The notes under the pieces were generated by a model. That model ran no database searches and was not told the DNA's origin. It was given only the letters and a program-made list of their open reading frames with translations. A stretch of DNA of 64,000 nucleotides from Neisseria sp. Lineage in GTDB: Bacteria > Pseudomonadota > Gammaproteobacteria > Burkholderiales > Neisseriaceae. Below are positions 1 to 64,000 of the stretch, piece after piece; the stretch's first letter is position 1; each line of letters begins with the position of its first letter. A program made the translations under genes and the position numbers. The DNA lies in NCBI RefSeq assembly GCF_030530745.1, contig NZ_JAUMUI010000009.1, positions 1 through 64,000 of the forward strand, given 5' to 3'.

Positions 1-1697
1 TGCCCGGCACCTACAGCCTGCGCACCACCAGCCCCGACGAGGCGGTGGCGCGCGATATGGTGTTGGGCAAACTCGGCCAACAGCCCGATGCTATTATCGC
101 CGTGGCCGACGCCACCAACCTGCGCATGACCCTGCGCATGATGCTGGAGCTGAAAACACTGGGGCTGCCGATGGCGGTGTCGCTCAACTTAAGCGACGTT
201 GCCCGTTCGAGGGGGTTGCAGATTGATGCGGCCAAACTCAGCAAACTGCTGGGCGTGCCGGTTTTGGAAACCGTGGCAGTGAGCAAAGACGGCATCCGCG
301 GTGTGCGCGAGGCGGTGGCGAAACTGCCGCGCCGCCTCGACAAACCGGTCGATATGGAAGCAGCCGAACGCCTGCTCAACAATCTCGACAGCAACGCGCT
401 TTACGAGCAGGTGGAAGATATTCTGCGCCAAGTGGTGCGCACCGAAATGAAGCTGCCCGAATGGCACCGCCGCCTGGATTCGCTGGTGCTGCACCCTGTT
501 TGGGGATTTATCATTCTGGCGGTGATCCTGCTGCTGGTTTTCCAAGCCGTTTATTCGTGGTCTGAGCCGCTGATGGACGCCATCGAAGGCGGCTTCGGGG
601 CTTTGGGCGAATGGGTTGCCGCCGTTATCCCGGCCGGCGTGCTGCAGGATTTGCTGGTTAACGGCGTGATTGCCGGTATGGGCAGCGTGTTGGTGTTTCT
701 GCCGCAGATTACCATTCTGTTTGCGTTTATCCTGCTGCTCGAAGATTCGGGCTACCTGCCGCGCGCGGCTTTCCTGCTCGACAACCTGCTTTCGAAAAGC
801 GGGCTTTCCGGCCGCTCTTTCATTCCGCTGCTCTCCAGCTTCGCCTGCGCCGTGCCTGCCGTGATGTCGGCACGCACCATTCAAGATCCCCGCGAACGTT
901 TGGTAACGATTATGATTGCGCCCATGCTCACCTGCTCGGCGCGGCTGCCCGTTTATGCGCTGATTATTGCGGCGGTGATTCCCCAACAAACCGTTTGGGG
1001 CGTGTTCAACCTGCAGGGCCTGACCCTGTTCGCCCTGTATATTGCGGGTATCGCCTCGGCGGCACTGACAGCTTTCGTGATGAAACGTTTTGCCCGCAGA
1101 CAGTCCGGCATCAGCCAGTTTCCGCTGCTGATGGAGCTGCCCACATTCCGTATGCCCAACTTCAAACACATCATCACCAGCCTGTGGGACCGCGTGAAAG
1201 CGTTTTTAAAACGCGCCGGCACGGTGATTTTCGCCTTAAGCGTGGTGTTGTGGGCATTGGTGAGCTTCCCCTCTCCGCCCGAAGGCGCAACGGGGGCTGC
1301 CATCGACTACAGTTTTGCCGGCACCATCGGCCATCTTATCGAACCGCTGTTCGCACCGTTGGGCTTCACTTGGCAGATGTGCATCGCCATGATTCCCGGC
1401 ATTGCCGCCCGCGAAGTGGTGGTGGCTGCTTTGGGTACTGTTTATGCCGTGGGCGCAAGCTCCGAAGATGCCGTGCAAAACGCTCTGATACCGATTGTGA
1501 GCAGCAACTGGGGCCTGCCGACGGCGTTTGCCTTTTTGGCCTGGTATATCTATGCACCGATGTGCATGGCTACTTTGGCGGTGATTAAGCGCGAAACCAA
1601 ATCCACCCTCAAAACCTTTATGATTACGGCCTACCTGTTCGCGCTGGCCTATCTGTTCGCCTTTATTGCTTATCAGGTAAGTTCGAGGATTCTATGA
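1..1697 (+). CDS. feoB: Ferrous iron transport protein B (5' truncated by window edge)
   Basis: FeoB is the inner-membrane GTP-gated Fe(II) importer. The reading frame is open from base 3, so the start and the P-loop (G1) lie outside the window; 564 residues are visible. The first visible residues, PGTYSLRTTSPDE, are the G2/G3 part of the G domain, followed by a NLSD motif at the usual NxxD G4 site and AVSKDG near G5. After about 150 residues come the hydrophobic Gate segments, with the family blocks VFLPQITILF, LEDSGYLPRAAF and CSARLPVY. The stop overlaps the start of the next small gene. The GTPase and permease parts are intact as far as seen. Confidence 0.96.
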   Translation, partial: PGTYSLRTTSPDEAVARDMVLGKLGQQPDAIIAVADATNLRMTLRMMLELKTLGLPMAVSLNLSDVARSRGLQIDAAKLSKLLGVPVLETVAVSKDGIRGVREAVAKLPRRLDKPVDMEAAERLLNNLDSNALYEQVEDILRQVVRTEMKLPEWHRRLDSLVLHPVWGFIILAVILLLVFQAVYSWSEPLMDAIEGGFGALGEWVAAVIPAGVLQDLLVNGVIAGMGSVLVFLPQITILFAFILLLEDSGYLPRAAFLLDNLLSKSGLSGRSFIPLLSSFACAVPAVMSARTIQDPRERLVTIMIAPMLTCSARLPVYALIIAAVIPQQTVWGVFNLQGLTLFALYIAGIASAALTAFVMKRFARRQSGISQFPLLMELPTFRMPNFKHIITSLWDRVKAFLKRAGTVIFALSVVLWALVSFPSPPEGATGAAIDYSFAGTIGHLIEPLFAPLGFTWQMCIAMIPGIAAREVVVAALGTVYAVGASSEDAVQNALIPIVSSNWGLPTAFAFLAWYIYAPMCMATLAVIKRETKSTLKTFMITAYLFALAYLFAFIAYQVSSRIL

Positions 1698-1840
1698 TGG
1701 GACAATATATCATCGCAGGCATCATCGTAGCTTTATGCGTGCTATACATACTGCGCAAATTTGTGTTCAAGCCCAAAAACAGCAATTCCGCCTGCGGCGG
1801 ATGCGACCGCTGCGGGGGCAGCAAGGGCGGTTGTCATTAA
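1694..1840 (+). CDS. FeoB-associated Cys-rich small membrane protein
   Basis: This 48-residue protein starts at an ATG that overlaps the feoB stop (ATGA), so it is probably translationally coupled to feoB. Residues 4-20 form one hydrophobic helix, followed by a basic stretch (RKFVFKPK) and a cysteine-rich tail, ACGGCDRCGGSKGGCH. Short proteins of this architecture (FeoB-associated Cys-rich membrane proteins) are common directly after feoB in Gram-negative bacteria and may bind iron or help FeoB. A second in-frame ATG follows immediately, so the exact start is uncertain by one codon. The metal-binding role is inferred from the four cysteines. Confidence 0.85.
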   Translation: MMGQYIIAGIIVALCVLYILRKFVFKPKNSNSACGGCDRCGGSKGGCH

Positions 1841-1852
1841 CTTTACCAAAAA

Positions 1853-1886
1853 CAAGGCCGTCTGAAAGTTTTTCAGACGGCCTTGT
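1853..1886. terminator. Inverted uptake-sequence pair between feo genes and aspA
   Basis: Two copies of the neisserial uptake sequence face each other with a 3-nt loop, forming a 15-bp stem followed by T5 on the + strand. It sits between convergent genes and can end transcription from both sides. Confidence 0.85.
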
Positions 1887-1909
1887 TTTTTGAATCTGCC
1901 AAGCAACGC

Positions 1910-3328
1910 TTAAGGTTTAAACCGCTTCGCCTTATATTGCGGCTTCATCAGGTTTTGCGGCGATAAAATATCGTCCAACTCTTCCGCGCTCAGCAAGCCT
2001 TTTTCCAGCACCACTTCGCGCACGCCCTTGCCGGTTTCGGCGCAGATTCTGCCTACCAAATCACCGTTGTGGTGGCCGATAAACGGGGTCAGGTAGGTTA
2101 CCAGCCCGATTGAATCGGACACATATTGCCCGCATACTTCACGGTTGGCGGTAATGCCTTCCACACATTTTCCGGCAAGGCCGGTGCAGGCATTGCCCAA
2201 AAGCGAAATGCTTTCAAACAGGCACTGGCCGATTACGGGCTCCATCACATTTAACTGCAACTGCCCGGCTTCGGCGGCAAAGGTAACGGCGGTATCGTTG
2301 CCGATTACTTTAAAACACACCTGGTTGGCCACTTCGGGAATCACAGGGTTGACTTTGGCGGGCATAATCGAAGAGCCGGCCTGCATTTCGGGCAGGTTGA
2401 TTTCGTTTAACCCCGCACGAGGACCGGACGACAACAGACGCAGGTCGTTGCAGATTTTCGACAACTTCACCGCCGTGCGTTTCAATGCACCGTGCACAGT
2501 TACATAATCGCCGCAGTCTGAAGTGGCTTCGATCAGGTTGTGCGCCGGTGTAAAAGGCAGGCCGCCCACTTCGGCCAGTTTCTCAACAACCAGGCGGGCA
2601 TAGCCTTCGGGTGCGTTAACACCCGTGCCAATGGCGGTTGCGCCGAGATTGACTTCCAGCAGCACCCCGGCAGTGTACAACAGGTTGCGCTCCTCTTCTT
2701 CAAGCAACTCGGCAAAGGCGGCGAATTCCTGCCCCAGCGTCATCGGCACCGCATCCTGCAGCTGCGTGCGCCCCATTTTCAGAATATCTTGAAATTCATC
2801 TGCCTTTTGCCGGAACGCCTGTTTCAGACGGCCTATTTTCCCCACCAGCGCAGCCATGCTGTTATATACGGCAATGCGCAACCCCGTAGGATAGGCATCG
2901 TTGGTGGATTGGCTGGCGTTGACATGATCGTTGGGGTGAATGATGTCGTAGCGGCCTTTTTCATAGCCCAAAGCCTCCAAGGCGAGGTTTGCAATCACTT
3001 CGTTGGTATTCATGTTTACCGAAGTGCCCGCCCCGCCCTGATATACATCGGAAGGAAACTGGTCGAGGCAGCGGCCTTTTTCGAGCACCTCGTTGCAGGC
3101 CGTTTCAATGGCTTGGGCGGTTTCTGCGGCAATCACGCCCAAGCTGCCGTTGGCGCGGGCGGCGGCTTTTTTCACCATCACCATGCCGCGCACCAGTTCG
3201 GGAATATCGGAAATCTTTTGGGTGGAAATATTGAAGTTTTCTTTCGCCCGCAAAGTGTGTATACCCCAATACACGTCGTTCGGGATTTGGCGCCCGCCGA
3301 GCAAATCGGTTTCCGTGCGTTCTTTCAT
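1910..3328 (-). CDS. aspA: Aspartate ammonia-lyase
   Basis: Cytosolic enzyme that splits L-aspartate into fumarate and ammonia. The product has 472 residues, normal for the family. It carries the fumarase/aspartase signature [11 protein letters not shown] in the C-terminal half and opens with the AspA-like TETDLLGG...YWGIHT region. I place the start at the ATG at 3328, which has a GGAG ribosome site about 8 nt upstream, rather than the longer frame beginning at 3394. An uptake sequence lies inside the coding region near 2822. It is convergent with the feo genes. Fumarate hydratase (class II) is the main alternative, but the N-terminal block fits aspartase better. Confidence 0.95.
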
Positions 3329-3396
3329 CTTTGTTCTCCGTTTCTTCAGGTTACAGCCGTTTACGGCTGCATTTATTCTACCATTTTCGGGCATAA

Positions 3397-3431
3397 AAAG
3401 GCCGTCTGAACGGTTGGTTCAGACGGCCTTT
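3397..3431. terminator. Inverted uptake-sequence pair after gph
   Basis: Two uptake sequences form a 15-bp stem (AAAGGCCGTCTGAAC and its complement) with a 5-nt loop, 19 nt beyond the gph stop and upstream of aspA. It probably terminates gph transcription. Confidence 0.75.
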
Positions 3432-3449
3432 GGCCATTCGGCTTCTCCA

Positions 3450-4097
3450 TCAAATATGTTCCAGCAAATCCAAAGGGGTATCAATCGCCGCATCATACGG
3501 CCACCGGGCGGTGTCGTCATCGGCGGCGATGTAGCCCCAGTTGGCGAGCACGGTTTTCATGCCTGCGTTTCTGCCCGCCTGCATATCGCGTTCGGCATCG
3601 CCCACATAAATGCAGTTGCCGGGCTTCACGCCGATTTGTTCGCAGGCATAAAACATGGGCAGGGTGCTGGGTTTGGCTTCGGCGCAGGTGTCGCCGCTTA
3701 CCACCACGGCAGGCGGCACGGTAAAGCCGAGTTTGGGCACCAGGCGGTGGGTGAAGGTGTGCGGTTTGTTGGTAATGATGCCCCACTGGATGCCGCACTC
3801 GTTCAGTTCGGCAATCAGCCCGTTTATTCCGTTAAATAAAACGGTTTCTTTATCGAAACAGTGTTCGTATTCGGCCAAGTATTCCTGCCGCCATGCACCG
3901 TATTCGGGGTGGTTTTTGTCTATGCCCGCGCCCATTAAAATCAGGCCGCCGGCGCCGTGGCTGGCAACGGGGCGGATTTCGGCCATGCTTTTTTCGGGCA
4001 GGCCGCGGCGGCGCAGCAGGGTGTTGAGCGCGCCGCCCAAATCAAGCGCGGTGTCGGCAAGTGTGCCGTCCAAATCGAATAATACGGCTTCGGTCAT
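3450..4097 (-). CDS. gph: Phosphoglycolate phosphatase (HAD superfamily)
   Basis: HAD hydrolase of 215 residues that probably removes phosphate from 2-phosphoglycolate in the cytosol. Motif I is FDLDGTLADTA near the N-terminus (nucleophile Asp and acid Asp in DxD). The helical cap follows. Motif II is the Thr in GIITNKPHTF, and motif IV is YVGDAERDMQAGRNAG near the C-terminus. The ATG at 4097 has an AAAGGAA ribosome site upstream. It lies between the aspA upstream region and a repeat element. The phosphoglycolate substrate is inferred from similarity to Gph; other HAD phosphatases have the same motifs. Confidence 0.88.
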   Translation of the reverse strand: MTEAVLFDLDGTLADTALDLGGALNTLLRRRGLPEKSMAEIRPVASHGAGGLILMGAGIDKNHPEYGAWRQEYLAEYEHCFDKETVLFNGINGLIAELNECGIQWGIITNKPHTFTHRLVPKLGFTVPPAVVVSGDTCAEAKPSTLPMFYACEQIGVKPGNCIYVGDAERDMQAGRNAGMKTVLANWGYIAADDDTARWPYDAAIDTPLDLLEHI

Positions 4098-4152
4098 GAT
4101 GAATAATTCCTTTATTGTGTAAGGCAGGCCGGGGCCTTTGCAAAAATACTTA

Positions 4153-4180
4153 AGGCCGTCTGAAATATTTCAGACGGCCT
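4153..4180. repeat. Inverted DNA uptake sequence pair
   Basis: Two 13-bp arms (AGGCCGTCTGAAA and its complement) are separated by 2 nt. The pair abuts the left end of the MITE-like element and lies downstream of hemC, for which it may serve as terminator. Confidence 0.8.
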
Positions 4181-4369
4181 AGGGAGTGTAGTCAGAAGGC
4201 TTGTGAAGCGGTTTTTTGAGGGAAAATCCGCAGATGCAAGGCAAAAAGCGCAGCAAGATTGAACATCTTGCGAGCATTTTAGCTTCGCAAGTCCGCTACG
4301 CTACCTAACGCAGCAGTTGCGGACTTTAACCAAAAATACCGCCGCAACGCCTTCTGACTACACTCCCTA
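4180..4369. mobile_element. MITE-like element, copy 1
   Basis: A 190-bp non-coding element bounded by TA dinucleotides. The terminal 20 bases (AGGGAGTGTAGTCAGAAGGC) are repeated perfectly in inverted form at the other end. The inside contains a shared core with GATGCAAGGCAAAAAGCGC and CTTCGCAAGTCCGCTACGCT. Related copies are at 41367, 54379 and 61717. TA flanks are typical of IS630/mariner-type insertion, but no transposase is present, so it must move in trans if at all. It lies 2 nt beyond the hemC stop codon. Confidence 0.8.
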
Positions 4370-4371
4370 GT

Positions 4372-5316
4372 TTATTCAGGCATATCCTGTTCGTTCAAAA
4401 CCGCCCGAATCAGCGCCACGGCGCCGTCGTCGGCCAGTTTTTTGGCGACGGCGCGGCCGAGCGCGTCGGCATAGGCCAGCGGGGCTTCGGCTTGTGCCTG
4501 CAACACCACCGAGCCGTCGGGATGGCCGACCAGTGCGCGCAGGGTCAGCAGGCCGTTTTCTTCGGTGCAATAGGCGGCCAGCGGTACTTGGCAGCTGCCG
4601 TCCAACGCGCGGGCGAGCGCGCGTTCGGCGGTAACGCAGGCATTGGTAACCGGGTGGTTGAGCGGGTTGAGCGCTTCGAGCAAATCGTAACGGTTCTCGG
4701 CGATTTCTATGCCCAATGCGCCCTGCCCGGCTGCAGGCAGGCTTTCGGAAGGCGGCAGAATCAGGCGGATGCGTTCGTTTAAACCCAAGCGCTGCAAACC
4801 GGCGGCGGCAAGGATGACGGCATCGTATTCGCCGTTATCCAGCTTGGCCAAACGGGTTTGTACGTTGCCGCGCAGGGGTTTGACGGTTAAATGCGGGAAA
4901 CGGGCGCGCAGTTGCGCTTCGCGGCGCAGGCTCGATGTGCCGACCACCGCACCTGCGGGCAGGTCTTCCAGTCGCCCGAAGCGGTTGGAAACAAACGCAT
5001 CAAACGGATTGGCGCGCTCGCAGACGGCGGCCAGCGCAAAGCCGGGCGGCAGCTCCATCGGCACGTCTTTAATCGAATGCACGGCCAAATCGGCGCGCCC
5101 CTCTTGCAGGGCCTGCTCCAACTCTTTGATAAACAGCCCTTTGCCGCCGATCTTCGACAGGGTTTTATCGAGAATTTGGTCGCCGCGCGTGGTCATGCCG
5201 AGAATTTCCACTTCGCAACCGGGGTAAAGCTGTTTCAGACGGCCTCGGACATGCTCGGCCTGCCACATGGCCAGCGCGCTTTCTCGGCTGGCGATAACGA
5301 GTTTTTTCGGGGTCAT
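4372..5316 (-). CDS. hemC: Hydroxymethylbilane synthase (porphobilinogen deaminase)
   Basis: Cytosolic haem-pathway enzyme that joins four porphobilinogen molecules into hydroxymethylbilane. The 314-residue length is normal. Visible hallmarks are the N-terminal [12 protein letters not shown], the block [12 protein letters not shown], and the cofactor loop [11 protein letters not shown], whose Cys holds the dipyrromethane cofactor. The ATG at 5316 has AAGG upstream. An uptake sequence is embedded near 5236. The stop codon is 2 nt from the end of the MITE-like element, so the native 3' flank may have been replaced by that insertion. Confidence 0.97.
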
Positions 5317-5356
5317 GGTTTGCCTTAGAAAAAAGGGGAATCCAAATCAGGCAAGT

Positions 5357-5785
5357 CTAACACAAACCCTCCACTTCCACCGCCTGTTCATACCGTTCCA
5401 GCGGGCCGAACCCGTTGCCTTTATTCTGCTCTTTGGTGAGCACTTTCCCCTGAATGCAGATATTGTCCAAGGTAACGTTATATGCAGCACCGGACTGCCG
5501 CTTTTCCTGAACCTTGCCAATCAAACCTTGGCCTTTAAGGATGAAATAGTGTTTTCCCTGAGCAACAAACTCCGCCTGCTCAAATGAAAAATGAACGGTT
5601 CCCGTCATTTTAACCACACTACTATCCCCTTCTGCCTGGGGTGGAATTCCGGCTGAAGCAGATGAAGTGGCTACGGTTTCCGTGTGAGTGCTTGCTGCCG
5701 AATCATTATCTGCTGCGGTTTCCGTTTTGTTGTTCGGAGAACAGGCTGCTAAGATAACTAGAGCGGAACAAAGAATTTTTTTCAC
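5357..5785 (-). CDS. Hypothetical lipoprotein
   Basis: Secreted lipoprotein of 142 residues, function unknown. The preferred start is GTG at 5785, which has AAGGA 7 nt upstream and gives VKKILCSALVILAAC, a lipoprotein signal with lipobox LAAC and lipidated Cys15. A Ser/Thr/Ala-rich linker follows (residues 16-55), then a small folded domain of about 85 residues ending in Cys. The frame is open further upstream to 5833, but that form would bury the signal peptide. It sits between hemC and ybeY and appears to be transcribed alone. I do not recognise the C-terminal domain. Confidence 0.75.
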   Translation of the reverse strand: MKKILCSALVILAACSPNNKTETAADNDSAASTHTETVATSSASAGIPPQAEGDSSVVKMTGTVHFSFEQAEFVAQGKHYFILKGQGLIGKVQEKRQSGAAYNVTLDNICIQGKVLTKEQNKGNGFGPLERYEQAVEVEGLC

Positions 5786-6018
5786 CAATTTTTCCTTTCC
5801 GGTTGAAGTCCTGCCTTTCAAAACGGCAGACAAATATTTAACCCTTTTAGTTTCAAATAGTTATTTAATAAGAATGCAAACAGCCTGCAGCCGCACTAAA
5901 ATATATCGCGTACTGTGCAAATGTTATTAAACGGCAGTTACAGCCATTTGACCGCCCCCGCCCTCTGAAAAGTTCCTTATTGTTGCCGGATTAACTTTAT
6001 TTTAAAACGCTTAATTTC

Positions 6019-6522
6019 ATGAAACGTGCCAAACAATACCCTTTTTTAACCTTGCAGCGGCAGCGCTTTTCGCTGCATTTCGACAACCGCAGCGGCATGG
6101 CCGGTATGCCGTCTGAAAAAGATTTCTACCGCTGGATATGGCATGCGTTCAAACACCGTTTCCGCCGTGCCGAAATCAGCCTGATCCTGCTTGATGAAGA
6201 AGAAGCCCGTGCCTGCAACCGCGATTACCGCGGCAAAGACTATGCCACCAACGTGTTGAGCTTTGCCTTCAACGAAGGCGAAACCTTTCCCGAACAGCTT
6301 TCAGACGGCCTTTACGGCGATTTGGTTATCTGCCCGCAAGTGGTGCTGAAAGAAGCCGCCGAACAAGGCAAAACGCCCGAACAGCATTTCGCCCACCTCA
6401 CCCTGCACGGCACGCTGCACCTGATGGGCTACGACCACATCGGTGAAGCCGAAGCCGAAATTATGGAAACACTTGAAACCCGCCTGCTGAATCAGTTAGG
6501 ATACCCCGACCCTTATATTTGA
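6019..6522 (+). CDS. ybeY: Endoribonuclease YbeY (rRNA maturation factor)
   Basis: Single-strand endoribonuclease involved in 16S rRNA 3'-end maturation and ribosome quality control. The protein has 167 residues. The zinc site HGTLHLMGYDH, with its three histidines, lies near residue 133, and the conserved NRDYRGKDYATNVLSF block lies in the middle. No clear ribosome site precedes the ATG, but the N-terminus (MKRAKQYPFLTLQRQRF) matches the usual neisserial form as I remember it. It overlaps the region before the CorC-type gene, and ybeY next to a corC homologue is a conserved arrangement in proteobacteria. Confidence 0.95.
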   Translation: MKRAKQYPFLTLQRQRFSLHFDNRSGMAGMPSEKDFYRWIWHAFKHRFRRAEISLILLDEEEARACNRDYRGKDYATNVLSFAFNEGETFPEQLSDGLYGDLVICPQVVLKEAAEQGKTPEQHFAHLTLHGTLHLMGYDHIGEAEAEIMETLETRLLNQLGYPDPYI

Positions 6523-6539
6523 TTAGGATTAAATGCGAA

Positions 6540-7370
6540 ATGGACGACAGCCAGTCGAAACCTTCTTTTTTCGAACGCATCATCTCCCGCATCTCGGGCG
6601 ATGCCCCCGATTCCGCCGAAGACGTGCTGAACCTGCTGCGCCAAGCGCACGAGCAGGAAGTATTTGACGGCGAAACCCTACAACACCTTGAAAAAACGCT
6701 GGATTTTGCCGAACTTGAAGTACGCGACGCCATGATTACCCGCAGCCGGATGGATGTGATTAAAGCCGGCGAGAGCATGGAGCGCATCATTGCCTATATC
6801 ATCGAAACCGCCCACTCGCGCTTTCCCGTTATCGGCGAAGACAAAGACAACGTGCTGGGCATCCTGCACGCCAAAGACCTGCTCAAATACGCCTTAAGCC
6901 CCGAACAGTTCAACCTGCAAAGCATCTTGCGCCCCGCCGTGTTCGTGCCCGAAAGCAAACCGCTCAACGCCCTCTTGAAAGAATTCCGCGAGCAGCGCAA
7001 CCATATGGCGGTGGTGGTAGACGAATACGGCGGCATTTCCGGCCTGGTAACGTTTGAAGACATCATCGAGCAGATTATCGGCGACATCGAAGACGAATTC
7101 GACGAAGACGAAAGCGCCGACAACATCTTTCCCGTTTCCGCCGAACGCTTCCGCATCAACGCCGTTACCGAAATCGAAGACATCAACGAATATTTCGGCA
7201 CCGACTACAGCGACGAAGAAGCCGACACCATAGGCGGGCTGGTGATTCAGGAAATCGGCCACCTGCCCGTGCGCGGCGAAAAAGTAGTTATCGGCCCCCT
7301 GCAATTCACCGTTGCCCGCGCCGACAACCGCAGGCTGCACACGCTGATGGCGATTCGGGTGAAAGAGTAG
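6540..7370 (+). CDS. CorC/HlyC-type CBS domain protein
   Basis: Protein of 276 residues with two CBS domains (blocks DAMITRSRMDVI and SRFPVIGEDKDNVLGILHAKDLL, then PESKPLNALLKEFR and VVDEYGGISGLVTFEDIIEQIIGDIEDEFDEDE), followed by a CorC/HlyC C-terminal domain ending RRLHTLMAIRVKE. In E. coli the homologue YbeX/CorC is linked to Mg/Co efflux and ribosome metabolism, and it too follows ybeY. The frame extends to a TTG at 6519, but I prefer the ATG at 6540 (MDDSQSKPSFFERI), which agrees with homologues. It has no membrane segments, so it is probably cytosolic. Confidence 0.9.
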   Translation: MDDSQSKPSFFERIISRISGDAPDSAEDVLNLLRQAHEQEVFDGETLQHLEKTLDFAELEVRDAMITRSRMDVIKAGESMERIIAYIIETAHSRFPVIGEDKDNVLGILHAKDLLKYALSPEQFNLQSILRPAVFVPESKPLNALLKEFREQRNHMAVVVDEYGGISGLVTFEDIIEQIIGDIEDEFDEDESADNIFPVSAERFRINAVTEIEDINEYFGTDYSDEEADTIGGLVIQEIGHLPVRGEKVVIGPLQFTVARADNRRLHTLMAIRVKE

Positions 7371-7417
7371 CATCCAAACGGCAATATGCCCGAACTTTTT
7401 TGCTTTCCGCCGCATGG

Positions 7418-7525
7418 TATAGCGGATTAAATTAATTTTCGATACAAGACAGCAAGCCGCAGACAGTACAAATAGTACGGCAAGGCGCAGCAACGACGTA
7501 TCGGAAGTTAAGTTAATCCGCTATA
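7418..7525. mobile_element. Correia-type repeat element (CREE), copy 1
   Basis: A 108-bp element with inverted ends TATAGCGGATTAA at both termini and TA at each border, the normal size and end sequence of short neisserial Correia elements. The interior is GC-richer (AGTACGGCAAGGCGCAGC). It lies between the convergent corC-like gene and the first glycosyltransferase gene. Confidence 0.88.
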
Positions 7526-7569
7526 AAAGCAAAAAAGTGCGGGCTGCCGACTCTTGGGCAACGGCGTGT

Positions 7570-8625
7570 TTATTTAACCAGCCTGGGCAGATCAATCGGA
7601 ATATTCGGCTCTATCTCGAACACATAGTTCAACCAGTTTCCAAAGCTGTATTTTTGTTTTATTTTTTCGGGTAACGGCACATAAGGTTTCTGCATAAATG
7701 CTTTCAACTCTTCCGTGTTGCTGCCGTTCCAAACAAAAATATTGTCGGGATGGTAGAAATCATAAAATGTAACGGTCGGATTCGTTGTGATCAGCTTTTT
7801 ATCATACCCTATGGCTTCAAAGATGCGTAACGACAACCCGTGATGTTTGTTGTTGAGAAAATCCACCAGAATGCCGGCTTTCTGCACCATTTTTAAATTT
7901 TCGCGATAAGGCAGGGCTTCATTAAAAGAAAAATAACGCACTTTGGGCAACCCGAGCTCTTTGCGGGCTTCTTCAGGTTTTTTCGCCCCGATATGAAAAT
8001 CCACAGGCAGCCCTACTTCTTCGGCGGCATGATAAAACTGACGAATGTCGCCTATTCTCTGTTTGGCATGGGAACCTATAAAAAACAGGCTGTTGTCGGT
8101 TTTTTCTTCAACAGGGTAACAATCAAACCAAAAACTGGTAATCGGAAGGAGTTTGTCGGCATACTCTTGGCGCTTGCCGATATCGTAGGGATCAAAAAAC
8201 ATGAATTTGTCAAAATAACGGATTTTATAAAATTCGTGTTCTAAAAACTCCAAGGTTTCCCAGTTATAGTGCACCATCAGGCGGCTCTTCTCCCGCAGCG
8301 TCTGCAAAAAATGGCTCGGAAACACACCCGGCCAAATCATAAGGCAATAATCCGCCTGCCCCGGTATTTCATTGATTTTCTGCATAAAGGAATCGTGATA
8401 TGGCTGAAAAAGCTGGTTTTTTTTATACTCCCGCTGTCTGAGCAGGTTGCGGTAAAACAGCTTCTTTACCCGCTGCCACAGGCCGGTATAAACAAACTTT
8501 TGCTCTTCATAAATAATTTCCACCACGTTGAACCCGTGGAACCTTAAGTTTTCTGCAATAACCTGGTGGATTTTGAAAATCGGCGGCATTGCCAATATAA
8601 CGCTTTTTTGTGCTCTGTTCATCAT
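7570..8625 (-). CDS. Glycosyltransferase-like protein (GT-B type, CgeB-like C-terminus)
   Basis: Cytosolic protein of 351 residues with no signal or membrane helix. The C-terminal third has the block GLSLRIFEAIGYDKKL followed by YDFYHPDNIFVWNG, which resembles the nucleotide-sugar half of GT-B enzymes of the CgeB/Glyco_trans_1_2 kind. It is a clear paralogue of the neighbour at 8787-9809, with both proteins ending in YSFGNW..Y...IEP. Together with the GT9 gene upstream it forms a three-gene run downstream of glyS. The most likely role is adding a sugar or other group to lipooligosaccharide; donor and acceptor are unknown. A weak hairpin-containing 160-nt gap separates it from its paralogue. 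Confidence 0.7.
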   Translation of the reverse strand: MMNRAQKSVILAMPPIFKIHQVIAENLRFHGFNVVEIIYEEQKFVYTGLWQRVKKLFYRNLLRQREYKKNQLFQPYHDSFMQKINEIPGQADYCLMIWPGVFPSHFLQTLREKSRLMVHYNWETLEFLEHEFYKIRYFDKFMFFDPYDIGKRQEYADKLLPITSFWFDCYPVEEKTDNSLFFIGSHAKQRIGDIRQFYHAAEEVGLPVDFHIGAKKPEEARKELGLPKVRYFSFNEALPYRENLKMVQKAGILVDFLNNKHHGLSLRIFEAIGYDKKLITTNPTVTFYDFYHPDNIFVWNGSNTEELKAFMQKPYVPLPEKIKQKYSFGNWLNYVFEIEPNIPIDLPRLVK

Positions 8626-8786
8626 TCGTCTTTTTGGCTTGAAAGCCGGAACAAATAGATATTGTTAATTTTTCCTGTCCTTTTCCTGCAGCACAGGCGG
8701 CAGCCTGCGGCAGAAAAAATTTATATCATGAAACCCCATCGGGGTGTTTTACGGCCGGGCCGTTTCAAACCGCAATAACGTAATAC

Positions 8787-9809
8787 TTACTTTTCCGGCA
8801 GTAAAACGGGCTGGTGGGGCTCAATCTGCAGAATATAGCGTATCCAGTTGCCGAAACTGTATTTTCTGCGGACGGCTTCATCGATTCTGCAATACGGCCG
8901 GGCTAAGAAATCATCTAAACCGTCGAATGTTTTACCGTTCCAGATAAATATGTTGTCGGGGTGGTAAAAATCGTATTTAGCAACTTCACTGTTGGTTGTA
9001 ATCAGTTTTTTATGATAACCCACAGCTTCGAAAACCCTAAGCGACAGGCCTTTATGCGTGCTGATAACGAAGTCGGCCAGTATTCCGCAGCGCAATGTGT
9101 TTTGCAAATGCCGACGGTAACTGATTCCGTTATGGAAACGGATATTGTTCGCAGTATACTCTTTCTCTGCCCCATAATTGTTGTCATAGGCAATCTGAAA
9201 ATCAAGTTTGATGCCGTTTTGTTCTGCGTAAAGACAGAACCGGTTAACAGCTTCGATTCGGTCGCTGCGGTGCGCCCCGACAAAATAAACGGTATCAGGC
9301 TCGTCAGGCTCGCCTGTGGGGAAATGATCGAAATAAAAACTGGTAGCGGGCAGTAATGCCGGATGCTTACCGAGATCATCGGGATCAAAAACATAATAGC
9401 GGTCGAATAACGGAATATGTCCTGCCGCCGCAGGAAAACGCCCGATACCGTCCCACTGATAATTTACCATTATGCCGCTGTCTGCTTTAACTTTTTGAAG
9501 AAAACCTGCGGGATAAATGTCGGAACGGATAAACAAAGCATAATCAAACTGGAGATTTCGTGCCAACTGTGCGGAAAGCTCTTTCTGCTTCAAACGTATC
9601 ATCAGCTCTTTTTTTGCTTCTTTGTTTCCAAGCAGTTTCTGCCATTGAACCGATAGCCGCGACCACAGCCCGGGATAGTGAAAATCAAGAGAGTCCAATG
9701 AAAAATCAATAACTTCGAAATTATGATATTCAAGGCATTCCGCAACAATTTTCGCCAGGCCTGCATCATTTATCATGCCCAGCAGTAAAGTGGGTCTAGG
9801 TTTGCTCAT
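8787..9809 (-). CDS. Glycosyltransferase-like protein, paralogue of the 7570-8625 gene
   Basis: Protein of 340 residues sharing with its downstream neighbour the blocks GLSLRVFEAVGYHKKL, YDFYHPDNIFIWNG and the C-terminal YSFGNW. The ATG at 9809 overlaps the end of the GT9 gene by 14 nt, indicating translational coupling; an upstream TTG at 9821 is possible but less likely. No membrane segment or signal is visible. The role is inferred to be a transferase for surface glycan. The two paralogues differ strongly in the first 150 residues, which suggests different acceptors. Confidence 0.7.
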   Translation of the reverse strand: MSKPRPTLLLGMINDAGLAKIVAECLEYHNFEVIDFSLDSLDFHYPGLWSRLSVQWQKLLGNKEAKKELMIRLKQKELSAQLARNLQFDYALFIRSDIYPAGFLQKVKADSGIMVNYQWDGIGRFPAAAGHIPLFDRYYVFDPDDLGKHPALLPATSFYFDHFPTGEPDEPDTVYFVGAHRSDRIEAVNRFCLYAEQNGIKLDFQIAYDNNYGAEKEYTANNIRFHNGISYRRHLQNTLRCGILADFVISTHKGLSLRVFEAVGYHKKLITTNSEVAKYDFYHPDNIFIWNGKTFDGLDDFLARPYCRIDEAVRRKYSFGNWIRYILQIEPHQPVLLPEK

Positions 9810-10899
9810 GCTGTTTGCCAAAGTCGGTTGGAGGGCTTTTTTCCCGCTTCATCAGCCCGATAACGGCCTGAGGGCTGATTTCATTAACTGTTCCTTTAAA
9901 AAACAAACAATCGCTTTTGCTGCTTCTCGGATACCAGTTCTCGAAATTCTGCGGATTTTTGTGATAAAGGCCGATAATCCGTTTGTCTAATGCGGCAGCA
10001 ATATGAATAATGGCGGTATCCGGTGAAACAACGGTATCGGCAAAACGCAAAATTTCTATACTGTCATTGATTGTTTGTGTGTCCGCATACACAAAGCAGT
10101 TTTTTCTTGGCCGGCATAATGCCGTTAATGCAGGGGTTGCTTCAGGGTAGGTCAGCAATACAAATTGCCGCAGGGGAAACGCCTCCTGCAATGCAGCCAG
10201 CATTTTCCCAATGGCCGCATTATCAAATGTGCGTGATTTGGAAGCCCCGAAAAAATTAAGTGCAATATAGTCTTTCAAGGCATTTTCCTGCAGAAACCGC
10301 CGCACCCCTTCGGCAGATGCAGTGCTTTCAGGCAGAGCCGGGGCAGTATCTATCTGTGTAAAACCCAAAAGCTTCAAAGCCTCTGCATAAATATCTGCAT
10401 AGTGCTGCCGCTTATTGGTGATATTCAGATTAAACAGGCGGTAATCGGCCTTATCCAAGCCGACGTTATACGGGCTGTTCAACGCATTGAGCAAAACCAA
10501 ATCGCGGTCCCGCAGAAACAGCGTGGGTTCTATGGTTACGTTATATTGCCCCGCCAATGATTTTCCCAGTTTCCAATAGGCGGCGGCAGACTTTGCCTTC
10601 ACTTCATGCACAGCATCGATATAAGGGTTATCGTCGAATAACCGGCGGTTTTTCGAACTGCATACCACCCCGATCTTAATATCCGGATTAGCCAGTTTGA
10701 TTTCCCTGAAAGCAAACGAGCTGACGATATAATCGCCTATTTTCCCGTCTTGCCGTAAGAACAATATCGAAGCCAGGCTTTGCGGATTAAGCCCGACAGC
10801 AGATGCTGCGGGCACCCGGTCGAAAAAAGCTTTGCTCCATTTCAACCGTTGCGCCTTTAATGCATCCCTTAATTTGGTATGGTAGGTTTTGAGAAACAT
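9796..10899 (-). CDS. Glycosyltransferase family 9 (heptosyltransferase-like)
   Basis: Protein of 367 residues resembling heptosyltransferases that build the lipooligosaccharide core at the inner face of the membrane. The N-terminal fold has ILFLRQDGKIGDYIVSSFAF (the GT9 'GDxxxxxP'-like loop) and the C-terminal half has VVSPDTAIIHIAAALDKRIIGLY, the usual family-9 donor-site block. It is the first gene of a three-gene overlapping run. An uptake sequence lies just upstream of the ATG. I cannot tell whether the donor is heptose or another sugar. It does not look like a core waaC/waaF copy, since it is longer at the N-terminus. Confidence 0.8.
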   Translation of the reverse strand: MFLKTYHTKLRDALKAQRLKWSKAFFDRVPAASAVGLNPQSLASILFLRQDGKIGDYIVSSFAFREIKLANPDIKIGVVCSSKNRRLFDDNPYIDAVHEVKAKSAAAYWKLGKSLAGQYNVTIEPTLFLRDRDLVLLNALNSPYNVGLDKADYRLFNLNITNKRQHYADIYAEALKLLGFTQIDTAPALPESTASAEGVRRFLQENALKDYIALNFFGASKSRTFDNAAIGKMLAALQEAFPLRQFVLLTYPEATPALTALCRPRKNCFVYADTQTINDSIEILRFADTVVSPDTAIIHIAAALDKRIIGLYHKNPQNFENWYPRSSKSDCLFFKGTVNEISPQAVIGLMKREKSPPTDFGKQHEQT

Positions 10900-10956
10900 A
10901 TCAGGCCGTCTGAAAACACAATCAATCTTGAAAATTCACAAGTATACCGATTCCGG

Positions 10957-13020
10957 CTATTCGCCCAACAGCGCGATATCGGCCACTGCGTTCATTTGCC
11001 CCGCCAGCCGGTTGAGCAGGTTGAGGCGGTTTTGTTTTACTGCAGCATCGTCGGCCATCACCATCACGCCGTCGAAAAACGCATCGACCTGCGGTTTGAT
11101 GGCGGCCAGCCCGGTCAAGGCCGTCTGAAAATCCTGCGCGGCCAGCGCGGCATCGATTTTCGGCTGCAAGGCTTGCGAAGCGGCAAACAACGCCTGCTCT
11201 TCGGTCTGCTGCAACAGGTTTTCGTTGACTGCACCCAGTTCGGCACCGGCTTTTTTCAGCAGGTTCTGCACGCGTTTGTTGGCAGCGGCCAGCGCGGCGG
11301 CTTCGGGTAGTTTTTTAAATGCTTCTACCGCTTGCAGTTTGGCGGGCAGGTCGTTGAGGCGGTCGGGGCGCTTGGCCAGCACGGCGGCCACTACATCTTG
11401 CGGGTAGTCGTTTTGCAGCAGCACCGCCAGCCGCGCCTGCATAAATTCGGCCACTTCAGAAAGCGTGTTGTCGGCCAGTTTGCCGGCAGGGAAGGTGGCA
11501 TAGGCGGCTTGCAGCACGTCGCTGATGCTTAAATCGCTGTTCATCAGCATGCGCAAGATGCCCAAGGCGGAGCGGCGCAATGCGTAGGGGTCTTTGTCGC
11601 CGCTGGGAATCAGGCCGATGCCCCAAATGCCGACCAGTGTTTCCAGTTTGTCGGCCAGCGCGGCGGCGGTGGCTATCTTGCCTTCGGGCAGTTTGTCGCC
11701 GGCAAAGCGCGGCCAGTAATGCTGCTCGACGGCGTTGGCGATTTCTTCGCCCTCTCCGTCCAAGCGGGCGTAGTATTTGCCCATGGTGCCTTGCAGCTCG
11801 GGGAATTCGCCCACCATTTCGGTAACCAAATCGGCTTTGGATAAGCGGGTGGCACGCTCGGCGGTGCCGGCATCGGCGCCCAAGGCGGCGGCGATGTGGC
11901 GGCTGATGGCGGCCAGCCGTTCGATGCGTTCGGCCTGACTGCCCAGTTTGTTGTGGTACACCACTTGCGATAATTTCGGCAAACGGCTCTCGAGCGTGGC
12001 TTTCTGGTCTTGCTTGTAGAAAAACTCGGCATCAGCCAGCCGCGCGCGCAACACGCGCTCGTTGCCGCGGATAATGTGCGACGGGTCTTCGGCCTGCAGG
12101 TTGGAAACCAGCAGGAAGCGGTTCATCAGTTTGCCGTTTTGGTCGAGCAGCGGGAAGTATTTCTGGTTTTGCTGCATGGTGAGAATCAGGCATTCCTGCG
12201 GCACGGCGAGAAAGTGCTCTTCAAAACCCGCTTCCAGCACTACCGGCCATTCCACCAGCGCGGTTACTTCGTCGAGCAGGGCCTCATTGGCGGCCACTGT
12301 GGCGTTCAGACGGCCTGCGTGTTGGTTTAAGGCCGTCTGAATGGCGGTTTTGCGCTCGGCAAACGAAGCGATCACCTTGCCTTCGTTTTTCAGTTGTTCG
12401 GCGTAGGCATCGGCGTTGGCCAACACAATGTGGCCGTCTGAAAGAAAGCGGTGGCCGAGGGTGAAGTTGCGGCTCTGCAAACCCAATACGTTTACCGGCA
12501 CCACTTCGCTGCCGTGCAGCGCCACCAAACCGTGCACGGGGCGCACGAAGGTGTGGGTGCTGCTGCCCCAGCGCATCACTTTCGGAATCGGCAGTTTTTT
12601 CACCGCCTGATTGAGAATGTCTTCCAGCAGTTCGCCCAAAGGCCTGCCGGTTTGGGTGTATTCATAGGCAAACACGTCCTGCCTGCCGTCGTTGATGATT
12701 TTCAAATCTTCGATTTTGGCACTGGCGCTGCGGGCGAAACCTTCCAAGGCTTTGGTGGGCACACCGTCTTTCATACCGCTGGCCACGGCCGGGCCTTTTT
12801 TCACGATTTGACAGTCGGCCTGCACCGGCTTCACGTTTTTCACCTGCACGGCCAAACGGCGCGGCGAGGCATAAGCAGTGTATTGAGCCGCGCCTTCGAT
12901 CAGCTCGTTTTTTTCCAAGCCTTCGGCCACGGCGGCGGCAAAATGGCTGCCGAGATTATTCAGGGCTTTGGGCGGCAGCTCTTCGGTTAAAAGTTCGATC
13001 AAGAGGGTTGGGGTTGTCAT
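10957..13020 (-). CDS. glyS: Glycyl-tRNA synthetase beta subunit
   Basis: Beta chain of the alpha2beta2 glycyl-tRNA synthetase that charges tRNA-Gly. It has 687 residues, full length. It opens with TLLIELLTEELPPKALNN and contains MRWGSSTHTFVRPVHG, ILTMQQNQKYFPLLD and, near the C-terminus, an anticodon-binding-type region VDAFFDGVMVMADD. The start chosen is the ATG at 13020; an upstream TTG at 13038 is unlikely. Two or more uptake sequences lie within the gene (for example near 11122 and 12330). It is separated from glyQ by a block of msbA and glycan genes. Confidence 0.97.
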   Translation of the reverse strand: MTTPTLLIELLTEELPPKALNNLGSHFAAAVAEGLEKNELIEGAAQYTAYASPRRLAVQVKNVKPVQADCQIVKKGPAVASGMKDGVPTKALEGFARSASAKIEDLKIINDGRQDVFAYEYTQTGRPLGELLEDILNQAVKKLPIPKVMRWGSSTHTFVRPVHGLVALHGSEVVPVNVLGLQSRNFTLGHRFLSDGHIVLANADAYAEQLKNEGKVIASFAERKTAIQTALNQHAGRLNATVAANEALLDEVTALVEWPVVLEAGFEEHFLAVPQECLILTMQQNQKYFPLLDQNGKLMNRFLLVSNLQAEDPSHIIRGNERVLRARLADAEFFYKQDQKATLESRLPKLSQVVYHNKLGSQAERIERLAAISRHIAAALGADAGTAERATRLSKADLVTEMVGEFPELQGTMGKYYARLDGEGEEIANAVEQHYWPRFAGDKLPEGKIATAAALADKLETLVGIWGIGLIPSGDKDPYALRRSALGILRMLMNSDLSISDVLQAAYATFPAGKLADNTLSEVAEFMQARLAVLLQNDYPQDVVAAVLAKRPDRLNDLPAKLQAVEAFKKLPEAAALAAANKRVQNLLKKAGAELGAVNENLLQQTEEQALFAASQALQPKIDAALAAQDFQTALTGLAAIKPQVDAFFDGVMVMADDAAVKQNRLNLLNRLAGQMNAVADIALLGE

Positions 13021-13051
13021 AGTTTTCGGCTTCGTCAATAAAATGTGGGGT

Positions 13052-15772
13052 TTATGCTTGTTCGGATTTCAGGATTTGCTCAACAGAAGGCAGCCTTGGC
13101 GGCCAGGCCAGACCATAAGCGCCCGGTTCGACGGTCAGATTAGGGTTATAGGCAGGATCATGCCTGATAATTTCTTTCCATTTTGATTGGAAATACCGGT
13201 ATTCCTGCTTGAAACGCTCCTCTTTTTCCGGGGTATTTTCGTAGCCCCTGCTTGCAGATTCATAATGATACAGCTCTGCATACGGGGTATAGACAATTCT
13301 ATAGCCTTGCTGTATCACCTTCAGGCAGAAGTCGATATCGTTATATGCGATTTTGAGGTTTTCTTCGTCCAAACCGCCCACCCGGCAGTAAATTTCCTTC
13401 GACACCAGCAGGCAGGCGGCAGTAACCGCAGAAAAATTGCTGATGAAGTTTGCCCTCCCCGCATAGCCGGGAAAACCGTTCGGTTGGCGGCAGAATATAT
13501 GGCCCGCAGCCCCCCCCATACCGACTATAACGCCAGCATGCTGGATGGTATTGTCGGGATACAGCAGTTTCGCACCGACAATGCCTACACCCGGCCTCAG
13601 GATATGGGACACCATTTCATCCAGCCACCCGGGGGTGATTACCTCAATATCGTTATTTAAAAGGCATAAAAACTCTCCGTCGGCAATTTCTGCAGCACGA
13701 TTGTTCAGGGCAGAATAATTAAACGGCGAATCATCCCTTAAAACGGTAACCGGATATTTTTCTTTTATTTCGTCGAAATAGCACAGGGCCGCATCGTCGT
13801 CGGAACCGTTATCAACCAAAACAACATTAAAATTTTTGTAGGTGGTTAAATTAAAAATGCTTTCAATACACTGTTTTACCAATTTAAAGCCGTTTCGGGT
13901 AGGAATGATAACGGAAACTTTGGGCTGCTTCTCAGGAAGGCGGTAATGGGCGCGGTAACTGGTTTCCAAAAGTTTTACCGAACCGTTGAAACCCATTCTT
14001 TCAAAATGCTCGTTTAAAGCACGTTCACCCGCAATCATGGCATACGGCTTGGCCTCCGCCCCCCCCGCCGTGCTCAAGGCATGAATGCGCCAATGATAGA
14101 GGATTCGGGGGATATGCAGAATGTTTTCATGAGGAACGGTTTCGATGAAACGCAGGGCTAAATCATAATCTTGCGCGCCCTCAAACCCCAAACGGAAACC
14201 GCCCAATTCACGTACGATTGAAGCCCGGTATACGCCCAGATGCGTAATCAGGTTATGGGCATAAAACAAATCCTGATTCCAATCCGGCTTGAAATACGGG
14301 TTCAGCCTGTTATTTTCTTCGTCGATTTTATCTTCATCAGAATAAATCAAATCAACATGCGGATTTTCGATAATGGCACGGGCCACCCAAAACAAAGCAT
14401 GTTCGGGCAAGAGGTCATCGTTATCGAATAAAGCAATAAATTCCCCCGTTGCCAAACCGACGGCAGAATTGCTCGCAGCAGAGATATGGCCGTTTTCCCT
14501 TCGGTAAACCACTTTAATCCGGGCATCTTCCCCGGCATGGTGTTCCAAAACTTTCTTCACTTCAGGGTTTGTCGAAGCGTCGTCGGCAATACACAGCTCC
14601 CAATCCGGATAAATCTGCCTGCGCACGGATTGGATCGCCTGTTCGAGCATCTTCACAGGCGGATTGTAAACCGGCATCACAAGGGAAATCAGCGGCCTGT
14701 TTTTCATTGCCGATACGGCCTTCTTCATCAGGCGGATTTCATCAGGCACCAGTTTGTCGTAACACTCTATCCAATTGGCGTAGCTTCTATCGTCGATTTT
14801 TGTATGGCACAAGGCCTGCTGTTCGGAAAAAACATGTTGCAATACCTGCCTTACACCTTTCCAGCCGAGATTTTGATATGATTTTTTGAGTATCTTATAC
14901 GTTTTACCCACCCCGCCCTGCTCCCGCGTTAAAAAACGGAAAGCTTTGCGGTAGCTGTTGGCTGCACTAACTGCCTGTTCGATTTTAATAAAGGGTTTTG
15001 CTGCCTGAACAGTATATAAAGTTTGGTATTTTTTATGATAACGCTCCCATTGGGAGAGCCGGCGGGCTAATCCCGTGTTGGTTTCATGCAGCCTGAGATA
15101 GGCCTGTTCCAATTGAAACAGCCTGTTTTGCTGCGGCTGTCCGTTTTCGGGCAGCTCTTCAGAACCGCGATGATTCCGCCCGTCAGAAACAAACACAGTT
15201 TTTTTGCGGCGGATTAAAACCCCGGAAAGCCTCACGGCTTCCCCACCGACAGCCAACAGCCGAAGCCAATAATCCCCGACTTCGCCCCCAGTGCTTTTTT
15301 CATCAAATCCGTTTAATGCGGTGAAATCGGCAGCACGGTGCACAGCCGTTAAGGGAATGGCAGGCTGCCTGCTTTCCGATTCCGAATCGGGATATTCCGT
15401 TTCAGAATAAACCAATTTACAGTTGGGGCGGTTTTCCAATACCGCCACACACTCTGCCACATAACCGGGCAGCAGGATATCGCCTTCATCCAAAAATAGA
15501 AAATACCGTCCTTTTGCCAAACGCGCGGCATGATTGCGCGCGGCGGCTGCAGTGGGATGGCCCTCGCAGATAAAGCGGGTATCGGGGCTGGCGTTTGCCG
15601 AATCTGCCAATAATGACGATACGTTGTTTTCACCCGAACCATAACCGGTAACAACCGTTTCAATACCGGCATAATCCTGCAGCCCTACGGATGCAAGGGT
15701 TTCCACCAAATCCTGCCCGCCATGACGGCAGGTAATCATCACAGAAACAAGAGGAAGGAGGTTGTGCTTCAT
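13052..15772 (-). CDS. Multi-domain glycosyltransferase family 2 protein
   Basis: A 906-residue protein with three GT-A (family 2) modules in a row. Module 1 (residues 1 to about 190) begins VSVMITCRHGG but has FLDEGD where a DxD metal site is expected, so it may be inactive. A linker with a likely helical stretch follows. Module 2 (from about residue 350) has ISLVMPVYNPP and FDNDD. Module 3 (from about residue 620) has VSVIIPTRNG, VDNGSDDD and LNNDIEV. Such tandem enzymes extend O-chains or repeat units. Two G8 runs lie in the frame. It directly follows glyS upstream and belongs to the surface-glycan block. Confidence 0.85.
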   Translation of the reverse strand: MKHNLLPLVSVMITCRHGGQDLVETLASVGLQDYAGIETVVTGYGSGENNVSSLLADSANASPDTRFICEGHPTAAAARNHAARLAKGRYFLFLDEGDILLPGYVAECVAVLENRPNCKLVYSETEYPDSESESRQPAIPLTAVHRAADFTALNGFDEKSTGGEVGDYWLRLLAVGGEAVRLSGVLIRRKKTVFVSDGRNHRGSEELPENGQPQQNRLFQLEQAYLRLHETNTGLARRLSQWERYHKKYQTLYTVQAAKPFIKIEQAVSAANSYRKAFRFLTREQGGVGKTYKILKKSYQNLGWKGVRQVLQHVFSEQQALCHTKIDDRSYANWIECYDKLVPDEIRLMKKAVSAMKNRPLISLVMPVYNPPVKMLEQAIQSVRRQIYPDWELCIADDASTNPEVKKVLEHHAGEDARIKVVYRRENGHISAASNSAVGLATGEFIALFDNDDLLPEHALFWVARAIIENPHVDLIYSDEDKIDEENNRLNPYFKPDWNQDLFYAHNLITHLGVYRASIVRELGGFRLGFEGAQDYDLALRFIETVPHENILHIPRILYHWRIHALSTAGGAEAKPYAMIAGERALNEHFERMGFNGSVKLLETSYRAHYRLPEKQPKVSVIIPTRNGFKLVKQCIESIFNLTTYKNFNVVLVDNGSDDDAALCYFDEIKEKYPVTVLRDDSPFNYSALNNRAAEIADGEFLCLLNNDIEVITPGWLDEMVSHILRPGVGIVGAKLLYPDNTIQHAGVIVGMGGAAGHIFCRQPNGFPGYAGRANFISNFSAVTAACLLVSKEIYCRVGGLDEENLKIAYNDIDFCLKVIQQGYRIVYTPYAELYHYESASRGYENTPEKEERFKQEYRYFQSKWKEIIRHDPAYNPNLTVEPGAYGLAWPPRLPSVEQILKSEQA
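13510..13517. repeat. Homopolymer C8 (G8 in coding strand)
   Basis: Eight C on the + strand, read as G8 in the multi-domain glycosyltransferase (codons for MGGAAGH in module 3). A change by one base would shift the frame and remove the last part of module 3, so this is a possible slipped-strand switch. Confidence 0.7.
14059..14066. repeat. Second homopolymer C8 (G8 in coding strand)
   Basis: Eight C on the + strand, read as G8 in the same glycosyltransferase (codons for TAGGAE, between modules 2 and 3). Slippage here would truncate the protein before module 3. Confidence 0.7.
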
Positions 15773-15894
15773 AATACGGTTTCTTTTTATTTTTCAAACA
15801 GCCGGCTGCCCAAATGTGAAATTGTGTTCCCGTTTTAGAATCGACATGGTAGCCGACCGATAAGATATTCTCCTACACCTTTTCAAGGATAGGT

Positions 15895-17490
15895 TTAATT
15901 TCCTGCCGAATGAAAATCAGTCTGAATCTGATGAGCATTTCCAAGTATTGGAAAATCAGTAGCATTGCCATCTATTTTCATCAGAGATTCTGGTTTTGAT
16001 AACACACGAACCTCGGAACAACGTGCTTTATAAACTTCTTGTTCCACTTGGGGAAAATAACCGTTCACTGATTCGAGAACATGGATAAAACTATTCCAGC
16101 TATGGCGTTCTTGTAAAAGTTCCCGACTATACCGCCATGTATTCTCCAGCAATATCTTATCTGAAGTTATATTTTTGATTTTTATTATATTTTTTTCTAA
16201 AACATCATTATCAATAAGTAATGCATCCGGATGGATTAATTCCCCGATACCGCCCACATCATAAGAGATAACCGGCAGACCGTTGGATATTGCCTCAATT
16301 AATACATTAGGCAGTCCGTCATATTGTGAGGTATAAAGAAAAGCAGCATATTGCTGTTTGCCTGCGATTTCCGAAAACGAATTGTATTTTCCGAAATATT
16401 TTACATTTTTCAAAGTTTGGAGCTGTTCTAATTCTTTTCGGCAGACACGTTCAGACTCTCCGTAAACGTGGAACTCCAATTCAGGCATGGCTTTGGCAAT
16501 TTGATACAGCAGCTCCGGGCGTTTTTGCTTGGCAATCCGGCTGGCCCACAGAACCGGTGCCGATTTTCCTGCAGCGGCATAAGGTTTCAGGTTGCCTAAA
16601 AAAGGAAAGTAGACCGTTTTCATTAACCCGTCCAAACCCGTTAACTGACTTTGCTCATCGGGGTACCAGCGGGTGTCGCAGAACACACTTTCTATAAAAT
16701 GAAAAGTCTCGGGCAAATAGCGTGCATAGCCAAAATAAATACCAGGCTCGTATTCGTCTTCGCAAAAAACACTGGCAAAAAGTTTTTTATCCATAGATTT
16801 TAACTGGAGGCCATATTTTTTATAAACATCCCAACCGAGAGCGGAATTAATATTGTGTATGGTTTGCGCAGGAGTCTGAAGAAGCAGGCGGACCAACAAT
16901 TCTGCCGACTTGTGCGGGCTGAGCTTCTCTGAAAATCCTGAAAAATTCAAATGGATTGCAGATGCAGGAAGCCTGTCAAGCCAAGGGGATTCAGCATTTT
17001 CGGTAGTAACCAGCAGAATCTTCATACCTTTTTCATGCTGGGCATTAATATGGTGCAACAAACCCAAATCCGCGCCGCCGCGCTTAAGCCAAGGAGCCAG
17101 AAAAACCACATCAAAATCCAAATGTTTCAAATGACGCATAAGGAGACCGTAAGCTTCACCGTAGCTGTTATGCTCCAGATTAGGAGAAGGTTGATAGCTG
17201 TGCTGGGAAAGCTGGTTGAGGAAATCTTTGCTCGGTTGCAGTGCCGGCTCAATGACACCCAGCGCTTTCAGCTCCCCCATCAAAAAAGAATTAAAAGGAT
17301 GACTATGATCGGCTGTATTGTGTTTGGGCGGTTTCGGCCACCATTCTCTGCGTTCGATCTTTCCTCCGGCACGCAACAGCCGCTGTTTCAGGCGGCTTTT
17401 TGGAAAAGCTTTGACCAATGGTTTGAAAATGATTTTCCAAACAGCCCGAACAATGGATTTAACCATAGATTTAACAGGATTTTTTTTCAT
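15895..17490 (-). CDS. Glycosyltransferase family 4 (GT-B)
   Basis: A 531-residue retaining-type GT-B enzyme, probably adding a sugar to the surface glycan from a nucleotide donor. The N-terminal basic stretch (about 60 residues) could touch the membrane. The acceptor domain has FLAPWLKRGGADLGLLHHI. The donor domain has LWASRIAKQKRPELL, FHVYGESE and the family block DGLPNVLIEAISNGLPVISYDVGGIGEL. Its base composition is more AT-rich than the housekeeping flanks, as in the next three genes, which points to acquisition. A 122-nt gap separates it from the large GT2 gene. Confidence 0.85.
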   Translation of the reverse strand: MKKNPVKSMVKSIVRAVWKIIFKPLVKAFPKSRLKQRLLRAGGKIERREWWPKPPKHNTADHSHPFNSFLMGELKALGVIEPALQPSKDFLNQLSQHSYQPSPNLEHNSYGEAYGLLMRHLKHLDFDVVFLAPWLKRGGADLGLLHHINAQHEKGMKILLVTTENAESPWLDRLPASAIHLNFSGFSEKLSPHKSAELLVRLLLQTPAQTIHNINSALGWDVYKKYGLQLKSMDKKLFASVFCEDEYEPGIYFGYARYLPETFHFIESVFCDTRWYPDEQSQLTGLDGLMKTVYFPFLGNLKPYAAAGKSAPVLWASRIAKQKRPELLYQIAKAMPELEFHVYGESERVCRKELEQLQTLKNVKYFGKYNSFSEIAGKQQYAAFLYTSQYDGLPNVLIEAISNGLPVISYDVGGIGELIHPDALLIDNDVLEKNIIKIKNITSDKILLENTWRYSRELLQERHSWNSFIHVLESVNGYFPQVEQEVYKARCSEVRVLSKPESLMKIDGNATDFPILGNAHQIQTDFHSAGN

Positions 17491-17532
17491 TTGTTATTTC
17501 TTTTCCCAACAATTTCAATCAGTCCCTTTCCA

Positions 17533-18276
17533 TTACAGGCTCAGCTGTGAAAAAAAGCCAGACGGAGGAATAAGGGAGTTATATTGTATATGCTCCTGCA
17601 GCATGGAATTATCGCGACGGCGGTAAAACAGATAAGTTTGCAGAACAGGGACTATTTCTATTCCTGCTGCAATACAACGTAGATTGAAATCCCAATCTTC
17701 GAAAGCAAACTTCGTTTGCCTGCCGATTTTTTCATTGTATGGAAATTGCTTGAAAATATCTGTTTGCGAAAATACAGAAGATACCCAATAATGGCTATTC
17801 ATCATTTGTGCCTGCGGAATTTTCCTAGAAGGGAGAATAGCCTGTATCCCGATATGGCGCCCGAAGCTCAATACATGCCCGGGCATACACAATATAGGGG
17901 AACCGCTTTGGATTGACTGGCGGAGTGCCGCACTAACCCAATTTGAACTGAAAAAATCATCACCATCTAAAAAACCTACATACTCGGTACGAGTGTGGTC
18001 AATTCCAATATTGCGCGACGCACTCAAAGAACCGTTCGACGATTCAATAACTTGATCTTTACTGCTTCCATATCTGCTCAGATAATTTTTCACCGTTTGA
18101 GAAGTAAAAGCATTGGCACAGTCCAATATACAGATTAAATCGATACGGTTTCCATATTTCGCAGAGTAATTCCTAATCCGTTGAAATCCCAACAGGCTTT
18201 TATGTGCATAGACATCTTCACCATGAAAAGTCATGATTATTGTTGCAGGAGGCAGAGATATATGCGGATTTTTCAT
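17533..18276 (-). CDS. Glycosyltransferase family 2
   Basis: A 247-residue single-domain GT-A enzyme. The N-terminus reads ATIIMTFHGED, the donor loop SLSASRNIGIDHTRTEYVGFLDGDDFF contains the DGDD metal site, and FAFEDWDFNLRCIAAG is the usual 'ED' catalytic-base region. No membrane helices are present. It lies 42 nt upstream of the family 4 gene and 27 nt downstream of galE, so all three are probably one transcript. Linkage specificity cannot be read from sequence. Confidence 0.82.
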   Translation of the reverse strand: MKNPHISLPPATIIMTFHGEDVYAHKSLLGFQRIRNYSAKYGNRIDLICILDCANAFTSQTVKNYLSRYGSSKDQVIESSNGSLSASRNIGIDHTRTEYVGFLDGDDFFSSNWVSAALRQSIQSGSPILCMPGHVLSFGRHIGIQAILPSRKIPQAQMMNSHYWVSSVFSQTDIFKQFPYNEKIGRQTKFAFEDWDFNLRCIAAGIEIVPVLQTYLFYRRRDNSMLQEHIQYNSLIPPSGFFSQLSL

Positions 18277-18303
18277 ATCATATTTTCTCGTTTTACAAGT
18301 ATG

Positions 18304-19317
18304 TTATTCATAACCATTGGGATTCTTGCACAGCCAGTTCCATGAATCTTTTATCATTTCTTGCAAATTATATTTGGCCTTCCAACCTATCTGCTGAAAA
18401 GTAAAAGTTGGATCTGCATAGCAGCATGCAATATCTCCCAAACGCCGCGGTTTGATTTGGTAAGGAATATTTATCCCGGATATTTTTTCAAATGACTGAA
18501 CAATATCCAATACAGAATAACCAACTCCAGTACCTAAATTATAAATATGCACTCCAGATTCTTTATTTTTTATCTGCATTGCTTTCAGATGCCCCTCAGC
18601 CAAGTCCATCACATGAATATAATCACGTATACCAGTGCCATCGGGTGTGGGGTAGTCATTGCCAAAAACGGAAAGACAGTCGAGCTTTCCTGATGCGACT
18701 TGGCAAATAAAAGGAAGTAAATTATTTGGCGTTCCTTTCGGGTATTCACCTATCAAACCACTTTTATGTGCCCCTATCGGATTAAAATAGCGCAAAATAA
18801 TTACACTCCAGCGCGAATCCGAATTCTGCAGGTCGGATAAAATCCTTTCTGCCATATATTTTGAAGTGCCGTAAGGGTTTGTTGTTCCTCCTACAGGCAT
18901 ATTTTCTGTATAGGGAACACGATCAGCGTTACCGTACACTGTAGCTGATGAGCTGAAAACAATATTGAATATTCCGGCTTTTGCCATTTCCTCTGCTAAA
19001 ACCAACGTAGAATTTACGTTATTATCATAATATTTAATGGGATGTTGTGTACTTTCTCCAACTGCTTTTAACCCGGCAAAGTGCATTACGGTGTGTATAT
19101 CATGGGTGTTAAAAATTTTTTGTAGCAACTTTCTATCTCTAACATCACCTTGATAAAAGGGTACGGATTTTCCACAAATTTCTTCAATTTTTAATAATAC
19201 TTTCGGATTGGAATTGCAGAGATTGTCAATTATTACCACCTCATACCCTGATTGAATTAACGTTATTACAGTATGCGAGCCTATAAATCCGGCCCCTCCA
19301 GTAACCAGTATTCCCAT
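18304..19317 (-). CDS. galE: UDP-glucose 4-epimerase
   Basis: Converts UDP-glucose to UDP-galactose in the cytosol, supplying galactose for the lipooligosaccharide. It has 337 residues. It shows the NAD fold ILVTGGAGFIGSHT at the N-terminus, SSSATVYG, the catalytic Tyr-Lys pair in NPYGTSKYMAE, and RYFNPIGAH. A GGGAG ribosome site precedes the ATG at 19317. The gene is AT-richer than the housekeeping genes. In many neisseriae galE is instead in the capsule or siaD region, so a copy within the glycan block suggests that the neighbouring transferases use galactose or GalNAc. Confidence 0.95.
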   Translation of the reverse strand: MGILVTGGAGFIGSHTVITLIQSGYEVVIIDNLCNSNPKVLLKIEEICGKSVPFYQGDVRDRKLLQKIFNTHDIHTVMHFAGLKAVGESTQHPIKYYDNNVNSTLVLAEEMAKAGIFNIVFSSSATVYGNADRVPYTENMPVGGTTNPYGTSKYMAERILSDLQNSDSRWSVIILRYFNPIGAHKSGLIGEYPKGTPNNLLPFICQVASGKLDCLSVFGNDYPTPDGTGIRDYIHVMDLAEGHLKAMQIKNKESGVHIYNLGTGVGYSVLDIVQSFEKISGINIPYQIKPRRLGDIACCYADPTFTFQQIGWKAKYNLQEMIKDSWNWLCKNPNGYE

Positions 19318-19436
19318 ATTTGAGCTCCCTTCTTTAAATTAAATTCCTAATAAATTTAAATATTTAGATCGCAATCCCAGCACCCGAACCAATATGTGCA
19401 ACTTGTTATAACCTACAGTTGAAAATACAGTTTCAG

Positions 19437-20255
19437 TTATTGCCATTTAAAACAGCTTATTAGCTTATATAATTGATTTTTTTGATTTTTCTGTTTTTTT
19501 GTATCAATATTACAGATTAAATCATAATAGCCCAAACCATGTTTGACAAAAATTTCACTATGCTTCAAATACACTTTCTGCCAACTCTGTCTGACAGCCA
19601 TACCGTGTTTAGTAAGGCTGTCAGTTAATGATGAACTGTTTTGCCGTTTTCGGTAACGGAACAATATCTTCGGGATACGGACTGCTTCCCCTCCTCTGCT
19701 CAATATCCGTATCCAAAGATCCCAATCTTCATGTGTTTTAAGGCTTTCGTCAAAACCTCCCACATTTTTAAAATCTTCAGAACTATGCATGGCTACTGCC
19801 GGAATATGGTTTCCTTTAAGAAGCATTGCCAACCCTTCATAGGCCGGTAAATTCCATGTACCTGTTTGTACCCCAAACACTTCGCCTAGAGAATAAACCA
19901 ACTTGTACTCCGCTTTTTTTTCTAAAACGGCTACGCTTTTTTGAATATAGTCGGGCAGGATTTGGTCGTCGGCGTCGAGAAACAGAAAATATTCGCCTTT
20001 GGCCAAGCGGGCTGCATGGTTGCGGGCGGCGGCAACACCTTGGTTGCTTTGCGATGCAAAGCGGATGGCGGGTTTGTTTTGCAGCAGTTCTGCCAGAAAA
20101 GCGGCAGAAGCAGGAAGCGAACCGTCGTCGATAATGATGATTTCGATATTTGGGTAGCTTTGCCGCTCTACTGAAGCGATGGTTTCGGCAATATATTGTT
20201 CGCAGTTGTAATAAGGGATCATTACGGAAACCAGAGGTTTTTTCGCATCATTCAT
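19437..20255 (-). CDS. Glycosyltransferase family 2
   Basis: A 272-residue GT-A enzyme with VSVMIPYYNCEQYI at the N-terminus, DDGS at the donor site and FLDADD as the metal site. The segment AAARNHAARLAKGEYFLFLD is almost identical to module 1 of the large GT2 protein at 13052-15772, at protein and DNA level, which points to gene conversion or duplication. The DNA of the first half is GC-rich and that of the C-terminal half AT-rich, so the gene looks mosaic. Ribosome site CAGGA lies upstream of the ATG. The acceptor is unknown. Confidence 0.84.
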   Translation of the reverse strand: MNDAKKPLVSVMIPYYNCEQYIAETIASVERQSYPNIEIIIIDDGSLPASAAFLAELLQNKPAIRFASQSNQGVAAARNHAARLAKGEYFLFLDADDQILPDYIQKSVAVLEKKAEYKLVYSLGEVFGVQTGTWNLPAYEGLAMLLKGNHIPAVAMHSSEDFKNVGGFDESLKTHEDWDLWIRILSRGGEAVRIPKILFRYRKRQNSSSLTDSLTKHGMAVRQSWQKVYLKHSEIFVKHGLGYYDLICNIDTKKQKNQKNQLYKLISCFKWQ

Positions 20256-20283
20256 TTTGATTATTCCTGATTTTCGGTTTTCG

Positions 20284-20314
20284 TTCAGACGGCCTGTTAC
20301 TGAGGCCGCCTGAA
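20284..20314. terminator. Imperfect inverted uptake-sequence pair after msbA
   Basis: One canonical uptake sequence faces one with a single change (GCCGCCTGAA), giving a stem with one mismatch. It lies 3 nt past the msbA stop and ahead of the GT2 gene. Confidence 0.65.
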
Positions 20315-20317
20315 AAA

Positions 20318-22168
20318 CTATGAATGGTTTTTGGGCATTTTCTGCAAAGCCGCATAATAGCCTTCTTTGGCCATTAATTCTTGGTGGCTGCCCTGCTCGA
20401 CGATATGGCCGCCGTCCATCACGATGATGCGGTCGGCCTGCTCGACGGTGCTTAACCGGTGGGCGACGATAATGCTGGTGCGGCCGTGCATCAGGCGCTC
20501 TAAGGCTTGCTGGACGAGGCGTTCGGATTCGTTGTCGAGCGCGCTGGTGGCTTCGTCGAGCAGCAGTATCGGGGCATTTTTCAAAATGGCGCGGGCGATG
20601 GATACGCGCTGGCGCTGGCCGCCTGAAAGCTGGCTGCCGTTGGCGCCGACGGGTTGGTGCAGGCCGTGGGGCGAATGTTCGACCAGGTCTTTCAAATTGG
20701 CGGCTTCGAGGGCGGCAGCCACTTCTTCTTCTGTGGCTTCGGGGCGGCTGTAGCGCACGTTTTCCAGCAGGGTGCCGTCAAACAGGAACACGTCTTGCGA
20801 CACGAGGGCGAACTGGCTGCGCAGGTTTTCCAGTTTGACATCGGCAATATTCACGCCGTCGAGGTAGACAGCGCCTGCGGCGGGCTCGACAAAGCGCGGC
20901 AAAAGGTTGACGGCGGTGGTTTTGCCGCTGCCGGAGCGGCCGACTAGGGCCACGCGTTCGCCGGGGCGGATGTCGAGGTTGAAATCGGCCAAGGCTTTAT
21001 GACCGTCTTCACTGTAGCGCACGTCGACGTGTTCGAATTTCAGACGGCCTGAAACGTTTTGCAGGGTTTGCGTGCCGTTGTCTTTTTCGGGCTGTTCGTC
21101 AAGAAACCCGCATACCGCATCAGAGGCGAGAAACATAGTCTGCATGGGAATGCTGATGTTGGCAAGGTTTTTAATCGGGGTGAGCATTTGCAGCATGGCA
21201 ACGATAAAGGCCATAAATTCGCCGATGGTGGTGTAGCCTTGCTGGCTCTGCCACAGTGCGATAAAAATCACCACCGCCAGCGCAAAAGAAGCGATAAGCT
21301 CGCTGAACGGCGAGCGGGCGGCGGAAGCCTGGGTGATTTTTTTGCCCAAACGCACGATGGTGTTGTTGATTTCGGCGAAACGGCCCGCTGCCTGCTGCTG
21401 GCCGCCGAAGAGTTTGACCACGCGGTGCCCCTGATGGGTTTCGTTAACCACGTTGTTGAGCGTGCCTATGCTTTGCTGTGCGCTGGAGATGATGCCTTTG
21501 AGGCGGTTTCGGTAGTAGCGCGACAGCAGCGACAGCAGGGGAAACATCAGGGCGACCACGAGGCTGAGCTGCCAGTTGAGATAAAGCAGCACGCACACCA
21601 GCCCGATAACGATCATGGTATCGCGGGTCAATATGATAAACACGTTGCTGGCGTTGCTGATGGAGGCTTCGGCCATCTGCACCATGTTCATCAGCACGGT
21701 GCCGGAAGGTGTTTTCTGATGGTAATCCGAAGATAGCGTGAGCATGTGTTTGAACATGTCGCGGCGCACATGGCTGATGGCCATTACCGAAACCCAGGTC
21801 ATCAGATAAGTGCTGGCAAAACGGCACACGCCGCGTATCATTACCAACACGATGAAAAACAGCGGCACCGCCCACACTTTTTCGGGCTTACCCCAAATCA
21901 TATAGGTAAACTGGTCTTTCCAGTTTTTCAAAACGGCAACAATGCCTTCGGCAGTGTCCGGCTCGGGCGGTGCCGAAGGCGGGGCGAAGCCTTGGTTGAC
22001 CAAAGGCGCGATAAAGGCGGCCAGATAGCTTTCGGTGGCGGCCACGCCGAAAATGGCGAGCAGTGCCCAGACAATACGGGCTTTATACGGGCGAACATAA
22101 TCCAGCAGGCGCATAAAGCTTTGGGTGTCTTCTTTGCTGAACAGGCCGAAGGTAAGTTTTTCTATCAT
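20318..22168 (-). CDS. msbA: Lipid A export ABC transporter MsbA
   Basis: A 616-residue half-transporter that flips lipid A-core across the inner membrane. The N-terminal part has about six membrane helices, starting at KARIVWALLAIFGVAA, with the coupling-type loops. The nucleotide-binding domain has Walker A GRSGSGKTT, Q-loop LVSQDVFLFDGT, signature LSGGQRQR, Walker B ILLLDEATSALD and switch His in IIVAHRLST. It lies between glyQ and the surface-glycan genes, consistent with lipooligosaccharide export. Uptake sequences flank it on both sides. Confidence 0.93.
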   Translation of the reverse strand: MIEKLTFGLFSKEDTQSFMRLLDYVRPYKARIVWALLAIFGVAATESYLAAFIAPLVNQGFAPPSAPPEPDTAEGIVAVLKNWKDQFTYMIWGKPEKVWAVPLFFIVLVMIRGVCRFASTYLMTWVSVMAISHVRRDMFKHMLTLSSDYHQKTPSGTVLMNMVQMAEASISNASNVFIILTRDTMIVIGLVCVLLYLNWQLSLVVALMFPLLSLLSRYYRNRLKGIISSAQQSIGTLNNVVNETHQGHRVVKLFGGQQQAAGRFAEINNTIVRLGKKITQASAARSPFSELIASFALAVVIFIALWQSQQGYTTIGEFMAFIVAMLQMLTPIKNLANISIPMQTMFLASDAVCGFLDEQPEKDNGTQTLQNVSGRLKFEHVDVRYSEDGHKALADFNLDIRPGERVALVGRSGSGKTTAVNLLPRFVEPAAGAVYLDGVNIADVKLENLRSQFALVSQDVFLFDGTLLENVRYSRPEATEEEVAAALEAANLKDLVEHSPHGLHQPVGANGSQLSGGQRQRVSIARAILKNAPILLLDEATSALDNESERLVQQALERLMHGRTSIIVAHRLSTVEQADRIIVMDGGHIVEQGSHQELMAKEGYYAALQKMPKNHS

Positions 22169-22192
22169 GGGTTTGGCGGTTGTCGGATTGGT

Positions 22193-22240
22193 TTTTCAGA
22201 CGGCCTCAAACGCCGCACAGACAGTGGGGCCGTCTGAAAA
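22193..22240. terminator. Inverted uptake-sequence pair between glyQ and msbA
   Basis: Two uptake sequences (13-bp arms) are separated by 22 nt, directly after the glyQ stop. The long loop makes it a weaker terminator, so some read-through into msbA is likely. Confidence 0.6.
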
Positions 22241-22247
22241 GCAGGGC

Positions 22248-23153
22248 TTAGGCCGCTTGGTTTTTTATCAGCGGATAGCCCAGTTTCTCGCGGCTTTCCA
22301 CAAACTTCTGCGCCACGGCGCGGCTTAAGGCGCGGATACGGCCGATATAGGCGGCGCGTTCGGTTACCGAAATCGCACCGCGCGCATCCAGCAGGTTGAA
22401 GGTGTGGCCTGCCTTGAGCACCAATTCGTAGGCGGGCAGCGCAAGGCTCTCGTCTTCCACCTCGAGCAGGCGTTTGGCCTGGGCTTCGTAGTCGTTAAAC
22501 TGGCGCAGCAGCCATTCGGCATCACTGTATTCAAAGTTATAGGCTGACTGCTCCACTTCGTTTTGGTGGTACACATCGCCGTAGGTAACGGTTTGGCCGT
22601 CGGGCGTGCGGTTCCATACCAAGTCATACACGTTTTCCACGCCTTGCAGATACATGGCCAAGCGTTCGATGCCGTAGGTGATTTCGCCCAACACCGGCGA
22701 GCAGTCGATACCGCCTACCTGCTGGAAATAGGTGAACTGGGTAACTTCCATGCCGTTGAGCCACACTTCCCAACCCAAACCCCATGCGCCGAGGGTGGGG
22801 TTTTCCCAGTCGTCTTCCACAAAGCGGATATCGTGTACTTTGGGGTCGATGCCCAGCTCTCGCAGCGAATCCAGATATAAATCCTGAATATCTGCCGGCG
22901 CCGGCTTCAAGGCCACCTGAAATTGGTAATAGTGCTGCAGGCGGTTGGGGTTGTCGCCGTAGCGGCCGTCTTTGGGGCGGCGGGAAGGCTGTACATAAGC
23001 GGCGAACCACGGCTCGGGGCCGAGCGCGCGCAGGCAGGTGGCCGGGTGGCTGGTGCCCGCGCCCACTTCCATGTCGAACGGTTGGATCAGGGTGCAGCCT
23101 TTGTCTGCCCAGAAGGTTTGCAGTTTGAAAATGATTTGTTGGAAGGTGAGCAT
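22248..23153 (-). CDS. glyQ: Glycyl-tRNA synthetase alpha subunit
   Basis: Alpha chain of glycyl-tRNA synthetase, which carries the class II active site. It has 301 residues. Hallmarks are [22 protein letters not shown] near the N-terminus, the motif 2-like region, and [27 protein letters not shown]. The ATG at 23153 gives the expected start [15 protein letters not shown]. The beta chain is 9 kb away, with msbA and glycan genes between, instead of adjacent. Confidence 0.97.
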
Positions 23154-23285
23154 GATGGTTGCCGGAGTTCAGATAATCAAGAAAAGCCTGCATTTTACTG
23201 TTTCGGCGGGGTTTTGGATAGGCTTTCGGCTCCCTCAAAGAAAAACAAGATTTGGAAACGGCATCGGAGTGTAGGAAATCGTCGG

Positions 23286-23457
23286 GTTGTTTACACTTTT
23301 TATGCGAAACAGCTTTTATTTTCTGTCTGAACGATTGCTTTAGGATTTTTGGGTATTATCAAGAACCATGCGGCTTTGCTGTACCTTTCGGCATTCTTGA
23401 CAACACCCAAAAATCCCAAAATAGGTCTTCAAGCAGAAAAGGAAAAGTGTAAACAAC
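23286..23457. mobile_element. Inverted-repeat element (MITE or IS remnant)
   Basis: A 172-bp non-coding stretch with terminal inverted repeats GTTGTTTACACTTTT. Nested inside is a second inverted pair, GGATTTTTGGGTATTATCAA at 23343 and its near-complement ending at 23416. No open frame of note is inside. It lies exactly at the border between housekeeping DNA and the AT-rich island. It does not match the other repeat families in the window. Confidence 0.65.
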
Positions 23458-23580
23458 GCTAAGATTTCTTAACGCCACACATATTTGATACATGCACAAT
23501 GCCAACACTCAATATAACTTGAAAACGTTACCAATACTGCACAACCATTCAATTAATTGAAGTAAATCGTATAAACAGGC

Positions 23581-23622
23581 GAAAGGCCTCCTGAAAAAAT
23601 ACCTTTAACGGACGGCCTTTCA
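23581..23622 (-). terminator. Hairpin downstream of the biosynthetic operon
   Basis: GAAAGGCC and GGCCTTTC form an 8-bp stem with a long loop, 36 nt beyond the last gene of the island operon. The arms look like degenerate uptake sequences (CCTCCTGAA, GGACGGCC). Termination activity is a guess, since there is no long T run. Confidence 0.4.
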
Positions 23623-23657
23623 CTCAGAACGATATCCAGTACCTGATACCGTGTGAT

Positions 23658-24560
23658 CTAGAGTTGTTGCTTTCGTTTTTTGATTAGATCAGCTGGCCTA
23701 ACAACTTTATTTACCAACATTATAGAAATTATAACAATAATTGCTCCAACAATCATTGAAATTCGAATGGGTTCATCTAAAAATATTTTTCCAACTATCA
23801 TCGCAGCCAATGGGCTTAAAAATGTTACAGTTAATGTGCGTGTTGGTCCTATATCACTAATTAGCTTAAAATAAATTAAATATGCTATTGCGCTGCAAAT
23901 TAAAGATAATGCAATAAGTTGTAGAAAATTAATTACCGTGAAGGGGCCAGAAGGTGCATCCATAAGCAAAAAAGGAGAAATAACGATACTAGCCCCTAAT
24001 TGACTACACGCAGCTAATGCTAATGGTTTAATATGTTTTGCTTTTTTCTTAATATACACACCAGATAATGCATAACATGATGCCGCTCCTAAGCAAATGA
24101 ATATACTTAATATTACATTATAATTTACTCCTATATTTATCATTCCAGTATAACTAACCAGCCCAACACCCAACATTCCTAAAAAAAGACCAAAAATTCT
24201 ATCTGCTGATAAATGTTCTTCTAACTAAATCGCAGAAAACAAGGCACCAAATAACGGAGAACTAGCATTAATAATCGCAAGATATGCAGCAGGTAGATGT
24301 AAAGCTGAAAAGGAATAAAATAAAAATGGTAATCCTGAATTTACAATTCCTATTCCAAAGTACAACTTCCAGTTTTGTTTCCATTGCAAATCAAATTTTA
24401 TAAGAATAGCATATATAACAAGTGATATGCCAGCTAAAAATAATCTGAAATCAGCCGTGCCAATAACCCCTAAAACAGGGGCTAATGTTCTTGTAAAAAT
24501 AAAAGAAGAACCTGAAATTATCGATAAAAATATCAAAATTATCCAGTGTATTAGCTTCAT
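23658..24560 (-). pseudogene. EamA/DMT-family exporter interrupted by an amber codon
   Basis: A multi-helix EamA (drug/metabolite transporter) protein of 300 codons is encoded here, but codon 112 is TAG (bases 24225-24227). Both sides are in the same frame with no other stop, so one base change explains the break. Family members usually have Trp here (FSAIW.EE), one base away as TGG. The start is ATG 24560 after AGAGGTG. The ten-helix pattern is otherwise intact on both sides. As last gene of the cluster it probably once exported the product. Suppression, a sequencing error or a recent null allele are all possible. Confidence 0.85.
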
Positions 24561-24599
24561 AATCACCTCTAATAATAACCATAATAAAAATGCAATATA

Positions 24600-25187
24600 C
24601 TAATCATGTTTAGTTGCAATAATAACACCACACGACCAAATCAATGAACAGATTTTTAAACTATTCCTAAATTTGAGATCTTTTATCAAATTTCTCACTT
24701 TTATTGCATGACCCTCGGGCCAGTTTTTTTGAGGCAACATGTCATCAATTACATATACTCCTCCTGGAGCTAGCAAGCCTAGTGCCAAATCCAAGGATTG
24801 ATATTTTCCTGCCCACGTATCAGCAAATATTAAATCGTAACGACTAGATTTTTCAGTTTCACTAATTAAAAAATCATTACCATCCGAATGAACAATAGTT
24901 ATTCGCGGATCATCGCCTAAATATTTCCGAGCAACAGCTAACCATTTTTGTTCATTATCAACAGTTGTTAGATGACCACTTATATTGAGCCCATCTATAA
25001 TCCAAGAACTTGCAAGGCCAGTTCCTGTACCCAGTTCAAGGCAGCGGCCGTTTGGTTTGATGGCAGCCAGCATACGAAGTAAAGCATTCACATTAATCTC
25101 ACTAGGCATATCAAAATCTAATTTTTTAGATTCTAATAGTATTTCATTAAATTTTTTCGGCAGTTGATTAATATTTAAATGTTCCAT
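24600..25187 (-). CDS. Class I SAM-dependent methyltransferase
   Basis: A 195-residue cytosolic enzyme that should transfer a methyl group from S-adenosylmethionine. Motif I is RCLELGTGTGLASSW (about residues 44-58), the acidic residue of motif II is in TTVDNEQKWLAVARKY, and DLIFADTWAGKY and LLAPGGVYVIDDMLP form later motifs. The layout is like small O-methyltransferases of the caffeoyl-CoA type. It is 75 nt downstream of the desaturase gene and shares its strand and very AT-rich codon use. The substrate is presumably the cluster product. Confidence 0.82.
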   Translation of the reverse strand: MEHLNINQLPKKFNEILLESKKLDFDMPSEINVNALLRMLAAIKPNGRCLELGTGTGLASSWIIDGLNISGHLTTVDNEQKWLAVARKYLGDDPRITIVHSDGNDFLISETEKSSRYDLIFADTWAGKYQSLDLALGLLAPGGVYVIDDMLPQKNWPEGHAIKVRNLIKDLKFRNSLKICSLIWSCGVIIATKHD

Positions 25188-25262
25188 ACAAATAACCTAA
25201 AACAAATGATAAATGAAGTAATAAATATAACAAAACATTTTAATTCTAATAAATAATCATAT

Positions 25263-26444
25263 TTATATACAAAAATGACTCCTAGGAACATCTCTACTTT
25301 CTAATATAGAAAATGAGTGATTCAACATATTTTTTAACCCCCATAATTCCTGGTTAGCCATATTTTTTGCTAAAGGTGGAGACGAAAGATCATCAATCAT
25401 TAGTTGCCTTTCAAAAAGAGAACATTGCCAATTTGAAGGATCCCCTCCTATAAATCCCGCCAAATGGTGCCAATCATGTACAGGTAAATCCCCCACTAAA
25501 CAAGATATTCGTACAGGAGTATGAATAAAAATCATCCTAATATACCATTTAAACCATAGATAATAAGACGATATTACATTTAAATTCACTGTAATAGGAC
25601 ATCTTTCACCTATAAACCTTCCCCAAGAATAAAGAGCATAATTATTTTTACCTTCAGGTGCTTTCTCTGATGTTAACCAAGCATGCTCAGTAAGAAATTG
25701 TAATAATGCACTACATTGATAACCAAAGATAACAGGTAACCAAACCACTATTAAGACTGGCAATACTCCTAGCTTTAAAGGCAATCCAATAAATAAAAAT
25801 ACAACCCAAACAAATGTAATAATCTTCCACCATATTGTTCTCTCATTTCCTAATGAGGATTTCAGTCTAGTGAAAAAAAATGAAAAATGAAAGTTTAGAG
25901 AAAAAATAGTTTTCCATAATAACTTCCAAGAATTTTCAATAGAAATACCTGGCTTAAATCCCAGTGAAAACAGAAATGCTGCATCTGCATCTTCTATTGT
26001 TGTAAATCGATTCTTACTATGATGTCGTAAATGATCTCGTCTATACTCAACAGCACTTTGTACTAAAATAAAAGTACTAATAAATTCTAAAATTAAATCA
26101 TTATATTTTGAATATCTAGGTAAAAAAGCTTTATGTACACAGTGATGGCCAATTACTACTTGTAATTTTCGCATTTGTCCTATAGCTACAAGCCAACAAA
26201 TAGGGCACAAAATTCCAAGAACCCAATACCAATAACTAGTACCAAATAAGAATACTAAAAAAGGTAATAAGAAGCTAAAAAACAAATATAATACGGTTGT
26301 GAATAGATATATCGATGGGCTTATAACATTAAACCTCTTACCTTCTAGGGCTTTTCCTGTTATTCTTGTTAAAATAGGTTGTAGCCAATTTGGTAAAACC
26401 AACATAGACTCACGAACACCTTTTTCATAATAAGATTTGATCAT
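25263..26444 (-). CDS. Membrane fatty acid desaturase-like protein
   Basis: A 393-residue integral membrane protein with the three histidine boxes of the desaturase/hydroxylase family: HHCVH (residues 100-104), HLRHH (138-142) and HDWHH (323-327). These bind a diiron centre. Hydrophobic helix pairs lie around 43-90 and 205-250, as in the family. It could desaturate or hydroxylate an acyl chain bound to lipid, CoA or the carrier protein encoded upstream. It is 17 nt downstream of the ketosynthase-like gene. It is not a housekeeping desaturase that I recognise from Neisseria. Confidence 0.85.
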   Translation of the reverse strand: MIKSYYEKGVRESMLVLPNWLQPILTRITGKALEGKRFNVISPSIYLFTTVLYLFFSFLLPFLVFLFGTSYWYWVLGILCPICWLVAIGQMRKLQVVIGHHCVHKAFLPRYSKYNDLILEFISTFILVQSAVEYRRDHLRHHSKNRFTTIEDADAAFLFSLGFKPGISIENSWKLLWKTIFSLNFHFSFFFTRLKSSLGNERTIWWKIITFVWVVFLFIGLPLKLGVLPVLIVVWLPVIFGYQCSALLQFLTEHAWLTSEKAPEGKNNYALYSWGRFIGERCPITVNLNVISSYYLWFKWYIRMIFIHTPVRISCLVGDLPVHDWHHLAGFIGGDPSNWQCSLFERQLMIDDLSSPPLAKNMANQELWGLKNMLNHSFSILESRDVPRSHFCI

Positions 26445-26461
26445 AATTATTTACTCATTCA

Positions 26462-27364
26462 TTAATTACAATATCTAAAAACAGTAACACCGATACTACG
26501 CCTACTTGGAACTACCACAGCAATAATATCATTTTTCTTTAAATTTTTACCTACAATAATTTCAGACAAATTAATTAATCCATCTGAAGCCATACAGTGC
26601 CCTAATTTATATTGTGTATAAATCTGTTGATGTGGAATTTTTAGAATCTTAGCAACTCGAGCATTAAATATTGTACTCATATTATGAGTGATTATATAGG
26701 TATTACTACTATGCAAATCTATAAACAGTAAATTATCTAAAAACTTCCTGGCAGCACTCAACAACTCATCAAGATTACTATCTAAATCCATAGGATTAAA
26801 ATCCAAAGGTACTTCAGATTTAATATGTCGAATCATACTATCTAACATTTGAAACGGCCCTTCATTTTTACTGATTAAGCAGGCTGTAGCTGCATCACTA
26901 TGCAAATATGCATTATTACCTACAACTCGTGCGAGATGAGCATCCTCTATATCATCAGCAATAATAACCAAAATATTTTCAGCTAGTGACGAATTAATCA
27001 TCGCTTGTGCTGTTCTCAAAATAGGGGTCAGATCTCCACAATTTTGGAACCCAATAAATTGAATATAAGAATGATACAATCCTAAGTTTGATATCAAATC
27101 ATGACCAATATCTCTTTTAAAATCCAATAAATTAATAGAATTTGATCCAAAAAGGACAACATCAATATCCATCAAATCAATTTGATTTTTCTTTAGACAT
27201 TTATTCGCAGCACTAAGTGCAAGATGAAGAATATCCTGATTATTTTTACAATAATGGCTAGATCCTTTTGCAAGCAATTGCAATGTTGAGTATCGATCTA
27301 ACCCTAGATCAGATATATGATGTATAGAACCTAAAGTATGAGTAATATCCAGCAAATAAGCCAA
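26462..27364 (-). CDS. FabH-like ketoacyl synthase III family protein
   Basis: A 300-residue thiolase-fold protein. The likely nucleophile is Cys109 in FQNCGD, and His227 lies in ITHNMS. At the position where FabH has the third residue, Asn, this protein reads LGHCMAS with His256, so the triad would be Cys-His-His. LHSDAATACLIS resembles the FabH 'GDGA' segment. The start is TTG at 27364, one nt past the previous stop, with AAGGA upstream; the next Met is far inside. It may condense or transfer an acyl group onto the carrier-bound intermediate rather than make fatty acids. Confidence 0.78.
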   Translation of the reverse strand: MAYLLDITHTLGSIHHISDLGLDRYSTLQLLAKGSSHYCKNNQDILHLALSAANKCLKKNQIDLMDIDVVLFGSNSINLLDFKRDIGHDLISNLGLYHSYIQFIGFQNCGDLTPILRTAQAMINSSLAENILVIIADDIEDAHLARVVGNNAYLHSDAATACLISKNEGPFQMLDSMIRHIKSEVPLDFNPMDLDSNLDELLSAARKFLDNLLFIDLHSSNTYIITHNMSTIFNARVAKILKIPHQQIYTQYKLGHCMASDGLINLSEIIVGKNLKKNDIIAVVVPSRRSIGVTVFRYCN

Positions 27365-27365
27365 A

Positions 27366-28424
27366 TTAAATTCCTTTTAACTCAATAGATTGAATCCAAG
27401 ATTCAGAACTTGAATAAGTTTTATTTCCAGAAGAAAAAATTTTTTTTAATCTATATGACATTAAATTAGAAAGAGTTGGATCAATAGAAACATTAAATTT
27501 TTCTCCTTCAATCAATAAATTATCTACTGTTTTAACTCCTAAAGCAGTTGATGTTATGAAAATTTCTTTTAGGGACCTTGTTAAAATAGCATTTTTAATC
27601 TCTTCAATAAAAACATCTCGTTCTTCCATTTCTAATCCAGTATTACTTTGGATAAGTTCAATAACACTTTGTCTAGTAACTCCTGATAAAATTGTATCTC
27701 TAAGCTTAGGCGTAATTATTTTATTGTTTATACGAAAAAAAATATTCATTGTGCTTGCCTCTTCAATCATACCATCATGAATAGAAGATAACCAAAGCAC
27801 AGCATCCGCCCCCTGTTTTTGAGCTTGTTCTGTAGCTAAAAATTGATGAGCATAATTAGCTCCAGTTTTTGCAAACCCTAATCCCCCAGGAGTTGCACGA
27901 TGAAAATGATTTATGACAGAAAGTGTAAATTCTTTTGGTTTAAATTCACGGATAGGAGCTGCTAAAACATAAAATAAATATTCTTTGCTTATGATTGGTA
28001 ACATATGGCTATCCAAACCAATTAATACAGGACGTATATACATCCATTTGCTTGGAAATGGATTATTCCAATTTTCTAACTCTGAACAAACTTGATAAAC
28101 AGATTTAATAAAAATATCAAATGAAGGGAAATTTAGACATAATCGCTGAGCAGATTTTTGAAATCGTCTATAATTTAATGATAAACGAAATAAATTTACT
28201 TTTGAACCTATACGATATGCTTTCATCCCTTCAAAAATACTTGCACCAAATTGCAATGCCATAGCACCCGGATTAAGTTGAAGTTCATGAAAATCATATA
28301 ATGAAGGTATATCCCATATATTATTACTAGATCTTGCAACAGATATCTTAGGAGCCCACCCTTCAAACAAATTTTCTGAAGGCAGATTATCTTTCAATAA
28401 TTTTATATCCTCAAATTTAGTCAA
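27366..28424 (-). CDS. Class IV aminotransferase (branched-chain type)
   Basis: A 352-residue PLP enzyme. Hallmarks are LQFGASIFEGMKAYR (residues 57-71), the PLP-binding Lys186 in GFAKTGANYA, and EEASTMNIFF. This is the branched-chain aminotransferase pattern, so it likely interconverts branched or aromatic amino acids and 2-oxo acids. The start is TTG at 28424, with a perfect AGGAGG site 8 nt upstream and an 8-nt overlap with the adenylation gene. The codons are very AT-rich, unlike a core ilvE. In this setting it may supply or recycle an amino acid building block. Confidence 0.88.
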   Translation of the reverse strand: MTKFEDIKLLKDNLPSENLFEGWAPKISVARSSNNIWDIPSLYDFHELQLNPGAMALQFGASIFEGMKAYRIGSKVNLFRLSLNYRRFQKSAQRLCLNFPSFDIFIKSVYQVCSELENWNNPFPSKWMYIRPVLIGLDSHMLPIISKEYLFYVLAAPIREFKPKEFTLSVINHFHRATPGGLGFAKTGANYAHQFLATEQAQKQGADAVLWLSSIHDGMIEEASTMNIFFRINNKIITPKLRDTILSGVTRQSVIELIQSNTGLEMEERDVFIEEIKNAILTRSLKEIFITSTALGVKTVDNLLIEGEKFNVSIDPTLSNLMSYRLKKIFSSGNKTYSSSESWIQSIELKGI

Positions 28425-29988
28425 TTTTACTTCCTCCTATCAATGATTTAATCATCTTCTTTCTATCATTTTTTCCATTTTCCGTAACAGGAATACTCTC
28501 ATGAAAATAATAACGCCTAGGCAACATATATCTTGGTAATATCTGTGAAAGATAATATCTAAGATCAGATTCTACTGAACCTGAAATCAATGATTTACCT
28601 TGATCATTCAAAACTAATGCTGCACATAAAATTTCATTTTCCTCTTCAACTATCGTAAAAACACAGCAGTTTGATATATACTTAAAAGAATTAATATGTT
28701 TTTCGATTTCTTCTATTTCAATACGGTTTCCATTAATTTTTACCTGATTATCTAATCTTCCTACAAAATAAAAACATCCATTTTTATCAAAAAAACAATT
28801 ATCTCCAGTTTTGAAAACTTTATTTAAATCCATAGGTTGATTTGGATCATTTATAAGTCTTTTGGATGTTTCTTCAGGCAATTTCCAATATCCACTGAAC
28901 AATGGCAATCCCCTAATTACAAGCTCTCCTATCCGATCAGATTCATATATTCTATTATTATTTTCATCCCATAACATCATTTCTATAGCACTATGCCCTT
29001 TACCAACAGGGGCGTGAGATATTTCATTAGATAAAAAATAATTAGTATCTAAAATTTCAAATGTGCAGGCAATACTCTCTGATTGTCCATATATATTATA
29101 AAAAACTATTTCTGGTAATTTTTCATAGATTTTTCTCATATTGGCAACAGGAAAATGTTCACCTGCAAAAATTATTTGCTTTAGTGTTACAAATTGACTT
29201 ATTTTTTCATAACACACTTTAAGTATTAATTTCCATACAGTTGGGACACTACTTAAATGAGTAATTTCCCACTTTACTAATAAATCAATTAATTTTTCAG
29301 GTCGTTTTAACAATAATTTATTAGGTAAATATAAAGTTGTCCCCGTACTTAAACATAAACCGATATCCAATAATGAAAAATCAAATTGCAATGGAGACAA
29401 ACTTGCATATCTAGATCTAAGAGGAATTTTAATATGATCAATTAATCCTTTGAAAAAAGAAACTACTGCAACATGACTCATCACAATACCTTTAGGTTTT
29501 CCAGTTGTTCCTGACGTAAATATAATCCATACAGCATCAGTTTCTAATGATTTTTTTTCAGCTGGGATCATAATACTAGGATTTTTTTGAATATGTATAC
29601 AGAATCTATTGAATATTGGCTCAATACAGTTTTCATTTAAATGTTGATTCAGCACATGATTATCTTCAAATAAGATTAACACAGGATCTAACTCTTCAAT
29701 AATACTATGATATCTGGATTGAGGAGTTTCAGGAGAAATAACTGTAAATATTGATCCTACAATTGATGATGCCAATAAAAAACAAATACTATAGAAACTT
29801 GAGTCTGCAACAATAACTATTCTATCACCAGTTTTAATACCCATATCTTTTAACCAAATGGCACATTGATATGAACTATGTTTTAATGTATTATAAGTAT
29901 AACTTCCATAAGGATCTATAATTGCATATGAGTCATTACTTCTTTTATTAAATTTTTCATTAAGCCATAAATCATGAAGAAATTCCAT
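28417..29988 (-). CDS. Stand-alone amino-acid adenylation enzyme
   Basis: A 523-residue AMP-forming ligase that activates a carboxylate with ATP and loads it on a carrier protein. Core motifs are A3 IFTSGTTGKPKG (156-167), A4 FDFS (202-205), A5 NIYGQSES (298-305), A7 KTGDNCFF (393-400), A8 GRLDNQVKINGNRIE (410-424) and A10 with Lys506 in ENGKNDRK. The Asp in FDFS is the residue that holds the alpha-amino group in peptide synthetases and DltA, so an amino acid is the likely substrate. No condensation or thioesterase domain is attached. It starts 4 nt after the RraA-like gene. Confidence 0.88.
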   Translation of the reverse strand: MEFLHDLWLNEKFNKRSNDSYAIIDPYGSYTYNTLKHSSYQCAIWLKDMGIKTGDRIVIVADSSFYSICFLLASSIVGSIFTVISPETPQSRYHSIIEELDPVLILFEDNHVLNQHLNENCIEPIFNRFCIHIQKNPSIMIPAEKKSLETDAVWIIFTSGTTGKPKGIVMSHVAVVSFFKGLIDHIKIPLRSRYASLSPLQFDFSLLDIGLCLSTGTTLYLPNKLLLKRPEKLIDLLVKWEITHLSSVPTVWKLILKVCYEKISQFVTLKQIIFAGEHFPVANMRKIYEKLPEIVFYNIYGQSESIACTFEILDTNYFLSNEISHAPVGKGHSAIEMMLWDENNNRIYESDRIGELVIRGLPLFSGYWKLPEETSKRLINDPNQPMDLNKVFKTGDNCFFDKNGCFYFVGRLDNQVKINGNRIEIEEIEKHINSFKYISNCCVFTIVEEENEILCAALVLNDQGKSLISGSVESDLRYYLSQILPRYMLPRRYYFHESIPVTENGKNDRKKMIKSLIGGSKID

Positions 29989-29992
29989 AATA

Positions 29993-30661
29993 CTAAAACT
30001 CCACTATAATAGGTTCATCTCTTAATATATGTCCTTCAATATTCATCATTTTTATGATATCCTCACCTGCAATTATACGTTTTTTATACATTTCTTCTTT
30101 CTTATTTTTAATAGATGCTGATTTAATAATTAACCTTGCATGCTCTTTAGGTACATACAACATTCCATCCATATCTCCAAAAATCCAATCACCTAAATCA
30201 AAGCTAACATCACCAATTGATATAGATTTTGTATAATGGGTATCTCTATTTATCTTTCCTAAAGAAGCAGCCATTGGAGAACAAAATAAAGCCCAAACAG
30301 GTAATTCTAATATACTAGCCTCCGCAACATCTCTCACCCCCCCAAGGCAAACAATTCCACTAAGATTTTTTTGCTTAGCAGCTAGCATAACAATATCACC
30401 TAATAATGCTTTTTTTTGACAATAATCTTTAATTAATAAAACGCTTCCTTCAGGTACTTTATTTAGCCCTTGTAATACAGGAAGAATCTCACCTTTTGTT
30501 TCTACTGGAAACACTGGGCCAGCTAAAAATAAATTAGGTGTAAAATTTTGTAGACTATGTTGTTTTATAATTTTGACATATCCCATGCCCTTATCCCAAA
30601 CCACAGCAGTTCCAAGCCTTTTTGCTTCACTTAGCATTTGATTTATAATATTAATTTCCAT
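29993..30661 (-). CDS. RraA-like protein (aldolase/decarboxylase family)
   Basis: A 222-residue protein of the RraA/HMG-aldolase fold. Visible blocks are LLGDIVMLAAKQKNLSGIVCLGGVRDVAEASILELPVWA (about 87-125, including Arg110-Asp111) and GDWIFGDMDGMLYVP. Some members bind divalent metal and cleave or decarboxylate 4-hydroxy-2-oxo acids; RraA itself inhibits RNase E. The start is ATG 30661, overlapping the carrier-protein gene by 11 nt. A G7 run lies in the coding strand (30337-30343). Within this operon an enzymatic role on a 2-oxo acid is more likely than RNase control. It is not the housekeeping RraA as far as I can tell. Confidence 0.75.
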   Translation of the reverse strand: MEINIINQMLSEAKRLGTAVVWDKGMGYVKIIKQHSLQNFTPNLFLAGPVFPVETKGEILPVLQGLNKVPEGSVLLIKDYCQKKALLGDIVMLAAKQKNLSGIVCLGGVRDVAEASILELPVWALFCSPMAASLGKINRDTHYTKSISIGDVSFDLGDWIFGDMDGMLYVPKEHARLIIKSASIKNKKEEMYKKRIIAGEDIIKMMNIEGHILRDEPIIVEF

Positions 30662-30890
30662 AATTTTTATATATTGATTTAATAGTTGAAAATTTTGATA
30701 CTTTAAAATCATCTATATCAATAGAGTTTCCTGTTAAATTTTCAATAAAAATAATTAATTCAACAAGAATTAAAGAATCAACATATCCCGATTCAATAAT
30801 AAGAGTATCTTCTTGAATCAAACTAGAATCAATTCCTGCTTTTTCTGAAATGAATTTTTTTACCTCAAAAGTAAATTTTTCATATATCAT
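30651..30890 (-). CDS. Acyl/peptidyl carrier protein
   Basis: A 79-residue carrier protein. The phosphopantetheine Ser lies in YVDSLILVELI, preceded by an acidic helix region and followed by the typical FSTIKSIY helix. The start chosen is ATG 30890 with AAGGA just upstream, not the longer frame to 30911. It sits between the AurF-like and RraA-like genes and overlaps the latter. The adenylation enzyme two genes on is the obvious loading partner. No phosphopantetheinyl transferase is encoded nearby, so a host one would be used. Confidence 0.87.
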   Translation of the reverse strand: MIYEKFTFEVKKFISEKAGIDSSLIQEDTLIIESGYVDSLILVELIIFIENLTGNSIDIDDFKVSKFSTIKSIYKNYGN

Positions 30891-30932
30891 GATTTTCCTT
30901 CCCATATTCAATTAATGTTTAAATCTAAAATA

Positions 30933-31805
30933 CTATTTAGCTGGTAATAAATCCATTTCTCCTAAAAAGTTAATTAGAGAATTAACCCTTTTTATAGATT
31001 TTGGACTTTTAGCAAAAAAACTCTCATTTGAATACGATATCAATTTTTCTCTTAATAAAAAGGCTTCTTTAATTCCAATCTCTTGATAAATCTTTATATT
31101 ATGGTAATCAATATGCCTTGTTTTTAAATAATTAAGAACATGATCTTGTAACTTTTTCCACTCAAATGAACCAACTAACTGTTTTACAAATTCCACATGT
31201 TCACGTACTAACAGCCTGCCAAATGATATATGCCGTCCTTCATCTGCTACATGATAGGCATTAATAGCACGAACCAACTCAGGTAACCTATCATCATTCA
31301 TTAGAGTTTCATTAATCCCCTGCCCTAATTCTTCAAAAATTAAAACATGAATAAATGTTAATAAATCTTCAGTTTCAGCATACTCCCACATATCTCCTTG
31401 TGCGTAAGAATAAAGAATTGGGTAAAATTTACCGTATTTCTCACAAAAATCTGCAAACATTCTCATATGATTATTTTCTTCTTCTATAAAAAAATGAAAA
31501 TATTTTCTAAATGCTGAATATCTTGATTTGAACATACGCCTAACCATATTGGCTACAACTTCTTTTTCTCCAGATGCAGATACTGAGCATAAAAGACAAA
31601 ATTCTAATTGCGACAACCGTTTTTGTTGTTCAATAGATAATTTATCATATTCAGGCTGGCCATAAATTGTTATAAGCTCAGGTGAAATCCAAAAGCTATC
31701 CATATCAGGAGCCTTATTCCAAGGCAAATCGTCAAATGGGTTTAATCTTCGCTTAATAGAAGCTTTTAAAAGGTTTTCGATGATATTATCTTTGCGTATT
31801 GACAT
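30933..31805 (-). CDS. AurF-like diiron N-oxygenase family protein
   Basis: A 290-residue helical ferritin-like protein that should carry two irons. The likely ligands are Glu68, Glu110 and His113 (EENNHM), Glu158, His185, Glu189 and His192 (HVADEGRH). The 27-residue step from Glu158 to His185 and the following 4 and 3 match AurF, the p-aminobenzoate N-oxygenase, including its extra third histidine. It probably oxidises an amine to hydroxylamine or nitro, possibly on the carrier-bound substrate. It is the first gene of the operon; the ATG at 31805 has no strong ribosome site. Confidence 0.82.
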   Translation of the reverse strand: MSIRKDNIIENLLKASIKRRLNPFDDLPWNKAPDMDSFWISPELITIYGQPEYDKLSIEQQKRLSQLEFCLLCSVSASGEKEVVANMVRRMFKSRYSAFRKYFHFFIEEENNHMRMFADFCEKYGKFYPILYSYAQGDMWEYAETEDLLTFIHVLIFEELGQGINETLMNDDRLPELVRAINAYHVADEGRHISFGRLLVREHVEFVKQLVGSFEWKKLQDHVLNYLKTRHIDYHNIKIYQEIGIKEAFLLREKLISYSNESFFAKSPKSIKRVNSLINFLGEMDLLPAK

Positions 31806-31851
31806 GGGATATTTAGTACCTTTATGTTTTTTAAGATTAAAAATAATTTTT

Positions 31852-31881
31852 AATGTATGCCCCCCCCCCTAGAAAGTTCAA
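31852..31881 (-). promoter_or_regulatory. Predicted poly-G spacer promoter of the biosynthetic operon
   Basis: On the - strand, TTGAAC (-35, 31876-31881) and TACATT (-10, 31852-31857) are separated by 18 nt, of which ten are a G run. Transcription would start about 40 nt upstream of the AurF-like ATG. Neisserial porA and fetA have the same design, in which tract length sets promoter strength; at G9 the spacer would be the optimal 17. Confidence 0.55.
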
Positions 31882-32079
31882 ATTAATTTATAACTATTTG
31901 ATTATAAAATGAATTTATTTCAAAACTTGGATCAACATTCTTGTTCTTTCAAAGGTTAATACACATTTTTCATATTTAAATTTGTGCAATCACAAAGATC
32001 ACATGCTACTACTTAAAAGTATTTTTAGCATAATGTAATTCCTATCCCCTATAAATACGATGAGGCTGCCTTTTGTATT

Positions 32080-32088
32080 CCCCCCCCC
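32080..32088. repeat. Homopolymer C9
   Basis: Nine C in AT-rich DNA. On the - strand it is flanked by TTGGAT and TACAAA at 15-nt spacing, which could be a second, weaker promoter towards the operon. Function is uncertain. Confidence 0.6.
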
Positions 32089-32218
32089 TAATATCCAACT
32101 TACTCGTGACTAATCTGAATTTTTAAGAGATTCCACAAAATAAGCAGTATTAAGTATTAACTGCATAACTCACATTTCCTCTATAATTGAAAAGTCTTTG
32201 CATCAAAATTCCTTGCGG

Positions 32219-32247
32219 TTGCCCCCCCCCGTTTGTGGCGGTAAAAT
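32219..32247 (+). promoter_or_regulatory. Predicted poly-C promoter of the OmpA-domain gene
   Basis: TTGCCC (-35) and TAAAAT (-10, 32242-32247) are 17 nt apart, and the C9 run covers the end of the -35 and the start of the spacer. The same cassette with a different spacer (TTGAAA, 18 nt, TAAAAT) is found at 60062-60091, which supports the assignment. Confidence 0.55.
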
Positions 32248-32342
32248 CTGGTTTTATCTGCAGGGGCTCAGCCTCTTTCAAATCAGGGCAACGCTTTATG
32301 TGCCGCCCCATGTTGAAACATAATCTATTAAAGGAAAAGGAA

Positions 32343-32999
32343 ATGTCGGACAACAACGACCACAAAGAACAGCGCATCGGTTTATGGATTGCCGGCGGCG
32401 CAGCGGCGCTGTCGGTATTGTCGATTCTTTTTTACGCCGTTTGGGGTTGGGAAAACGGCAAAATCGAAGGTTCGCCCGGCTACGGCCAAGAAGCTTCGGC
32501 GGCAGTAGTTGAAGAAACCGTCGCTGCGGCTTCCGCTCACGAAACCCAGGCTCACGAAACTTCGGAGGCCTCGGAAAACGATACTGCCGCCGCGTCTGCT
32601 GCAGAATCTTCCGCTTCCGGCGCCGCCGCCGAACAGATTCTGGCCGACACTCAAACCGTTACGGCGGGCGACGGTGCGCAAACAGTGGTTGAAAACGGCA
32701 TTGTGAAGTTCTACTTTGCTACCGGCAAAGCCGATTTGGCCGCCGATACCGAAGAAGCCCTGCAAGATGTGCTGGCGGGGGTGAAAGAAGGCAGAAAGGC
32801 TGTAATTTCAGGCTTTCATGATGCCACAGGCAACCGCATGAAAAATGAAGAACTGTCGAAAAAACGCGCTTTTGCCGTGCGCGACGCCCTGCTGGGGCTG
32901 GGTGTGCCCGAGTCGCAAATCGAGCTGCGCAAACCTGAAAACGCAGAAGGCAGCGGCAACAACGCCGAAGCCCGCCGCGTAGAAGTGGTACTGGAATAA
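32343..32999 (+). CDS. OmpA-domain membrane-anchored protein
   Basis: A 218-residue protein with a short cytosolic N-terminus, one membrane helix (about residues 14-32, AGGAAALSVLSILFYAVWGW), a long Ala/Ser/Glu-rich flexible region (about 45-105), and a C-terminal OmpA-like peptidoglycan-binding domain (VKFYFATGKADLA ... SKKRAFAVRDALLGLGVPESQIE ... NNAEARRVEVVLE). The helix has no signal-peptidase site, so it is probably anchored in the inner membrane with OmpA in the periplasm. The ATG at 32343 has AAAGGAAAAGG upstream. It borders the AT-rich island but has host composition. Confidence 0.85.
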   Translation: MSDNNDHKEQRIGLWIAGGAAALSVLSILFYAVWGWENGKIEGSPGYGQEASAAVVEETVAAASAHETQAHETSEASENDTAAASAAESSASGAAAEQILADTQTVTAGDGAQTVVENGIVKFYFATGKADLAADTEEALQDVLAGVKEGRKAVISGFHDATGNRMKNEELSKKRAFAVRDALLGLGVPESQIELRKPENAEGSGNNAEARRVEVVLE

Positions 33000-33017
33000 G
33001 CAGTTTTTCCTTCTACA

Positions 33018-33048
33018 AAAAAGCCCGGTTTTCACATCCGGGCTTTTT
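33018..33048. terminator. Intrinsic terminator after the OmpA-domain gene
   Basis: AAAAAGCCCGG and CCGGGCTTTTT form an 11-bp stem with a 9-nt loop, ending in a T run. It lies between convergent genes and works in both directions. Confidence 0.88.
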
Positions 33049-33107
33049 GTTTAACTGTGTTTTCAAACGGTCTGCGGGTTTTTAAGACCCGCAAAACACC
33101 ACCAAGC

Positions 33108-34796
<1,689 letters not shown>

Positions 34797-35155
34797 GATG
34801 TTCGGCTTTACGGGAACAACGGCCAACAAGCAGTAAGGCCGTCTGAAATAATGCGTTGGCGAAAAAAGCGATTGTACCTTATTTCGGCATTGTTTACAGT
34901 TGCCGGCTGCCCGGGCAGGAACAGACCCCGCCGCAGCCTAGGGTTTCCTGTTGCGGCATCCGGCGCTTTTCCGTACCCTCCTGCCCGCCGGCTGTTTTTC
35001 AGAAAGCCGCCAACGGAATGCAGGCCGTCCGGAACTGCCGCGAAAGCTTTCAAACAACCTGTTATAACAAAAACATCTTATATTAAAACCAAGCATTCTT
35101 TCCTTTTTTCAGAAGGCCTGATTAAAGTAGCACGCATTTCAATCAGGAGCCCGTC
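34797..35155. other. Intergenic region between divergent glnS and cysN
   Basis: About 360 bases with one uptake sequence near 34835 and an AT-rich stretch around 35060-35110 that could hold the cysN promoter. A good ribosome site (CAGGAG) precedes cysN. No cysD is present here. Confidence 0.6.
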
Positions 35156-36466
35156 ATGACCGCCACCACCGCCCCCCTCCTCCGTTTTATCACCGCCGGC
35201 AGCGTTGACGACGGCAAATCCACCCTGATCGGCCGCCTGCTCTACGACAGCAAAACCTTGTTAACCGACCAGCTAGCCAAACTCGACCAAGCCGCGCAAA
35301 ACGGCCAAACGCCCGACTTCGCAGGCCTCACCGACGGCTTGGCCGCCGAACGCGAACAAGGCATCACCATCGATGTGGCCTACCGCTATTTCGCCACCCC
35401 CGCGCGCAAATTCATCATCGCCGACACCCCGGGGCACGAACAATACACCCGCAACATGGTTACCGGCGCCTCCACCGCCGATGCCGCCATCGTGCTGGTG
35501 GATGCCACCCGCGTCGATTTCAGCAGTGCCGGGCCCATGCTGCTGCCGCAAACCAAACGACACAGCGCCATTCTGAAACTGCTCGGCTGCCCCAACATCA
35601 TCGTGGCCGTCAACAAACTCGACCTGCTCGATTTCGACGAAAACAAATACCAAGCCATCACCCGCGCCTATCAGAAACTGGCCGGACAAATCGGGCTGGA
35701 AGCGCAAGTGTATTTTTTGCCCATCAGCGCGCTGAACGGCGACAACATCGTCAACCCCAGCACCCGCACACCGTGGTATAACGGCCTGCCCCTGCTGCCC
35801 CTGCTAGAAAGCCTGCCCGTAACGCGTAACAACGCCGCCGCCCAGCCCGCCCACTTTCCCGTTCAGCGCGTTGCACGCCAAGACGGCAGCAGCAGCGACG
35901 ACTTCCGCGGCTATCAAGGCCGTTTGGAAGCAGGCCGTCTGAAAAGCGGCGACGAAATCAAAGTGCTGCCCGGCGGTAAAACCGCCAAAATTGCCGGCAT
36001 CTTCAGCCCCAAAGGCCGCACCGGCGAAGCCGAAGCAGGAGAAGTCATCACCCTCACGCTCGACACCGACCTCGACATTTCGCGCGGCGACAGCATAGTT
36101 TCGGTAAACAGCCCCATCGAGCCGCAGCAAAACTTCCAAGCCTCACTGTGCTGGTTCGACGAAACCCCGCTCAACCTGCGCCGCAAATACCTGCTCAAAC
36201 AAGGCACCCGAACCACCGCAGCCCGCATCGGCGAAATCGCCTACGTGTGGGACGTGCACACCTTAAGCCGCGTGCAGTCGGCGGCCGAGTTGAAGCTGAA
36301 CGACATCGGCAGCGTCAGCTTCAAAACCCAGCAGCCGCTGGCCGCCACCACCTATGCCGAAAACCCCGCCACCGGCGCGTTTATCCTGATAGACGAAGCC
36401 ACCAACCACACCGTAGCCGCCGGCATGATACGCAGCAGCGCCCAAGAGGGCACCTTCGAAATTTAA
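35156..36466 (+). CDS. cysN: Sulfate adenylyltransferase subunit 1 (GTPase)
   Basis: GTPase subunit of ATP sulfurylase, which with CysD makes adenosine 5'-phosphosulfate for cysteine synthesis. It has 436 residues. G1 is GSVDDGKST, G3 is DTPGHEQYTRNM and G4 is NKLD, followed by two beta-barrel domains. An uptake sequence is embedded near 35933. The start ATG has CAGGAG upstream. In other neisseriae cysN directly follows cysD within a cys operon; here both neighbours are unrelated (glnS upstream, small gene downstream). There is no APS kinase fusion. Confidence 0.95.
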   Translation: MTATTAPLLRFITAGSVDDGKSTLIGRLLYDSKTLLTDQLAKLDQAAQNGQTPDFAGLTDGLAAEREQGITIDVAYRYFATPARKFIIADTPGHEQYTRNMVTGASTADAAIVLVDATRVDFSSAGPMLLPQTKRHSAILKLLGCPNIIVAVNKLDLLDFDENKYQAITRAYQKLAGQIGLEAQVYFLPISALNGDNIVNPSTRTPWYNGLPLLPLLESLPVTRNNAAAQPAHFPVQRVARQDGSSSDDFRGYQGRLEAGRLKSGDEIKVLPGGKTAKIAGIFSPKGRTGEAEAGEVITLTLDTDLDISRGDSIVSVNSPIEPQQNFQASLCWFDETPLNLRRKYLLKQGTRTTAARIGEIAYVWDVHTLSRVQSAAELKLNDIGSVSFKTQQPLAATTYAENPATGAFILIDEATNHTVAAGMIRSSAQEGTFEI

Positions 36467-36770
36467 GCCGGCATTTCCGGCCTGCTCCAATCACGCCTGA
36501 AATACAAACCGCACCCTCTCTGCCGGCACAGCAATCCGGGTACAGCCGTTTCGGCTGCCGAAACCTGCCGGAACAGTGCCGTTGAAGCAGGTACGGTCCG
36601 GCACATTTCCGGCAGCCTTACCACGGTTGATTATGCCGTCTGAAACCGTTGCAAAGCACGCGCTCTTAGCAGGAATAAACAATGTTTATCAAAACAAGGC
36701 TTGTAATAAACAGCTAAAGCCATTATATTGCTTGAATCTCACGTCACGACAACAACAACGAAAGGAGACG
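36467..36770. other. Intergenic region after cysN
   Basis: About 300 bases. It holds GC-rich imperfect hairpins just after the cysN stop (AAGCCGGC..GCCGGC type), one uptake sequence near 36635 (ATGCCGTCTGAA) and the predicted promoter of the 36-aa gene. I see no other gene. Confidence 0.6.
36701..36729 (+). promoter_or_regulatory. Predicted sigma-70 promoter of the 36-aa gene
   Basis: TTGTAA (-35) and TATATT (-10, 36724-36729) are separated by 17 nt. It lies about 40 nt upstream of the small gene, which has its own strong ribosome site. Confidence 0.5.
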
Positions 36771-36881
36771 ATGATGCAGCACCGCAGACGTCAAGCTATC
36801 TTCCAGGCAGCCAAACGCGCTTTCCAAGCCCCGGCCAAGCCTGCGGACGGCAAAACTGCCCGCACCAAAACCGCCTGCTGA
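36771..36881 (+). CDS. Small basic protein of 36 residues, unknown function
   Basis: The frame MMQHRRRQAIFQAAKRAFQA ... ends with Cys and a TGA at 36879. It has a strong AAAGGAG ribosome site at ideal distance, a likely promoter upstream and an uptake-sequence terminator downstream, so it is a complete small transcription unit. The product is highly basic (10 Arg/Lys and a His) with one amphipathic helix. It could be a real small protein, a nucleic-acid-binding peptide or a leader. Either of two ATGs may be used. I do not recognise a family. Confidence 0.6.
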   Translation: MMQHRRRQAIFQAAKRAFQAPAKPADGKTARTKTAC

Positions 36882-36918
36882 TTCAGGCAATTTTATTTCA
36901 AATTTATTACAACGCAAA

Positions 36919-36949
36919 AAGGCCGTCTGAAATGTTTCAGACGGCTCTT
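36919..36949. terminator. Inverted uptake-sequence pair after the 36-aa gene
   Basis: AAGGCCGTCTGAAA faces TTTCAGACGGCTCTT with a 2-nt loop and one mismatch, followed by TG then T4. It lies between the convergent 36-aa gene and mlaC. Confidence 0.8.
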
Positions 36950-36982
36950 GTTTTGATACCCTATCGTTTCCGCATCAGAGCA

Positions 36983-37597
36983 TCACAACGACTCTACTTT
37001 TTTCAAGCCTTTGGCACGCACGGTTTCTATCGCGCCGTCGATGCCTTTCTGCTTGATTAACTCATTGAACTGGTTCCGGTAAACCGTAACCAAGCTCACC
37101 CCGTCGACACGGATGTTATACACCTTATACACCGGCCCCGTTTTATAGAGCTGGTATGCCACCTCGTATTTTTTGCCATTTTTGGTGCGGATTTCAGAAA
37201 ACACGTCCACCTTATTGTTGCCGTTATCGGTAATTTTAGGCAGCAGCTTCACCTGCGCATCGGCAGCGCCCATCAAGGCGGAGCGCGCATACATCGAAAT
37301 CATCATTTCTTTAAATGCCGCGATAAAATCGGTTTTCTGCTTGGCCGAAAACTCCCGCCACGGCAAACCTACGGCCAGCGCCGAAATGCGTTGGTAATCT
37401 AAAAAACCGTCGGCATAACGCTCGATCCGGCGGATTTTCTGCTGTTCGCTCAAACCGCCGTTGCGCGCCACCTTCAACACCGTGTCGATATTCTGCTGAG
37501 CCTGCACTTGTGCCGGGTGCTGCTGGGTTTGCGCGGCAGCATAAGGCGACACCAGCGCAACAGGCGCGGCAAGCAAAACAGCCATCAGTTTGTTCAT
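36983..37597 (-). CDS. mlaC: MlaC-type phospholipid-binding protein
   Basis: A 204-residue periplasmic protein with a cleavable Sec signal (MNKLMAVLLAAPVALVSPYAAAQ). It carries phospholipid between the outer-membrane Mla complex and the MlaFEDB transporter. Conserved blocks are YADGFLDYQRISALAVG, FKEMMISMYARSAL, VDVFSEIRTKNGKKYEVAYQLYKT and GVSLVTVYRNQFN, all Ttg2D/MlaC features. No mlaF, E, D or B gene is next to it, unlike the usual operon, so this may be a second, stand-alone copy. Nothing in the sequence suggests damage. Confidence 0.88.
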   Translation of the reverse strand: MNKLMAVLLAAPVALVSPYAAAQTQQHPAQVQAQQNIDTVLKVARNGGLSEQQKIRRIERYADGFLDYQRISALAVGLPWREFSAKQKTDFIAAFKEMMISMYARSALMGAADAQVKLLPKITDNGNNKVDVFSEIRTKNGKKYEVAYQLYKTGPVYKVYNIRVDGVSLVTVYRNQFNELIKQKGIDGAIETVRAKGLKKVESL

Positions 37598-37741
37598 GTT
37601 TTTCTCTCTCGAAAATAAAAAAATGTGCCGTTACTTCACAAGGCATCGGAACACCGCTTCCTTATGAAACGGCCGTATTTAACAACAAAGCGGCGTTACC
37701 TTGCATTAAAAACTGCAAAATAAGCGTTACGGCTTTCATAT

Positions 37742-37786
37742 AGGGCGACGCTTTATGTCGTCCTGTATGTTGAAACATTCATTATA
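37742..37786 (+). repeat. Short hairpin repeat, second copy at 32285-32330
   Basis: The string AGGGCGACGCTTTATGTCGT followed by CC.GTATGTTGAAACAT is closely repeated at 32285-32330, in the leader of the OmpA-domain gene. GGGCGAC and GTCGTCC can pair around GCTTTAT. Its function is unknown. Confidence 0.55.
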
Positions 37787-37875
37787 AAAACACCGCAAAA
37801 TACAAACAGCCCGGCCGATAGTTTGCCCGCATGAGGCATATTCCTTCAACAATCGCCGCATTTGTTTGAAAAACA

Positions 37876-37912
37876 GGCAGGCCGTCTGAAACAATTTTTC
37901 AGACGGCCTGCC
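37876..37912. terminator. Inverted uptake-sequence pair after the membrane-protein gene
   Basis: Sixteen-base arms GGCAGGCCGTCTGAAA and complement with a 5-nt loop. It follows the stop of the 188-aa gene by 20 nt. Confidence 0.82.
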
Positions 37913-37931
37913 CAAAACCACATATCAAAAC

Positions 37932-38498
37932 CTAACGGATCTGCGGACGTGATTCCAAAACCACCCGCGCCTGCTCGGTGAGCGCACCCAAATCAATCAG
38001 GCCGGCCTGAGCCAGCACCATCATCAGCACACTGCCGGCAACCACGGTCAGCACCACATAAACCAAGTAGCCCAGCATCACCCGCCAGCCCGGCCGGCCG
38101 CTCATTCTAATCAATCCCACGGCCTGCGCGACAAATATCCAAATCTGCCAAAACATCCCCGCAGCCGCCAAAGAAGGCACGTAAAACAAAGCCAGCAGCG
38201 GCACCGACAGCGCTTCGGAAGCCAGCACAAAGCCCCATAGCGGCAACCTGGCCGCACCGTTCGACAGCATCCGCCCCATCACCAGGCTCAACACACCGCA
38301 TTTCAACGCCGTCAGCAACACGGCCAGCGTAACTACCGCCGGGCTTTTGCCGAACAAAGGAGCCGTAGCGGCCGCATTTACCAAACCGATCAGCAGCAGC
38401 ACGGCGGCGGAAACGGCCGGCGAATAGCGGTAACCGGCGGGATTTTTATAACGCAGGCGCAGAATGTCCCACATGTCGCTTAGAAAGTGATACAGCAT
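37932..38498 (-). CDS. Integral membrane protein, function unknown
   Basis: A 188-residue protein with about five hydrophobic helices (around residues 28-44, 52-74, 85-110, 113-128 and 140-165) and a short soluble N-terminus. The layout resembles YIP1/DUF1282-type proteins. It is transcribed alone between a terminator and a gap. No ribosome site stands out before the ATG at 38498. The function is unknown. Confidence 0.7.
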   Translation of the reverse strand: MLYHFLSDMWDILRLRYKNPAGYRYSPAVSAAVLLLIGLVNAAATAPLFGKSPAVVTLAVLLTALKCGVLSLVMGRMLSNGAARLPLWGFVLASEALSVPLLALFYVPSLAAAGMFWQIWIFVAQAVGLIRMSGRPGWRVMLGYLVYVVLTVVAGSVLMMVLAQAGLIDLGALTEQARVVLESRPQIR

Positions 38499-38668
38499 AA
38501 CAGATACGTTTCGGGAAAAGCGTGCATTGTATAGCCAATCAACGCTTTTTCAAACAGGGCACCGATCGACCGAAGAACACCCGCCGGATGACGGAGAGAC
38601 ACAAAGCGGTTTTAGGATATTTTTTTACCTTTTCGGCCGGGTATGGCAAGCGGGTAGAAAATCATTTT

Positions 38669-38998
38669 TCAGGCATGGGCGGATTGGCTGATTACACGGT
38701 TTACCCACTCATTCAAGCTGATATTTTGCGCTGCCGCTGCCGCCGCCGCATGGGTTTCAGGGCTTACCCGCACATTAAAGCGGCCTGAATACTGTTTATA
38801 CGGCTCAATACCTTTTTCTTTACACACATCGAGAAAAACCGCCAAACTGGCCGCCCCCTCTTTGTGCAAGTCTGCCACGTTATCGGCGTAAAAATCCGCC
38901 CCACCGTTAAGGCCGACAAACTCGCCGCGCAGTAACCCGGTTTCGGGGTCGTATTGAATAATGGCTTTATGGCCGTTGATTTCCATTACATTGTTCAT
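38669..38998 (-). CDS. hicB: HicB-family antitoxin
   Basis: A 109-residue antitoxin of a HicAB module. The N-terminal part (INGHKAIIQYDPETGLLRGEFVGLNGG) is the HicB fold that blocks the toxin, and the C-terminal YSGRFNVRVSPETHAAAAAAAQNISLNEWVNRVI is a ribbon-helix-helix DNA-binding domain for autorepression. The ATG at 38998 overlaps the hicA stop by 4 nt (ATGA). The order is toxin first, as usual for HicAB. Confidence 0.88.
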   Translation of the reverse strand: MNNVMEINGHKAIIQYDPETGLLRGEFVGLNGGADFYADNVADLHKEGAASLAVFLDVCKEKGIEPYKQYSGRFNVRVSPETHAAAAAAAQNISLNEWVNRVISQSAHA

Positions 38999-39330
38999 GG
39001 CTTTACTCCGTTTTCTTCCAACCATTTACGCACGATCGAAACTGCGCCTTTATCCGTATCAGGGTTTGGATGCGGCCTATGAAACACTTTCACTTGCCCG
39101 AAAAGGATGATCGCTATACGGCTACCCTCCCTTTCTTGAACTTCCGCTCCCAATTCGATAAACAGGGCTTCAATATCCGCCCATTTGATGCTGCCGGATA
39201 CGGGGCGGCTGAATATTAAATCGGGAAACCACACCAGCAGGTAGGGAATGGCCTTGTTTTTGCCGTTGGTAGCTAACCGCAGGTTAGGTATGGTTATAAA
39301 CTTTTCAGACAGCCTAACCCTCTTATCCAT
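38995..39330 (-). CDS. hicA: HicA-family mRNA interferase toxin with unusual N-terminus
   Basis: The C-terminal 70 residues (SGSIKWADIEALFIELGAEV ... FHRPHPNPDTDKGAVSIVRKWLEENG) are a typical double-stranded-RNA-binding HicA. It cuts mRNA and is neutralised by the HicB encoded next. Relatives start about 12 residues before RPVSGS; here the open frame continues about 40 residues upstream (DKRVRLSEKF...), with a degenerate uptake sequence encoded in it. The ATG at 39330 overlaps the stop of the upstream 57-aa gene, so coupled translation is likely; a GTG nearer RPVSGS is the alternative start. Confidence 0.75.
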   Translation of the reverse strand: MDKRVRLSEKFITIPNLRLATNGKNKAIPYLLVWFPDLIFSRPVSGSIKWADIEALFIELGAEVQEREGSRIAIILFGQVKVFHRPHPNPDTDKGAVSIVRKWLEENGVKP

Positions 39331-39496
39331 CACGAGGCAGCTTTACCTTCAATAAATAGAATACCAGCAGCAACGGCGGAATCAATACCCAAGCACCCCA
39401 TTCTCCCACTGCAATCAGTAACAGCAACAGAGTAAAAAGCACCGTCATTCCGCCAATAAAAGAATGCCAAAGCACCCAAAAAACAAACCGTAGCAT
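39323..39496 (-). CDS. Small membrane protein, 57 residues
   Basis: The protein MLRFVFWVLWHSFIGGMTVL... is nearly all hydrophobic, with two helices (about 4-30 and 34-50) and a basic end KLPRDG. The ATG at 39496 has an AAGGAT ribosome site 6 nt upstream. Its stop overlaps the hicA start (ATGGATAA), so the three genes form one coupled operon. The function is unknown; a third gene in a HicAB operon is uncommon. Confidence 0.65.
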   Translation of the reverse strand: MLRFVFWVLWHSFIGGMTVLFTLLLLLIAVGEWGAWVLIPPLLLVFYLLKVKLPRDG

Positions 39497-39607
39497 TTTG
39501 TATCCTTTCAGGCGGCATTTAACCGCCCTGAACCAACGCCCGCGATTCATCACAGCGGGCGCGTAAATAATCCGAATACCATTACATCAACCCTACCCGT
39601 CAGGCCA

Positions 39608-39748
39608 TATCGCGGATTCAATTACTCCGATACAAGGCAGTGCAAGTAGTAAGGAACCGGTTCTGTTGCCGCCTCAGCGGCTTACAAAACCGTTCTCTTT
39701 GAGCTAAGGCGCATCAACGCCGTACTGTTTTAAATTTAAGCCACTATA
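39608..39748. mobile_element. Correia-type repeat element (CREE), degenerate copy
   Basis: About 141 bp. The right end TTTAAATTTAAGCCACTATA matches a Correia end, and the left ATCGCGGATTCAATTA is a decayed one. The interior has ACAAGGCAG and AAGGCGCATCAACGCCGTACTG. It lies downstream of tRNA-Leu. Confidence 0.65.
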
Positions 39749-39777
39749 TTTTGATAAACAGGTATAGACGTAAAAAA

Positions 39778-39798
39778 AACAGCCCCCGAAAGGCTGTT
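39778..39798 (-). terminator. Terminator of tRNA-Leu
   Basis: On the - strand AACAGCC and GGCTGTT pair with a 7-nt loop, then a run of T follows, 12 nt beyond the tRNA end. Confidence 0.85.
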
Positions 39799-39810
39799 GT
39801 TTTTTGAGTT

Positions 39811-39896
39811 TGGTGCGGAAGGAGAGACTCGAACTCTCACACCTTGCGGCGCTGGAACCTAAATCCAGTGCGTCTACCAATTTCGCCACTTCCGCA
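39811..39896 (-). tRNA. tRNA-Leu (anticodon UAG)
   Basis: An 86-nt cloverleaf with encoded CCA. The acceptor arm pairs GCGGAAG with CTTCCGC, the D-arm region contains GGCGAAATTGGTAGAC, the anticodon loop TTTAGGT lies between CTGGA and TCCAG, giving UAG, the long variable arm is typical of Leu, and the T-arm contains GTTCGAGTC. Confidence 0.95.
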
Positions 39897-39995
39897 TAGA
39901 ATATGGAAGGCGGGATTATACCGAAAGTTAACGGAGATGCAAATCTGCCGCGCTTGAAAAAAGATATAATGCACCCATTTCTAAAACGTATAAAC

Positions 39996-40022
39996 AGGCC
40001 GTCTGAAAAGTTCAGACGGCCT
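39996..40022. repeat. Inverted DNA uptake sequence pair upstream of the GAF-like gene
   Basis: Twelve-bp arms (AGGCCGTCTGAA) with a 3-nt loop, 36 nt upstream of the next start codon. In this 5' position it may act as attenuator or simply as an uptake signal. Confidence 0.75.
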
Positions 40023-40058
40023 CAATACCGAATTAACGCAAGAAAAGGAAGCACCGAT

Positions 40059-40727
40059 ATGCCTGTTTCGCTGATCCGCGATTATTTGCAAACGCAAGGC
40101 TTGCGGCTGCCCGAAGACGATATCCGCGTGGGCGTGCTGGCGGCGCAAACGGTGATGCATAACGGCCGCGCCGAAATCGACCGCGGGGTTTTGTGGTATG
40201 CCGCAGACGATGCCGTGCTGTCGGAGCATATCGCCCCCACGCCCGAAAACGAAACCCTGCTCAAGCAGATTTTCATGGCTTTGGATTCGGCCTGCAGCCG
40301 CACCGCCGCCGCACAAAGCGCGGTGGTGTATGCGCTGCTGCCGTCCGAACAAGGCCCGTTTTTGCTGCGTTTGGCGCAGCAGGGGCAGGTGTTGGCACAA
40401 CGGCTGCCGGTTAGCGAAGAAAACGCCCGCTTCCACCTGCCCGTGCGTTCGGCGCAAACCGGCTGGCTGAACCTGGCGGAAGATGTGGCGCACTGGCTCG
40501 CTTCGGAAGCACTCGAAGGTAGCCACAACGGCCGCAGCCAAAGCCAGATGTCGCTGCCGGTCAGCACCGGAAACGGCAGCGTGCTCGGTGTCGTGCATGT
40601 AGAATACGAAAGCAAAGCAGCGCTCACCGAAGCCGTTCAGGCTGATTGGGTGGCGCTGGCACTGGCGCTGGCCGAACCGATGTCCGCTTTGCTGCAATCC
40701 GAACACCAAGAGGAACAAAATGACTGA
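40059..40727 (+). CDS. Conserved GAF-like protein upstream of ribA
   Basis: A 222-residue cytosolic protein. The middle and C-terminal parts ([23 protein letters not shown] ... [23 protein letters not shown]) resemble a GAF-type sensor domain. The ATG at 40059 has AAAAGGAA upstream; the longer frame from 39903 runs through the uptake-sequence pair and is unlikely. It overlaps ribA by 8 nt, so they are co-translated. The name is based on fold likeness only. Confidence 0.65.
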
Positions 40728-41307
40728 ACCGTTGAAATTTATCGCCGCCTGCCGCCTGCCCACCGAGTGGGGAGTGTTTACCCTGCACGGGTTTGAAGAA
40801 GCAAACGGGCAGGAGCATGTGGCGTTAACCATGGGCGACATCACCGACGGAACACCGGTGCTGGCGCGCATACATTCCGAATGCCTAACCGGCGATGCAC
40901 TGTTTTCGCAAAAATGCGACTGCGGCCCGCAGCTTCAGGCGGCCATGCAAGTAATCCAGCAGGCAGGCCGTGGCGTGATTGTTTATCTGCGCCAAGAAGG
41001 GCGGGGCATCGGCCTGATCAACAAAATCCGCGCTTATCAGCTGCAAGATCAGGGTTTGGACACGGTGGAAGCCAATGTGGCGCTGGGCCTGCCGGTAGAT
41101 GCCCGCGATTTTACGCCGGCCAAACATATTTTCGAGCATTTGGGCGTGAAAGAAGTCAACCTCTTAACCAACAACCCTGAAAAAGTGCAGGTGCTGGCCG
41201 ACGCAGGCATCAGGGTCGCCGAACGCGTGCCGCTGCAGGTGGGCGGAAACACAGAAAACGAACGTTACCTCAACACCAAAGCCGAAAAACTCGGCCATTG
41301 GTTTTAA
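40720..41307 (+). CDS. ribA: GTP cyclohydrolase II
   Basis: First enzyme of riboflavin synthesis; it opens GTP to diaminohydroxyribosylamino-pyrimidine phosphate with release of formate and pyrophosphate. It has 195 residues, as a stand-alone RibA. Zinc cysteines lie in [20 protein letters not shown], and the catalytic segment [11 protein letters not shown] follows. LTNNPEKV is conserved. It overlaps the GAF-like gene by ATGACTGA. The C-terminus is complete, and no RibB domain is fused to it. Confidence 0.96.
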
Positions 41308-41652
41308 ACAAACGCCCACACAGCCACAATCAGGGTTTTCCCCCTGCTTTGGTAAAAACAACCTATCGGGGACTGTTAAATTAGTTGACCACTACATTTT
41401 GAGGCAAAAACCGCGTATGCAAGGCAAAAAGCGCAGCAAGGTTGAACCTTGCGGGCATTTTAGCTTCTCAAGTCCGCTACGCTGCCTAACGCCGCAAACA
41501 GGGTGTTTCGGCCAAAAACACCGCCGTTGCGTTGTGTCAACAGACCCTAAGATCTCAAACTACCCTACTGCTGCACCCCTAAGTGGCAACAATACCGGAA
41601 CCAAGCCGATTCACTATATAATGCGCCCTCTCACGCACACGAAAGCAACACC
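41308..41652. other. Intergenic region after ribA
   Basis: 345 bases, mostly filled by the diverged MITE-like copy at 41367-41549. The remaining 100 bases contain an AT-rich TATATAAT stretch near 41614, a possible promoter for the next gene. Confidence 0.6.
41367..41549. mobile_element. MITE-like element, diverged copy 2
   Basis: It shares the core (ATGCAAGGCAAAAAGCGCAG, then a gap, GCATTTTAGCTTCTCAAGTC and CGCTACGCT) with the copies at 4180 and 61717, but its ends differ: GGGGACTGTT on the left and AACAGACCCTAA on the right, again an inverted pair. This may be a sub-family with its own end sequence. Confidence 0.6.
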
Positions 41653-42744
41653 ATGTTTACCCTGCCCGACACCCGCCCCTACCCTACCGATCCGGTCAAA
41701 AACAGCCTGCTCGCCTATGCCTCGCAAATCGCGCACAGCACTTCCGCCGCGCAGCGCAAACTTTCCGCCGAATCGCTACAGGCCGAAATCTACATGATGT
41801 TGCAGCAAAACTATTATCTCGGCCTTTCCGTGGCCATGAGCATGGCACCCGACTCCGACAGCTACCGCGCGCTGTTAAACGGCCTGAACGACACCCTGCA
41901 AGCCAAAACCGATGATGAAATCCAATGGTTCGCCCTGCCCGTGGTGCTGGTGGCCGGCTGCAACCGGCCGCAAACGCTGCCGCTGGACACCCCCGCGATA
42001 GAACTGTGCGCCTGCCTGGCCGATTATCCGCACCTGTGCGGGCTGGTGCAGGCAACCTGGCTGCCCAAACTGGTGCGCTCCGCCGATTTGGCTGCCGTCA
42101 ACGCCGGCCAATGGTTCGCCGCCAAACAAAACGAAGCCGCCGCTCAAGTGCTTGCCGCCAAGCTGCCGCAAGCCGATTTGGACATACCCCAAGGGCAGTC
42201 GGTACATGTAGTGTTTGCGCTGGGCTATGGCAAAAAAAGCATTCAGACGGCCCTAACCCCCAACCTGCGCGAAGCTGCGCTGCCGCTGATGCAGGTGTGG
42301 CAGACCGCCCTCACGCGCCCCGGCCTCACCCTGTTCACCAACCCGCTCGCCCCCGCCACGCCGCCGGCAGCCCTCACCGACGGCAGCCATATGCGCTTGC
42401 GCATGGCGATGGACGTGTTTGCCGCCAACGCCCTGCGCGCCGTGCGCCTGCAAAGCCCGCGCGCAGGCGTAGTGGTGGCCGCGCAGCAGGGCGGTAAAAT
42501 CCTGTTCGGCTTCAACGCCACCGACAGCGCCTTCGAGCTGGCCGACCAAGTGTTCACCTGGCCGCTCTCTCCCGCCGACCGCATCGAAACTATACAGCAG
42601 AACTTTTTAGATCTGATGGTTGAATGCCAAGTAGAAAACATCCGCCTGTTGCACGACGCGCTGCCCGAAGAAGCCGAACTGCCCACCTACGCCCAAGCGC
42701 TCAAGCTGCCCGGCCACAACCCTTTGTTTGCAGAGCAATCATGA
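41653..42744 (+). CDS. Conserved hypothetical protein
   Basis: A 363-residue protein without signal peptide or membrane helices. It is rich in Ala and Leu, with features such as YMMLQQNYYLGLSVAMSMA and QNFLDLMVECQVENIRLLHD. It overlaps the tyrosine phosphatase gene by 4 nt (ATGA), so the pair is one operon. I recall similar proteins in Neisseria genomes but know no function. Confidence 0.7.
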   Translation: MFTLPDTRPYPTDPVKNSLLAYASQIAHSTSAAQRKLSAESLQAEIYMMLQQNYYLGLSVAMSMAPDSDSYRALLNGLNDTLQAKTDDEIQWFALPVVLVAGCNRPQTLPLDTPAIELCACLADYPHLCGLVQATWLPKLVRSADLAAVNAGQWFAAKQNEAAAQVLAAKLPQADLDIPQGQSVHVVFALGYGKKSIQTALTPNLREAALPLMQVWQTALTRPGLTLFTNPLAPATPPAALTDGSHMRLRMAMDVFAANALRAVRLQSPRAGVVVAAQQGGKILFGFNATDSAFELADQVFTWPLSPADRIETIQQNFLDLMVECQVENIRLLHDALPEEAELPTYAQALKLPGHNPLFAEQS

Positions 42745-43208
42745 AAACCTACCGCATTTTGTTTGTGTGCCTCGGCAACATCTGCCGCTCGCCGATGGCC
42801 GAATACGTTTTCCGCAGCCAAGCCGCCGAAGCGGGCGTGGCACACCGCATAGAAACCGCCAGCTCGGGCACTTCGGGCTGGCACAACGGCGAAAACATGC
42901 ACAACGGCACCCTGAAAAAACTCAAGCAGCAAGGTATCGACCCTTCGGGCTTCGCCAGCAGCCAGGTTAGGCAGAGCGACGGCAACCATTACGACTTTCT
43001 CATCGCCATGGACGACAACAACCTCGCCGAACTCGAACGCCTGTTCGGCCGCCGCCCCGAACAAATTTTCAAACTCACCGACCTGATACCCGAAAGCGGC
43101 TACAACCATGTGCCCGACCCGTGGTATACCGGCGATTTCGACGAAACCTTCCGCCTCGTTTCAGACGGCGGCCGCGCCTTGCTGCGCAAACTGGGGCTAA
43201 CCCCATAA
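42741..43208 (+). CDS. Low-molecular-weight protein-tyrosine phosphatase
   Basis: A 155-residue cytosolic phosphatase. The active-site loop is FVCLGNICRSP (C-x5-R) and the general-acid Asp lies in VPDPWYTGDFDETF. It removes phosphate from tyrosine, in other bacteria often on kinases of capsule export. The start is ATG 42741, overlapping the upstream gene. No tyrosine kinase gene is nearby, so the target is unknown. It is a full-length family member. Confidence 0.93.
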   Translation: MKTYRILFVCLGNICRSPMAEYVFRSQAAEAGVAHRIETASSGTSGWHNGENMHNGTLKKLKQQGIDPSGFASSQVRQSDGNHYDFLIAMDDNNLAELERLFGRRPEQIFKLTDLIPESGYNHVPDPWYTGDFDETFRLVSDGGRALLRKLGLTP

Positions 43209-43228
43209 TTTCCCCCGGCTTAAACTGC

Positions 43229-43274
43229 TTTCAGACGGCCTAAACAACTTGCAAAGGTAACAGGCCGTCTGAAA
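43229..43274. terminator. Inverted uptake-sequence pair after the phosphatase gene
   Basis: Arms TTTCAGACGGCCT and AGGCCGTCTGAAA with a 20-nt loop. The position, 21 nt after the stop, suits a terminator, though the long loop makes it weak. Confidence 0.6.
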
Positions 43275-43303
43275 AACCCTTCTTAACCCCGTTAGGAGCA
43301 AAC

Positions 43304-43798
43304 ATGAAACTTTTGAAAACCCTGCCGCTGATATTCGCTGCCGCCGTTCTTGCCGCCTGCACCCATACCTCGGCAGACAACAGCCACGCAGCGCCCGCAA
43401 CAAAGGAAAGCGCCATGCAGGAAACCCACACCGTAACCAGCCGCTACGGATTTAACGAAACCGTGCGCCGCCTCGAAACCGCCATCACCGACAAAGGCAT
43501 GGAAATCTTCACGGTTATCGACCATCAAGCCGCCGCCCGCAAACACAACCTGACCATGCAGCCGGCCAAAGTGATCATTTTCGGCAACCCCAAAGCCGGC
43601 ACGCCGCTGATGGTCAAAGACCCGCAATCCGCCTTCAACCTGCCGCTGCGCGTGCTGGTTACCGAAACCGACGGTAACGTGCAGGTTGTGTTCTACAACG
43701 TCCGCAGCCTGATCGAAAACAGCCGTATCGGTTTTGCCGACGTTGAAAACACGCTGGCCAAAACCGAAGGGCTGATCCGCCAAACCGTTACCGAATAA
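43304..43798 (+). CDS. DUF302-domain lipoprotein
   Basis: A 164-residue lipoprotein with signal MKLLKTLPLIFAAAVLAAC (lipobox LAAC), a short linker and a DUF302 domain (SRYGFNETVRRLETAITDKGMEIFTVIDHQAAA ... IIFGNPKAGTPLM ... RVLVTETDGNVQVVFYNV). DUF302 proteins are periplasmic and of unknown biochemical role. A ribosome site GTTAGGAG lies before the ATG. It appears to be transcribed alone. Confidence 0.88.
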   Translation: MKLLKTLPLIFAAAVLAACTHTSADNSHAAPATKESAMQETHTVTSRYGFNETVRRLETAITDKGMEIFTVIDHQAAARKHNLTMQPAKVIIFGNPKAGTPLMVKDPQSAFNLPLRVLVTETDGNVQVVFYNVRSLIENSRIGFADVENTLAKTEGLIRQTVTE

Positions 43799-43848
43799 AG
43801 GCATACCGAGACCTTTGCAAAATTCTTTCCGATACCTTAAAACACTTG

Positions 43849-43926
43849 CGTCATGCTCGGGCTTGACCCGAGCATCTGTTTGTTTTAGAAGAACAGGAGA
43901 CACTCGGATCAAGCCCGGGCATGACG
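43849..43926. repeat. Palindromic 78-bp repeat, copy 1
   Basis: Both halves are inverted: CGTCATGCTCGGGCTTGACC and, at the far end, its complement with small changes. Copies are at 46700-46777 and 58166-58240, all in gaps after genes. The RNA would fold as one long hairpin. Confidence 0.8.
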
Positions 43927-43986
43927 AAATATAACTAAATTCAGGGCTAAAACAGCTTTTTTTGCAAAGGCCTCATACCCGGTATT

Positions 43987-44025
43987 TTCAGACGGCCCGG
44001 CGGTTTCCAAGCCGGGCCGTCTGAA
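43987..44025. terminator. Inverted uptake-sequence pair upstream of ftsK
   Basis: Fifteen-bp arms TTCAGACGGCCCGGC and complement with a 9-nt loop. It lies in the gap between the DUF302 gene and ftsK. Confidence 0.65.
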
Positions 44026-44188
44026 TTTCAAACCGCTCCCGAAACATTCCGGGGCCTTTCGCAGCATCATGCAGCATAATATTGTATAATTTCGCCTTTT
44101 CCGCGCCGAAACACCCCGGCTTTCCGCCCGAACCGCATTTTTGCCGCCTGCCCGCTTTTTTTCAGACGGCCCGACCACGCGATACACT

Positions 44189-46588
44189 ATGGCTAACAAA
44201 TCCCCGAAAAATCCCGAAAAAACCGCCGCCAAGCCGCGCACGCAAACCGCTGCCAAAGCAGGCAGGCCGTCTGAAACCAAGCTGCCGCGCCATCCCAAAG
44301 GCGTAACGCCCGGCAGCGCCAAGCGCAAGCGCCCGCCGCATATTGCCAACCTGATTAACGACACCTTATGGCTGTTTGCCCTGTTGGTTACCGTTTACGC
44401 CGCCCTGTCGCTGGCCAGCTTCACTATGGACGACCCCGCCTGGTCGCGCAGCGTGCCCGCCTCGGAACAGGTACGCAACCTCGGCGGCCTGTTCGGCGCG
44501 TATCTGGCCGATATCGGCTATTACCTGTTCGGGCTGTCGTTTTGGTGGCTGGTGATTGCCGGCTGCGTGTGGCTGTATAAAAACTTCCGCCCCCTCAAAA
44601 CGCCCGACAGCAAACCCTACAACCACAGAATTGCCGCCGCCGCGCTGGGCATTCTGCTGCTGTGCAGCCCGATTTTGGAAGTGTTCGCTTTCAAACCGCA
44701 ACTGGCCGACGCCCTGCCCGTCGGCGCGGGCGGCCTAATCGGTTCGTTTGCCGCCTCGGGCCTGAGCTGGCTGCTGGGCACTTCGGGCAGCCTGCTGATT
44801 ATGCTGGTGGTGGTATTGCTCGCCCTGTCGCTGCTGGCGCAAGTGTCGTGGCTCGACGTGCTCGAAAAAACCGGCGCCAAACTCGAGTGGATGTGGCTGA
44901 AACTGGTGCGCAAAGAAGACAAATACGTACGCGACCTGCCCGATGCCAAAACCACCCGCCGCATGGTGCGCGACGCCAAAAACATCACCGCCGAACCGGT
45001 AGAGCAGATCGAAGGCACCAGCAGCAACCGCAAAGTGGCCATCGCACCGCCGCCCGCCCCCGTTCAGACGGCCTTGTTCGACAGCAAAGGCGAAGCCGCC
45101 GAGCCGCCGCCCGCTGGCGAATACACCAAACCCTCGCTGCATCTGCTGCGCCTGCCGCAGGGCGAACCGCCTACCATCAACCCCGACAAACTTCAGCAAA
45201 CCGCCGAACGCATTGAAGCCAAGCTGGCCGAATTCGGCATCGGCGCACAAGTGGTCTCCGCCACCTCCGGCCCCGTTATCACGCGCTTTGAAATCGAACC
45301 CGCGCAAGGCGTGAAAGGCAGCCAGATTGTCAACCTTTCCAAAGACTTGGCCCGTTCGATGTCGTTGCAGGCCGTGCGTATCGTCGAAACCATCGCCGGC
45401 AAAAACACCATGGGTATCGAGCTGCCCAACGAGCGCCGCCAAGACGTGATGCTGAGCGAAATCCTCTCCTCACCCGTGTTCACCGACGCCAAATCCAAAC
45501 TCACCGTTGCGCTGGGCAAAGACATCGCCGGCATCCCTGTGGTGGGCGATTTGGCGAAAATGCCGCACCTGTTGGTGGGCGGCATGACCGGCTCGGGCAA
45601 ATCGGTGGGCGTGAACGCCATGATTCTGTCGATACTCTTCAAGGCCACGCCCGACGAAGTGCGCTTTATCATGATCGATCCGAAAATGCTCGAGCTGAGC
45701 ATCTACGAGGGTATCCCCCATCTGCTCTGCCCCGTGGTAACCGATATGCGTGAAGCCGGGCAGGCACTAAACTGGTGCGTGGCCGAAATGGAAAAACGCT
45801 ACCGCCTGCTCTCCCACGCAGGCGTGCGCAATATCGAAGGCTTCAACAAAAAAGCGGCCGAAGCCAAAGCCGCAGGCAAGCCGCTGCTCAACCCCTTCAG
45901 CCTCAACCCCGACGATCCCGAACCGCTGGAAACGCTGCCCATGATTGTGGTGGTGATTGATGAATTGGCCGACCTGATGATGACCGAGCGCAAATCCGTC
46001 GAACAGCAAATCGCCCGCCTGGCGCAAAAAGCCCGCGCGGCCGGCATCCATATGATTGTCGCCACCCAGCGCCCCAGCGTCGATGTGGTTACCGGCCTGA
46101 TTAAAGCCAACATCCCCACCCGCATGGCCTTCACCGTTCAGAGCAAAATCGACAGCCGCACCATTCTCGACCAAATGGGCGCCGACGAACTGCTCAAATA
46201 CGGCGATTCGCTGTTTCTGCAACCGGGCAACGCCGAGCCAACCCGCCTGCAAGGCGCGTTTGTGTCAGACGACGAAGTGCACCAAATCGTCGACCACGTC
46301 AAACGCCAGGCCCCGGCCAATTATGTCGAAGGGCTGCTCAGCGGCGAAGCCGCGCTGGAAACCACCAACATCGTCAACCCCAACGCCAACAGCGACGAAC
46401 TCTTCGACCAAGCCGTCGCCTTCGTGCTGGAAACCCGCAAAACCTCTATTTCGTCGCTGCAACGCCAACTGCGCGTGGGCTACAACCGCGCCGCCAACCT
46501 GATGCAGGCGCTGGAAGATGCCGGCATCGTTTCTCCCGCCGATGTGGGCGGCAGCCGTAAGATTCTGGCGCAGAAAGATAATCTTTAA
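44189..46588 (+). CDS. ftsK: DNA translocase FtsK
   Basis: Division protein of 799 residues that pumps DNA at the septum and aids dimer resolution. It has a basic N-terminus, four membrane helices (between about residues 55 and 235), a short linker, and the motor with Walker [16 protein letters not shown] and Walker [14 protein letters not shown]. The C-terminal gamma winged helix ([26 protein letters not shown]) reads polar DNA signals. I use ATG 44189 ([11 protein letters not shown]); the longer frame from 44141 begins in the promoter region. The linker is short compared with E. coli FtsK. Confidence 0.95.
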
Positions 46589-46613
46589 GGTTTTGATAGG
46601 ATTCCGGTATAAC

Positions 46614-46646
46614 AAGGCCGTCTGAAAATAGTTTTCAGACGGCCTT
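46614..46646. terminator. Inverted uptake-sequence pair after ftsK
   Basis: Fifteen-bp arms AAGGCCGTCTGAAAA and complement with a 3-nt loop, 25 nt after the ftsK stop. Confidence 0.82.
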
Positions 46647-46699
46647 AAGGTATTTTTGCAAAGGTCTTAACCTATATTGCCTTCACTATCTACCATATC

Positions 46700-46777
46700 C
46701 GTCATACTCGGGCTTGACCCGAGTATCTTGTTGTTCAAAAGAAATAACAGATACTCGGGTCAAGCCCGAGTATGACG
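46700..46777. repeat. Palindromic 78-bp repeat, copy 2
   Basis: The most symmetric copy: the arms CGTCATACTCGGGCTTGACC... and complement pair over almost 30 bases. It lies 8 nt beyond the ispD stop and could terminate that operon. Confidence 0.85.
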
Positions 46778-46784
46778 TAATTGT

Positions 46785-47522
46785 TTAGACGGCGCGCGTT
46801 TGAGATGCCGCTGCGGCAAACTTTTCCGCCAGCAGCAGGCGCACGATGTATTCGTCTTGCGGCAAGGTCAGTTTTAAGTTGCGGCTGTCGCCCTGCACCA
46901 GCAGGGGGCGGATGCCCAGCATTTCCACCGCCGAGGCTTCGTCGGTTACAGCACCGAGGTCGGGCACGGTCAAGGCGCATTGCAGCAGGGCGGCAGGAAA
47001 AAGCTGAGGGGTTTGCGCCTGCCACAAACCGCTGCGGGGCACGGTGGTTTCGATCAGGCCGTCTGAACCGCCGCGTTTGAGGGTGTCGGCCACGGGCACG
47101 GCGAGGATGCCGCCGTTGGGGTGGCTGCCGGCTAGGTCTATCAGGCGGCTGAGGGCATCTTGAGGCAAACAGCAGCGGGCGGCATCGTGCACAAGGATAT
47201 TGTCGCAGGGGGCGGCCAAGCCGCGTTCAAGCAGGGTGTTCACGCCGTTTCTTACGGTTTCGGCACGGCTGGCGCCGCCGCAATGCAGCAAAACGGTTTT
47301 GGCGGAGGCCGTCTGAAAACCTGCTGTTTCGGCGGGTTGGAAGGTGTGGTCGCCGGGAGCCAGCACCACGGCGGCGCAGGTGATTTGCGGGTGGGCGGTG
47401 AAGATGTCGAGGGTGTGCTGCAACACGGTTTTGCCGTGGATTTCAACATATTGCTTGGGCTTGCCTGCGCCGAAGCGTTCTCCTGTGCCGGCGGCGGGGA
47501 TTAAGGCGATGTTGCGTTTCAC
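46785..47522 (-). CDS. ispD: 2-C-methyl-D-erythritol 4-phosphate cytidylyltransferase
   Basis: Makes CDP-methylerythritol in the non-mevalonate isoprenoid pathway. It has 245 residues. The nucleotide-binding start is ALIPAAGTGERFGAGKPKQYVEI, with VHDAARCCL and TVPRSGLWQAQTPQ further on. The start is a GTG at 47522, overlapping the dnaQ stop (GTGA); a longer frame to 47549 exists. It is coupled to dnaQ. An uptake sequence is embedded near 47312. Confidence 0.94.
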   Translation of the reverse strand: MKRNIALIPAAGTGERFGAGKPKQYVEIHGKTVLQHTLDIFTAHPQITCAAVVLAPGDHTFQPAETAGFQTASAKTVLLHCGGASRAETVRNGVNTLLERGLAAPCDNILVHDAARCCLPQDALSRLIDLAGSHPNGGILAVPVADTLKRGGSDGLIETTVPRSGLWQAQTPQLFPAALLQCALTVPDLGAVTDEASAVEMLGIRPLLVQGDSRNLKLTLPQDEYIVRLLLAEKFAAAASQTRAV

Positions 47523-48235
47523 GCGCCCGCCTCCGTGCGCCACACGCATTTGCCTTCGGTGATTTTGTCGAGCGTGTCGAGATAGGCTTCGTGTGCAGCC
47601 AGTTCGGCTTCATCGGCACCCAGCACTTTCAGGTGCGCCGGGCGTTGGATTTTGGCGGCTGCATAGCTGCCGTCGGCTTCTCCCCTGTGATCGGCCATCA
47701 GATCGAACTGGCCGCGCGTCATGGCGAGATATACTTCGCCGAGCAGTTCGCAGTCGATCAGGGCGCCGTGGAACACGCGTTTGCTTCGGTCAACGTCGAA
47801 GCGCGTGCATAAGGCGTCGAGGCTGGATTTCTGGCCGGGAAACATTTCCCGTGCCATGCTGAGGGTGTCGGTTACCTTGCAGCCCAACTCTTCTATTGTT
47901 GGCAGCCCCATGCGGCCGAACTCCATATCGAGAAAGCCGACATCGAACTTGGCGTTGTGAATGATGAGTTCGGCACCACGCAGAAAGTCGGCAATTTTCT
48001 GCCCCACCTGCTCGAACTTGGGGGCGTTTTTTTCCTCCAAAACAGCCAAGGTGATGCCGTGGACGGCGGCGGCTTCGTCGGGAATATCGCGGTCGGGGTG
48101 GATATAAAGGTGCAGTGTGTTGCTGGTTAACCGGCGGTTAACCATTTCCAACCCGGCAAATTCGACCATACGGTCGCCGCTGTTGGGGTAAAGGCCGGTG
48201 GTTTCGGTGTCGAGGATAATCTGGCGGGTGTTCAT
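47519..48235 (-). CDS. dnaQ: DNA polymerase III epsilon subunit (proofreading exonuclease)
   Basis: 3'-5' exonuclease of the replicase core, 238 residues. Exo I is LDTETTGLY, Exo II is HNAKFDVGFLDMEF and Exo III epsilon is FHGALIDCELL. The C-terminal part should bind the alpha subunit. The start is ATG 48235 (MNTRQIILDTETTG). Its stop overlaps the ispD start by 4 nt, so the two genes share a transcript. Confidence 0.95.
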   Translation of the reverse strand: MNTRQIILDTETTGLYPNSGDRMVEFAGLEMVNRRLTSNTLHLYIHPDRDIPDEAAAVHGITLAVLEEKNAPKFEQVGQKIADFLRGAELIIHNAKFDVGFLDMEFGRMGLPTIEELGCKVTDTLSMAREMFPGQKSSLDALCTRFDVDRSKRVFHGALIDCELLGEVYLAMTRGQFDLMADHRGEADGSYAAAKIQRPAHLKVLGADEAELAAHEAYLDTLDKITEGKCVWRTEAGA

Positions 48236-48310
48236 AACGCTTGCTGTTGAAAAGGTTGCCGCATCATACTAAAAGCGGCGGGGAAAGTAAAAACGGCTGT
48301 GGGGCTGATC

Positions 48311-48348
48311 AAGGCCGTCTGAAAAGCAGTTTAGGTTTTTCAGACGGC
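48311..48348. terminator. Inverted uptake-sequence pair after truA
   Basis: Arms AAGGCCGTCTGAAAA and TTTTCAGACGGC with an 11-nt loop, between truA and dnaQ on the same strand. Confidence 0.7.
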
Positions 48349-48373
48349 ATTAAATGTCATTAACTTCAATGAT

Positions 48374-49210
48374 TTACCACAACCACTCAGGCACAGGCGG
48401 GGTGGCTATGCCCCATTCGGGCGGATAGTCCACCCCCGTCAGATAAAGGCCGTCGGGCATCAGCGTGGGCGGAGCATGTTTGCGGCTGCGCTCCGCCATC
48501 AAATCGGCAAACCCCTGCACGCTGAGGCGGCCGTCGCCCACATACACCAGCGCGCCCATGATGTTGCGCACCATATGGTGCAGAAAGGCGTTACCGTGCA
48601 AATCGAGCTTCATCAATTCGGGCGTGCCGCTCAAGGTGGCGCTATACAGGGTTTTCACAGGGGATTTCGCCTGGCATTCGGCCGCGCGGAAACTGGAAAA
48701 GTCATGTTCGCCCACCAGCATGGCCGCAGCCTGCCGCATTTTTTCCATATCCAGCGGCCTGCATACCCAACCTACCCTGCCAGCCAGCAGGGGGTTGCGT
48801 ACCGATGCCGACAGCAACACATAACGGTAGCGGCGGCCGAATGCGTCGAAACGGGCGTGAAAGCGCGGGTCAACAGGTTGTGCATGCCAAACGGCCACTT
48901 CTTTGGGCAGATGTGTGTTCACCCCCCGCACCCACGCCTGCGCGGGGCGCCCGGCCGTGGTGTCGAAATGCACCACTTGCGCGGCCGCGTGCACGCCGGC
49001 ATCGGTCCGCCCCGCCACCACGGTGCGGATGCGCTCGCCTGCAATCTGCCCGAGAGCGTATTCGAGCGCGTCCTGCACCGTAACCAAGCCGTCGGCCTGT
49101 TTCTGCTTCTGCCAGCCGTGGAAACTTTTTCCGTTATAGGCAAGCATCAATGCCCAGCGCTGCGTTCCGGCTGAAGGCGGCGGGCTGGAAAGTTCGGTAT
49201 CGGCTGGCAT
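48374..49210 (-). CDS. truA: tRNA pseudouridine synthase A
   Basis: Converts uridines 38-40 in the tRNA anticodon arm to pseudouridine. It has 278 residues. The catalytic Asp is in [30 protein letters not shown] and [17 protein letters not shown] are conserved. I choose ATG 49210 with GGAG 5 nt upstream; the frame to 49270 is an extension. It has a Pro/Ser-rich tail at the N-terminus ([15 protein letters not shown]). Confidence 0.95.
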
Positions 49211-49457
49211 GGTGGCTCCGGCGGTAGTGTAAAAATATGTTGAAAACAAAAGCGCACAATTATAAGCCAATTCACATCGCCAAACTTATTCCGCCACCCC
49301 AAAACCCGCCCAATCTATTGAAAATATAAAATAAAAGTGCAAAAAGCAGCAGATACCGCCTTTGACAAACTTTAACCTATCGCCTAATATCCGCCCGTGC
49401 GGGGCCGCCTCCCGCCCATCTGAAATATTAACCGAAAGAAGAAAGAAGAATAGATTT

Positions 49458-50696
49458 ATGGAATGGGTTTTTAACAGTTATTACACACTGATTGCCGCCG
49501 CCGTTGTGCTGCTGGTAGGCAAAATTAAGTTTTTACAGGATTTCAATATTCCCGAGCCGGTAGCAGGCGGCTTGGTGGCTGCAATGGTTCTGTATGCGCT
49601 GCACGCCATCTACGGCGTAAGCTTCAAATTCGAGAAGCCGCTGCAGGATGCGTTTATGCTGATTTTCTTCACCTCTATCGGCCTGAGTGCCGACTTTTCG
49701 CGCTTGAGAGCGGGCGGCTTCCCGCTGGTGATATTCACCGCCATTGTCGGCTCTTTTATTTTGGTTCAAAACGCTGTCGGCGTCGGCCTGGCCGGCCTGT
49801 TCGGCCTCGACCCGCTGCTCGGTCTGATTACCGGATCGGTTACCTTAACGGGCGGCCACGGTACGGCAGGCGCATGGGGGCCGGATTTCGAGAAAAACTT
49901 CGGCTTGACCGGCGCAACCGGCTTAGGCATGGCTGCCGCTACGTTCGGCTTGGTTGCCGGCGGCCTGATCGGCGGCCCGGTTGCCCGCCGCCTGATCAAC
50001 AAAATGGGGCGCAAACCGTTAGACGAAGCCGCCGTTAAAGCCCAAGCCGCCGTTTACGACGACGACGATCCCGGCAAAAGCACCGACGATTTGTTCGAAC
50101 ACCCCGAACAAACCCGCCTGATTACCGCCAATTCGGCCGTAGAAACGCTGGCAATGTTTGCCGCCTGTCTGGCCTTCGCCGAAATCATGGACGGCTTCGA
50201 CAGCGAATACCTCAAACCGTTTTATCTCGACCTGCCCAAATTCGTGTGGGCGCTGTTCGGCGGTGTGATTCTGCGCAACATTTTAACCATCGTTTTCAAA
50301 TTCAATATGTTCGACCGTGCCATCGACGTATTCGGCAACGCTTCGCTGTCGCTGTTTCTGGCCATGGCGCTGCTCAACCTGAAACTGTGGGAGCTTACCG
50401 GCCTGGCAGGCCCCGTAACCGTCATTCTGCTGGCTCAGGCTTTGGTGATGATGCTTTACGCCACCTTCGTAACCTATGTTTTGATGGGCCGCAATTATGA
50501 TGCCGCCGTACTGGCGGCAGGCCATTGCGGTTTCGGAATGGGAGCCACGCCTACCGCCGTTGCCAATATGCAGTCGGTAACCGAACGTTTCGGCCCCTCG
50601 CACAAAGCCTTTTTGATTGTTCCGATGGTGGGTGCATTTTTCGTCGACTTCATCAACGTTTTCATCCTCACCGGTTTTGTAAACTTCCTCAAATAA
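49458..50696 (+). CDS. gltS: Sodium/glutamate symporter
   Basis: Inner-membrane transporter of 412 residues that takes up glutamate with sodium. It has about ten helices and the ESS-family blocks GLITGSVTLTGGHGTAGAWGP and GHCGFGMGATPTAVANMQSV. The ATG at 49458 fits; the longer frame from 49362 is not needed. The gene stands alone, with a strong terminator behind it. Confidence 0.93.
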   Translation: MEWVFNSYYTLIAAAVVLLVGKIKFLQDFNIPEPVAGGLVAAMVLYALHAIYGVSFKFEKPLQDAFMLIFFTSIGLSADFSRLRAGGFPLVIFTAIVGSFILVQNAVGVGLAGLFGLDPLLGLITGSVTLTGGHGTAGAWGPDFEKNFGLTGATGLGMAAATFGLVAGGLIGGPVARRLINKMGRKPLDEAAVKAQAAVYDDDDPGKSTDDLFEHPEQTRLITANSAVETLAMFAACLAFAEIMDGFDSEYLKPFYLDLPKFVWALFGGVILRNILTIVFKFNMFDRAIDVFGNASLSLFLAMALLNLKLWELTGLAGPVTVILLAQALVMMLYATFVTYVLMGRNYDAAVLAAGHCGFGMGATPTAVANMQSVTERFGPSHKAFLIVPMVGAFFVDFINVFILTGFVNFLK

Positions 50697-50711
50697 ACCG
50701 CAAGCAAACTA

Positions 50712-50750
50712 AAAAGCATCTGCAGCACCTTACCCGTTGCAGATGCTTTT
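50712..50750. terminator. Intrinsic terminator after gltS
   Basis: AAAAGCATCTGCA and TGCAGATGCTTTT form a 13-bp stem with a 13-nt loop, ending in T4, 15 nt after the stop. Confidence 0.9.
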
Positions 50751-50792
50751 GTTATGATGCCGTCTGAAACCATTTTTTACAAAGGCCGTACC

Positions 50793-51812
50793 ATGTATAA
50801 AAAGCTGATTACTTTTTCCCTGATTGCCGCCGCTCTGGCAGCCTGCGGCGAGAGCGGCACCAAACAGGAAAATACCCCGCTGGCCTGCGACAGCCCTGCC
50901 GTGCTTCAAAACGTGCGCACCAACATCCAAGAAATCATCAAACAGGAAGCGCAGCGTTTCGCCCGCAACGACACCCGCCGGTTTATCGATGCCGATAAAA
51001 TCATTGCCGCCTCCACCCAGCTCAACATACAGCTCGACGGTTCCGCCGAAGAAAACCAAAACGGCCGCCCCGTATGCAAAGCCAACCTGAGCATACAGAT
51101 TCCCGCCGACATCCTGAACATTGCCCAAACCAACAGCCCGCTGGTTTACGGCGCCAACAGCAACATCACCCAACTGATTCAGGAACGCATCACCGGCAGC
51201 ACCCTCACCTACGACAAAGGCCTGTTTACCCGCCCGCTGCATTACACCACCGCAGAAACCGACGGGCAAACCACCGTTAATTATGAAGACAACGCCATCA
51301 CCGTAACCGCCCAAAACATCACCAGCGCGCTGCTGCCCTACGGCGTAAAAAGCATCCTGATGATTGACGGACAACCCGTCAGGCTTGAAGAAGCCTTGAA
51401 TGCCGGTTCGCAAGCCTTCCCCGAACCGCCGCAAGCCGACCCCTTGGACATACTCGACAACAACGCCGCCAGCAGCACTTTCGGCGAAGAAAGCGTGAGC
51501 GCGCCCGAAACCCTGACACCGGAACCGCCCCGCAGTGAAATCACATTCTCGGCAGGCGAACTGGAGCAGGCGAAGAACAACAGCCAATCTGCCGACCGCG
51601 AAATCAACATGGTGTGGAACAGCCTCGATCAAACCGTTCAGCAAGGGCTGGTCGATGACCAGCGCAGCTGGATACAAAGCAAAAGCACCAACTGCCGCAA
51701 AGCCGCCGCCCAAGCCGAAAGCAGCCTGCAGGCCGAATACCTGCGCCTGCAATGCGAAACGCGCATGACCCGCGAACGCAGCCAATACCTGCGCAGTTAT
51801 ACGATTAACTAA
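50793..51812 (+). CDS. Lipoprotein with C-terminal LprI/DUF1311-like domain
   Basis: A 339-residue lipoprotein with lipobox LAAC (Cys18) in MYKKLITFSLIAAALAAC. A large N-terminal domain of unknown type follows. After a Pro/Glu-rich linker (about 210-245), the last 80 residues (NMVWNSLDQTVQQGLVDDQRSWIQSKSTNCRKAA) resemble the LprI/DUF1311 domain, which in some proteins inhibits lysozyme. The ATG at 50793 begins the signal. It is probably exposed at the outer membrane or in the periplasm. Lysozyme inhibition is only a family-level guess. Confidence 0.78.
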   Translation: MYKKLITFSLIAAALAACGESGTKQENTPLACDSPAVLQNVRTNIQEIIKQEAQRFARNDTRRFIDADKIIAASTQLNIQLDGSAEENQNGRPVCKANLSIQIPADILNIAQTNSPLVYGANSNITQLIQERITGSTLTYDKGLFTRPLHYTTAETDGQTTVNYEDNAITVTAQNITSALLPYGVKSILMIDGQPVRLEEALNAGSQAFPEPPQADPLDILDNNAASSTFGEESVSAPETLTPEPPRSEITFSAGELEQAKNNSQSADREINMVWNSLDQTVQQGLVDDQRSWIQSKSTNCRKAAAQAESSLQAEYLRLQCETRMTRERSQYLRSYTIN

Positions 51813-51840
51813 GCCGCAGGTTCCATGCTTGAAAACAACA

Positions 51841-51872
51841 CAGGCCGTCTGAAAACGTTTTCAGACGGCCTG
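51841..51872. terminator. Inverted uptake-sequence pair between convergent genes
   Basis: A 16-bp perfect palindrome, CAGGCCGTCTGAAAAC and complement, with no loop bases. It lies between the lipoprotein gene and the symporter gene, which converge. Confidence 0.82.
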
Positions 51873-51905
51873 TATTGTTTTATTACCGGACGGTTGCGGT
51901 TTGGT

Positions 51906-53375
51906 TTACCAATAACCCAACACCTTCCACCAAATCCCGCCGATTACCACAAAAATCAGCAGATTAACCACGCTCATCACAAAACCGGCTTTCCACCATT
52001 CGGCCAGCGTGGTGTAACCCGAGCCGAAAATCACCGGCGATGTGCCCGTGGCGTAGTGGGTAAGCGTCATCATGATGCTGGAAGCGGCGGCCATAATCAG
52101 CGCAAACAACATCGGCGGTGCGCCCAACGACAGGCCGGCGGCATAAAAGGCGCCGAGCATGGCGGTAATATGGGCGGTGGTGCTGGCAAACATATAGTGG
52201 GCATACATATAGGCCAGCACCAGCAACGCCGATGCGCCCGCCCAGCCTAATCCCAAGTGTTCGATACCGCTTTCAAGCACGCCGGAGAACCAGGTAATCA
52301 GACCGAGTTTGTTTAAGAAAGTGGCCATCATCACCAGCGCGGCAAACCAGGTAACCGTGTCCCACGCGCTTTTTTCCTTCAACACGTCGTCCCAAGTGAG
52401 CACGCCCGAGAGCAACAGCAGGCTCAAGCCGATAAAGGCGGTAGTGGTGGCGTCAACGGCAAAGGCTTTGCCGAAAATCATCGCCGGAACACCCGCCCAT
52501 AAAATCAACAGCACGGCAAAAATCGCCAGCATGATTTTTTCGCCGCGGTTCATCGGCCCCTGCTCGGCCAGTTTTTCTTTGGCAAACTGCGCCGCATTGG
52601 GCGTTTCTTTGATTTCGGGCGGGTAGATGAAATAGAGCACCAGCGGCATCAGCACCAGCGCGGCCAAACCCGGCAGCAGCATCGCCAGCGCCCAAGTGCC
52701 CCAGCTTAAATGGATATCAGAATTGGTGGCTTTGGCAATAATATCCACCACCAGCGGGTTAGGCGCAGTAGCGGTGATAAACATCGCCGAAGTAATCGGG
52801 TTGCTGTGGTAGTTCACCAGCGCCAGATATTTGCCGATGCGCCCCTGCGTGCCTTTTTCCGGATCGGAATCGTAACTTGAGGCAATCGCCTTCATCACCG
52901 GGTGGATGATGCCGCCGCCGCGCGCGGTGTTGCTCGGCGTAACCGGTGCCAGCAGCAGCTCGGAAAGCGCCAAACTGTAGCCGATGCCCATGGTTTTTTT
53001 GCCGAACAGCGAAATAAAATAATAGCCGATGCGTGCACCCAAGCCGGTTTTGAGAATGCCGCGCGAAATCATAATCGCCACGCCGATCAACCAGATCAGC
53101 GGGTTGGCAAAGCTGCTCAATGCGTCTTTAATTGCATCGGCGGGCTTCTCGGCGGTTACGCCGGTCAGCGCCACCAGCATAATCGCCACCATGGAAAGCG
53201 CGCCGATCGGCATGGCTTTGCCGATAATCGCCGCAATCACGCCCACAAACATCGCCAGCAGATGCCAAGCCTGCGGCGTAACACCTTCGGGCACGGGCAC
53301 CACAAACCAAATCAACAGCGCCAAGCCCACCGCAATCGCAGCAGGCAGCGGTTTGAAGCCGAGTTTATCGTTCAT
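51906..53375 (-). CDS. DASS-family anion (dicarboxylate/citrate-type) symporter
   Basis: A 489-residue inner-membrane carrier of the divalent-anion:sodium family (CitT, TtdT, SdcS). It has about 12 helices. Family blocks are LLLAPVTPSNTARGGGIIHPVMKAIA, with the SNT motif, and the second repeat MFASTTAHITAMLGAF and LTHYATGTSPVIFGSGY. The substrate (citrate, succinate, tartrate or malate) cannot be told from sequence. It stands alone between two uptake-sequence terminators. Confidence 0.88.
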   Translation of the reverse strand: MNDKLGFKPLPAAIAVGLALLIWFVVPVPEGVTPQAWHLLAMFVGVIAAIIGKAMPIGALSMVAIMLVALTGVTAEKPADAIKDALSSFANPLIWLIGVAIMISRGILKTGLGARIGYYFISLFGKKTMGIGYSLALSELLLAPVTPSNTARGGGIIHPVMKAIASSYDSDPEKGTQGRIGKYLALVNYHSNPITSAMFITATAPNPLVVDIIAKATNSDIHLSWGTWALAMLLPGLAALVLMPLVLYFIYPPEIKETPNAAQFAKEKLAEQGPMNRGEKIMLAIFAVLLILWAGVPAMIFGKAFAVDATTTAFIGLSLLLLSGVLTWDDVLKEKSAWDTVTWFAALVMMATFLNKLGLITWFSGVLESGIEHLGLGWAGASALLVLAYMYAHYMFASTTAHITAMLGAFYAAGLSLGAPPMLFALIMAAASSIMMTLTHYATGTSPVIFGSGYTTLAEWWKAGFVMSVVNLLIFVVIGGIWWKVLGYW

Positions 53376-53501
53376 CGCTTGTTCCTTATTAATGCAGGTA
53401 AAAAAGACTTAACATAGAAATATTAGCACTATTCGCTTAATTTTAATTGATTATACACAAATTATATCAAAAAATATTCTTTTAAAATATTTTATAATAC
53501 C

Positions 53502-53530
53502 AAGGCCGTCTGAAACTTTCAGACGGCCTT
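53502..53530. terminator. Inverted uptake-sequence pair after mtnN
   Basis: Fourteen-bp arms with a 1-nt loop, 18 nt beyond the mtnN stop. Confidence 0.8.
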
Positions 53531-53548
53531 TTATGTATATGAATATAT

Positions 53549-54262
53549 TTACAAACCGCTAACAATGCCCATCACCATACGGGCAGAATTAACCGATGCC
53601 GTTTGCAAAAATTCGTCGAAACTGATGTCGGCTTTTTCATCGGCCGCATCCGACACCGCGCGCACCACCACAAACGGCACTTCCAGTTGGAAACAGGTTT
53701 GTGCAATGGCCGCCGCTTCCATTTCCACCGCCTGCACGCCCGCAAAATTCCGGCGGATAAACGCCGTTTTTTCGCTGCTGTGCACAAACTGGTCGCCGCT
53801 CACGATTAAACCGCGATACACCGCCGCCCCCTCAAACGCCGCAGCCGCCGCAACGGCCGCCTCCGCCAAAGCCGCATCGCTCTCGAAAACGGCGGGCAGC
53901 TGCGGAACCTGCCCCAAGGCGTAGCCGAAAGCGGTAACGTCCACATCATGATGCGCCACCTGCGTGCCGATAACCACATCACCCACTTTCAAGCCCGCGC
54001 CGATACCGCCCGCACTACCGGTGTTGATCACGCAGCCGGGCGAAAAATGCCCGGCCACCAGCGCCGTAACCGCCGCCGCATTGGTCTTGCCGATGCCGCT
54101 CAACGCCAGCACCGTCTTTTTGCCGCCCAGCGTGCCGCGGTGAACCGTAAACCTGCCGAACGTTTCGGTAACAGCCTTCTCCATGCTGTTTTTCAACAGC
54201 TCGATTTCCTGCTCCATCGCACCGATAACCGCCACAGTGTTGCATACTTGTTTTTCAGACAT
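53549..54262 (-). CDS. mtnN: 5'-Methylthioadenosine/S-adenosylhomocysteine nucleosidase
   Basis: Cleaves MTA and SAH, a step of methionine salvage and of autoinducer-2 production. It has 237 residues. AVIGAMEQEIELLK contains the first catalytic Glu; VEMEAAAIAQ binds substrate, and the catalytic Asp lies in AVSDAADEKADISFDEF. The start is ATG 54262 with GAAAGAGAAG ahead; the frame to 54277 begins with TTG. It is separated from pilU by a MITE-like copy. Confidence 0.95.
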   Translation of the reverse strand: MSEKQVCNTVAVIGAMEQEIELLKNSMEKAVTETFGRFTVHRGTLGGKKTVLALSGIGKTNAAAVTALVAGHFSPGCVINTGSAGGIGAGLKVGDVVIGTQVAHHDVDVTAFGYALGQVPQLPAVFESDAALAEAAVAAAAAFEGAAVYRGLIVSGDQFVHSSEKTAFIRRNFAGVQAVEMEAAAIAQTCFQLEVPFVVVRAVSDAADEKADISFDEFLQTASVNSARMVMGIVSGL

Positions 54263-54378
54263 TTTCTTCTCTTTCAAAGGGATAAGGCAGCGAATTATAC
54301 CGACGAATACCGCACGGCACTACTGCGCCGGTTACCCGCTTCATGCCGTCTGAAATTTGCTATAATTACGAAATTTAA

Positions 54379-54545
54379 CAGGGCGTGTCGTCGACAGGTT
54401 TGTGAAGCGGTTTTTTTTTGAGGGAAAATCCGCAGATGCAAGGCAAAAAGCACAGCAAGATTGGACATCTTGCGAGCATTTTTAACGCCGCAGGTGCGGA
54501 TTTTAACCAAAAATACCGCCGCAATGCCGTCGACGGCACGCCCTA
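54379..54545. mobile_element. MITE-like element, copy 3 (shortened)
   Basis: A 167-bp copy with ends GGGCGTGTCGTCGACAGG and, inverted, GGGCGTGCCGTCGACGGC, bounded by CA and TA. The core ATGCAAGGCAAAAAGC is present, but the CTTCGCAAGTCCGCTACGCT block is deleted. It fills the gap between divergent mtnN and pilU, and so may carry or disturb the pilU promoter. Confidence 0.72.
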
Positions 54546-54573
54546 AAGCTCACACAGAATTAAAAGGATAAAA

Positions 54574-55701
54574 ATGAACGAAAATCCGCTGCCGGCCAAA
54601 GAAGAAATCTATTCATTACTGAAAACACTCAACAAATACAAAGGCTCCGACCTTTTCATCACCGCCAACTTTCCGCCGGCCATGAAGCTCGACGGCAAAA
54701 TCACACGCATCACCGAAACCCCGCTCACACCCGAGCGCTGCATGGAAATCGCCTTTTCGATTATGTCGCCCAAACAGATGGACGAATTCATGAACACCAA
54801 CGAATGCAACTTCGCCATCAGCCTGCCCGACACCAGCCGTTTCCGCGTCAACGCCATGGTTCAGCGCGGCGCCACCGCCCTCGTATTCCGCACCATCACC
54901 AGCAACATCCCCAAATTTGAAACGCTCAACCTGCCGCCCGTTTTACAGCAAATCGCCATGCAGAAACGCGGCCTGGTAATTTTCGTGGGCGGCACCGGTT
55001 CGGGCAAATCCACCTCGCTGGCTTCAATGATTGACTACCGCAACGAAAACAGCCACGACCACATCATCACCATCGAAGACCCTATCGAATTCGTGCACCA
55101 GCACAAAAACTGCATCATCACCCAGCGCGAAGTGGGCGTAGACACCGAAAACTGGTTCGCCGCCCTGAAAAACACCCTCCGCCAGGCACCCGACGTGATA
55201 CTGATCGGCGAAATCCGCGACCGTGAAACCATGGACTACGCCATCGCCTTTGCCGAAACCGGCCACCTGTGCATGGCCACCCTGCACGCCAACAGCACCA
55301 ACCAGGCACTCGACCGCATCATCAATTTCTTCCCCGAAGAGCGCCGCGTGCAGCTCTTAACCGACCTTTCGCTCAACCTGCAAGCCTTCATCTCGCAGCG
55401 CCTGATTCCGCGCGAAGGCGGCAAAGGCCGCGTAGCCGCCGTGGAAGTGCTGCTCAACTCGCCGCTGATTGCCGAACTGATCCACAACGGCGACGTGCAC
55501 TCGATTAAAGAAATCATGAAAAAATCGCAGAGCATGGGCATGCAAACCTTCGACCAAGCCTTATACGAGCTGTATGAAAACGGCCATATCAGCTTTCAAG
55601 ACGCCGTCAAAAACGCCGATTCCGCCCACGACCTGCGCCTCGACATCCAACTGCGCAGCCGCCGCGCCCAAAACGCAGGGCCGGATCTGGAGCTGATTTA
55701 A
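54574..55701 (+). CDS. pilU: Type IV pilus retraction ATPase (PilU type)
   Basis: A 375-residue hexameric ATPase of the PilT/PilU class, used for pilus retraction and DNA uptake. Walker A is FVGGTGSGKSTS; the Asp box is ITIEDPIEF, Walker B is VILIGEIRDRETM and the His box is GHLCMATLHAN. Compared with PilT it has a longer C-terminus (MGMQTFDQALYELYENGHISFQDAVKNADSAHDLRLDIQL), typical of PilU. No pilT is next to it. The promoter region is occupied by a MITE-like copy. The ATG has AAAAGGA upstream. Confidence 0.9.
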   Translation: MNENPLPAKEEIYSLLKTLNKYKGSDLFITANFPPAMKLDGKITRITETPLTPERCMEIAFSIMSPKQMDEFMNTNECNFAISLPDTSRFRVNAMVQRGATALVFRTITSNIPKFETLNLPPVLQQIAMQKRGLVIFVGGTGSGKSTSLASMIDYRNENSHDHIITIEDPIEFVHQHKNCIITQREVGVDTENWFAALKNTLRQAPDVILIGEIRDRETMDYAIAFAETGHLCMATLHANSTNQALDRIINFFPEERRVQLLTDLSLNLQAFISQRLIPREGGKGRVAAVEVLLNSPLIAELIHNGDVHSIKEIMKKSQSMGMQTFDQALYELYENGHISFQDAVKNADSAHDLRLDIQLRSRRAQNAGPDLELI

Positions 55702-55944
55702 CCCGTTTGCCGCATCCGTGCCAACGGGTAAACACCGCAAAGGCCGTCTGAAAAAACACCCTGTTCTTTCCAGGCAGCCCCAAACGCCCGCAGCCGCAAA
55801 TTCACCGCCCCGCTATTTTAACCCCACCCCGTGTGTGATATACTCATCGGCTGAACTTCATTTCCGATTTCCGAACATCCGAAACAGGCCACCCTGCCCG
55901 TTTCGCCAATTAACAAACAAACTTATATTCAATAAGGGCTTACG

Positions 55945-57255
55945 ATGAGCGTAACTGTAGAAACTTTAGAAAATCTGGAACGCAAAGTAGTGTTGTCTCT
56001 GCCGTGGGGCGAAATCAACGCAGAAACCGACAAACGCTTGCAGCAAACCCAACGCCGCGTGAAAATCGACGGCTTCCGCCCGGGTAAAGCGCCTCTGAAA
56101 ATGGTGGCTTCCATGTATGGCGCAAGCGTGCAAAACGATGTGCTCAACGAGCTTGTGCAAAAAGCATTCTACGACGTTGCAGTCGCCCAAAACCTGAAAG
56201 TGGCCGGCTTCCCCCGCTTTGAAGGCATTGAAGAGCAAGACGACGAAAACAGCTTCAAAATCGCCGCCGTGTTTGAAGTGTTCCCCGAAATCACCGTAGG
56301 CGATTTGTCTGCCCAGGAAGTGGAGAAAGTAACCGCAGAAGTGGGTGATGCAGAAGTGGACAAAACCGTTGAAATCCTGCGCAAGCAGCGCACCCGCTTC
56401 GACCACGTCGAGCGTGAAGCCCAAAACGGCGACCGCGTGATTATCGACTTCGAAGGCAAAATCGACGGCACCCCGTTCGACGGCGGCAGTGCGCAAAACT
56501 ACCCCTTCGTTTTGGGTAACGGCCAAATGCTGCCCGAATTCGAAGCCGGCGTATTGGGTCTGAAGGAAGGCGAAAGCAAAGACGTTGAAGTAACTTTCCC
56601 CGAAGACTACCACGGCAAAGACGTGGCCGGTAAAACCGCCGTATTCGCTATCAGCCTGAAAAACGTATCTGCCCCCACCCTGCCCGAAGTAGACGAGCAA
56701 TTTGCCAAAGCCTTGGGCATCGCCGACGGCGACGTAGCCAAAATGCGCGAAGAAGTACGCAAAAACGTGGCCCGCGAAGTGGCGCGCCGCACCGAGGGCC
56801 AAACCAAAGATTCGGTGATGGAAGCCCTGCTGAAAGCCACTGAAGTGCAGCTGCCCAAAGTGTTGGTTGACGACGAAGCCGCCCGCTTGGCCGATGAAAT
56901 GAAACAGAATTTCACCAACCAAGGCATGGCCGATGCCGCCAAATTGGATCTGCCTGCCGACATGTTCAAAGAACAGGCCGAGCGCCGCGTGGCTTTGGGT
57001 CTGATTTTGGCCAAACTGGTCGACGACAACAAGCTGGAACCGACCGAAGAGCAAATCAAAGCCGTGGTAAGCGATTTCGCCGAAAGCTACGAAGACCCGC
57101 AGGAAGTTATCGACTGGTATTTCGCCGACAAACAGCGTCTGCAAGGCCCCACTTCCCTGGCCGTTGAAGCCAACGTGGTAGAATTCGTATTAGGCAAAGC
57201 CAAAGTAAACGAAAAAGTTTTGTCGTTCGACGAAGTGATGGGCGCACAGGCCTAA
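55945..57255 (+). CDS. tig: Trigger factor
   Basis: Ribosome-bound chaperone and peptidyl-prolyl isomerase of 436 residues. The ribosome-binding signature is GFRPGKAPLKMV near residue 46. The FKBP-type domain follows (NGDRVIIDFEGKIDGTPFDGG, then VLGLKEGESKDVEVTFPEDYHGKDVAGKTAVF), and the C-terminal helical arms make up the rest. It lies upstream of clpP, the usual order. A terminator and a CREE follow. Confidence 0.96.
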   Translation: MSVTVETLENLERKVVLSLPWGEINAETDKRLQQTQRRVKIDGFRPGKAPLKMVASMYGASVQNDVLNELVQKAFYDVAVAQNLKVAGFPRFEGIEEQDDENSFKIAAVFEVFPEITVGDLSAQEVEKVTAEVGDAEVDKTVEILRKQRTRFDHVEREAQNGDRVIIDFEGKIDGTPFDGGSAQNYPFVLGNGQMLPEFEAGVLGLKEGESKDVEVTFPEDYHGKDVAGKTAVFAISLKNVSAPTLPEVDEQFAKALGIADGDVAKMREEVRKNVAREVARRTEGQTKDSVMEALLKATEVQLPKVLVDDEAARLADEMKQNFTNQGMADAAKLDLPADMFKEQAERRVALGLILAKLVDDNKLEPTEEQIKAVVSDFAESYEDPQEVIDWYFADKQRLQGPTSLAVEANVVEFVLGKAKVNEKVLSFDEVMGAQA

Positions 57256-57285
57256 CCGCGCCTGAGGCCGTCTGAACCCCGCAAC

Positions 57286-57324
57286 AAGCACCGAAGCAGC
57301 CTTCCGCGCTTTGGTGCTTTTTAT
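57286..57324 (+). terminator. Intrinsic terminator after tig
   Basis: AAGCACCGAAGC and GCTTTGGTGCTT form a stem with one G-U pair and a 10-nt loop, followed by TTTTAT. It runs into the left end of the CREE. Confidence 0.85.
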
Positions 57325-57427
57325 AGCGGGTTAAATTTAAAATAGTACGGCGTTACCTCGCCTTGCCGTACTACCTGCACTGTCTGCGGCGCATCGCCTT
57401 GTCCTATTTTAAATTTAACCCTCTATA
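57322..57427. mobile_element. Correia-type repeat element (CREE) upstream of clpP
   Basis: A 106-bp element whose ends TATAGCGGGTTAAATTTAAA and, inverted, TATAGAGGGTTAAATTTAAA match the Correia consensus closely. It lies 26 nt upstream of clpP, so it could supply or modulate the clpP promoter or be cut by RNase III in the transcript. Confidence 0.9.
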
Positions 57428-57453
57428 CTGAATATTCCGATAAGGAGAACAAG

Positions 57454-58077
57454 ATGATTCCCGATATCCGCAACGGCTACCTGGTACCCACCGTTATCGA
57501 ACAAAGCGGCCGCGGCGAGCGCGCTTTCGACATTTATTCGCGCCTGCTCAAAGAGCGCATCGTGTTTCTGGTGGGGCCGGTAAACGACGACAGCGCCAAT
57601 CTGGTGGTGGCGCAACTGCTGTTTTTGGAAAGCGAAAACCCCGATAAAGATATTTTTCTGTATATCAACTCGCCCGGCGGTTCGGTAACCGCGGGCATGT
57701 CGATTTACGACACCATGAATTTCATCAAGCCCGACGTTTCCACCCTGTGCTTGGGCCAGGCCGCCAGCATGGGGGCGTTTCTGCTGTCGGCAGGCACCAA
57801 AGGCAAACGCTTCGCCCTGCCCAACAGCCGCGTGATGATACACCAGCCGCTGATCAGCGGCGGCTTGGGCGGCCAAGCTTCCGACATCGAAATTCACGCC
57901 CGCGAGCTTTTGAAACTGAAAGACAAACTCAACCGCCTGCTGGCACAACACAGCGGCCAGGACTTGGCCAAGGTAGAACGCGACACAGACCGTGATAACT
58001 ATATGTCGGCAGAAGAGGCGCAAGAATACGGCCTGATCGATCAAGTGTTGACCGACCGCGCCGGCATCAAACTGTAA
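57454..58077 (+). CDS. clpP: ATP-dependent Clp protease proteolytic subunit
   Basis: Serine protease subunit of 207 residues that degrades unfolded and tagged proteins with ClpX or ClpA. The nucleophile is the Ser in [12 protein letters not shown], the His lies in NSRVMIHQP, and the Asp lies in [11 protein letters not shown]. The ATG at 57454 has AAGGAG upstream. It is preceded by tig and a CREE. No clpX follows: an uptake-sequence terminator and murJ come next. Confidence 0.97.
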
Positions 58078-58083
58078 TGTTTT

Positions 58084-58119
58084 TTTCAGACGGCCTCTAT
58101 CCAAGCAGGCCGTCTGAAA
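58084..58119. terminator. Inverted uptake-sequence pair after clpP
   Basis: Arms TTTCAGACGGCCT and AGGCCGTCTGAAA with a 10-nt loop, 6 nt beyond the stop. Confidence 0.75.
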
Positions 58120-58165
58120 CCGAAAACATGCAGTTATAGTCAACCAACTTAATAAAAAGTACACT

Positions 58166-58240
58166 CGTCATACTCGGGCTTGACCCGAGTATCTTAAATT
58201 TCACTAACATGAGATGCCCTGATCAAATCCGAGCATGACG
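58166..58240. repeat. Palindromic 75-bp repeat, copy 3
   Basis: Arms CGTCATACTCGGGCTTGACC... and a more diverged complement (GATCAAATCCGAGCATGACG). It is in the gap between clpP and murJ. Confidence 0.78.
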
Positions 58241-58335
58241 GAACTGTTATCAAGTAAATGGTTTAACTATACTGACTGCCCGGCAGATACTTTTCAGACG
58301 GCCTCAACGCTTTTTATCCCACCTAAGAAACCATC

Positions 58336-59883
58336 ATGAACCTACTCGGCGCGCTGGCGAAAGTCGGCAGTTTAACCATGGTGTCGCGCATACTCGGCTT
58401 TGTGCGCGATACGATTATCGCCCGCACCTTCGGCGCAGGCATGGCCACGGATGCGTTTTTCGTGGCGTTCAAACTGCCCAACCTGCTGCGGAGGGTGTTT
58501 GCCGAAGGTGCGTTCGCGCAGGCTTTCGTGCCGATTCTGGCAGAATACCGGCAAACCCGTTCCGAAGAAGCCACGCGCGAATTTATCCGCCATGTGGCGG
58601 GTATGCTGTCGTTTATTCTGGTTATCGTTACCGCCGCCGGCATTCTCGCCGCACCGTGGGTGATTTACGCTTCCGCGCCGGGCTTTGTTAAAGAAGCCGA
58701 CAAATTCCAACTTTCCGTTGAGCTGCTGCGTATCACTTTTCCCTATATCTTATTGATTTCTCTTTCTTCTTTTGTCAGCTCGATACTCAACACCTACCAT
58801 AAGTTCAGCATTCCCGCAGTTACCCCCACGCTGCTGAACGTGTCGTTTATCGTGTCTGCGCTGTTTTTCGTGCCCTATTTCGATCCGCCGGTTATGGCAC
58901 TGGCGTGGGCGGTATTTGCGGGCGGCCTGCTGCAACTGGGCTTCCAACTGCCGTGGCTGGCGAAACTGGGTTTCTTAAAACTGCCTAAACTCAATATGAA
59001 GGATGCGGCGGTCAGCCGTGTGATGAAGCAAATGGCGCCTGCGATCTTGGGCGTGAGCGTGGCGCAGATTTCGCTGGTTATCAACACCATTTTTGCCTCG
59101 TTTCTGCAATCCGGCAGCGTGTCGTGGATGTATTACGCCGACCGCCTGATGGAGCTGCCCACCGGCGTGCTCGGTGCCGCGCTGGGCACGATTCTGCTGC
59201 CCACCCTGTCGAAACACGCCGCCGGCGACAACCCGCAGGCATTTTCCGGCCTGCTCGACTGGGGCCTGCGCCTGTGTATGCTGTTGGCCATGCCGGCAGC
59301 GGTGGGGCTGGCCGTGCTGTCGTTTCCGCTCATCGCCACGCTGTTTATGTATAAGGAATTCACGATCAACGATGCACTGATGACGCAAAACGCGCTGATT
59401 GCCTATTCGTTCGGCTTAATCGGCCTGATTATGATTAAGGTGCTGGCGCCCGGCTTCTATGCGCGCCAAAACATTAAAACGCCAGTGAAAATCGCCGTGT
59501 TCACGCTGGTTTGCACCCAGTTGATGAACTTGGTTTTCATCGGCCCGCTGAAGCATACCGGCTTGGCGCTCGCCATCGGTTTGGGCGCGTGTTTGAACGC
59601 AGGGCTGCTGTATTACCTGCTGCGCAAACATGATATTTACCAACCCGGCGCAGGCTGGGCGGCGTTTCTCGCCAAACTCACGGTTGCGCTGGTGATAATG
59701 GGCGGCAGTTTGTGGCTGGCGCAGGCGCAAACTTACCTGCCGTTGCAATGGGTTAATGTTGCCGGCTGGCAGAAAGCCTTGCAGCTTTTGGGCTTGGTAA
59801 CTTTCGGAGCGGTTCTGTATTTCGCCTCTCTGGCACTGATGGGGTTCCGCCCCCGTCATTTCAAACGTTCGGAACAACCGTAA
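58336..59883 (+). CDS. murJ: Lipid II flippase MurJ
   Basis: A 515-residue membrane protein with about 14 helices that moves the peptidoglycan precursor lipid II across the inner membrane. Conserved N-terminal segments are [16 protein letters not shown] and [17 protein letters not shown], which include the essential Arg residues. It appears as a single gene, with a 250-nt gap upstream containing the palindromic repeat. Confidence 0.95.
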
Positions 59884-60250
59884 CCAGAAAACTTATCTGC
59901 CGAAACCTTTCAAAATCCGCCTAGGCCGTCTGAAAAAAGCAGTATATGACGTTTGTTTTGACACTATAGGTTGAATTGATAAGATTTATAGAATTATAAA
60001 ATCCTTCTTTTTTAAATATCAGGCCGATATTTACGCTGAGTTTCCCCGATATCCGTTTCGGTTGAAACCCCGCTGTTTATGGCGGTAAAATTTGATTTTA
60101 CTGATAAGGGTTCAATCTTCCCAAAATCATGACAACACTCAGGCGGCACTTTGAAATTTGTCGTTCCGTGTATCGTTCATTCACAATTTACCGGTCATTA
60201 CGAAGCCTTTGGTTTCGGCCGTATATTCCAACCCACCACAAGGAAACCGG
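59884..60250. other. Intergenic region between murJ and the antiporter gene
   Basis: About 370 bases. It holds one uptake sequence at 59924, an AT-rich stretch (59940-60030), and the repeated promoter cassette at 60062-60091. No gene is supported; the open frame from 60158 overlaps the antiporter signal region and is not used. Confidence 0.6.
60062..60091 (+). promoter_or_regulatory. Predicted promoter, second copy of the cassette at 32219
   Basis: TTGAAA (-35) and TAAAAT (-10, 60086-60091) with an 18-nt spacer. The sequence from here to 60128 is similar to 32219-32285, upstream of the OmpA-domain gene, but has CCCCGC where that copy has a C9 run. Confidence 0.55.
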
Positions 60251-61672
60251 ATGCGTTTACCAACCGCACTGCTGCCCCTGCTGGCCGCAGCACCGCTGCC
60301 CGCCGCAGCCGCTTCGCCCGACGGCGCAAGCTTGAGCCTGTTATGGGGCATACCGTTTGTTTTAATCCTACTCTCCATCGCAACGGGCCCGCTGTTTTTT
60401 GCCACCACATGGCATCACCATTTCGGCAAAATTACCGCCTTACTGACGGTTTCGTTTCTGATTCCGTTTACCTTTGCATTCGGTTTCGGTGAAACTGCCC
60501 ACGCGCTCGCTCATGCACTGGTGGCCGAATATATCCCGTTTATCATTCTGCTGTTTGCACTCTACACCATTTCCGGCGGTATTTTGGTATGGGGTAACCT
60601 GCACGGCAGCCCGCGCCTGAACACTACCCTCTTGGCCGTCGGTACCGTACTGGCCTCAATAATGGGCACTACCGGCGCAGCCATGCTGCTGATCCGCCCG
60701 CTTCTGAGGGCTAACGACAACCGCAGGCACCGTGTGCATGTGGTGGTTTTCTTTATTTTCCTGGTGGCCAATATCGGCGGCGGCCTCACACCGCTGGGCG
60801 ATCCGCCGCTGTTTTTGGGCTTTTTGAAAGGCGTGGATTTCGTCTGGACGCTTCAGCATATGCTGGTGCCCGTGGCGTTAAGCTCAGCCGCACTGCTGAC
60901 CCTGTTTTATTTTCTCGACCGCCACTATTTCGCCCAAGAAGACGAACTGCTCAGCCACGATCCGTCTCCCGACAGCCCGCTGAAACTGTTCGGCAAATGG
61001 AATTTCCTGCTGCTGGCCGGCGTGGTGTCCGCCGTTTTGATGTCGGGTTTATGGAAACCGCAACACCCCGGCATCGATATTTTAGGCACCCCCTACCTGC
61101 TGCCCAACCTGCTGCGTGATGCCGCACTTTTGGTTTTGGCGGGTATTTCCCTTGCCATCACACCCAAGCAGGTGCGCGCGGGTAACGAATTCAACTGGGA
61201 GCCGATACTTGAAGTGGGCAAGCTCTTTTTGGGCATCTTCATCACCATCGCACCGGTTATCGCCATCTTACAGGCAGGTGAAGCAGGCGCCTTTGCAGGC
61301 CTGATTTCACTGGTGCACGACAGTGGCGGCAGGCCCGTTAACGCCATGTATTTTTGGATGACCGGCCTCTTGTCTGCCTTTTTAGACAACGCCCCCACCT
61401 ATTTGGTATTTTTCAACATGGCCGGCGGCGACGCCCAGGCTTTGATGAACGGCCGGCTGTTCCACACCCTGCTGGCCATATCGATGGGCTCAGTGTTTAT
61501 GGGCGCACTCAGCTACATCGGCAACGCACCCAACTTTATGGTGAAGGCAATCGCCGAACAGCGCAAAGTGCCCATGCCCGGTTTTTTCGGCTATATGGCT
61601 TGGTCGTTCGGCATCCTCGTTCCGCTTTTTGCAGTGCATACCTTTATTTTCTTTGTGTGGCAGTTGTTTTAA
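60251..61672 (+). CDS. Sodium/proton antiporter, NhaD type
   Basis: A 473-residue inner-membrane protein of the NhaD/citrate-transporter-like superfamily with about 12 helices and a hydrophobic, signal-like N-terminus (MRLPTALLPLLAAAPLPAAAA). Family blocks are MGTTGAAMLLIRPLLRAN, NIGGGLTPLGDPPLFLGFLKGV and FLDNAPTYLVFFNMAGG. It should exchange Na+ or Li+ for H+ at high pH or salt. I use ATG 60251 with AAGGAAA ahead, not the frame from 60158. Its stop is 45 nt from a MITE-like element. Confidence 0.88.
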   Translation: MRLPTALLPLLAAAPLPAAAASPDGASLSLLWGIPFVLILLSIATGPLFFATTWHHHFGKITALLTVSFLIPFTFAFGFGETAHALAHALVAEYIPFIILLFALYTISGGILVWGNLHGSPRLNTTLLAVGTVLASIMGTTGAAMLLIRPLLRANDNRRHRVHVVVFFIFLVANIGGGLTPLGDPPLFLGFLKGVDFVWTLQHMLVPVALSSAALLTLFYFLDRHYFAQEDELLSHDPSPDSPLKLFGKWNFLLLAGVVSAVLMSGLWKPQHPGIDILGTPYLLPNLLRDAALLVLAGISLAITPKQVRAGNEFNWEPILEVGKLFLGIFITIAPVIAILQAGEAGAFAGLISLVHDSGGRPVNAMYFWMTGLLSAFLDNAPTYLVFFNMAGGDAQALMNGRLFHTLLAISMGSVFMGALSYIGNAPNFMVKAIAEQRKVPMPGFFGYMAWSFGILVPLFAVHTFIFFVWQLF

Positions 61673-61716
61673 AACCCGCCGAAAAAGCAGAAGCCTCAAA
61701 CTTGCCACCGGCAGCT

Positions 61717-61905
61717 TAGGGAGTGTAGTCAGAAGGCTTGCGAAGCGGTTTTTTGAGGAAAAATCCGCAGATGCAAGGCAAAAAGCGCAGCAAGATTGGA
61801 CATCTTGCGAGCATTTTAGCTTCGCAAGTCCGCTACGCTACCTAACGCCGCAGATGCGGATTTTAACCAAAAATACCGCCGCAACGCGGCCGACTACACT
61901 CCCTA
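61717..61905. mobile_element. MITE-like element, copy 4
   Basis: A 189-bp copy almost identical in the core to copy 1, with TA at both ends and inverted ends TAGGGAGTGTAGTC. It lies between the convergent antiporter and aroD genes. Its last bases, C plus the TA, form the TAG stop codon of aroD. Confidence 0.8.
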
Positions 61906-62658
61906 ACCCGCCAAAATATTCAAAACCGCACGCAAATCATTGGCATTTATCTGCCCCGGCGCCGATGCCTTTTCCGCTGCGCCGAACGTCATCGCCGAAC
62001 CGAATGCTTCTCCCGCCAAACGGCTGATCACACCGGTTTTGCCCATCGCCACCGTAACCAGCGGCTGCTTCGCATAATGGCGGAACATCGTTTGCGTGGC
62101 ATCGAGCAGCACCAGCACATCGGCGGGCGACTGCGGCATCACTGCGATTTTGCAGATATCCGCCCCCCAATCCTGCATGGTTTGCAGGCGCGCGATAATG
62201 TCTTCTTTCGGCGGCGTTTCATAAAAATCATGGTTGCACAACAACGCCGCCACACCCTGCGCCTTAGCCAGCGCCACCGTTTCCTTCACCTCTGCATCAC
62301 CCGCAAACAGCTCGATATCGACAATATCCGCCAAGCCCGAGCGTATGGCCGCCTGCACCAGCGCAAAATAAACCTCTTGAGAAACCGGGCATTCGCCCCC
62401 CTCTTCCGCCCGCCTGAACGTAAACAGCAGCGGCGTATCGGGCAGCGCTGCGCGCACCTGCCGCAAACAATCCATCACATAACCCGCATCGGCCGCCCGC
62501 TCAAGAAAGTCCGCGCGGAACTCCACCACATCGAAACTCAAACCCTGCAAATCCTGCAAAGCCGCTTGCAGGCCGTCTGAATCTTTTGCCACCAACGGCA
62601 CGGCGATTTTCGGGCTGCCCTCGCCCAAAACGGTATTTTTGATTTTTACGGTGTTCAT
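61903..62658 (-). CDS. aroD: 3-Dehydroquinate dehydratase, type I
   Basis: Third step of the shikimate pathway. It has 251 residues. It has EFRADFLE, the catalytic His in CNHDFYETPP, and the Schiff-base Lys in DICKIAVMP. The C-terminus reads ...AVLNILAG and its TAG stop is supplied by the edge of the MITE-like element, so the native end may have been a few bases different. An uptake sequence is embedded near 62570. It is the class I enzyme, not the small type II form. Confidence 0.95.
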   Translation of the reverse strand: MNTVKIKNTVLGEGSPKIAVPLVAKDSDGLQAALQDLQGLSFDVVEFRADFLERAADAGYVMDCLRQVRAALPDTPLLFTFRRAEEGGECPVSQEVYFALVQAAIRSGLADIVDIELFAGDAEVKETVALAKAQGVAALLCNHDFYETPPKEDIIARLQTMQDWGADICKIAVMPQSPADVLVLLDATQTMFRHYAKQPLVTVAMGKTGVISRLAGEAFGSAMTFGAAEKASAPGQINANDLRAVLNILAG

Positions 62659-62817
62659 GTTATTCCTTAAAATGATAAAACAACGGTTTTCAGACGGCCT
62701 GATGTCCGGCTTTCATAATGCTAACGGTGTTTCGTGCAGAGTGTAAAGCCGCCGCCCGCCGCAACGCAGCCTGAACCGCCTGCAATACATGGTAAAATAC
62801 CGCCGTTTCCCAACCGC

Positions 62818-62846
62818 AGGCCGTCTGAAAACCTTTCAGACGGCCT
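62818..62846. repeat. Inverted DNA uptake sequence pair upstream of mfd
   Basis: Thirteen-bp arms AGGCCGTCTGAAA and complement with a 3-nt loop, 20 nt ahead of the mfd start. Being 5' to the gene, it may limit read-through into mfd. Confidence 0.72.
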
Positions 62847-62866
62847 AAACTGCTGCCAATAACGAT

Positions 62867-64000
62867 ATGAACTTCCCCCTCCCCGCCTCTTCGCAAAAAT
62901 CCCGCTGGCCGGATCTGACCCCCGGCAGCCTGCCGTGGGCGTTAACGCAGAGCCTGCCTGAACAACCGCTGAAAGTGATTCTCACGCAAGATGCCGAACA
63001 GGCGTTGCGCCTGCAGATTGCGTGGCAGTTTTTCCGTCCGCAGGATAACGCCGTGTTGCTGCCCGATTGGGAAACGCTGCCGTATGAGCGTTTTTCGCCG
63101 CATCAGGATTTGGTATCGGAGCGTTTGGCGGCGTTGTGGCAGGTGAAAAGCGGCTTGGCCGACGTGTTGATTGTGCCAGTGGCCACCGCCATGCAGAAAC
63201 TCGCTCCGGTGCCGTTTCTGCTCGGACGCACGTTTTGGCTGAAAACGGGGCAGACGCTCGATGCCGAAGCCTTGCGCGGCAATCTGACCGATGCGGGTTA
63301 CAGCCATGTTTCCAACGTGGTGGCTTCGGGCGAATTTGCTATGCGCGGCGGCATTTTGGATATTTTCCCGATGGGGGCGGAGCTGCCCTACCGCTTGGAT
63401 TTGTTCGGCAACGAAATCGACAGCATCAAAACCTTCGACCCCGATACGCAGCGCACGCTCGCGCCCGTTTCCGAAATCCGCCTCCTGCCCGCCCACGAAT
63501 TCCCCACCGACGACGACGCGCAGAAAATCTTCCGCGCCCGCTTCCGCGAGGAAACCAGCGGCGACTACAATGCCGCCACGGTCTACCAAGCCGTGAGCGG
63601 AGGCCGTTTCGGCGCGGGGGTAGAATATTATCTGCCGCTGTTTTTTGAAGACGAATGCGCCACCCTGTTTGACTACATCGGCACAGAGGCGCTGTTTGTC
63701 TGCATCGGCGATGTGCACGCCGAAGCCGCGCGCTTTTGGACGGATGTGAAATCGCGTTTTGCGATGGCGCAGGGCGACGAAACCTACCCGCCTTTGCCCC
63801 CGCAGCATCTGTATCTCAGCGAAGACCAATTTGCAGGCCGTCTGAAACCCTATCCCCAAATCCTGCCCGATTTAAACGGCCAAACCCACCTCTTGCCCGA
63901 TGTGGCCGTGAACCGCCACGCCGAAGACCCGCTGGCCGCCTTAAAGGCTTTTCAGACGGCCTTTAACGGCCGCATCCTGCTCACCGCCGAAAGCGCGGGG
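62867..64000 (+). CDS. mfd: Transcription-repair coupling factor Mfd (3' truncated by window edge)
   Basis: The open frame runs from ATG 62867 to the window end (378 codons). The product begins MNFPLPASSQKSRWPDLTPG and contains the UvrB-like N-terminal module: LPDWETLPYERFSPHQDLVSERLAALW, ALRGNLTDAGYSHVSNVVASGEFAMRGGILDIFPMG and DLFGNEIDSIKTFDPDTQRT. Mfd removes stalled RNA polymerase and recruits UvrA. The RNA-polymerase-binding and translocase domains lie outside the window. Uptake sequences are embedded near 63836 and 63951. Confidence 0.93.
   Translation, partial: MNFPLPASSQKSRWPDLTPGSLPWALTQSLPEQPLKVILTQDAEQALRLQIAWQFFRPQDNAVLLPDWETLPYERFSPHQDLVSERLAALWQVKSGLADVLIVPVATAMQKLAPVPFLLGRTFWLKTGQTLDAEALRGNLTDAGYSHVSNVVASGEFAMRGGILDIFPMGAELPYRLDLFGNEIDSIKTFDPDTQRTLAPVSEIRLLPAHEFPTDDDAQKIFRARFREETSGDYNAATVYQAVSGGRFGAGVEYYLPLFFEDECATLFDYIGTEALFVCIGDVHAEAARFWTDVKSRFAMAQGDETYPPLPPQHLYLSEDQFAGRLKPYPQILPDLNGQTHLLPDVAVNRHAEDPLAALKAFQTAFNGRILLTAESAG

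Follow-up and report, generated by a model that had tools for sequence, protein, structure and literature searches.

A putatively acquired nine-gene operon of Neisseria that may N-oxidise a carrier-bound amino acid

A diiron oxygenase is known to act on NRPS-loaded glycine (PMC9967187, available excerpts), and the gene set for fragin/valdiazen (ham) comprises an A-T-R NRPS-like protein, HamA and the HamE cyclase (PMC5878181, in the part available). On the side of amino acid loading, beta-aminoacyl-ACP synthetases of the VinN/IdnL1/HitB type are marked by a shortened beta13-beta14 loop (PMC11253843, available excerpts). For Neisseria, a 2021 survey lists no cluster in MIBiG and no compound in NPAtlas, and it mentions activity of N. 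mucosa against gonococci without a known compound (PMC8549736, as far as the accessible text goes). Here we analysed a 64,000-nucleotide stretch of DNA from Neisseria sp. (the window), which holds a nine-gene operon. As a whole, it is best explained as a foreign, horizontally acquired operon of specialised-metabolite type, a view we hold with about as much doubt as confidence. To our knowledge, there is no case of a diiron enzyme N-oxidising a carrier-bound beta-amino acid.

Gene content and genomic setting

Reading frames and a Pfam search of the window revealed nine closely packed genes at 23658-31805, all on the minus strand. An earlier sequence-only reading had named nine genes on one strand with the functions below, and both the coordinates and the Pfam matches bear it out.

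23231-32318, no strand: island in the glyQ/OmpA-like intergenic gap of congeners (flank comparison, seven congeners)
30933-31805, minus: AurF-type ferritin-like diiron oxygenase, 290 aa; Pfam AurF, 113 bits (cut-off 29.6)
30651-30890, minus: stand-alone carrier protein, 79 aa, with the GYVDSL serine; PP-binding and NCBIfam matches, sub-threshold
29993-30661, minus: RraA/HMG-aldolase-like protein; Pfam RraA-like, 85 bits; relatives in PDB; RD-x2-E motif kept
28417-29988, minus: stand-alone adenylation enzyme, beta-aminoacyl-ACP synthetase type by bit scores, 523 aa; Pfam AMP-binding
27366-28424, minus: class IV (BCAT-like) aminotransferase, 352 aa; Pfam Aminotran_4
26462-27364, minus: divergent KAS III-like enzyme, 300 aa, with Cys109, His227 and His256; Pfam ACP_syn_III
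25263-26444, minus: membrane fatty-acid-desaturase-type oxygenase, 393 aa; Pfam FA_desaturase; His boxes HHCVH, HLRHH and HDWHH
24600-25187, minus: class I SAM methyltransferase, 195 aa; Pfam Methyltransf_3
23658-24566, minus: EamA/DMT transporter gene, broken by an in-frame TAG (24225-24227)

With starts re-read (ATG at 30890 for the carrier protein and at 30661 for the RraA-like protein), the genes overlap by 11 and 8 bases or are separated by gaps of 1 to 75. The earlier description of mostly touching or overlapping genes holds for the spacing. The EamA gene is not intact; it is split by the TAG into two ORFs of the same frame (24225-24566 and 23658-24176), each recognised as EamA by Pfam. 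This in-frame stop is a hint of decay. All eight remaining frames are open and closely spaced, and catalytic motifs are kept where checked. New relative to the sequence-only reading are the broken exporter gene, the beta-aminoacyl type of the adenylation enzyme and long poly-G tracts upstream of the operon.

The G+C content of the island is 30.9%, compared to 53.6% in the remainder of the window. None of the 63 GCCGTCTGAA uptake cores of the window lies in the island, where 10.4 were expected. Both the composition and the absence of uptake cores are more than chance. In seven congeners whose flanks were fetched, the gap between glyQ and the OmpA-like gene measures 148-306 bp, and here it holds the island. 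The oxygenase is present in one of 84 genomes of the family.

Oxygenase, adenylation enzyme and partner proteins

Seven residues of the oxygenase (E68, E110, H113, E158, H185, E189 and H192) are invariant in an alignment with 39 relatives (n=40). By spacing and alignment, H185 was equated with the N-oxygenase histidine and the other six with the metal ligands, following the roles named for Dob3 (PMC12154687, available excerpts). The structural model (pLDDT 92) has AurF (2jcd) as its best PDB match; AurF and CmlI top the Foldseek results (E 7e-5, TM 0.64, rmsd 5.5) with R2-like oxidases close behind, and a phmmer search of the enzyme against PDB gave 0 matches. The enzyme is AurF-type by profile, fold and residues, and N-oxidation is its predicted activity. 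Viral contigs, searched with both this oxygenase and the adenylation enzyme, contained 0 relatives.

Relatives of the oxygenase were collected by scanning named genomes with one peptide pattern, which gave at least 592 stretches and at least 144 relatives, of which the best 80 were used; a closer cluster may therefore have been missed. In a tree built by a quick method from 85 rows, the oxygenase forms a lone deep branch with about 34-36% identity to its nearest relatives among these best 80 and no firm place, so that it may act on something else. Twelve near copies and one duplicate record had been left out of this tree (98 to 85 rows), as had eight wrong-frame rows, and a suspect row (L063b) was retained, which pairs with the window oxygenase on a long branch. 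An aaRS-like ligase lies within 2.5 kb of the AurF gene in 76 of the 80 loci (the best of at least 144 relatives). These neighbours were called by tblastn at E 1e-4, a threshold that can overlook divergent partners, and several of the loci end at contig edges. By analogy with the diiron oxygenase that acts on NRPS-loaded glycine, these aaRS-type units may likewise oxidise a loaded amino acid. The seven residues, the AurF/CmlI fold and the 76 loci with an aminoacyl-loading enzyme lend support to the N-oxidised amino-acid-derived product that had been suggested earlier.

We compared the adenylation enzyme with characterised enzymes by bit score. IdnL1 (284 bits), HitB (264) and CmiS6 (250) exceed DltA (181) and GrsA (178) by about 70-105 bits; LgrA also reaches 264 bits, with two domains (112 and 148) added together. 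Its beta13-beta14 loop is one residue shorter than in the NRPS-like enzymes of L009, L035, L159 and L108, taken as alpha-type references, and equals in length that of the L109, L165 and L166 enzymes. The second ligase of L109 has a loop shorter still and is a different kind of enzyme. The segment FDFSLLDIG of the window enzyme is identical in IdnL1 and L166, and its FDF contains the conserved Asp and the bulky residue (Phe) at GrsA position 236, a mapping onto GrsA numbering that we assume. The bulkier beta-type residue at GrsA position 301 was not found in the alignment; Ala stands there, as in the L165 enzyme and in GrsA itself. L165 adjoins a gene annotated as phenylalanine aminomutase (beta-Phe), and L166 one annotated as lysine 2,3-aminomutase. 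In the 80 oxygenase loci (the best of at least 144 relatives), the top adenylation match scores 172 bits, compared to 293-321 for the beta-type relatives. By sequence, the enzyme groups with the beta-aminoacyl-ACP synthetases IdnL1, HitB and CmiS6, and its substrate is probably an unusual amino acid, likely a beta-amino acid.

Pfam identified no aminomutase among the nine genes. A search for the KamA family (TIGR00238), with aromatic aminomutases outside its range, gave 0 of 1 for the own assembly and 9 of 14 for control genomes. Both results count against the beta-amino acid reading. The carrier protein matches Pfam PP-binding with E 0.0074 and 17 bits, under the cut-off of 20.8, and is ACP-like in NCBIfam with every match under cut-off; the DSL serine is present.

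RraA-like proteins act on alpha-keto acids. The aminotransferase scores 200 bits against ilvE_II, under the cut-off of 250; aligned to a mycobacterial BCAT, it keeps YxRP, which we take to be a segment of alpha-keto-acid transaminases, with GTA replaced by STA. Plasmid searches with these two proteins returned long lists of distant relatives. Cys109 of the KAS III-like enzyme is aligned in eight sequences of one alignment and six of another, and its model has a thiolase fold at moderate confidence (pLDDT 66). The desaturase gave 0 phmmer matches in PDB and has relatives in 4 of 72,556 plasmid records; no AurF-type gene was annotated or matched in these four contexts, and for one of them (L104) this included a comparison with the proteins of the window. 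Another (L107) adjoins NRPS genes. Relatives of the methyltransferase, up to 49% identical, occur in 26 plasmid records, and annotation of two such contexts showed none of the window's other genes.

Proposed pathway, poly-G tracts and alternatives

We infer the following order of steps. The adenylation enzyme would activate an amino acid, with a small aliphatic beta-amino acid as the likeliest candidate, and transfer it to the stand-alone carrier protein. The AurF-type enzyme may then oxidise the amine of the tethered residue to the hydroxylamine, oxime or nitro level, after which the KAS III-like enzyme could condense or transfer the acyl unit. Decoration by the desaturase-type enzyme and the methyltransferase would follow, with export by the EamA protein, if functional, and the precursor would most likely be supplied via alpha-keto acids by the RraA-like and BCAT-like enzymes. 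The earlier proposal of loading, oxidation, condensation, tailoring and export keeps all parts but the last, for which the gene is broken.

Three of the 16 long G/C tracts of the assembly are clustered in a stretch of 371 bp that lies upstream of the operon:

31860-31869, minus: G10 tract, candidate phase-variable promoter element, 54 bp upstream of the AurF-type gene
32080-32088, minus: G9 tract, also upstream of the AurF-type gene (274 bp)
32222-32230, plus: C9 tract, 112 bp upstream of the ATG (32343) of the OmpA-like gene

Phase variation is suggested by this clustering and by the position of the G10 tract ahead of the first gene. The test of the clustering came after it had been noticed, and poly-G runs may also arise as artefacts of sequencing. 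A promoter scan gave 3 sites versus 3.0 in shuffles, none of them on the G10 tract. PhasomeIt considers poly-G/C tracts of at least 9 within 200 bp of the ATG (PMC5953494), and the G10 tract, seen in one assembly, falls in this range. Expression may possibly be switched on and off stochastically through this tract. Among the matches listed in the phase-variation literature, none describes a poly-G switch of a biosynthetic cluster. Papers on Photorhabdus and Myxococcus among those matches already link phase variation with metabolite production, so the idea of a phase-variable metabolite as such is not new. A full scheme, in which slippage of G10 switches an operon that N-oxidises a carrier-bound beta-amino acid to a 3-hydroxylamino, 3-oximino or 3-nitro acyl unit, or to an isoxazolidinone/isoxazolinone-type product through attack of N-OH on the thioester, is speculative and, taken in all its parts, unlikely.

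Instead of a beta-amino acid, an ordinary (hydrophobic) alpha-amino acid could be N-oxidised on the carrier, with the beta-type loop as a relic and BCAT and RraA building the substrate via aldol and transamination reactions. We consider this possible, if somewhat doubtful. The YxRP and STA segments of the BCAT-like enzyme, the action of RraA-like proteins on alpha-keto acids and the Ala at 301 shared with GrsA would fit it. Glycine, moreover, is the substrate of a broadly similar diiron oxygenase (PMC9967187, available excerpts). Against this stand the top matches of the adenylation enzyme, which are beta-amino-acid enzymes well above GrsA and DltA, and the shortened loop that it shares with them.

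A diazeniumdiolate signal or metallophore cluster of the ham/mgo/pvf kind, a parallel drawn in the sequence-only reading, is very improbable. Although an AurF-like enzyme accompanies amino acid adenylation and an aminotransferase is present as in hamG, the nine genes contain no A-T-R protein, haem-oxygenase-like HamA, HamE cyclase or starter C domain. On gene content, we rejected membership, and the parallel is not supported. A decaying acquisition, its function lost and its genes kept by chance, would agree with the stop in EamA and with the single family genome carrying the oxygenase, but eight open, closely spaced frames, with motifs intact where checked, make this improbable. Our preferred reading is an acquired operon that N-oxidises an amino acid, probably a beta-amino acid, on its carrier, and we give it an even chance. 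The operon is a compact candidate, and its two key steps, the choice of the loaded amino acid and N-oxidation on the carrier, could be tested with three soluble proteins. With a beta-amino acid as substrate, it would combine beta-aminoacyl loading and N-oxidation. Through its G10 tract, a genus already known to switch its surface structures would gain a small-molecule locus under phase variation.

Comparison with known systems

No relative of the whole nine-gene set was found in partial samples of 399 order, 398 phylum and 369 class genomes (one per species). A second full set of homologues was not found in these partial searches, and sub-sets recur, namely units of oxygenase, carrier and activator, and a Paenibacillus core of adenylation enzyme, carrier and KAS. 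Among the papers listed on nitronates and on RraA-like proteins, none describes a cluster with this gene set, in agreement with the earlier statement that none is known. Two candidates were rejected as matches: the nocuolin-type cluster (PMC5333925, available excerpts) and the lipothrenin (lit) cluster, which has a diiron N-oxygenase, KAS III and carrier, but also a ThiF protein and a fatty acyl-AMP ligase (PMC10616846, available excerpts).

In fragin/valdiazen (ham), mgo and pvf too, an AurF-like N-oxygenase acts on an activated amino acid, and ham has an aminotransferase; besides the ham proteins named above, HamF too has no counterpart among the nine genes. In KAS-AurF-carrier-ligase-reductase clusters (L022, L032, L062 and L095; L035 and L103 in part), a KAS III-like gene lies directly upstream of the AurF-type gene. 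Unlike the window, they contain a seryl-tRNA-synthetase-like ligase (not in L035), a thioester reductase (not in L103) and a fatty acyl-AMP ligase. An uncharacterised plasmid cluster of Paenibacillus cellulosilyticus (L109) combines homologues of the adenylation enzyme (36%), the carrier (37% over 73 positions) and the KAS III-like enzyme (25%), with a P450, a PNPOx-like protein and a PLP decarboxylase where the window has AurF, RraA, BCAT and desaturase.

The glycine oxime/nitronate pathways (enteromycin carboxamide, akazaoxime/A-76356) likewise use an AurF-type oxygenase on a carrier-loaded amino acid and have a methyltransferase in the cluster. They are built from NRPS and PKS modules (PMC9967187, available excerpts), whereas the operon has a stand-alone beta-type adenylation enzyme without NRPS or PKS, a ligase of another type than their glycine-loading enzyme. 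A nitronate O-methyltransferase or nitronate monooxygenase is a further mark of these pathways; the nine genes encode a class I SAM methyltransferase, which may or may not be of that kind, and no nitronate monooxygenase, and they add RraA, BCAT, KAS III-like and desaturase genes. Loading of beta-amino-acid starters in macrolactam pathways (IdnL1, CmiS6, HitB, VinN) differs from the window in that the operon lacks a PKS, a second ligase and an aminomutase, has an N-oxygenase instead, and shows Ala at GrsA position 301. These pathways share with the window a stand-alone adenylation enzyme with a carrier and kinship in sequence, and the common features of the adenylation enzymes are the shortened beta13-beta14 loop, Phe at GrsA position 236 and Leu at IdnL1 position 220.

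A nine-gene operon in a foreign island

ORF calling in the window yielded ten minus-strand ORFs from 23658 to 31805, which give nine genes with the following products, named with Pfam and NCBIfam.

23658-31805, minus strand: AurF-type oxygenase, small stand-alone carrier protein, RraA-like protein, adenylation enzyme, class IV aminotransferase (BCAT), KAS III-like enzyme (KAS), membrane desaturase, methyltransferase and EamA transporter

Every product has a Pfam match, that of the carrier falling under its cut-off. The sequence places the start codon of the carrier at ATG 30890 and that of RraA at ATG 30661, where RraA overlaps the 3′ end of the carrier by 11 bases. The sequence-only reading had proposed nine genes on one strand, which holds for gene number and strand, but the EamA frame is broken by an in-frame TAG (24225-24227) that may be a mutation or a base-call error. 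The nine-gene set is a real biosynthetic operon; it is probably functional, with a putative product and substrate.

The claim that the operon is AT-rich was borne out, with 30.9% G+C for the island at 23231-32318 vs 53.6% across the remaining window. The sequence AGGCCGTCTGAA, a Neisseria uptake sequence, has 49 copies in the window, and the uptake core GCCGTCTGAA has 63, none of them inside the island vs 10.4 expected. Bordering the island are an OmpA-like gene (PF00691) and glyQ, the latter identified by eye; coordinates place the two at most 450 bp apart in 27 of the 46 other genomes of the genus; in the remaining 19, no OmpA-like match was found next to glyQ. The gap measures 148-306 bp in the seven congeners compared, and against the two nearest ones left homology stops at about 23225-23230 and right homology begins at about 32319. 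The operon is foreign.

The left island edge carries a palindromic element of about 200 bp with terminal inverted repeats (23272-23471); contig C17 of this genome carries another copy, matching at 83% over 191 query bases. Glycosyltransferase-like and galE-like genes at 7570-10899 and 13052-20255, largely of lower G+C, flank a glyS-like gene and precede glyQ (all named by eye).

G/C tracts upstream of the operon

Three tracts lie within 371 bp, vs 0.0026 expected per such stretch, an expectation calculated after the cluster was spotted.

31860-31869: poly-G/C tract of length 10, 54 bp before the AurF-type gene
32080-32088: poly-G/C tract of length 9, 274 bp before the AurF-type gene
32222-32230: C9 tract, 112 bp before the OmpA-like gene

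The assembly holds 16 separate G/C tracts of at least 9, one of them adjoining a run of N. According to a phasome study (PMC5953494), poly-G/C tracts of at least 9 within 200 bp of an ATG are scored as transcriptional phase variation, and commensals other than N. lactamica have 1-7 poly-G tracts. The tracts at 31860-31869 and 32222-32230 fall within this distance and that at 32080-32088 does not. A promoter scan returned 3 sites vs 3.0 in shuffles, none on the G10 tract, which counts against a phase-variable promoter; one weak site spans the C9 tract. Expression switching is a putative feature of the operon.

At 32222-32343 the island displaced the congeners' upstream region of the OmpA-like gene, TATAAT box included, and the C9 tract is now present in the replaced region. 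Another C9 tract of this genome (L149 1501-1509; G000:C8:5248) sits at the end of an open frame resembling a type I restriction specificity subunit and is directly followed by a second such frame (both by eye); this locus is probably a phase-variable hsdS.

Predicted substrate and chemistry

In the N-oxygenase Dob3, six metal ligands are joined by a seventh histidine typical of N-oxygenases (PMC12154687), and equivalents of all seven residues are invariant in the window oxygenase and 39 relatives. Its structure model (pLDDT 92.1, pTM 0.90) retrieved AurF and CmlI first (E 7e-5, TM about 0.6), and R2-like oxidases followed closely. A quick tree (85 rows) shows it as a lone deep branch without a settled position.

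The closest solved relatives of the adenylation enzyme are IdnL1 (284 bits), HitB (264) and CmiS6 (250), which load beta-amino acids (structure entries identified via PMC11253843); DltA (181) and GrsA (178) score below them, and the 264 bits of LgrA sum two domains. The marks of beta-amino-acid enzymes described there are a beta13-beta14 loop shortened by one residue, bulkier residues at GrsA 236 and 301 and a retained conserved Asp, with IdnL1 Leu220 corresponding to a small aliphatic side chain. By alignment, our enzyme has the short loop, as in L109, L165 and L166 (plasmid loci), and differs from L009, L035, L159 and L108, assumed to be alpha-type. It has Phe at GrsA 236 and Leu at the IdnL1 220 position, and its FDFSLLDIG is the same in IdnL1 and L166. 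At GrsA 301 it has Ala in place of a bulkier residue, as does L165. Relatives at E 1e-50 occur in 6 of 72,556 plasmid records and in 5 of 369 genomes of a class sample, own genome included (best other 30%). Gene context was read for three of the six, L109, L165 and L166: the L165 relative adjoins an annotated phenylalanine aminomutase and that of L166 an annotated lysine 2,3-aminomutase and PKS genes. Counting against a beta-amino-acid substrate, none of the nine operon genes is an aminomutase, and no KamA-family gene was found in the assembly.

We propose that the adenylation enzyme would load an amino acid, its precursor possibly supplied by RraA and BCAT, onto the carrier, and that the AurF-type enzyme would oxidise the amine while the residue is carrier-bound. 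KAS would then condense or transfer, followed by desaturation or hydroxylation, methylation and export. On chemical reasoning, the N-hydroxy intermediate of a beta-amino acid could cyclise onto its own thioester, giving a five-membered N-O ring.

Occurrence and relation to known systems

The oxygenase was found in 1 of 84 family genomes (the window's own); matches to it occur in 45 of 399 genomes of an order sample, own included (best other 32%), and in 25 of 72,556 plasmid records (best 30%). Named genomes hold at least 144 relatives, with identity up to 36% among the matches listed. Neighbours were counted at the best 80 of these loci (tblastn E 1e-4). An aaRS-like ligase lies within 2.5 kb in 76 of them, nitronate monooxygenase occurs in 20, and a KAS III-like gene is directly upstream in five (L032, L035, L062, L095, L103), as it also is in L022. 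The window desaturase matched one locus (L055), and RraA, BCAT, methyltransferase and EamA matched none. From these partner counts, the oxygenase-plus-activator unit is common, and the full gene combination was not encountered elsewhere within the searches made.

L055 of Streptomyces adustus has its relative of the window desaturase at 16011-17504 (128 bits), with an AurF-type gene some 5.5 kb away. Separately, a cluster of KAS III-like, AurF-type, carrier, seryl-tRNA-synthetase-like ligase and thioester reductase genes (plus fatty acyl-AMP ligase) recurs in Pseudomonadota, Myxococcota and Acidobacteriota (L022:8789-16913, L032 from 9018, L062, L095; L035 and L103 partial). The oxygenases of these six loci form one supported tree group, joined by that of L066, a locus without KAS. 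This cluster appears to be an N-oxidised lipid-amino-acid pathway, so far uncharacterised.

The operon is a predicted variant of carrier-bound amino-acid N-oxidation. A diiron oxygenase has been proposed to convert NRPS-loaded glycine to an oxime, with O-methyl nitronate as the proposed product when a methyltransferase is present (He and Ryan 2021, cited in PMC9967187), and by analogy the aaRS-type oxygenase units may act like this system. The Paenibacillus cellulosilyticus plasmid cluster (L109) resembles the operon in combining an adenylation relative with homologues of the window carrier (37%) and KAS (25%).
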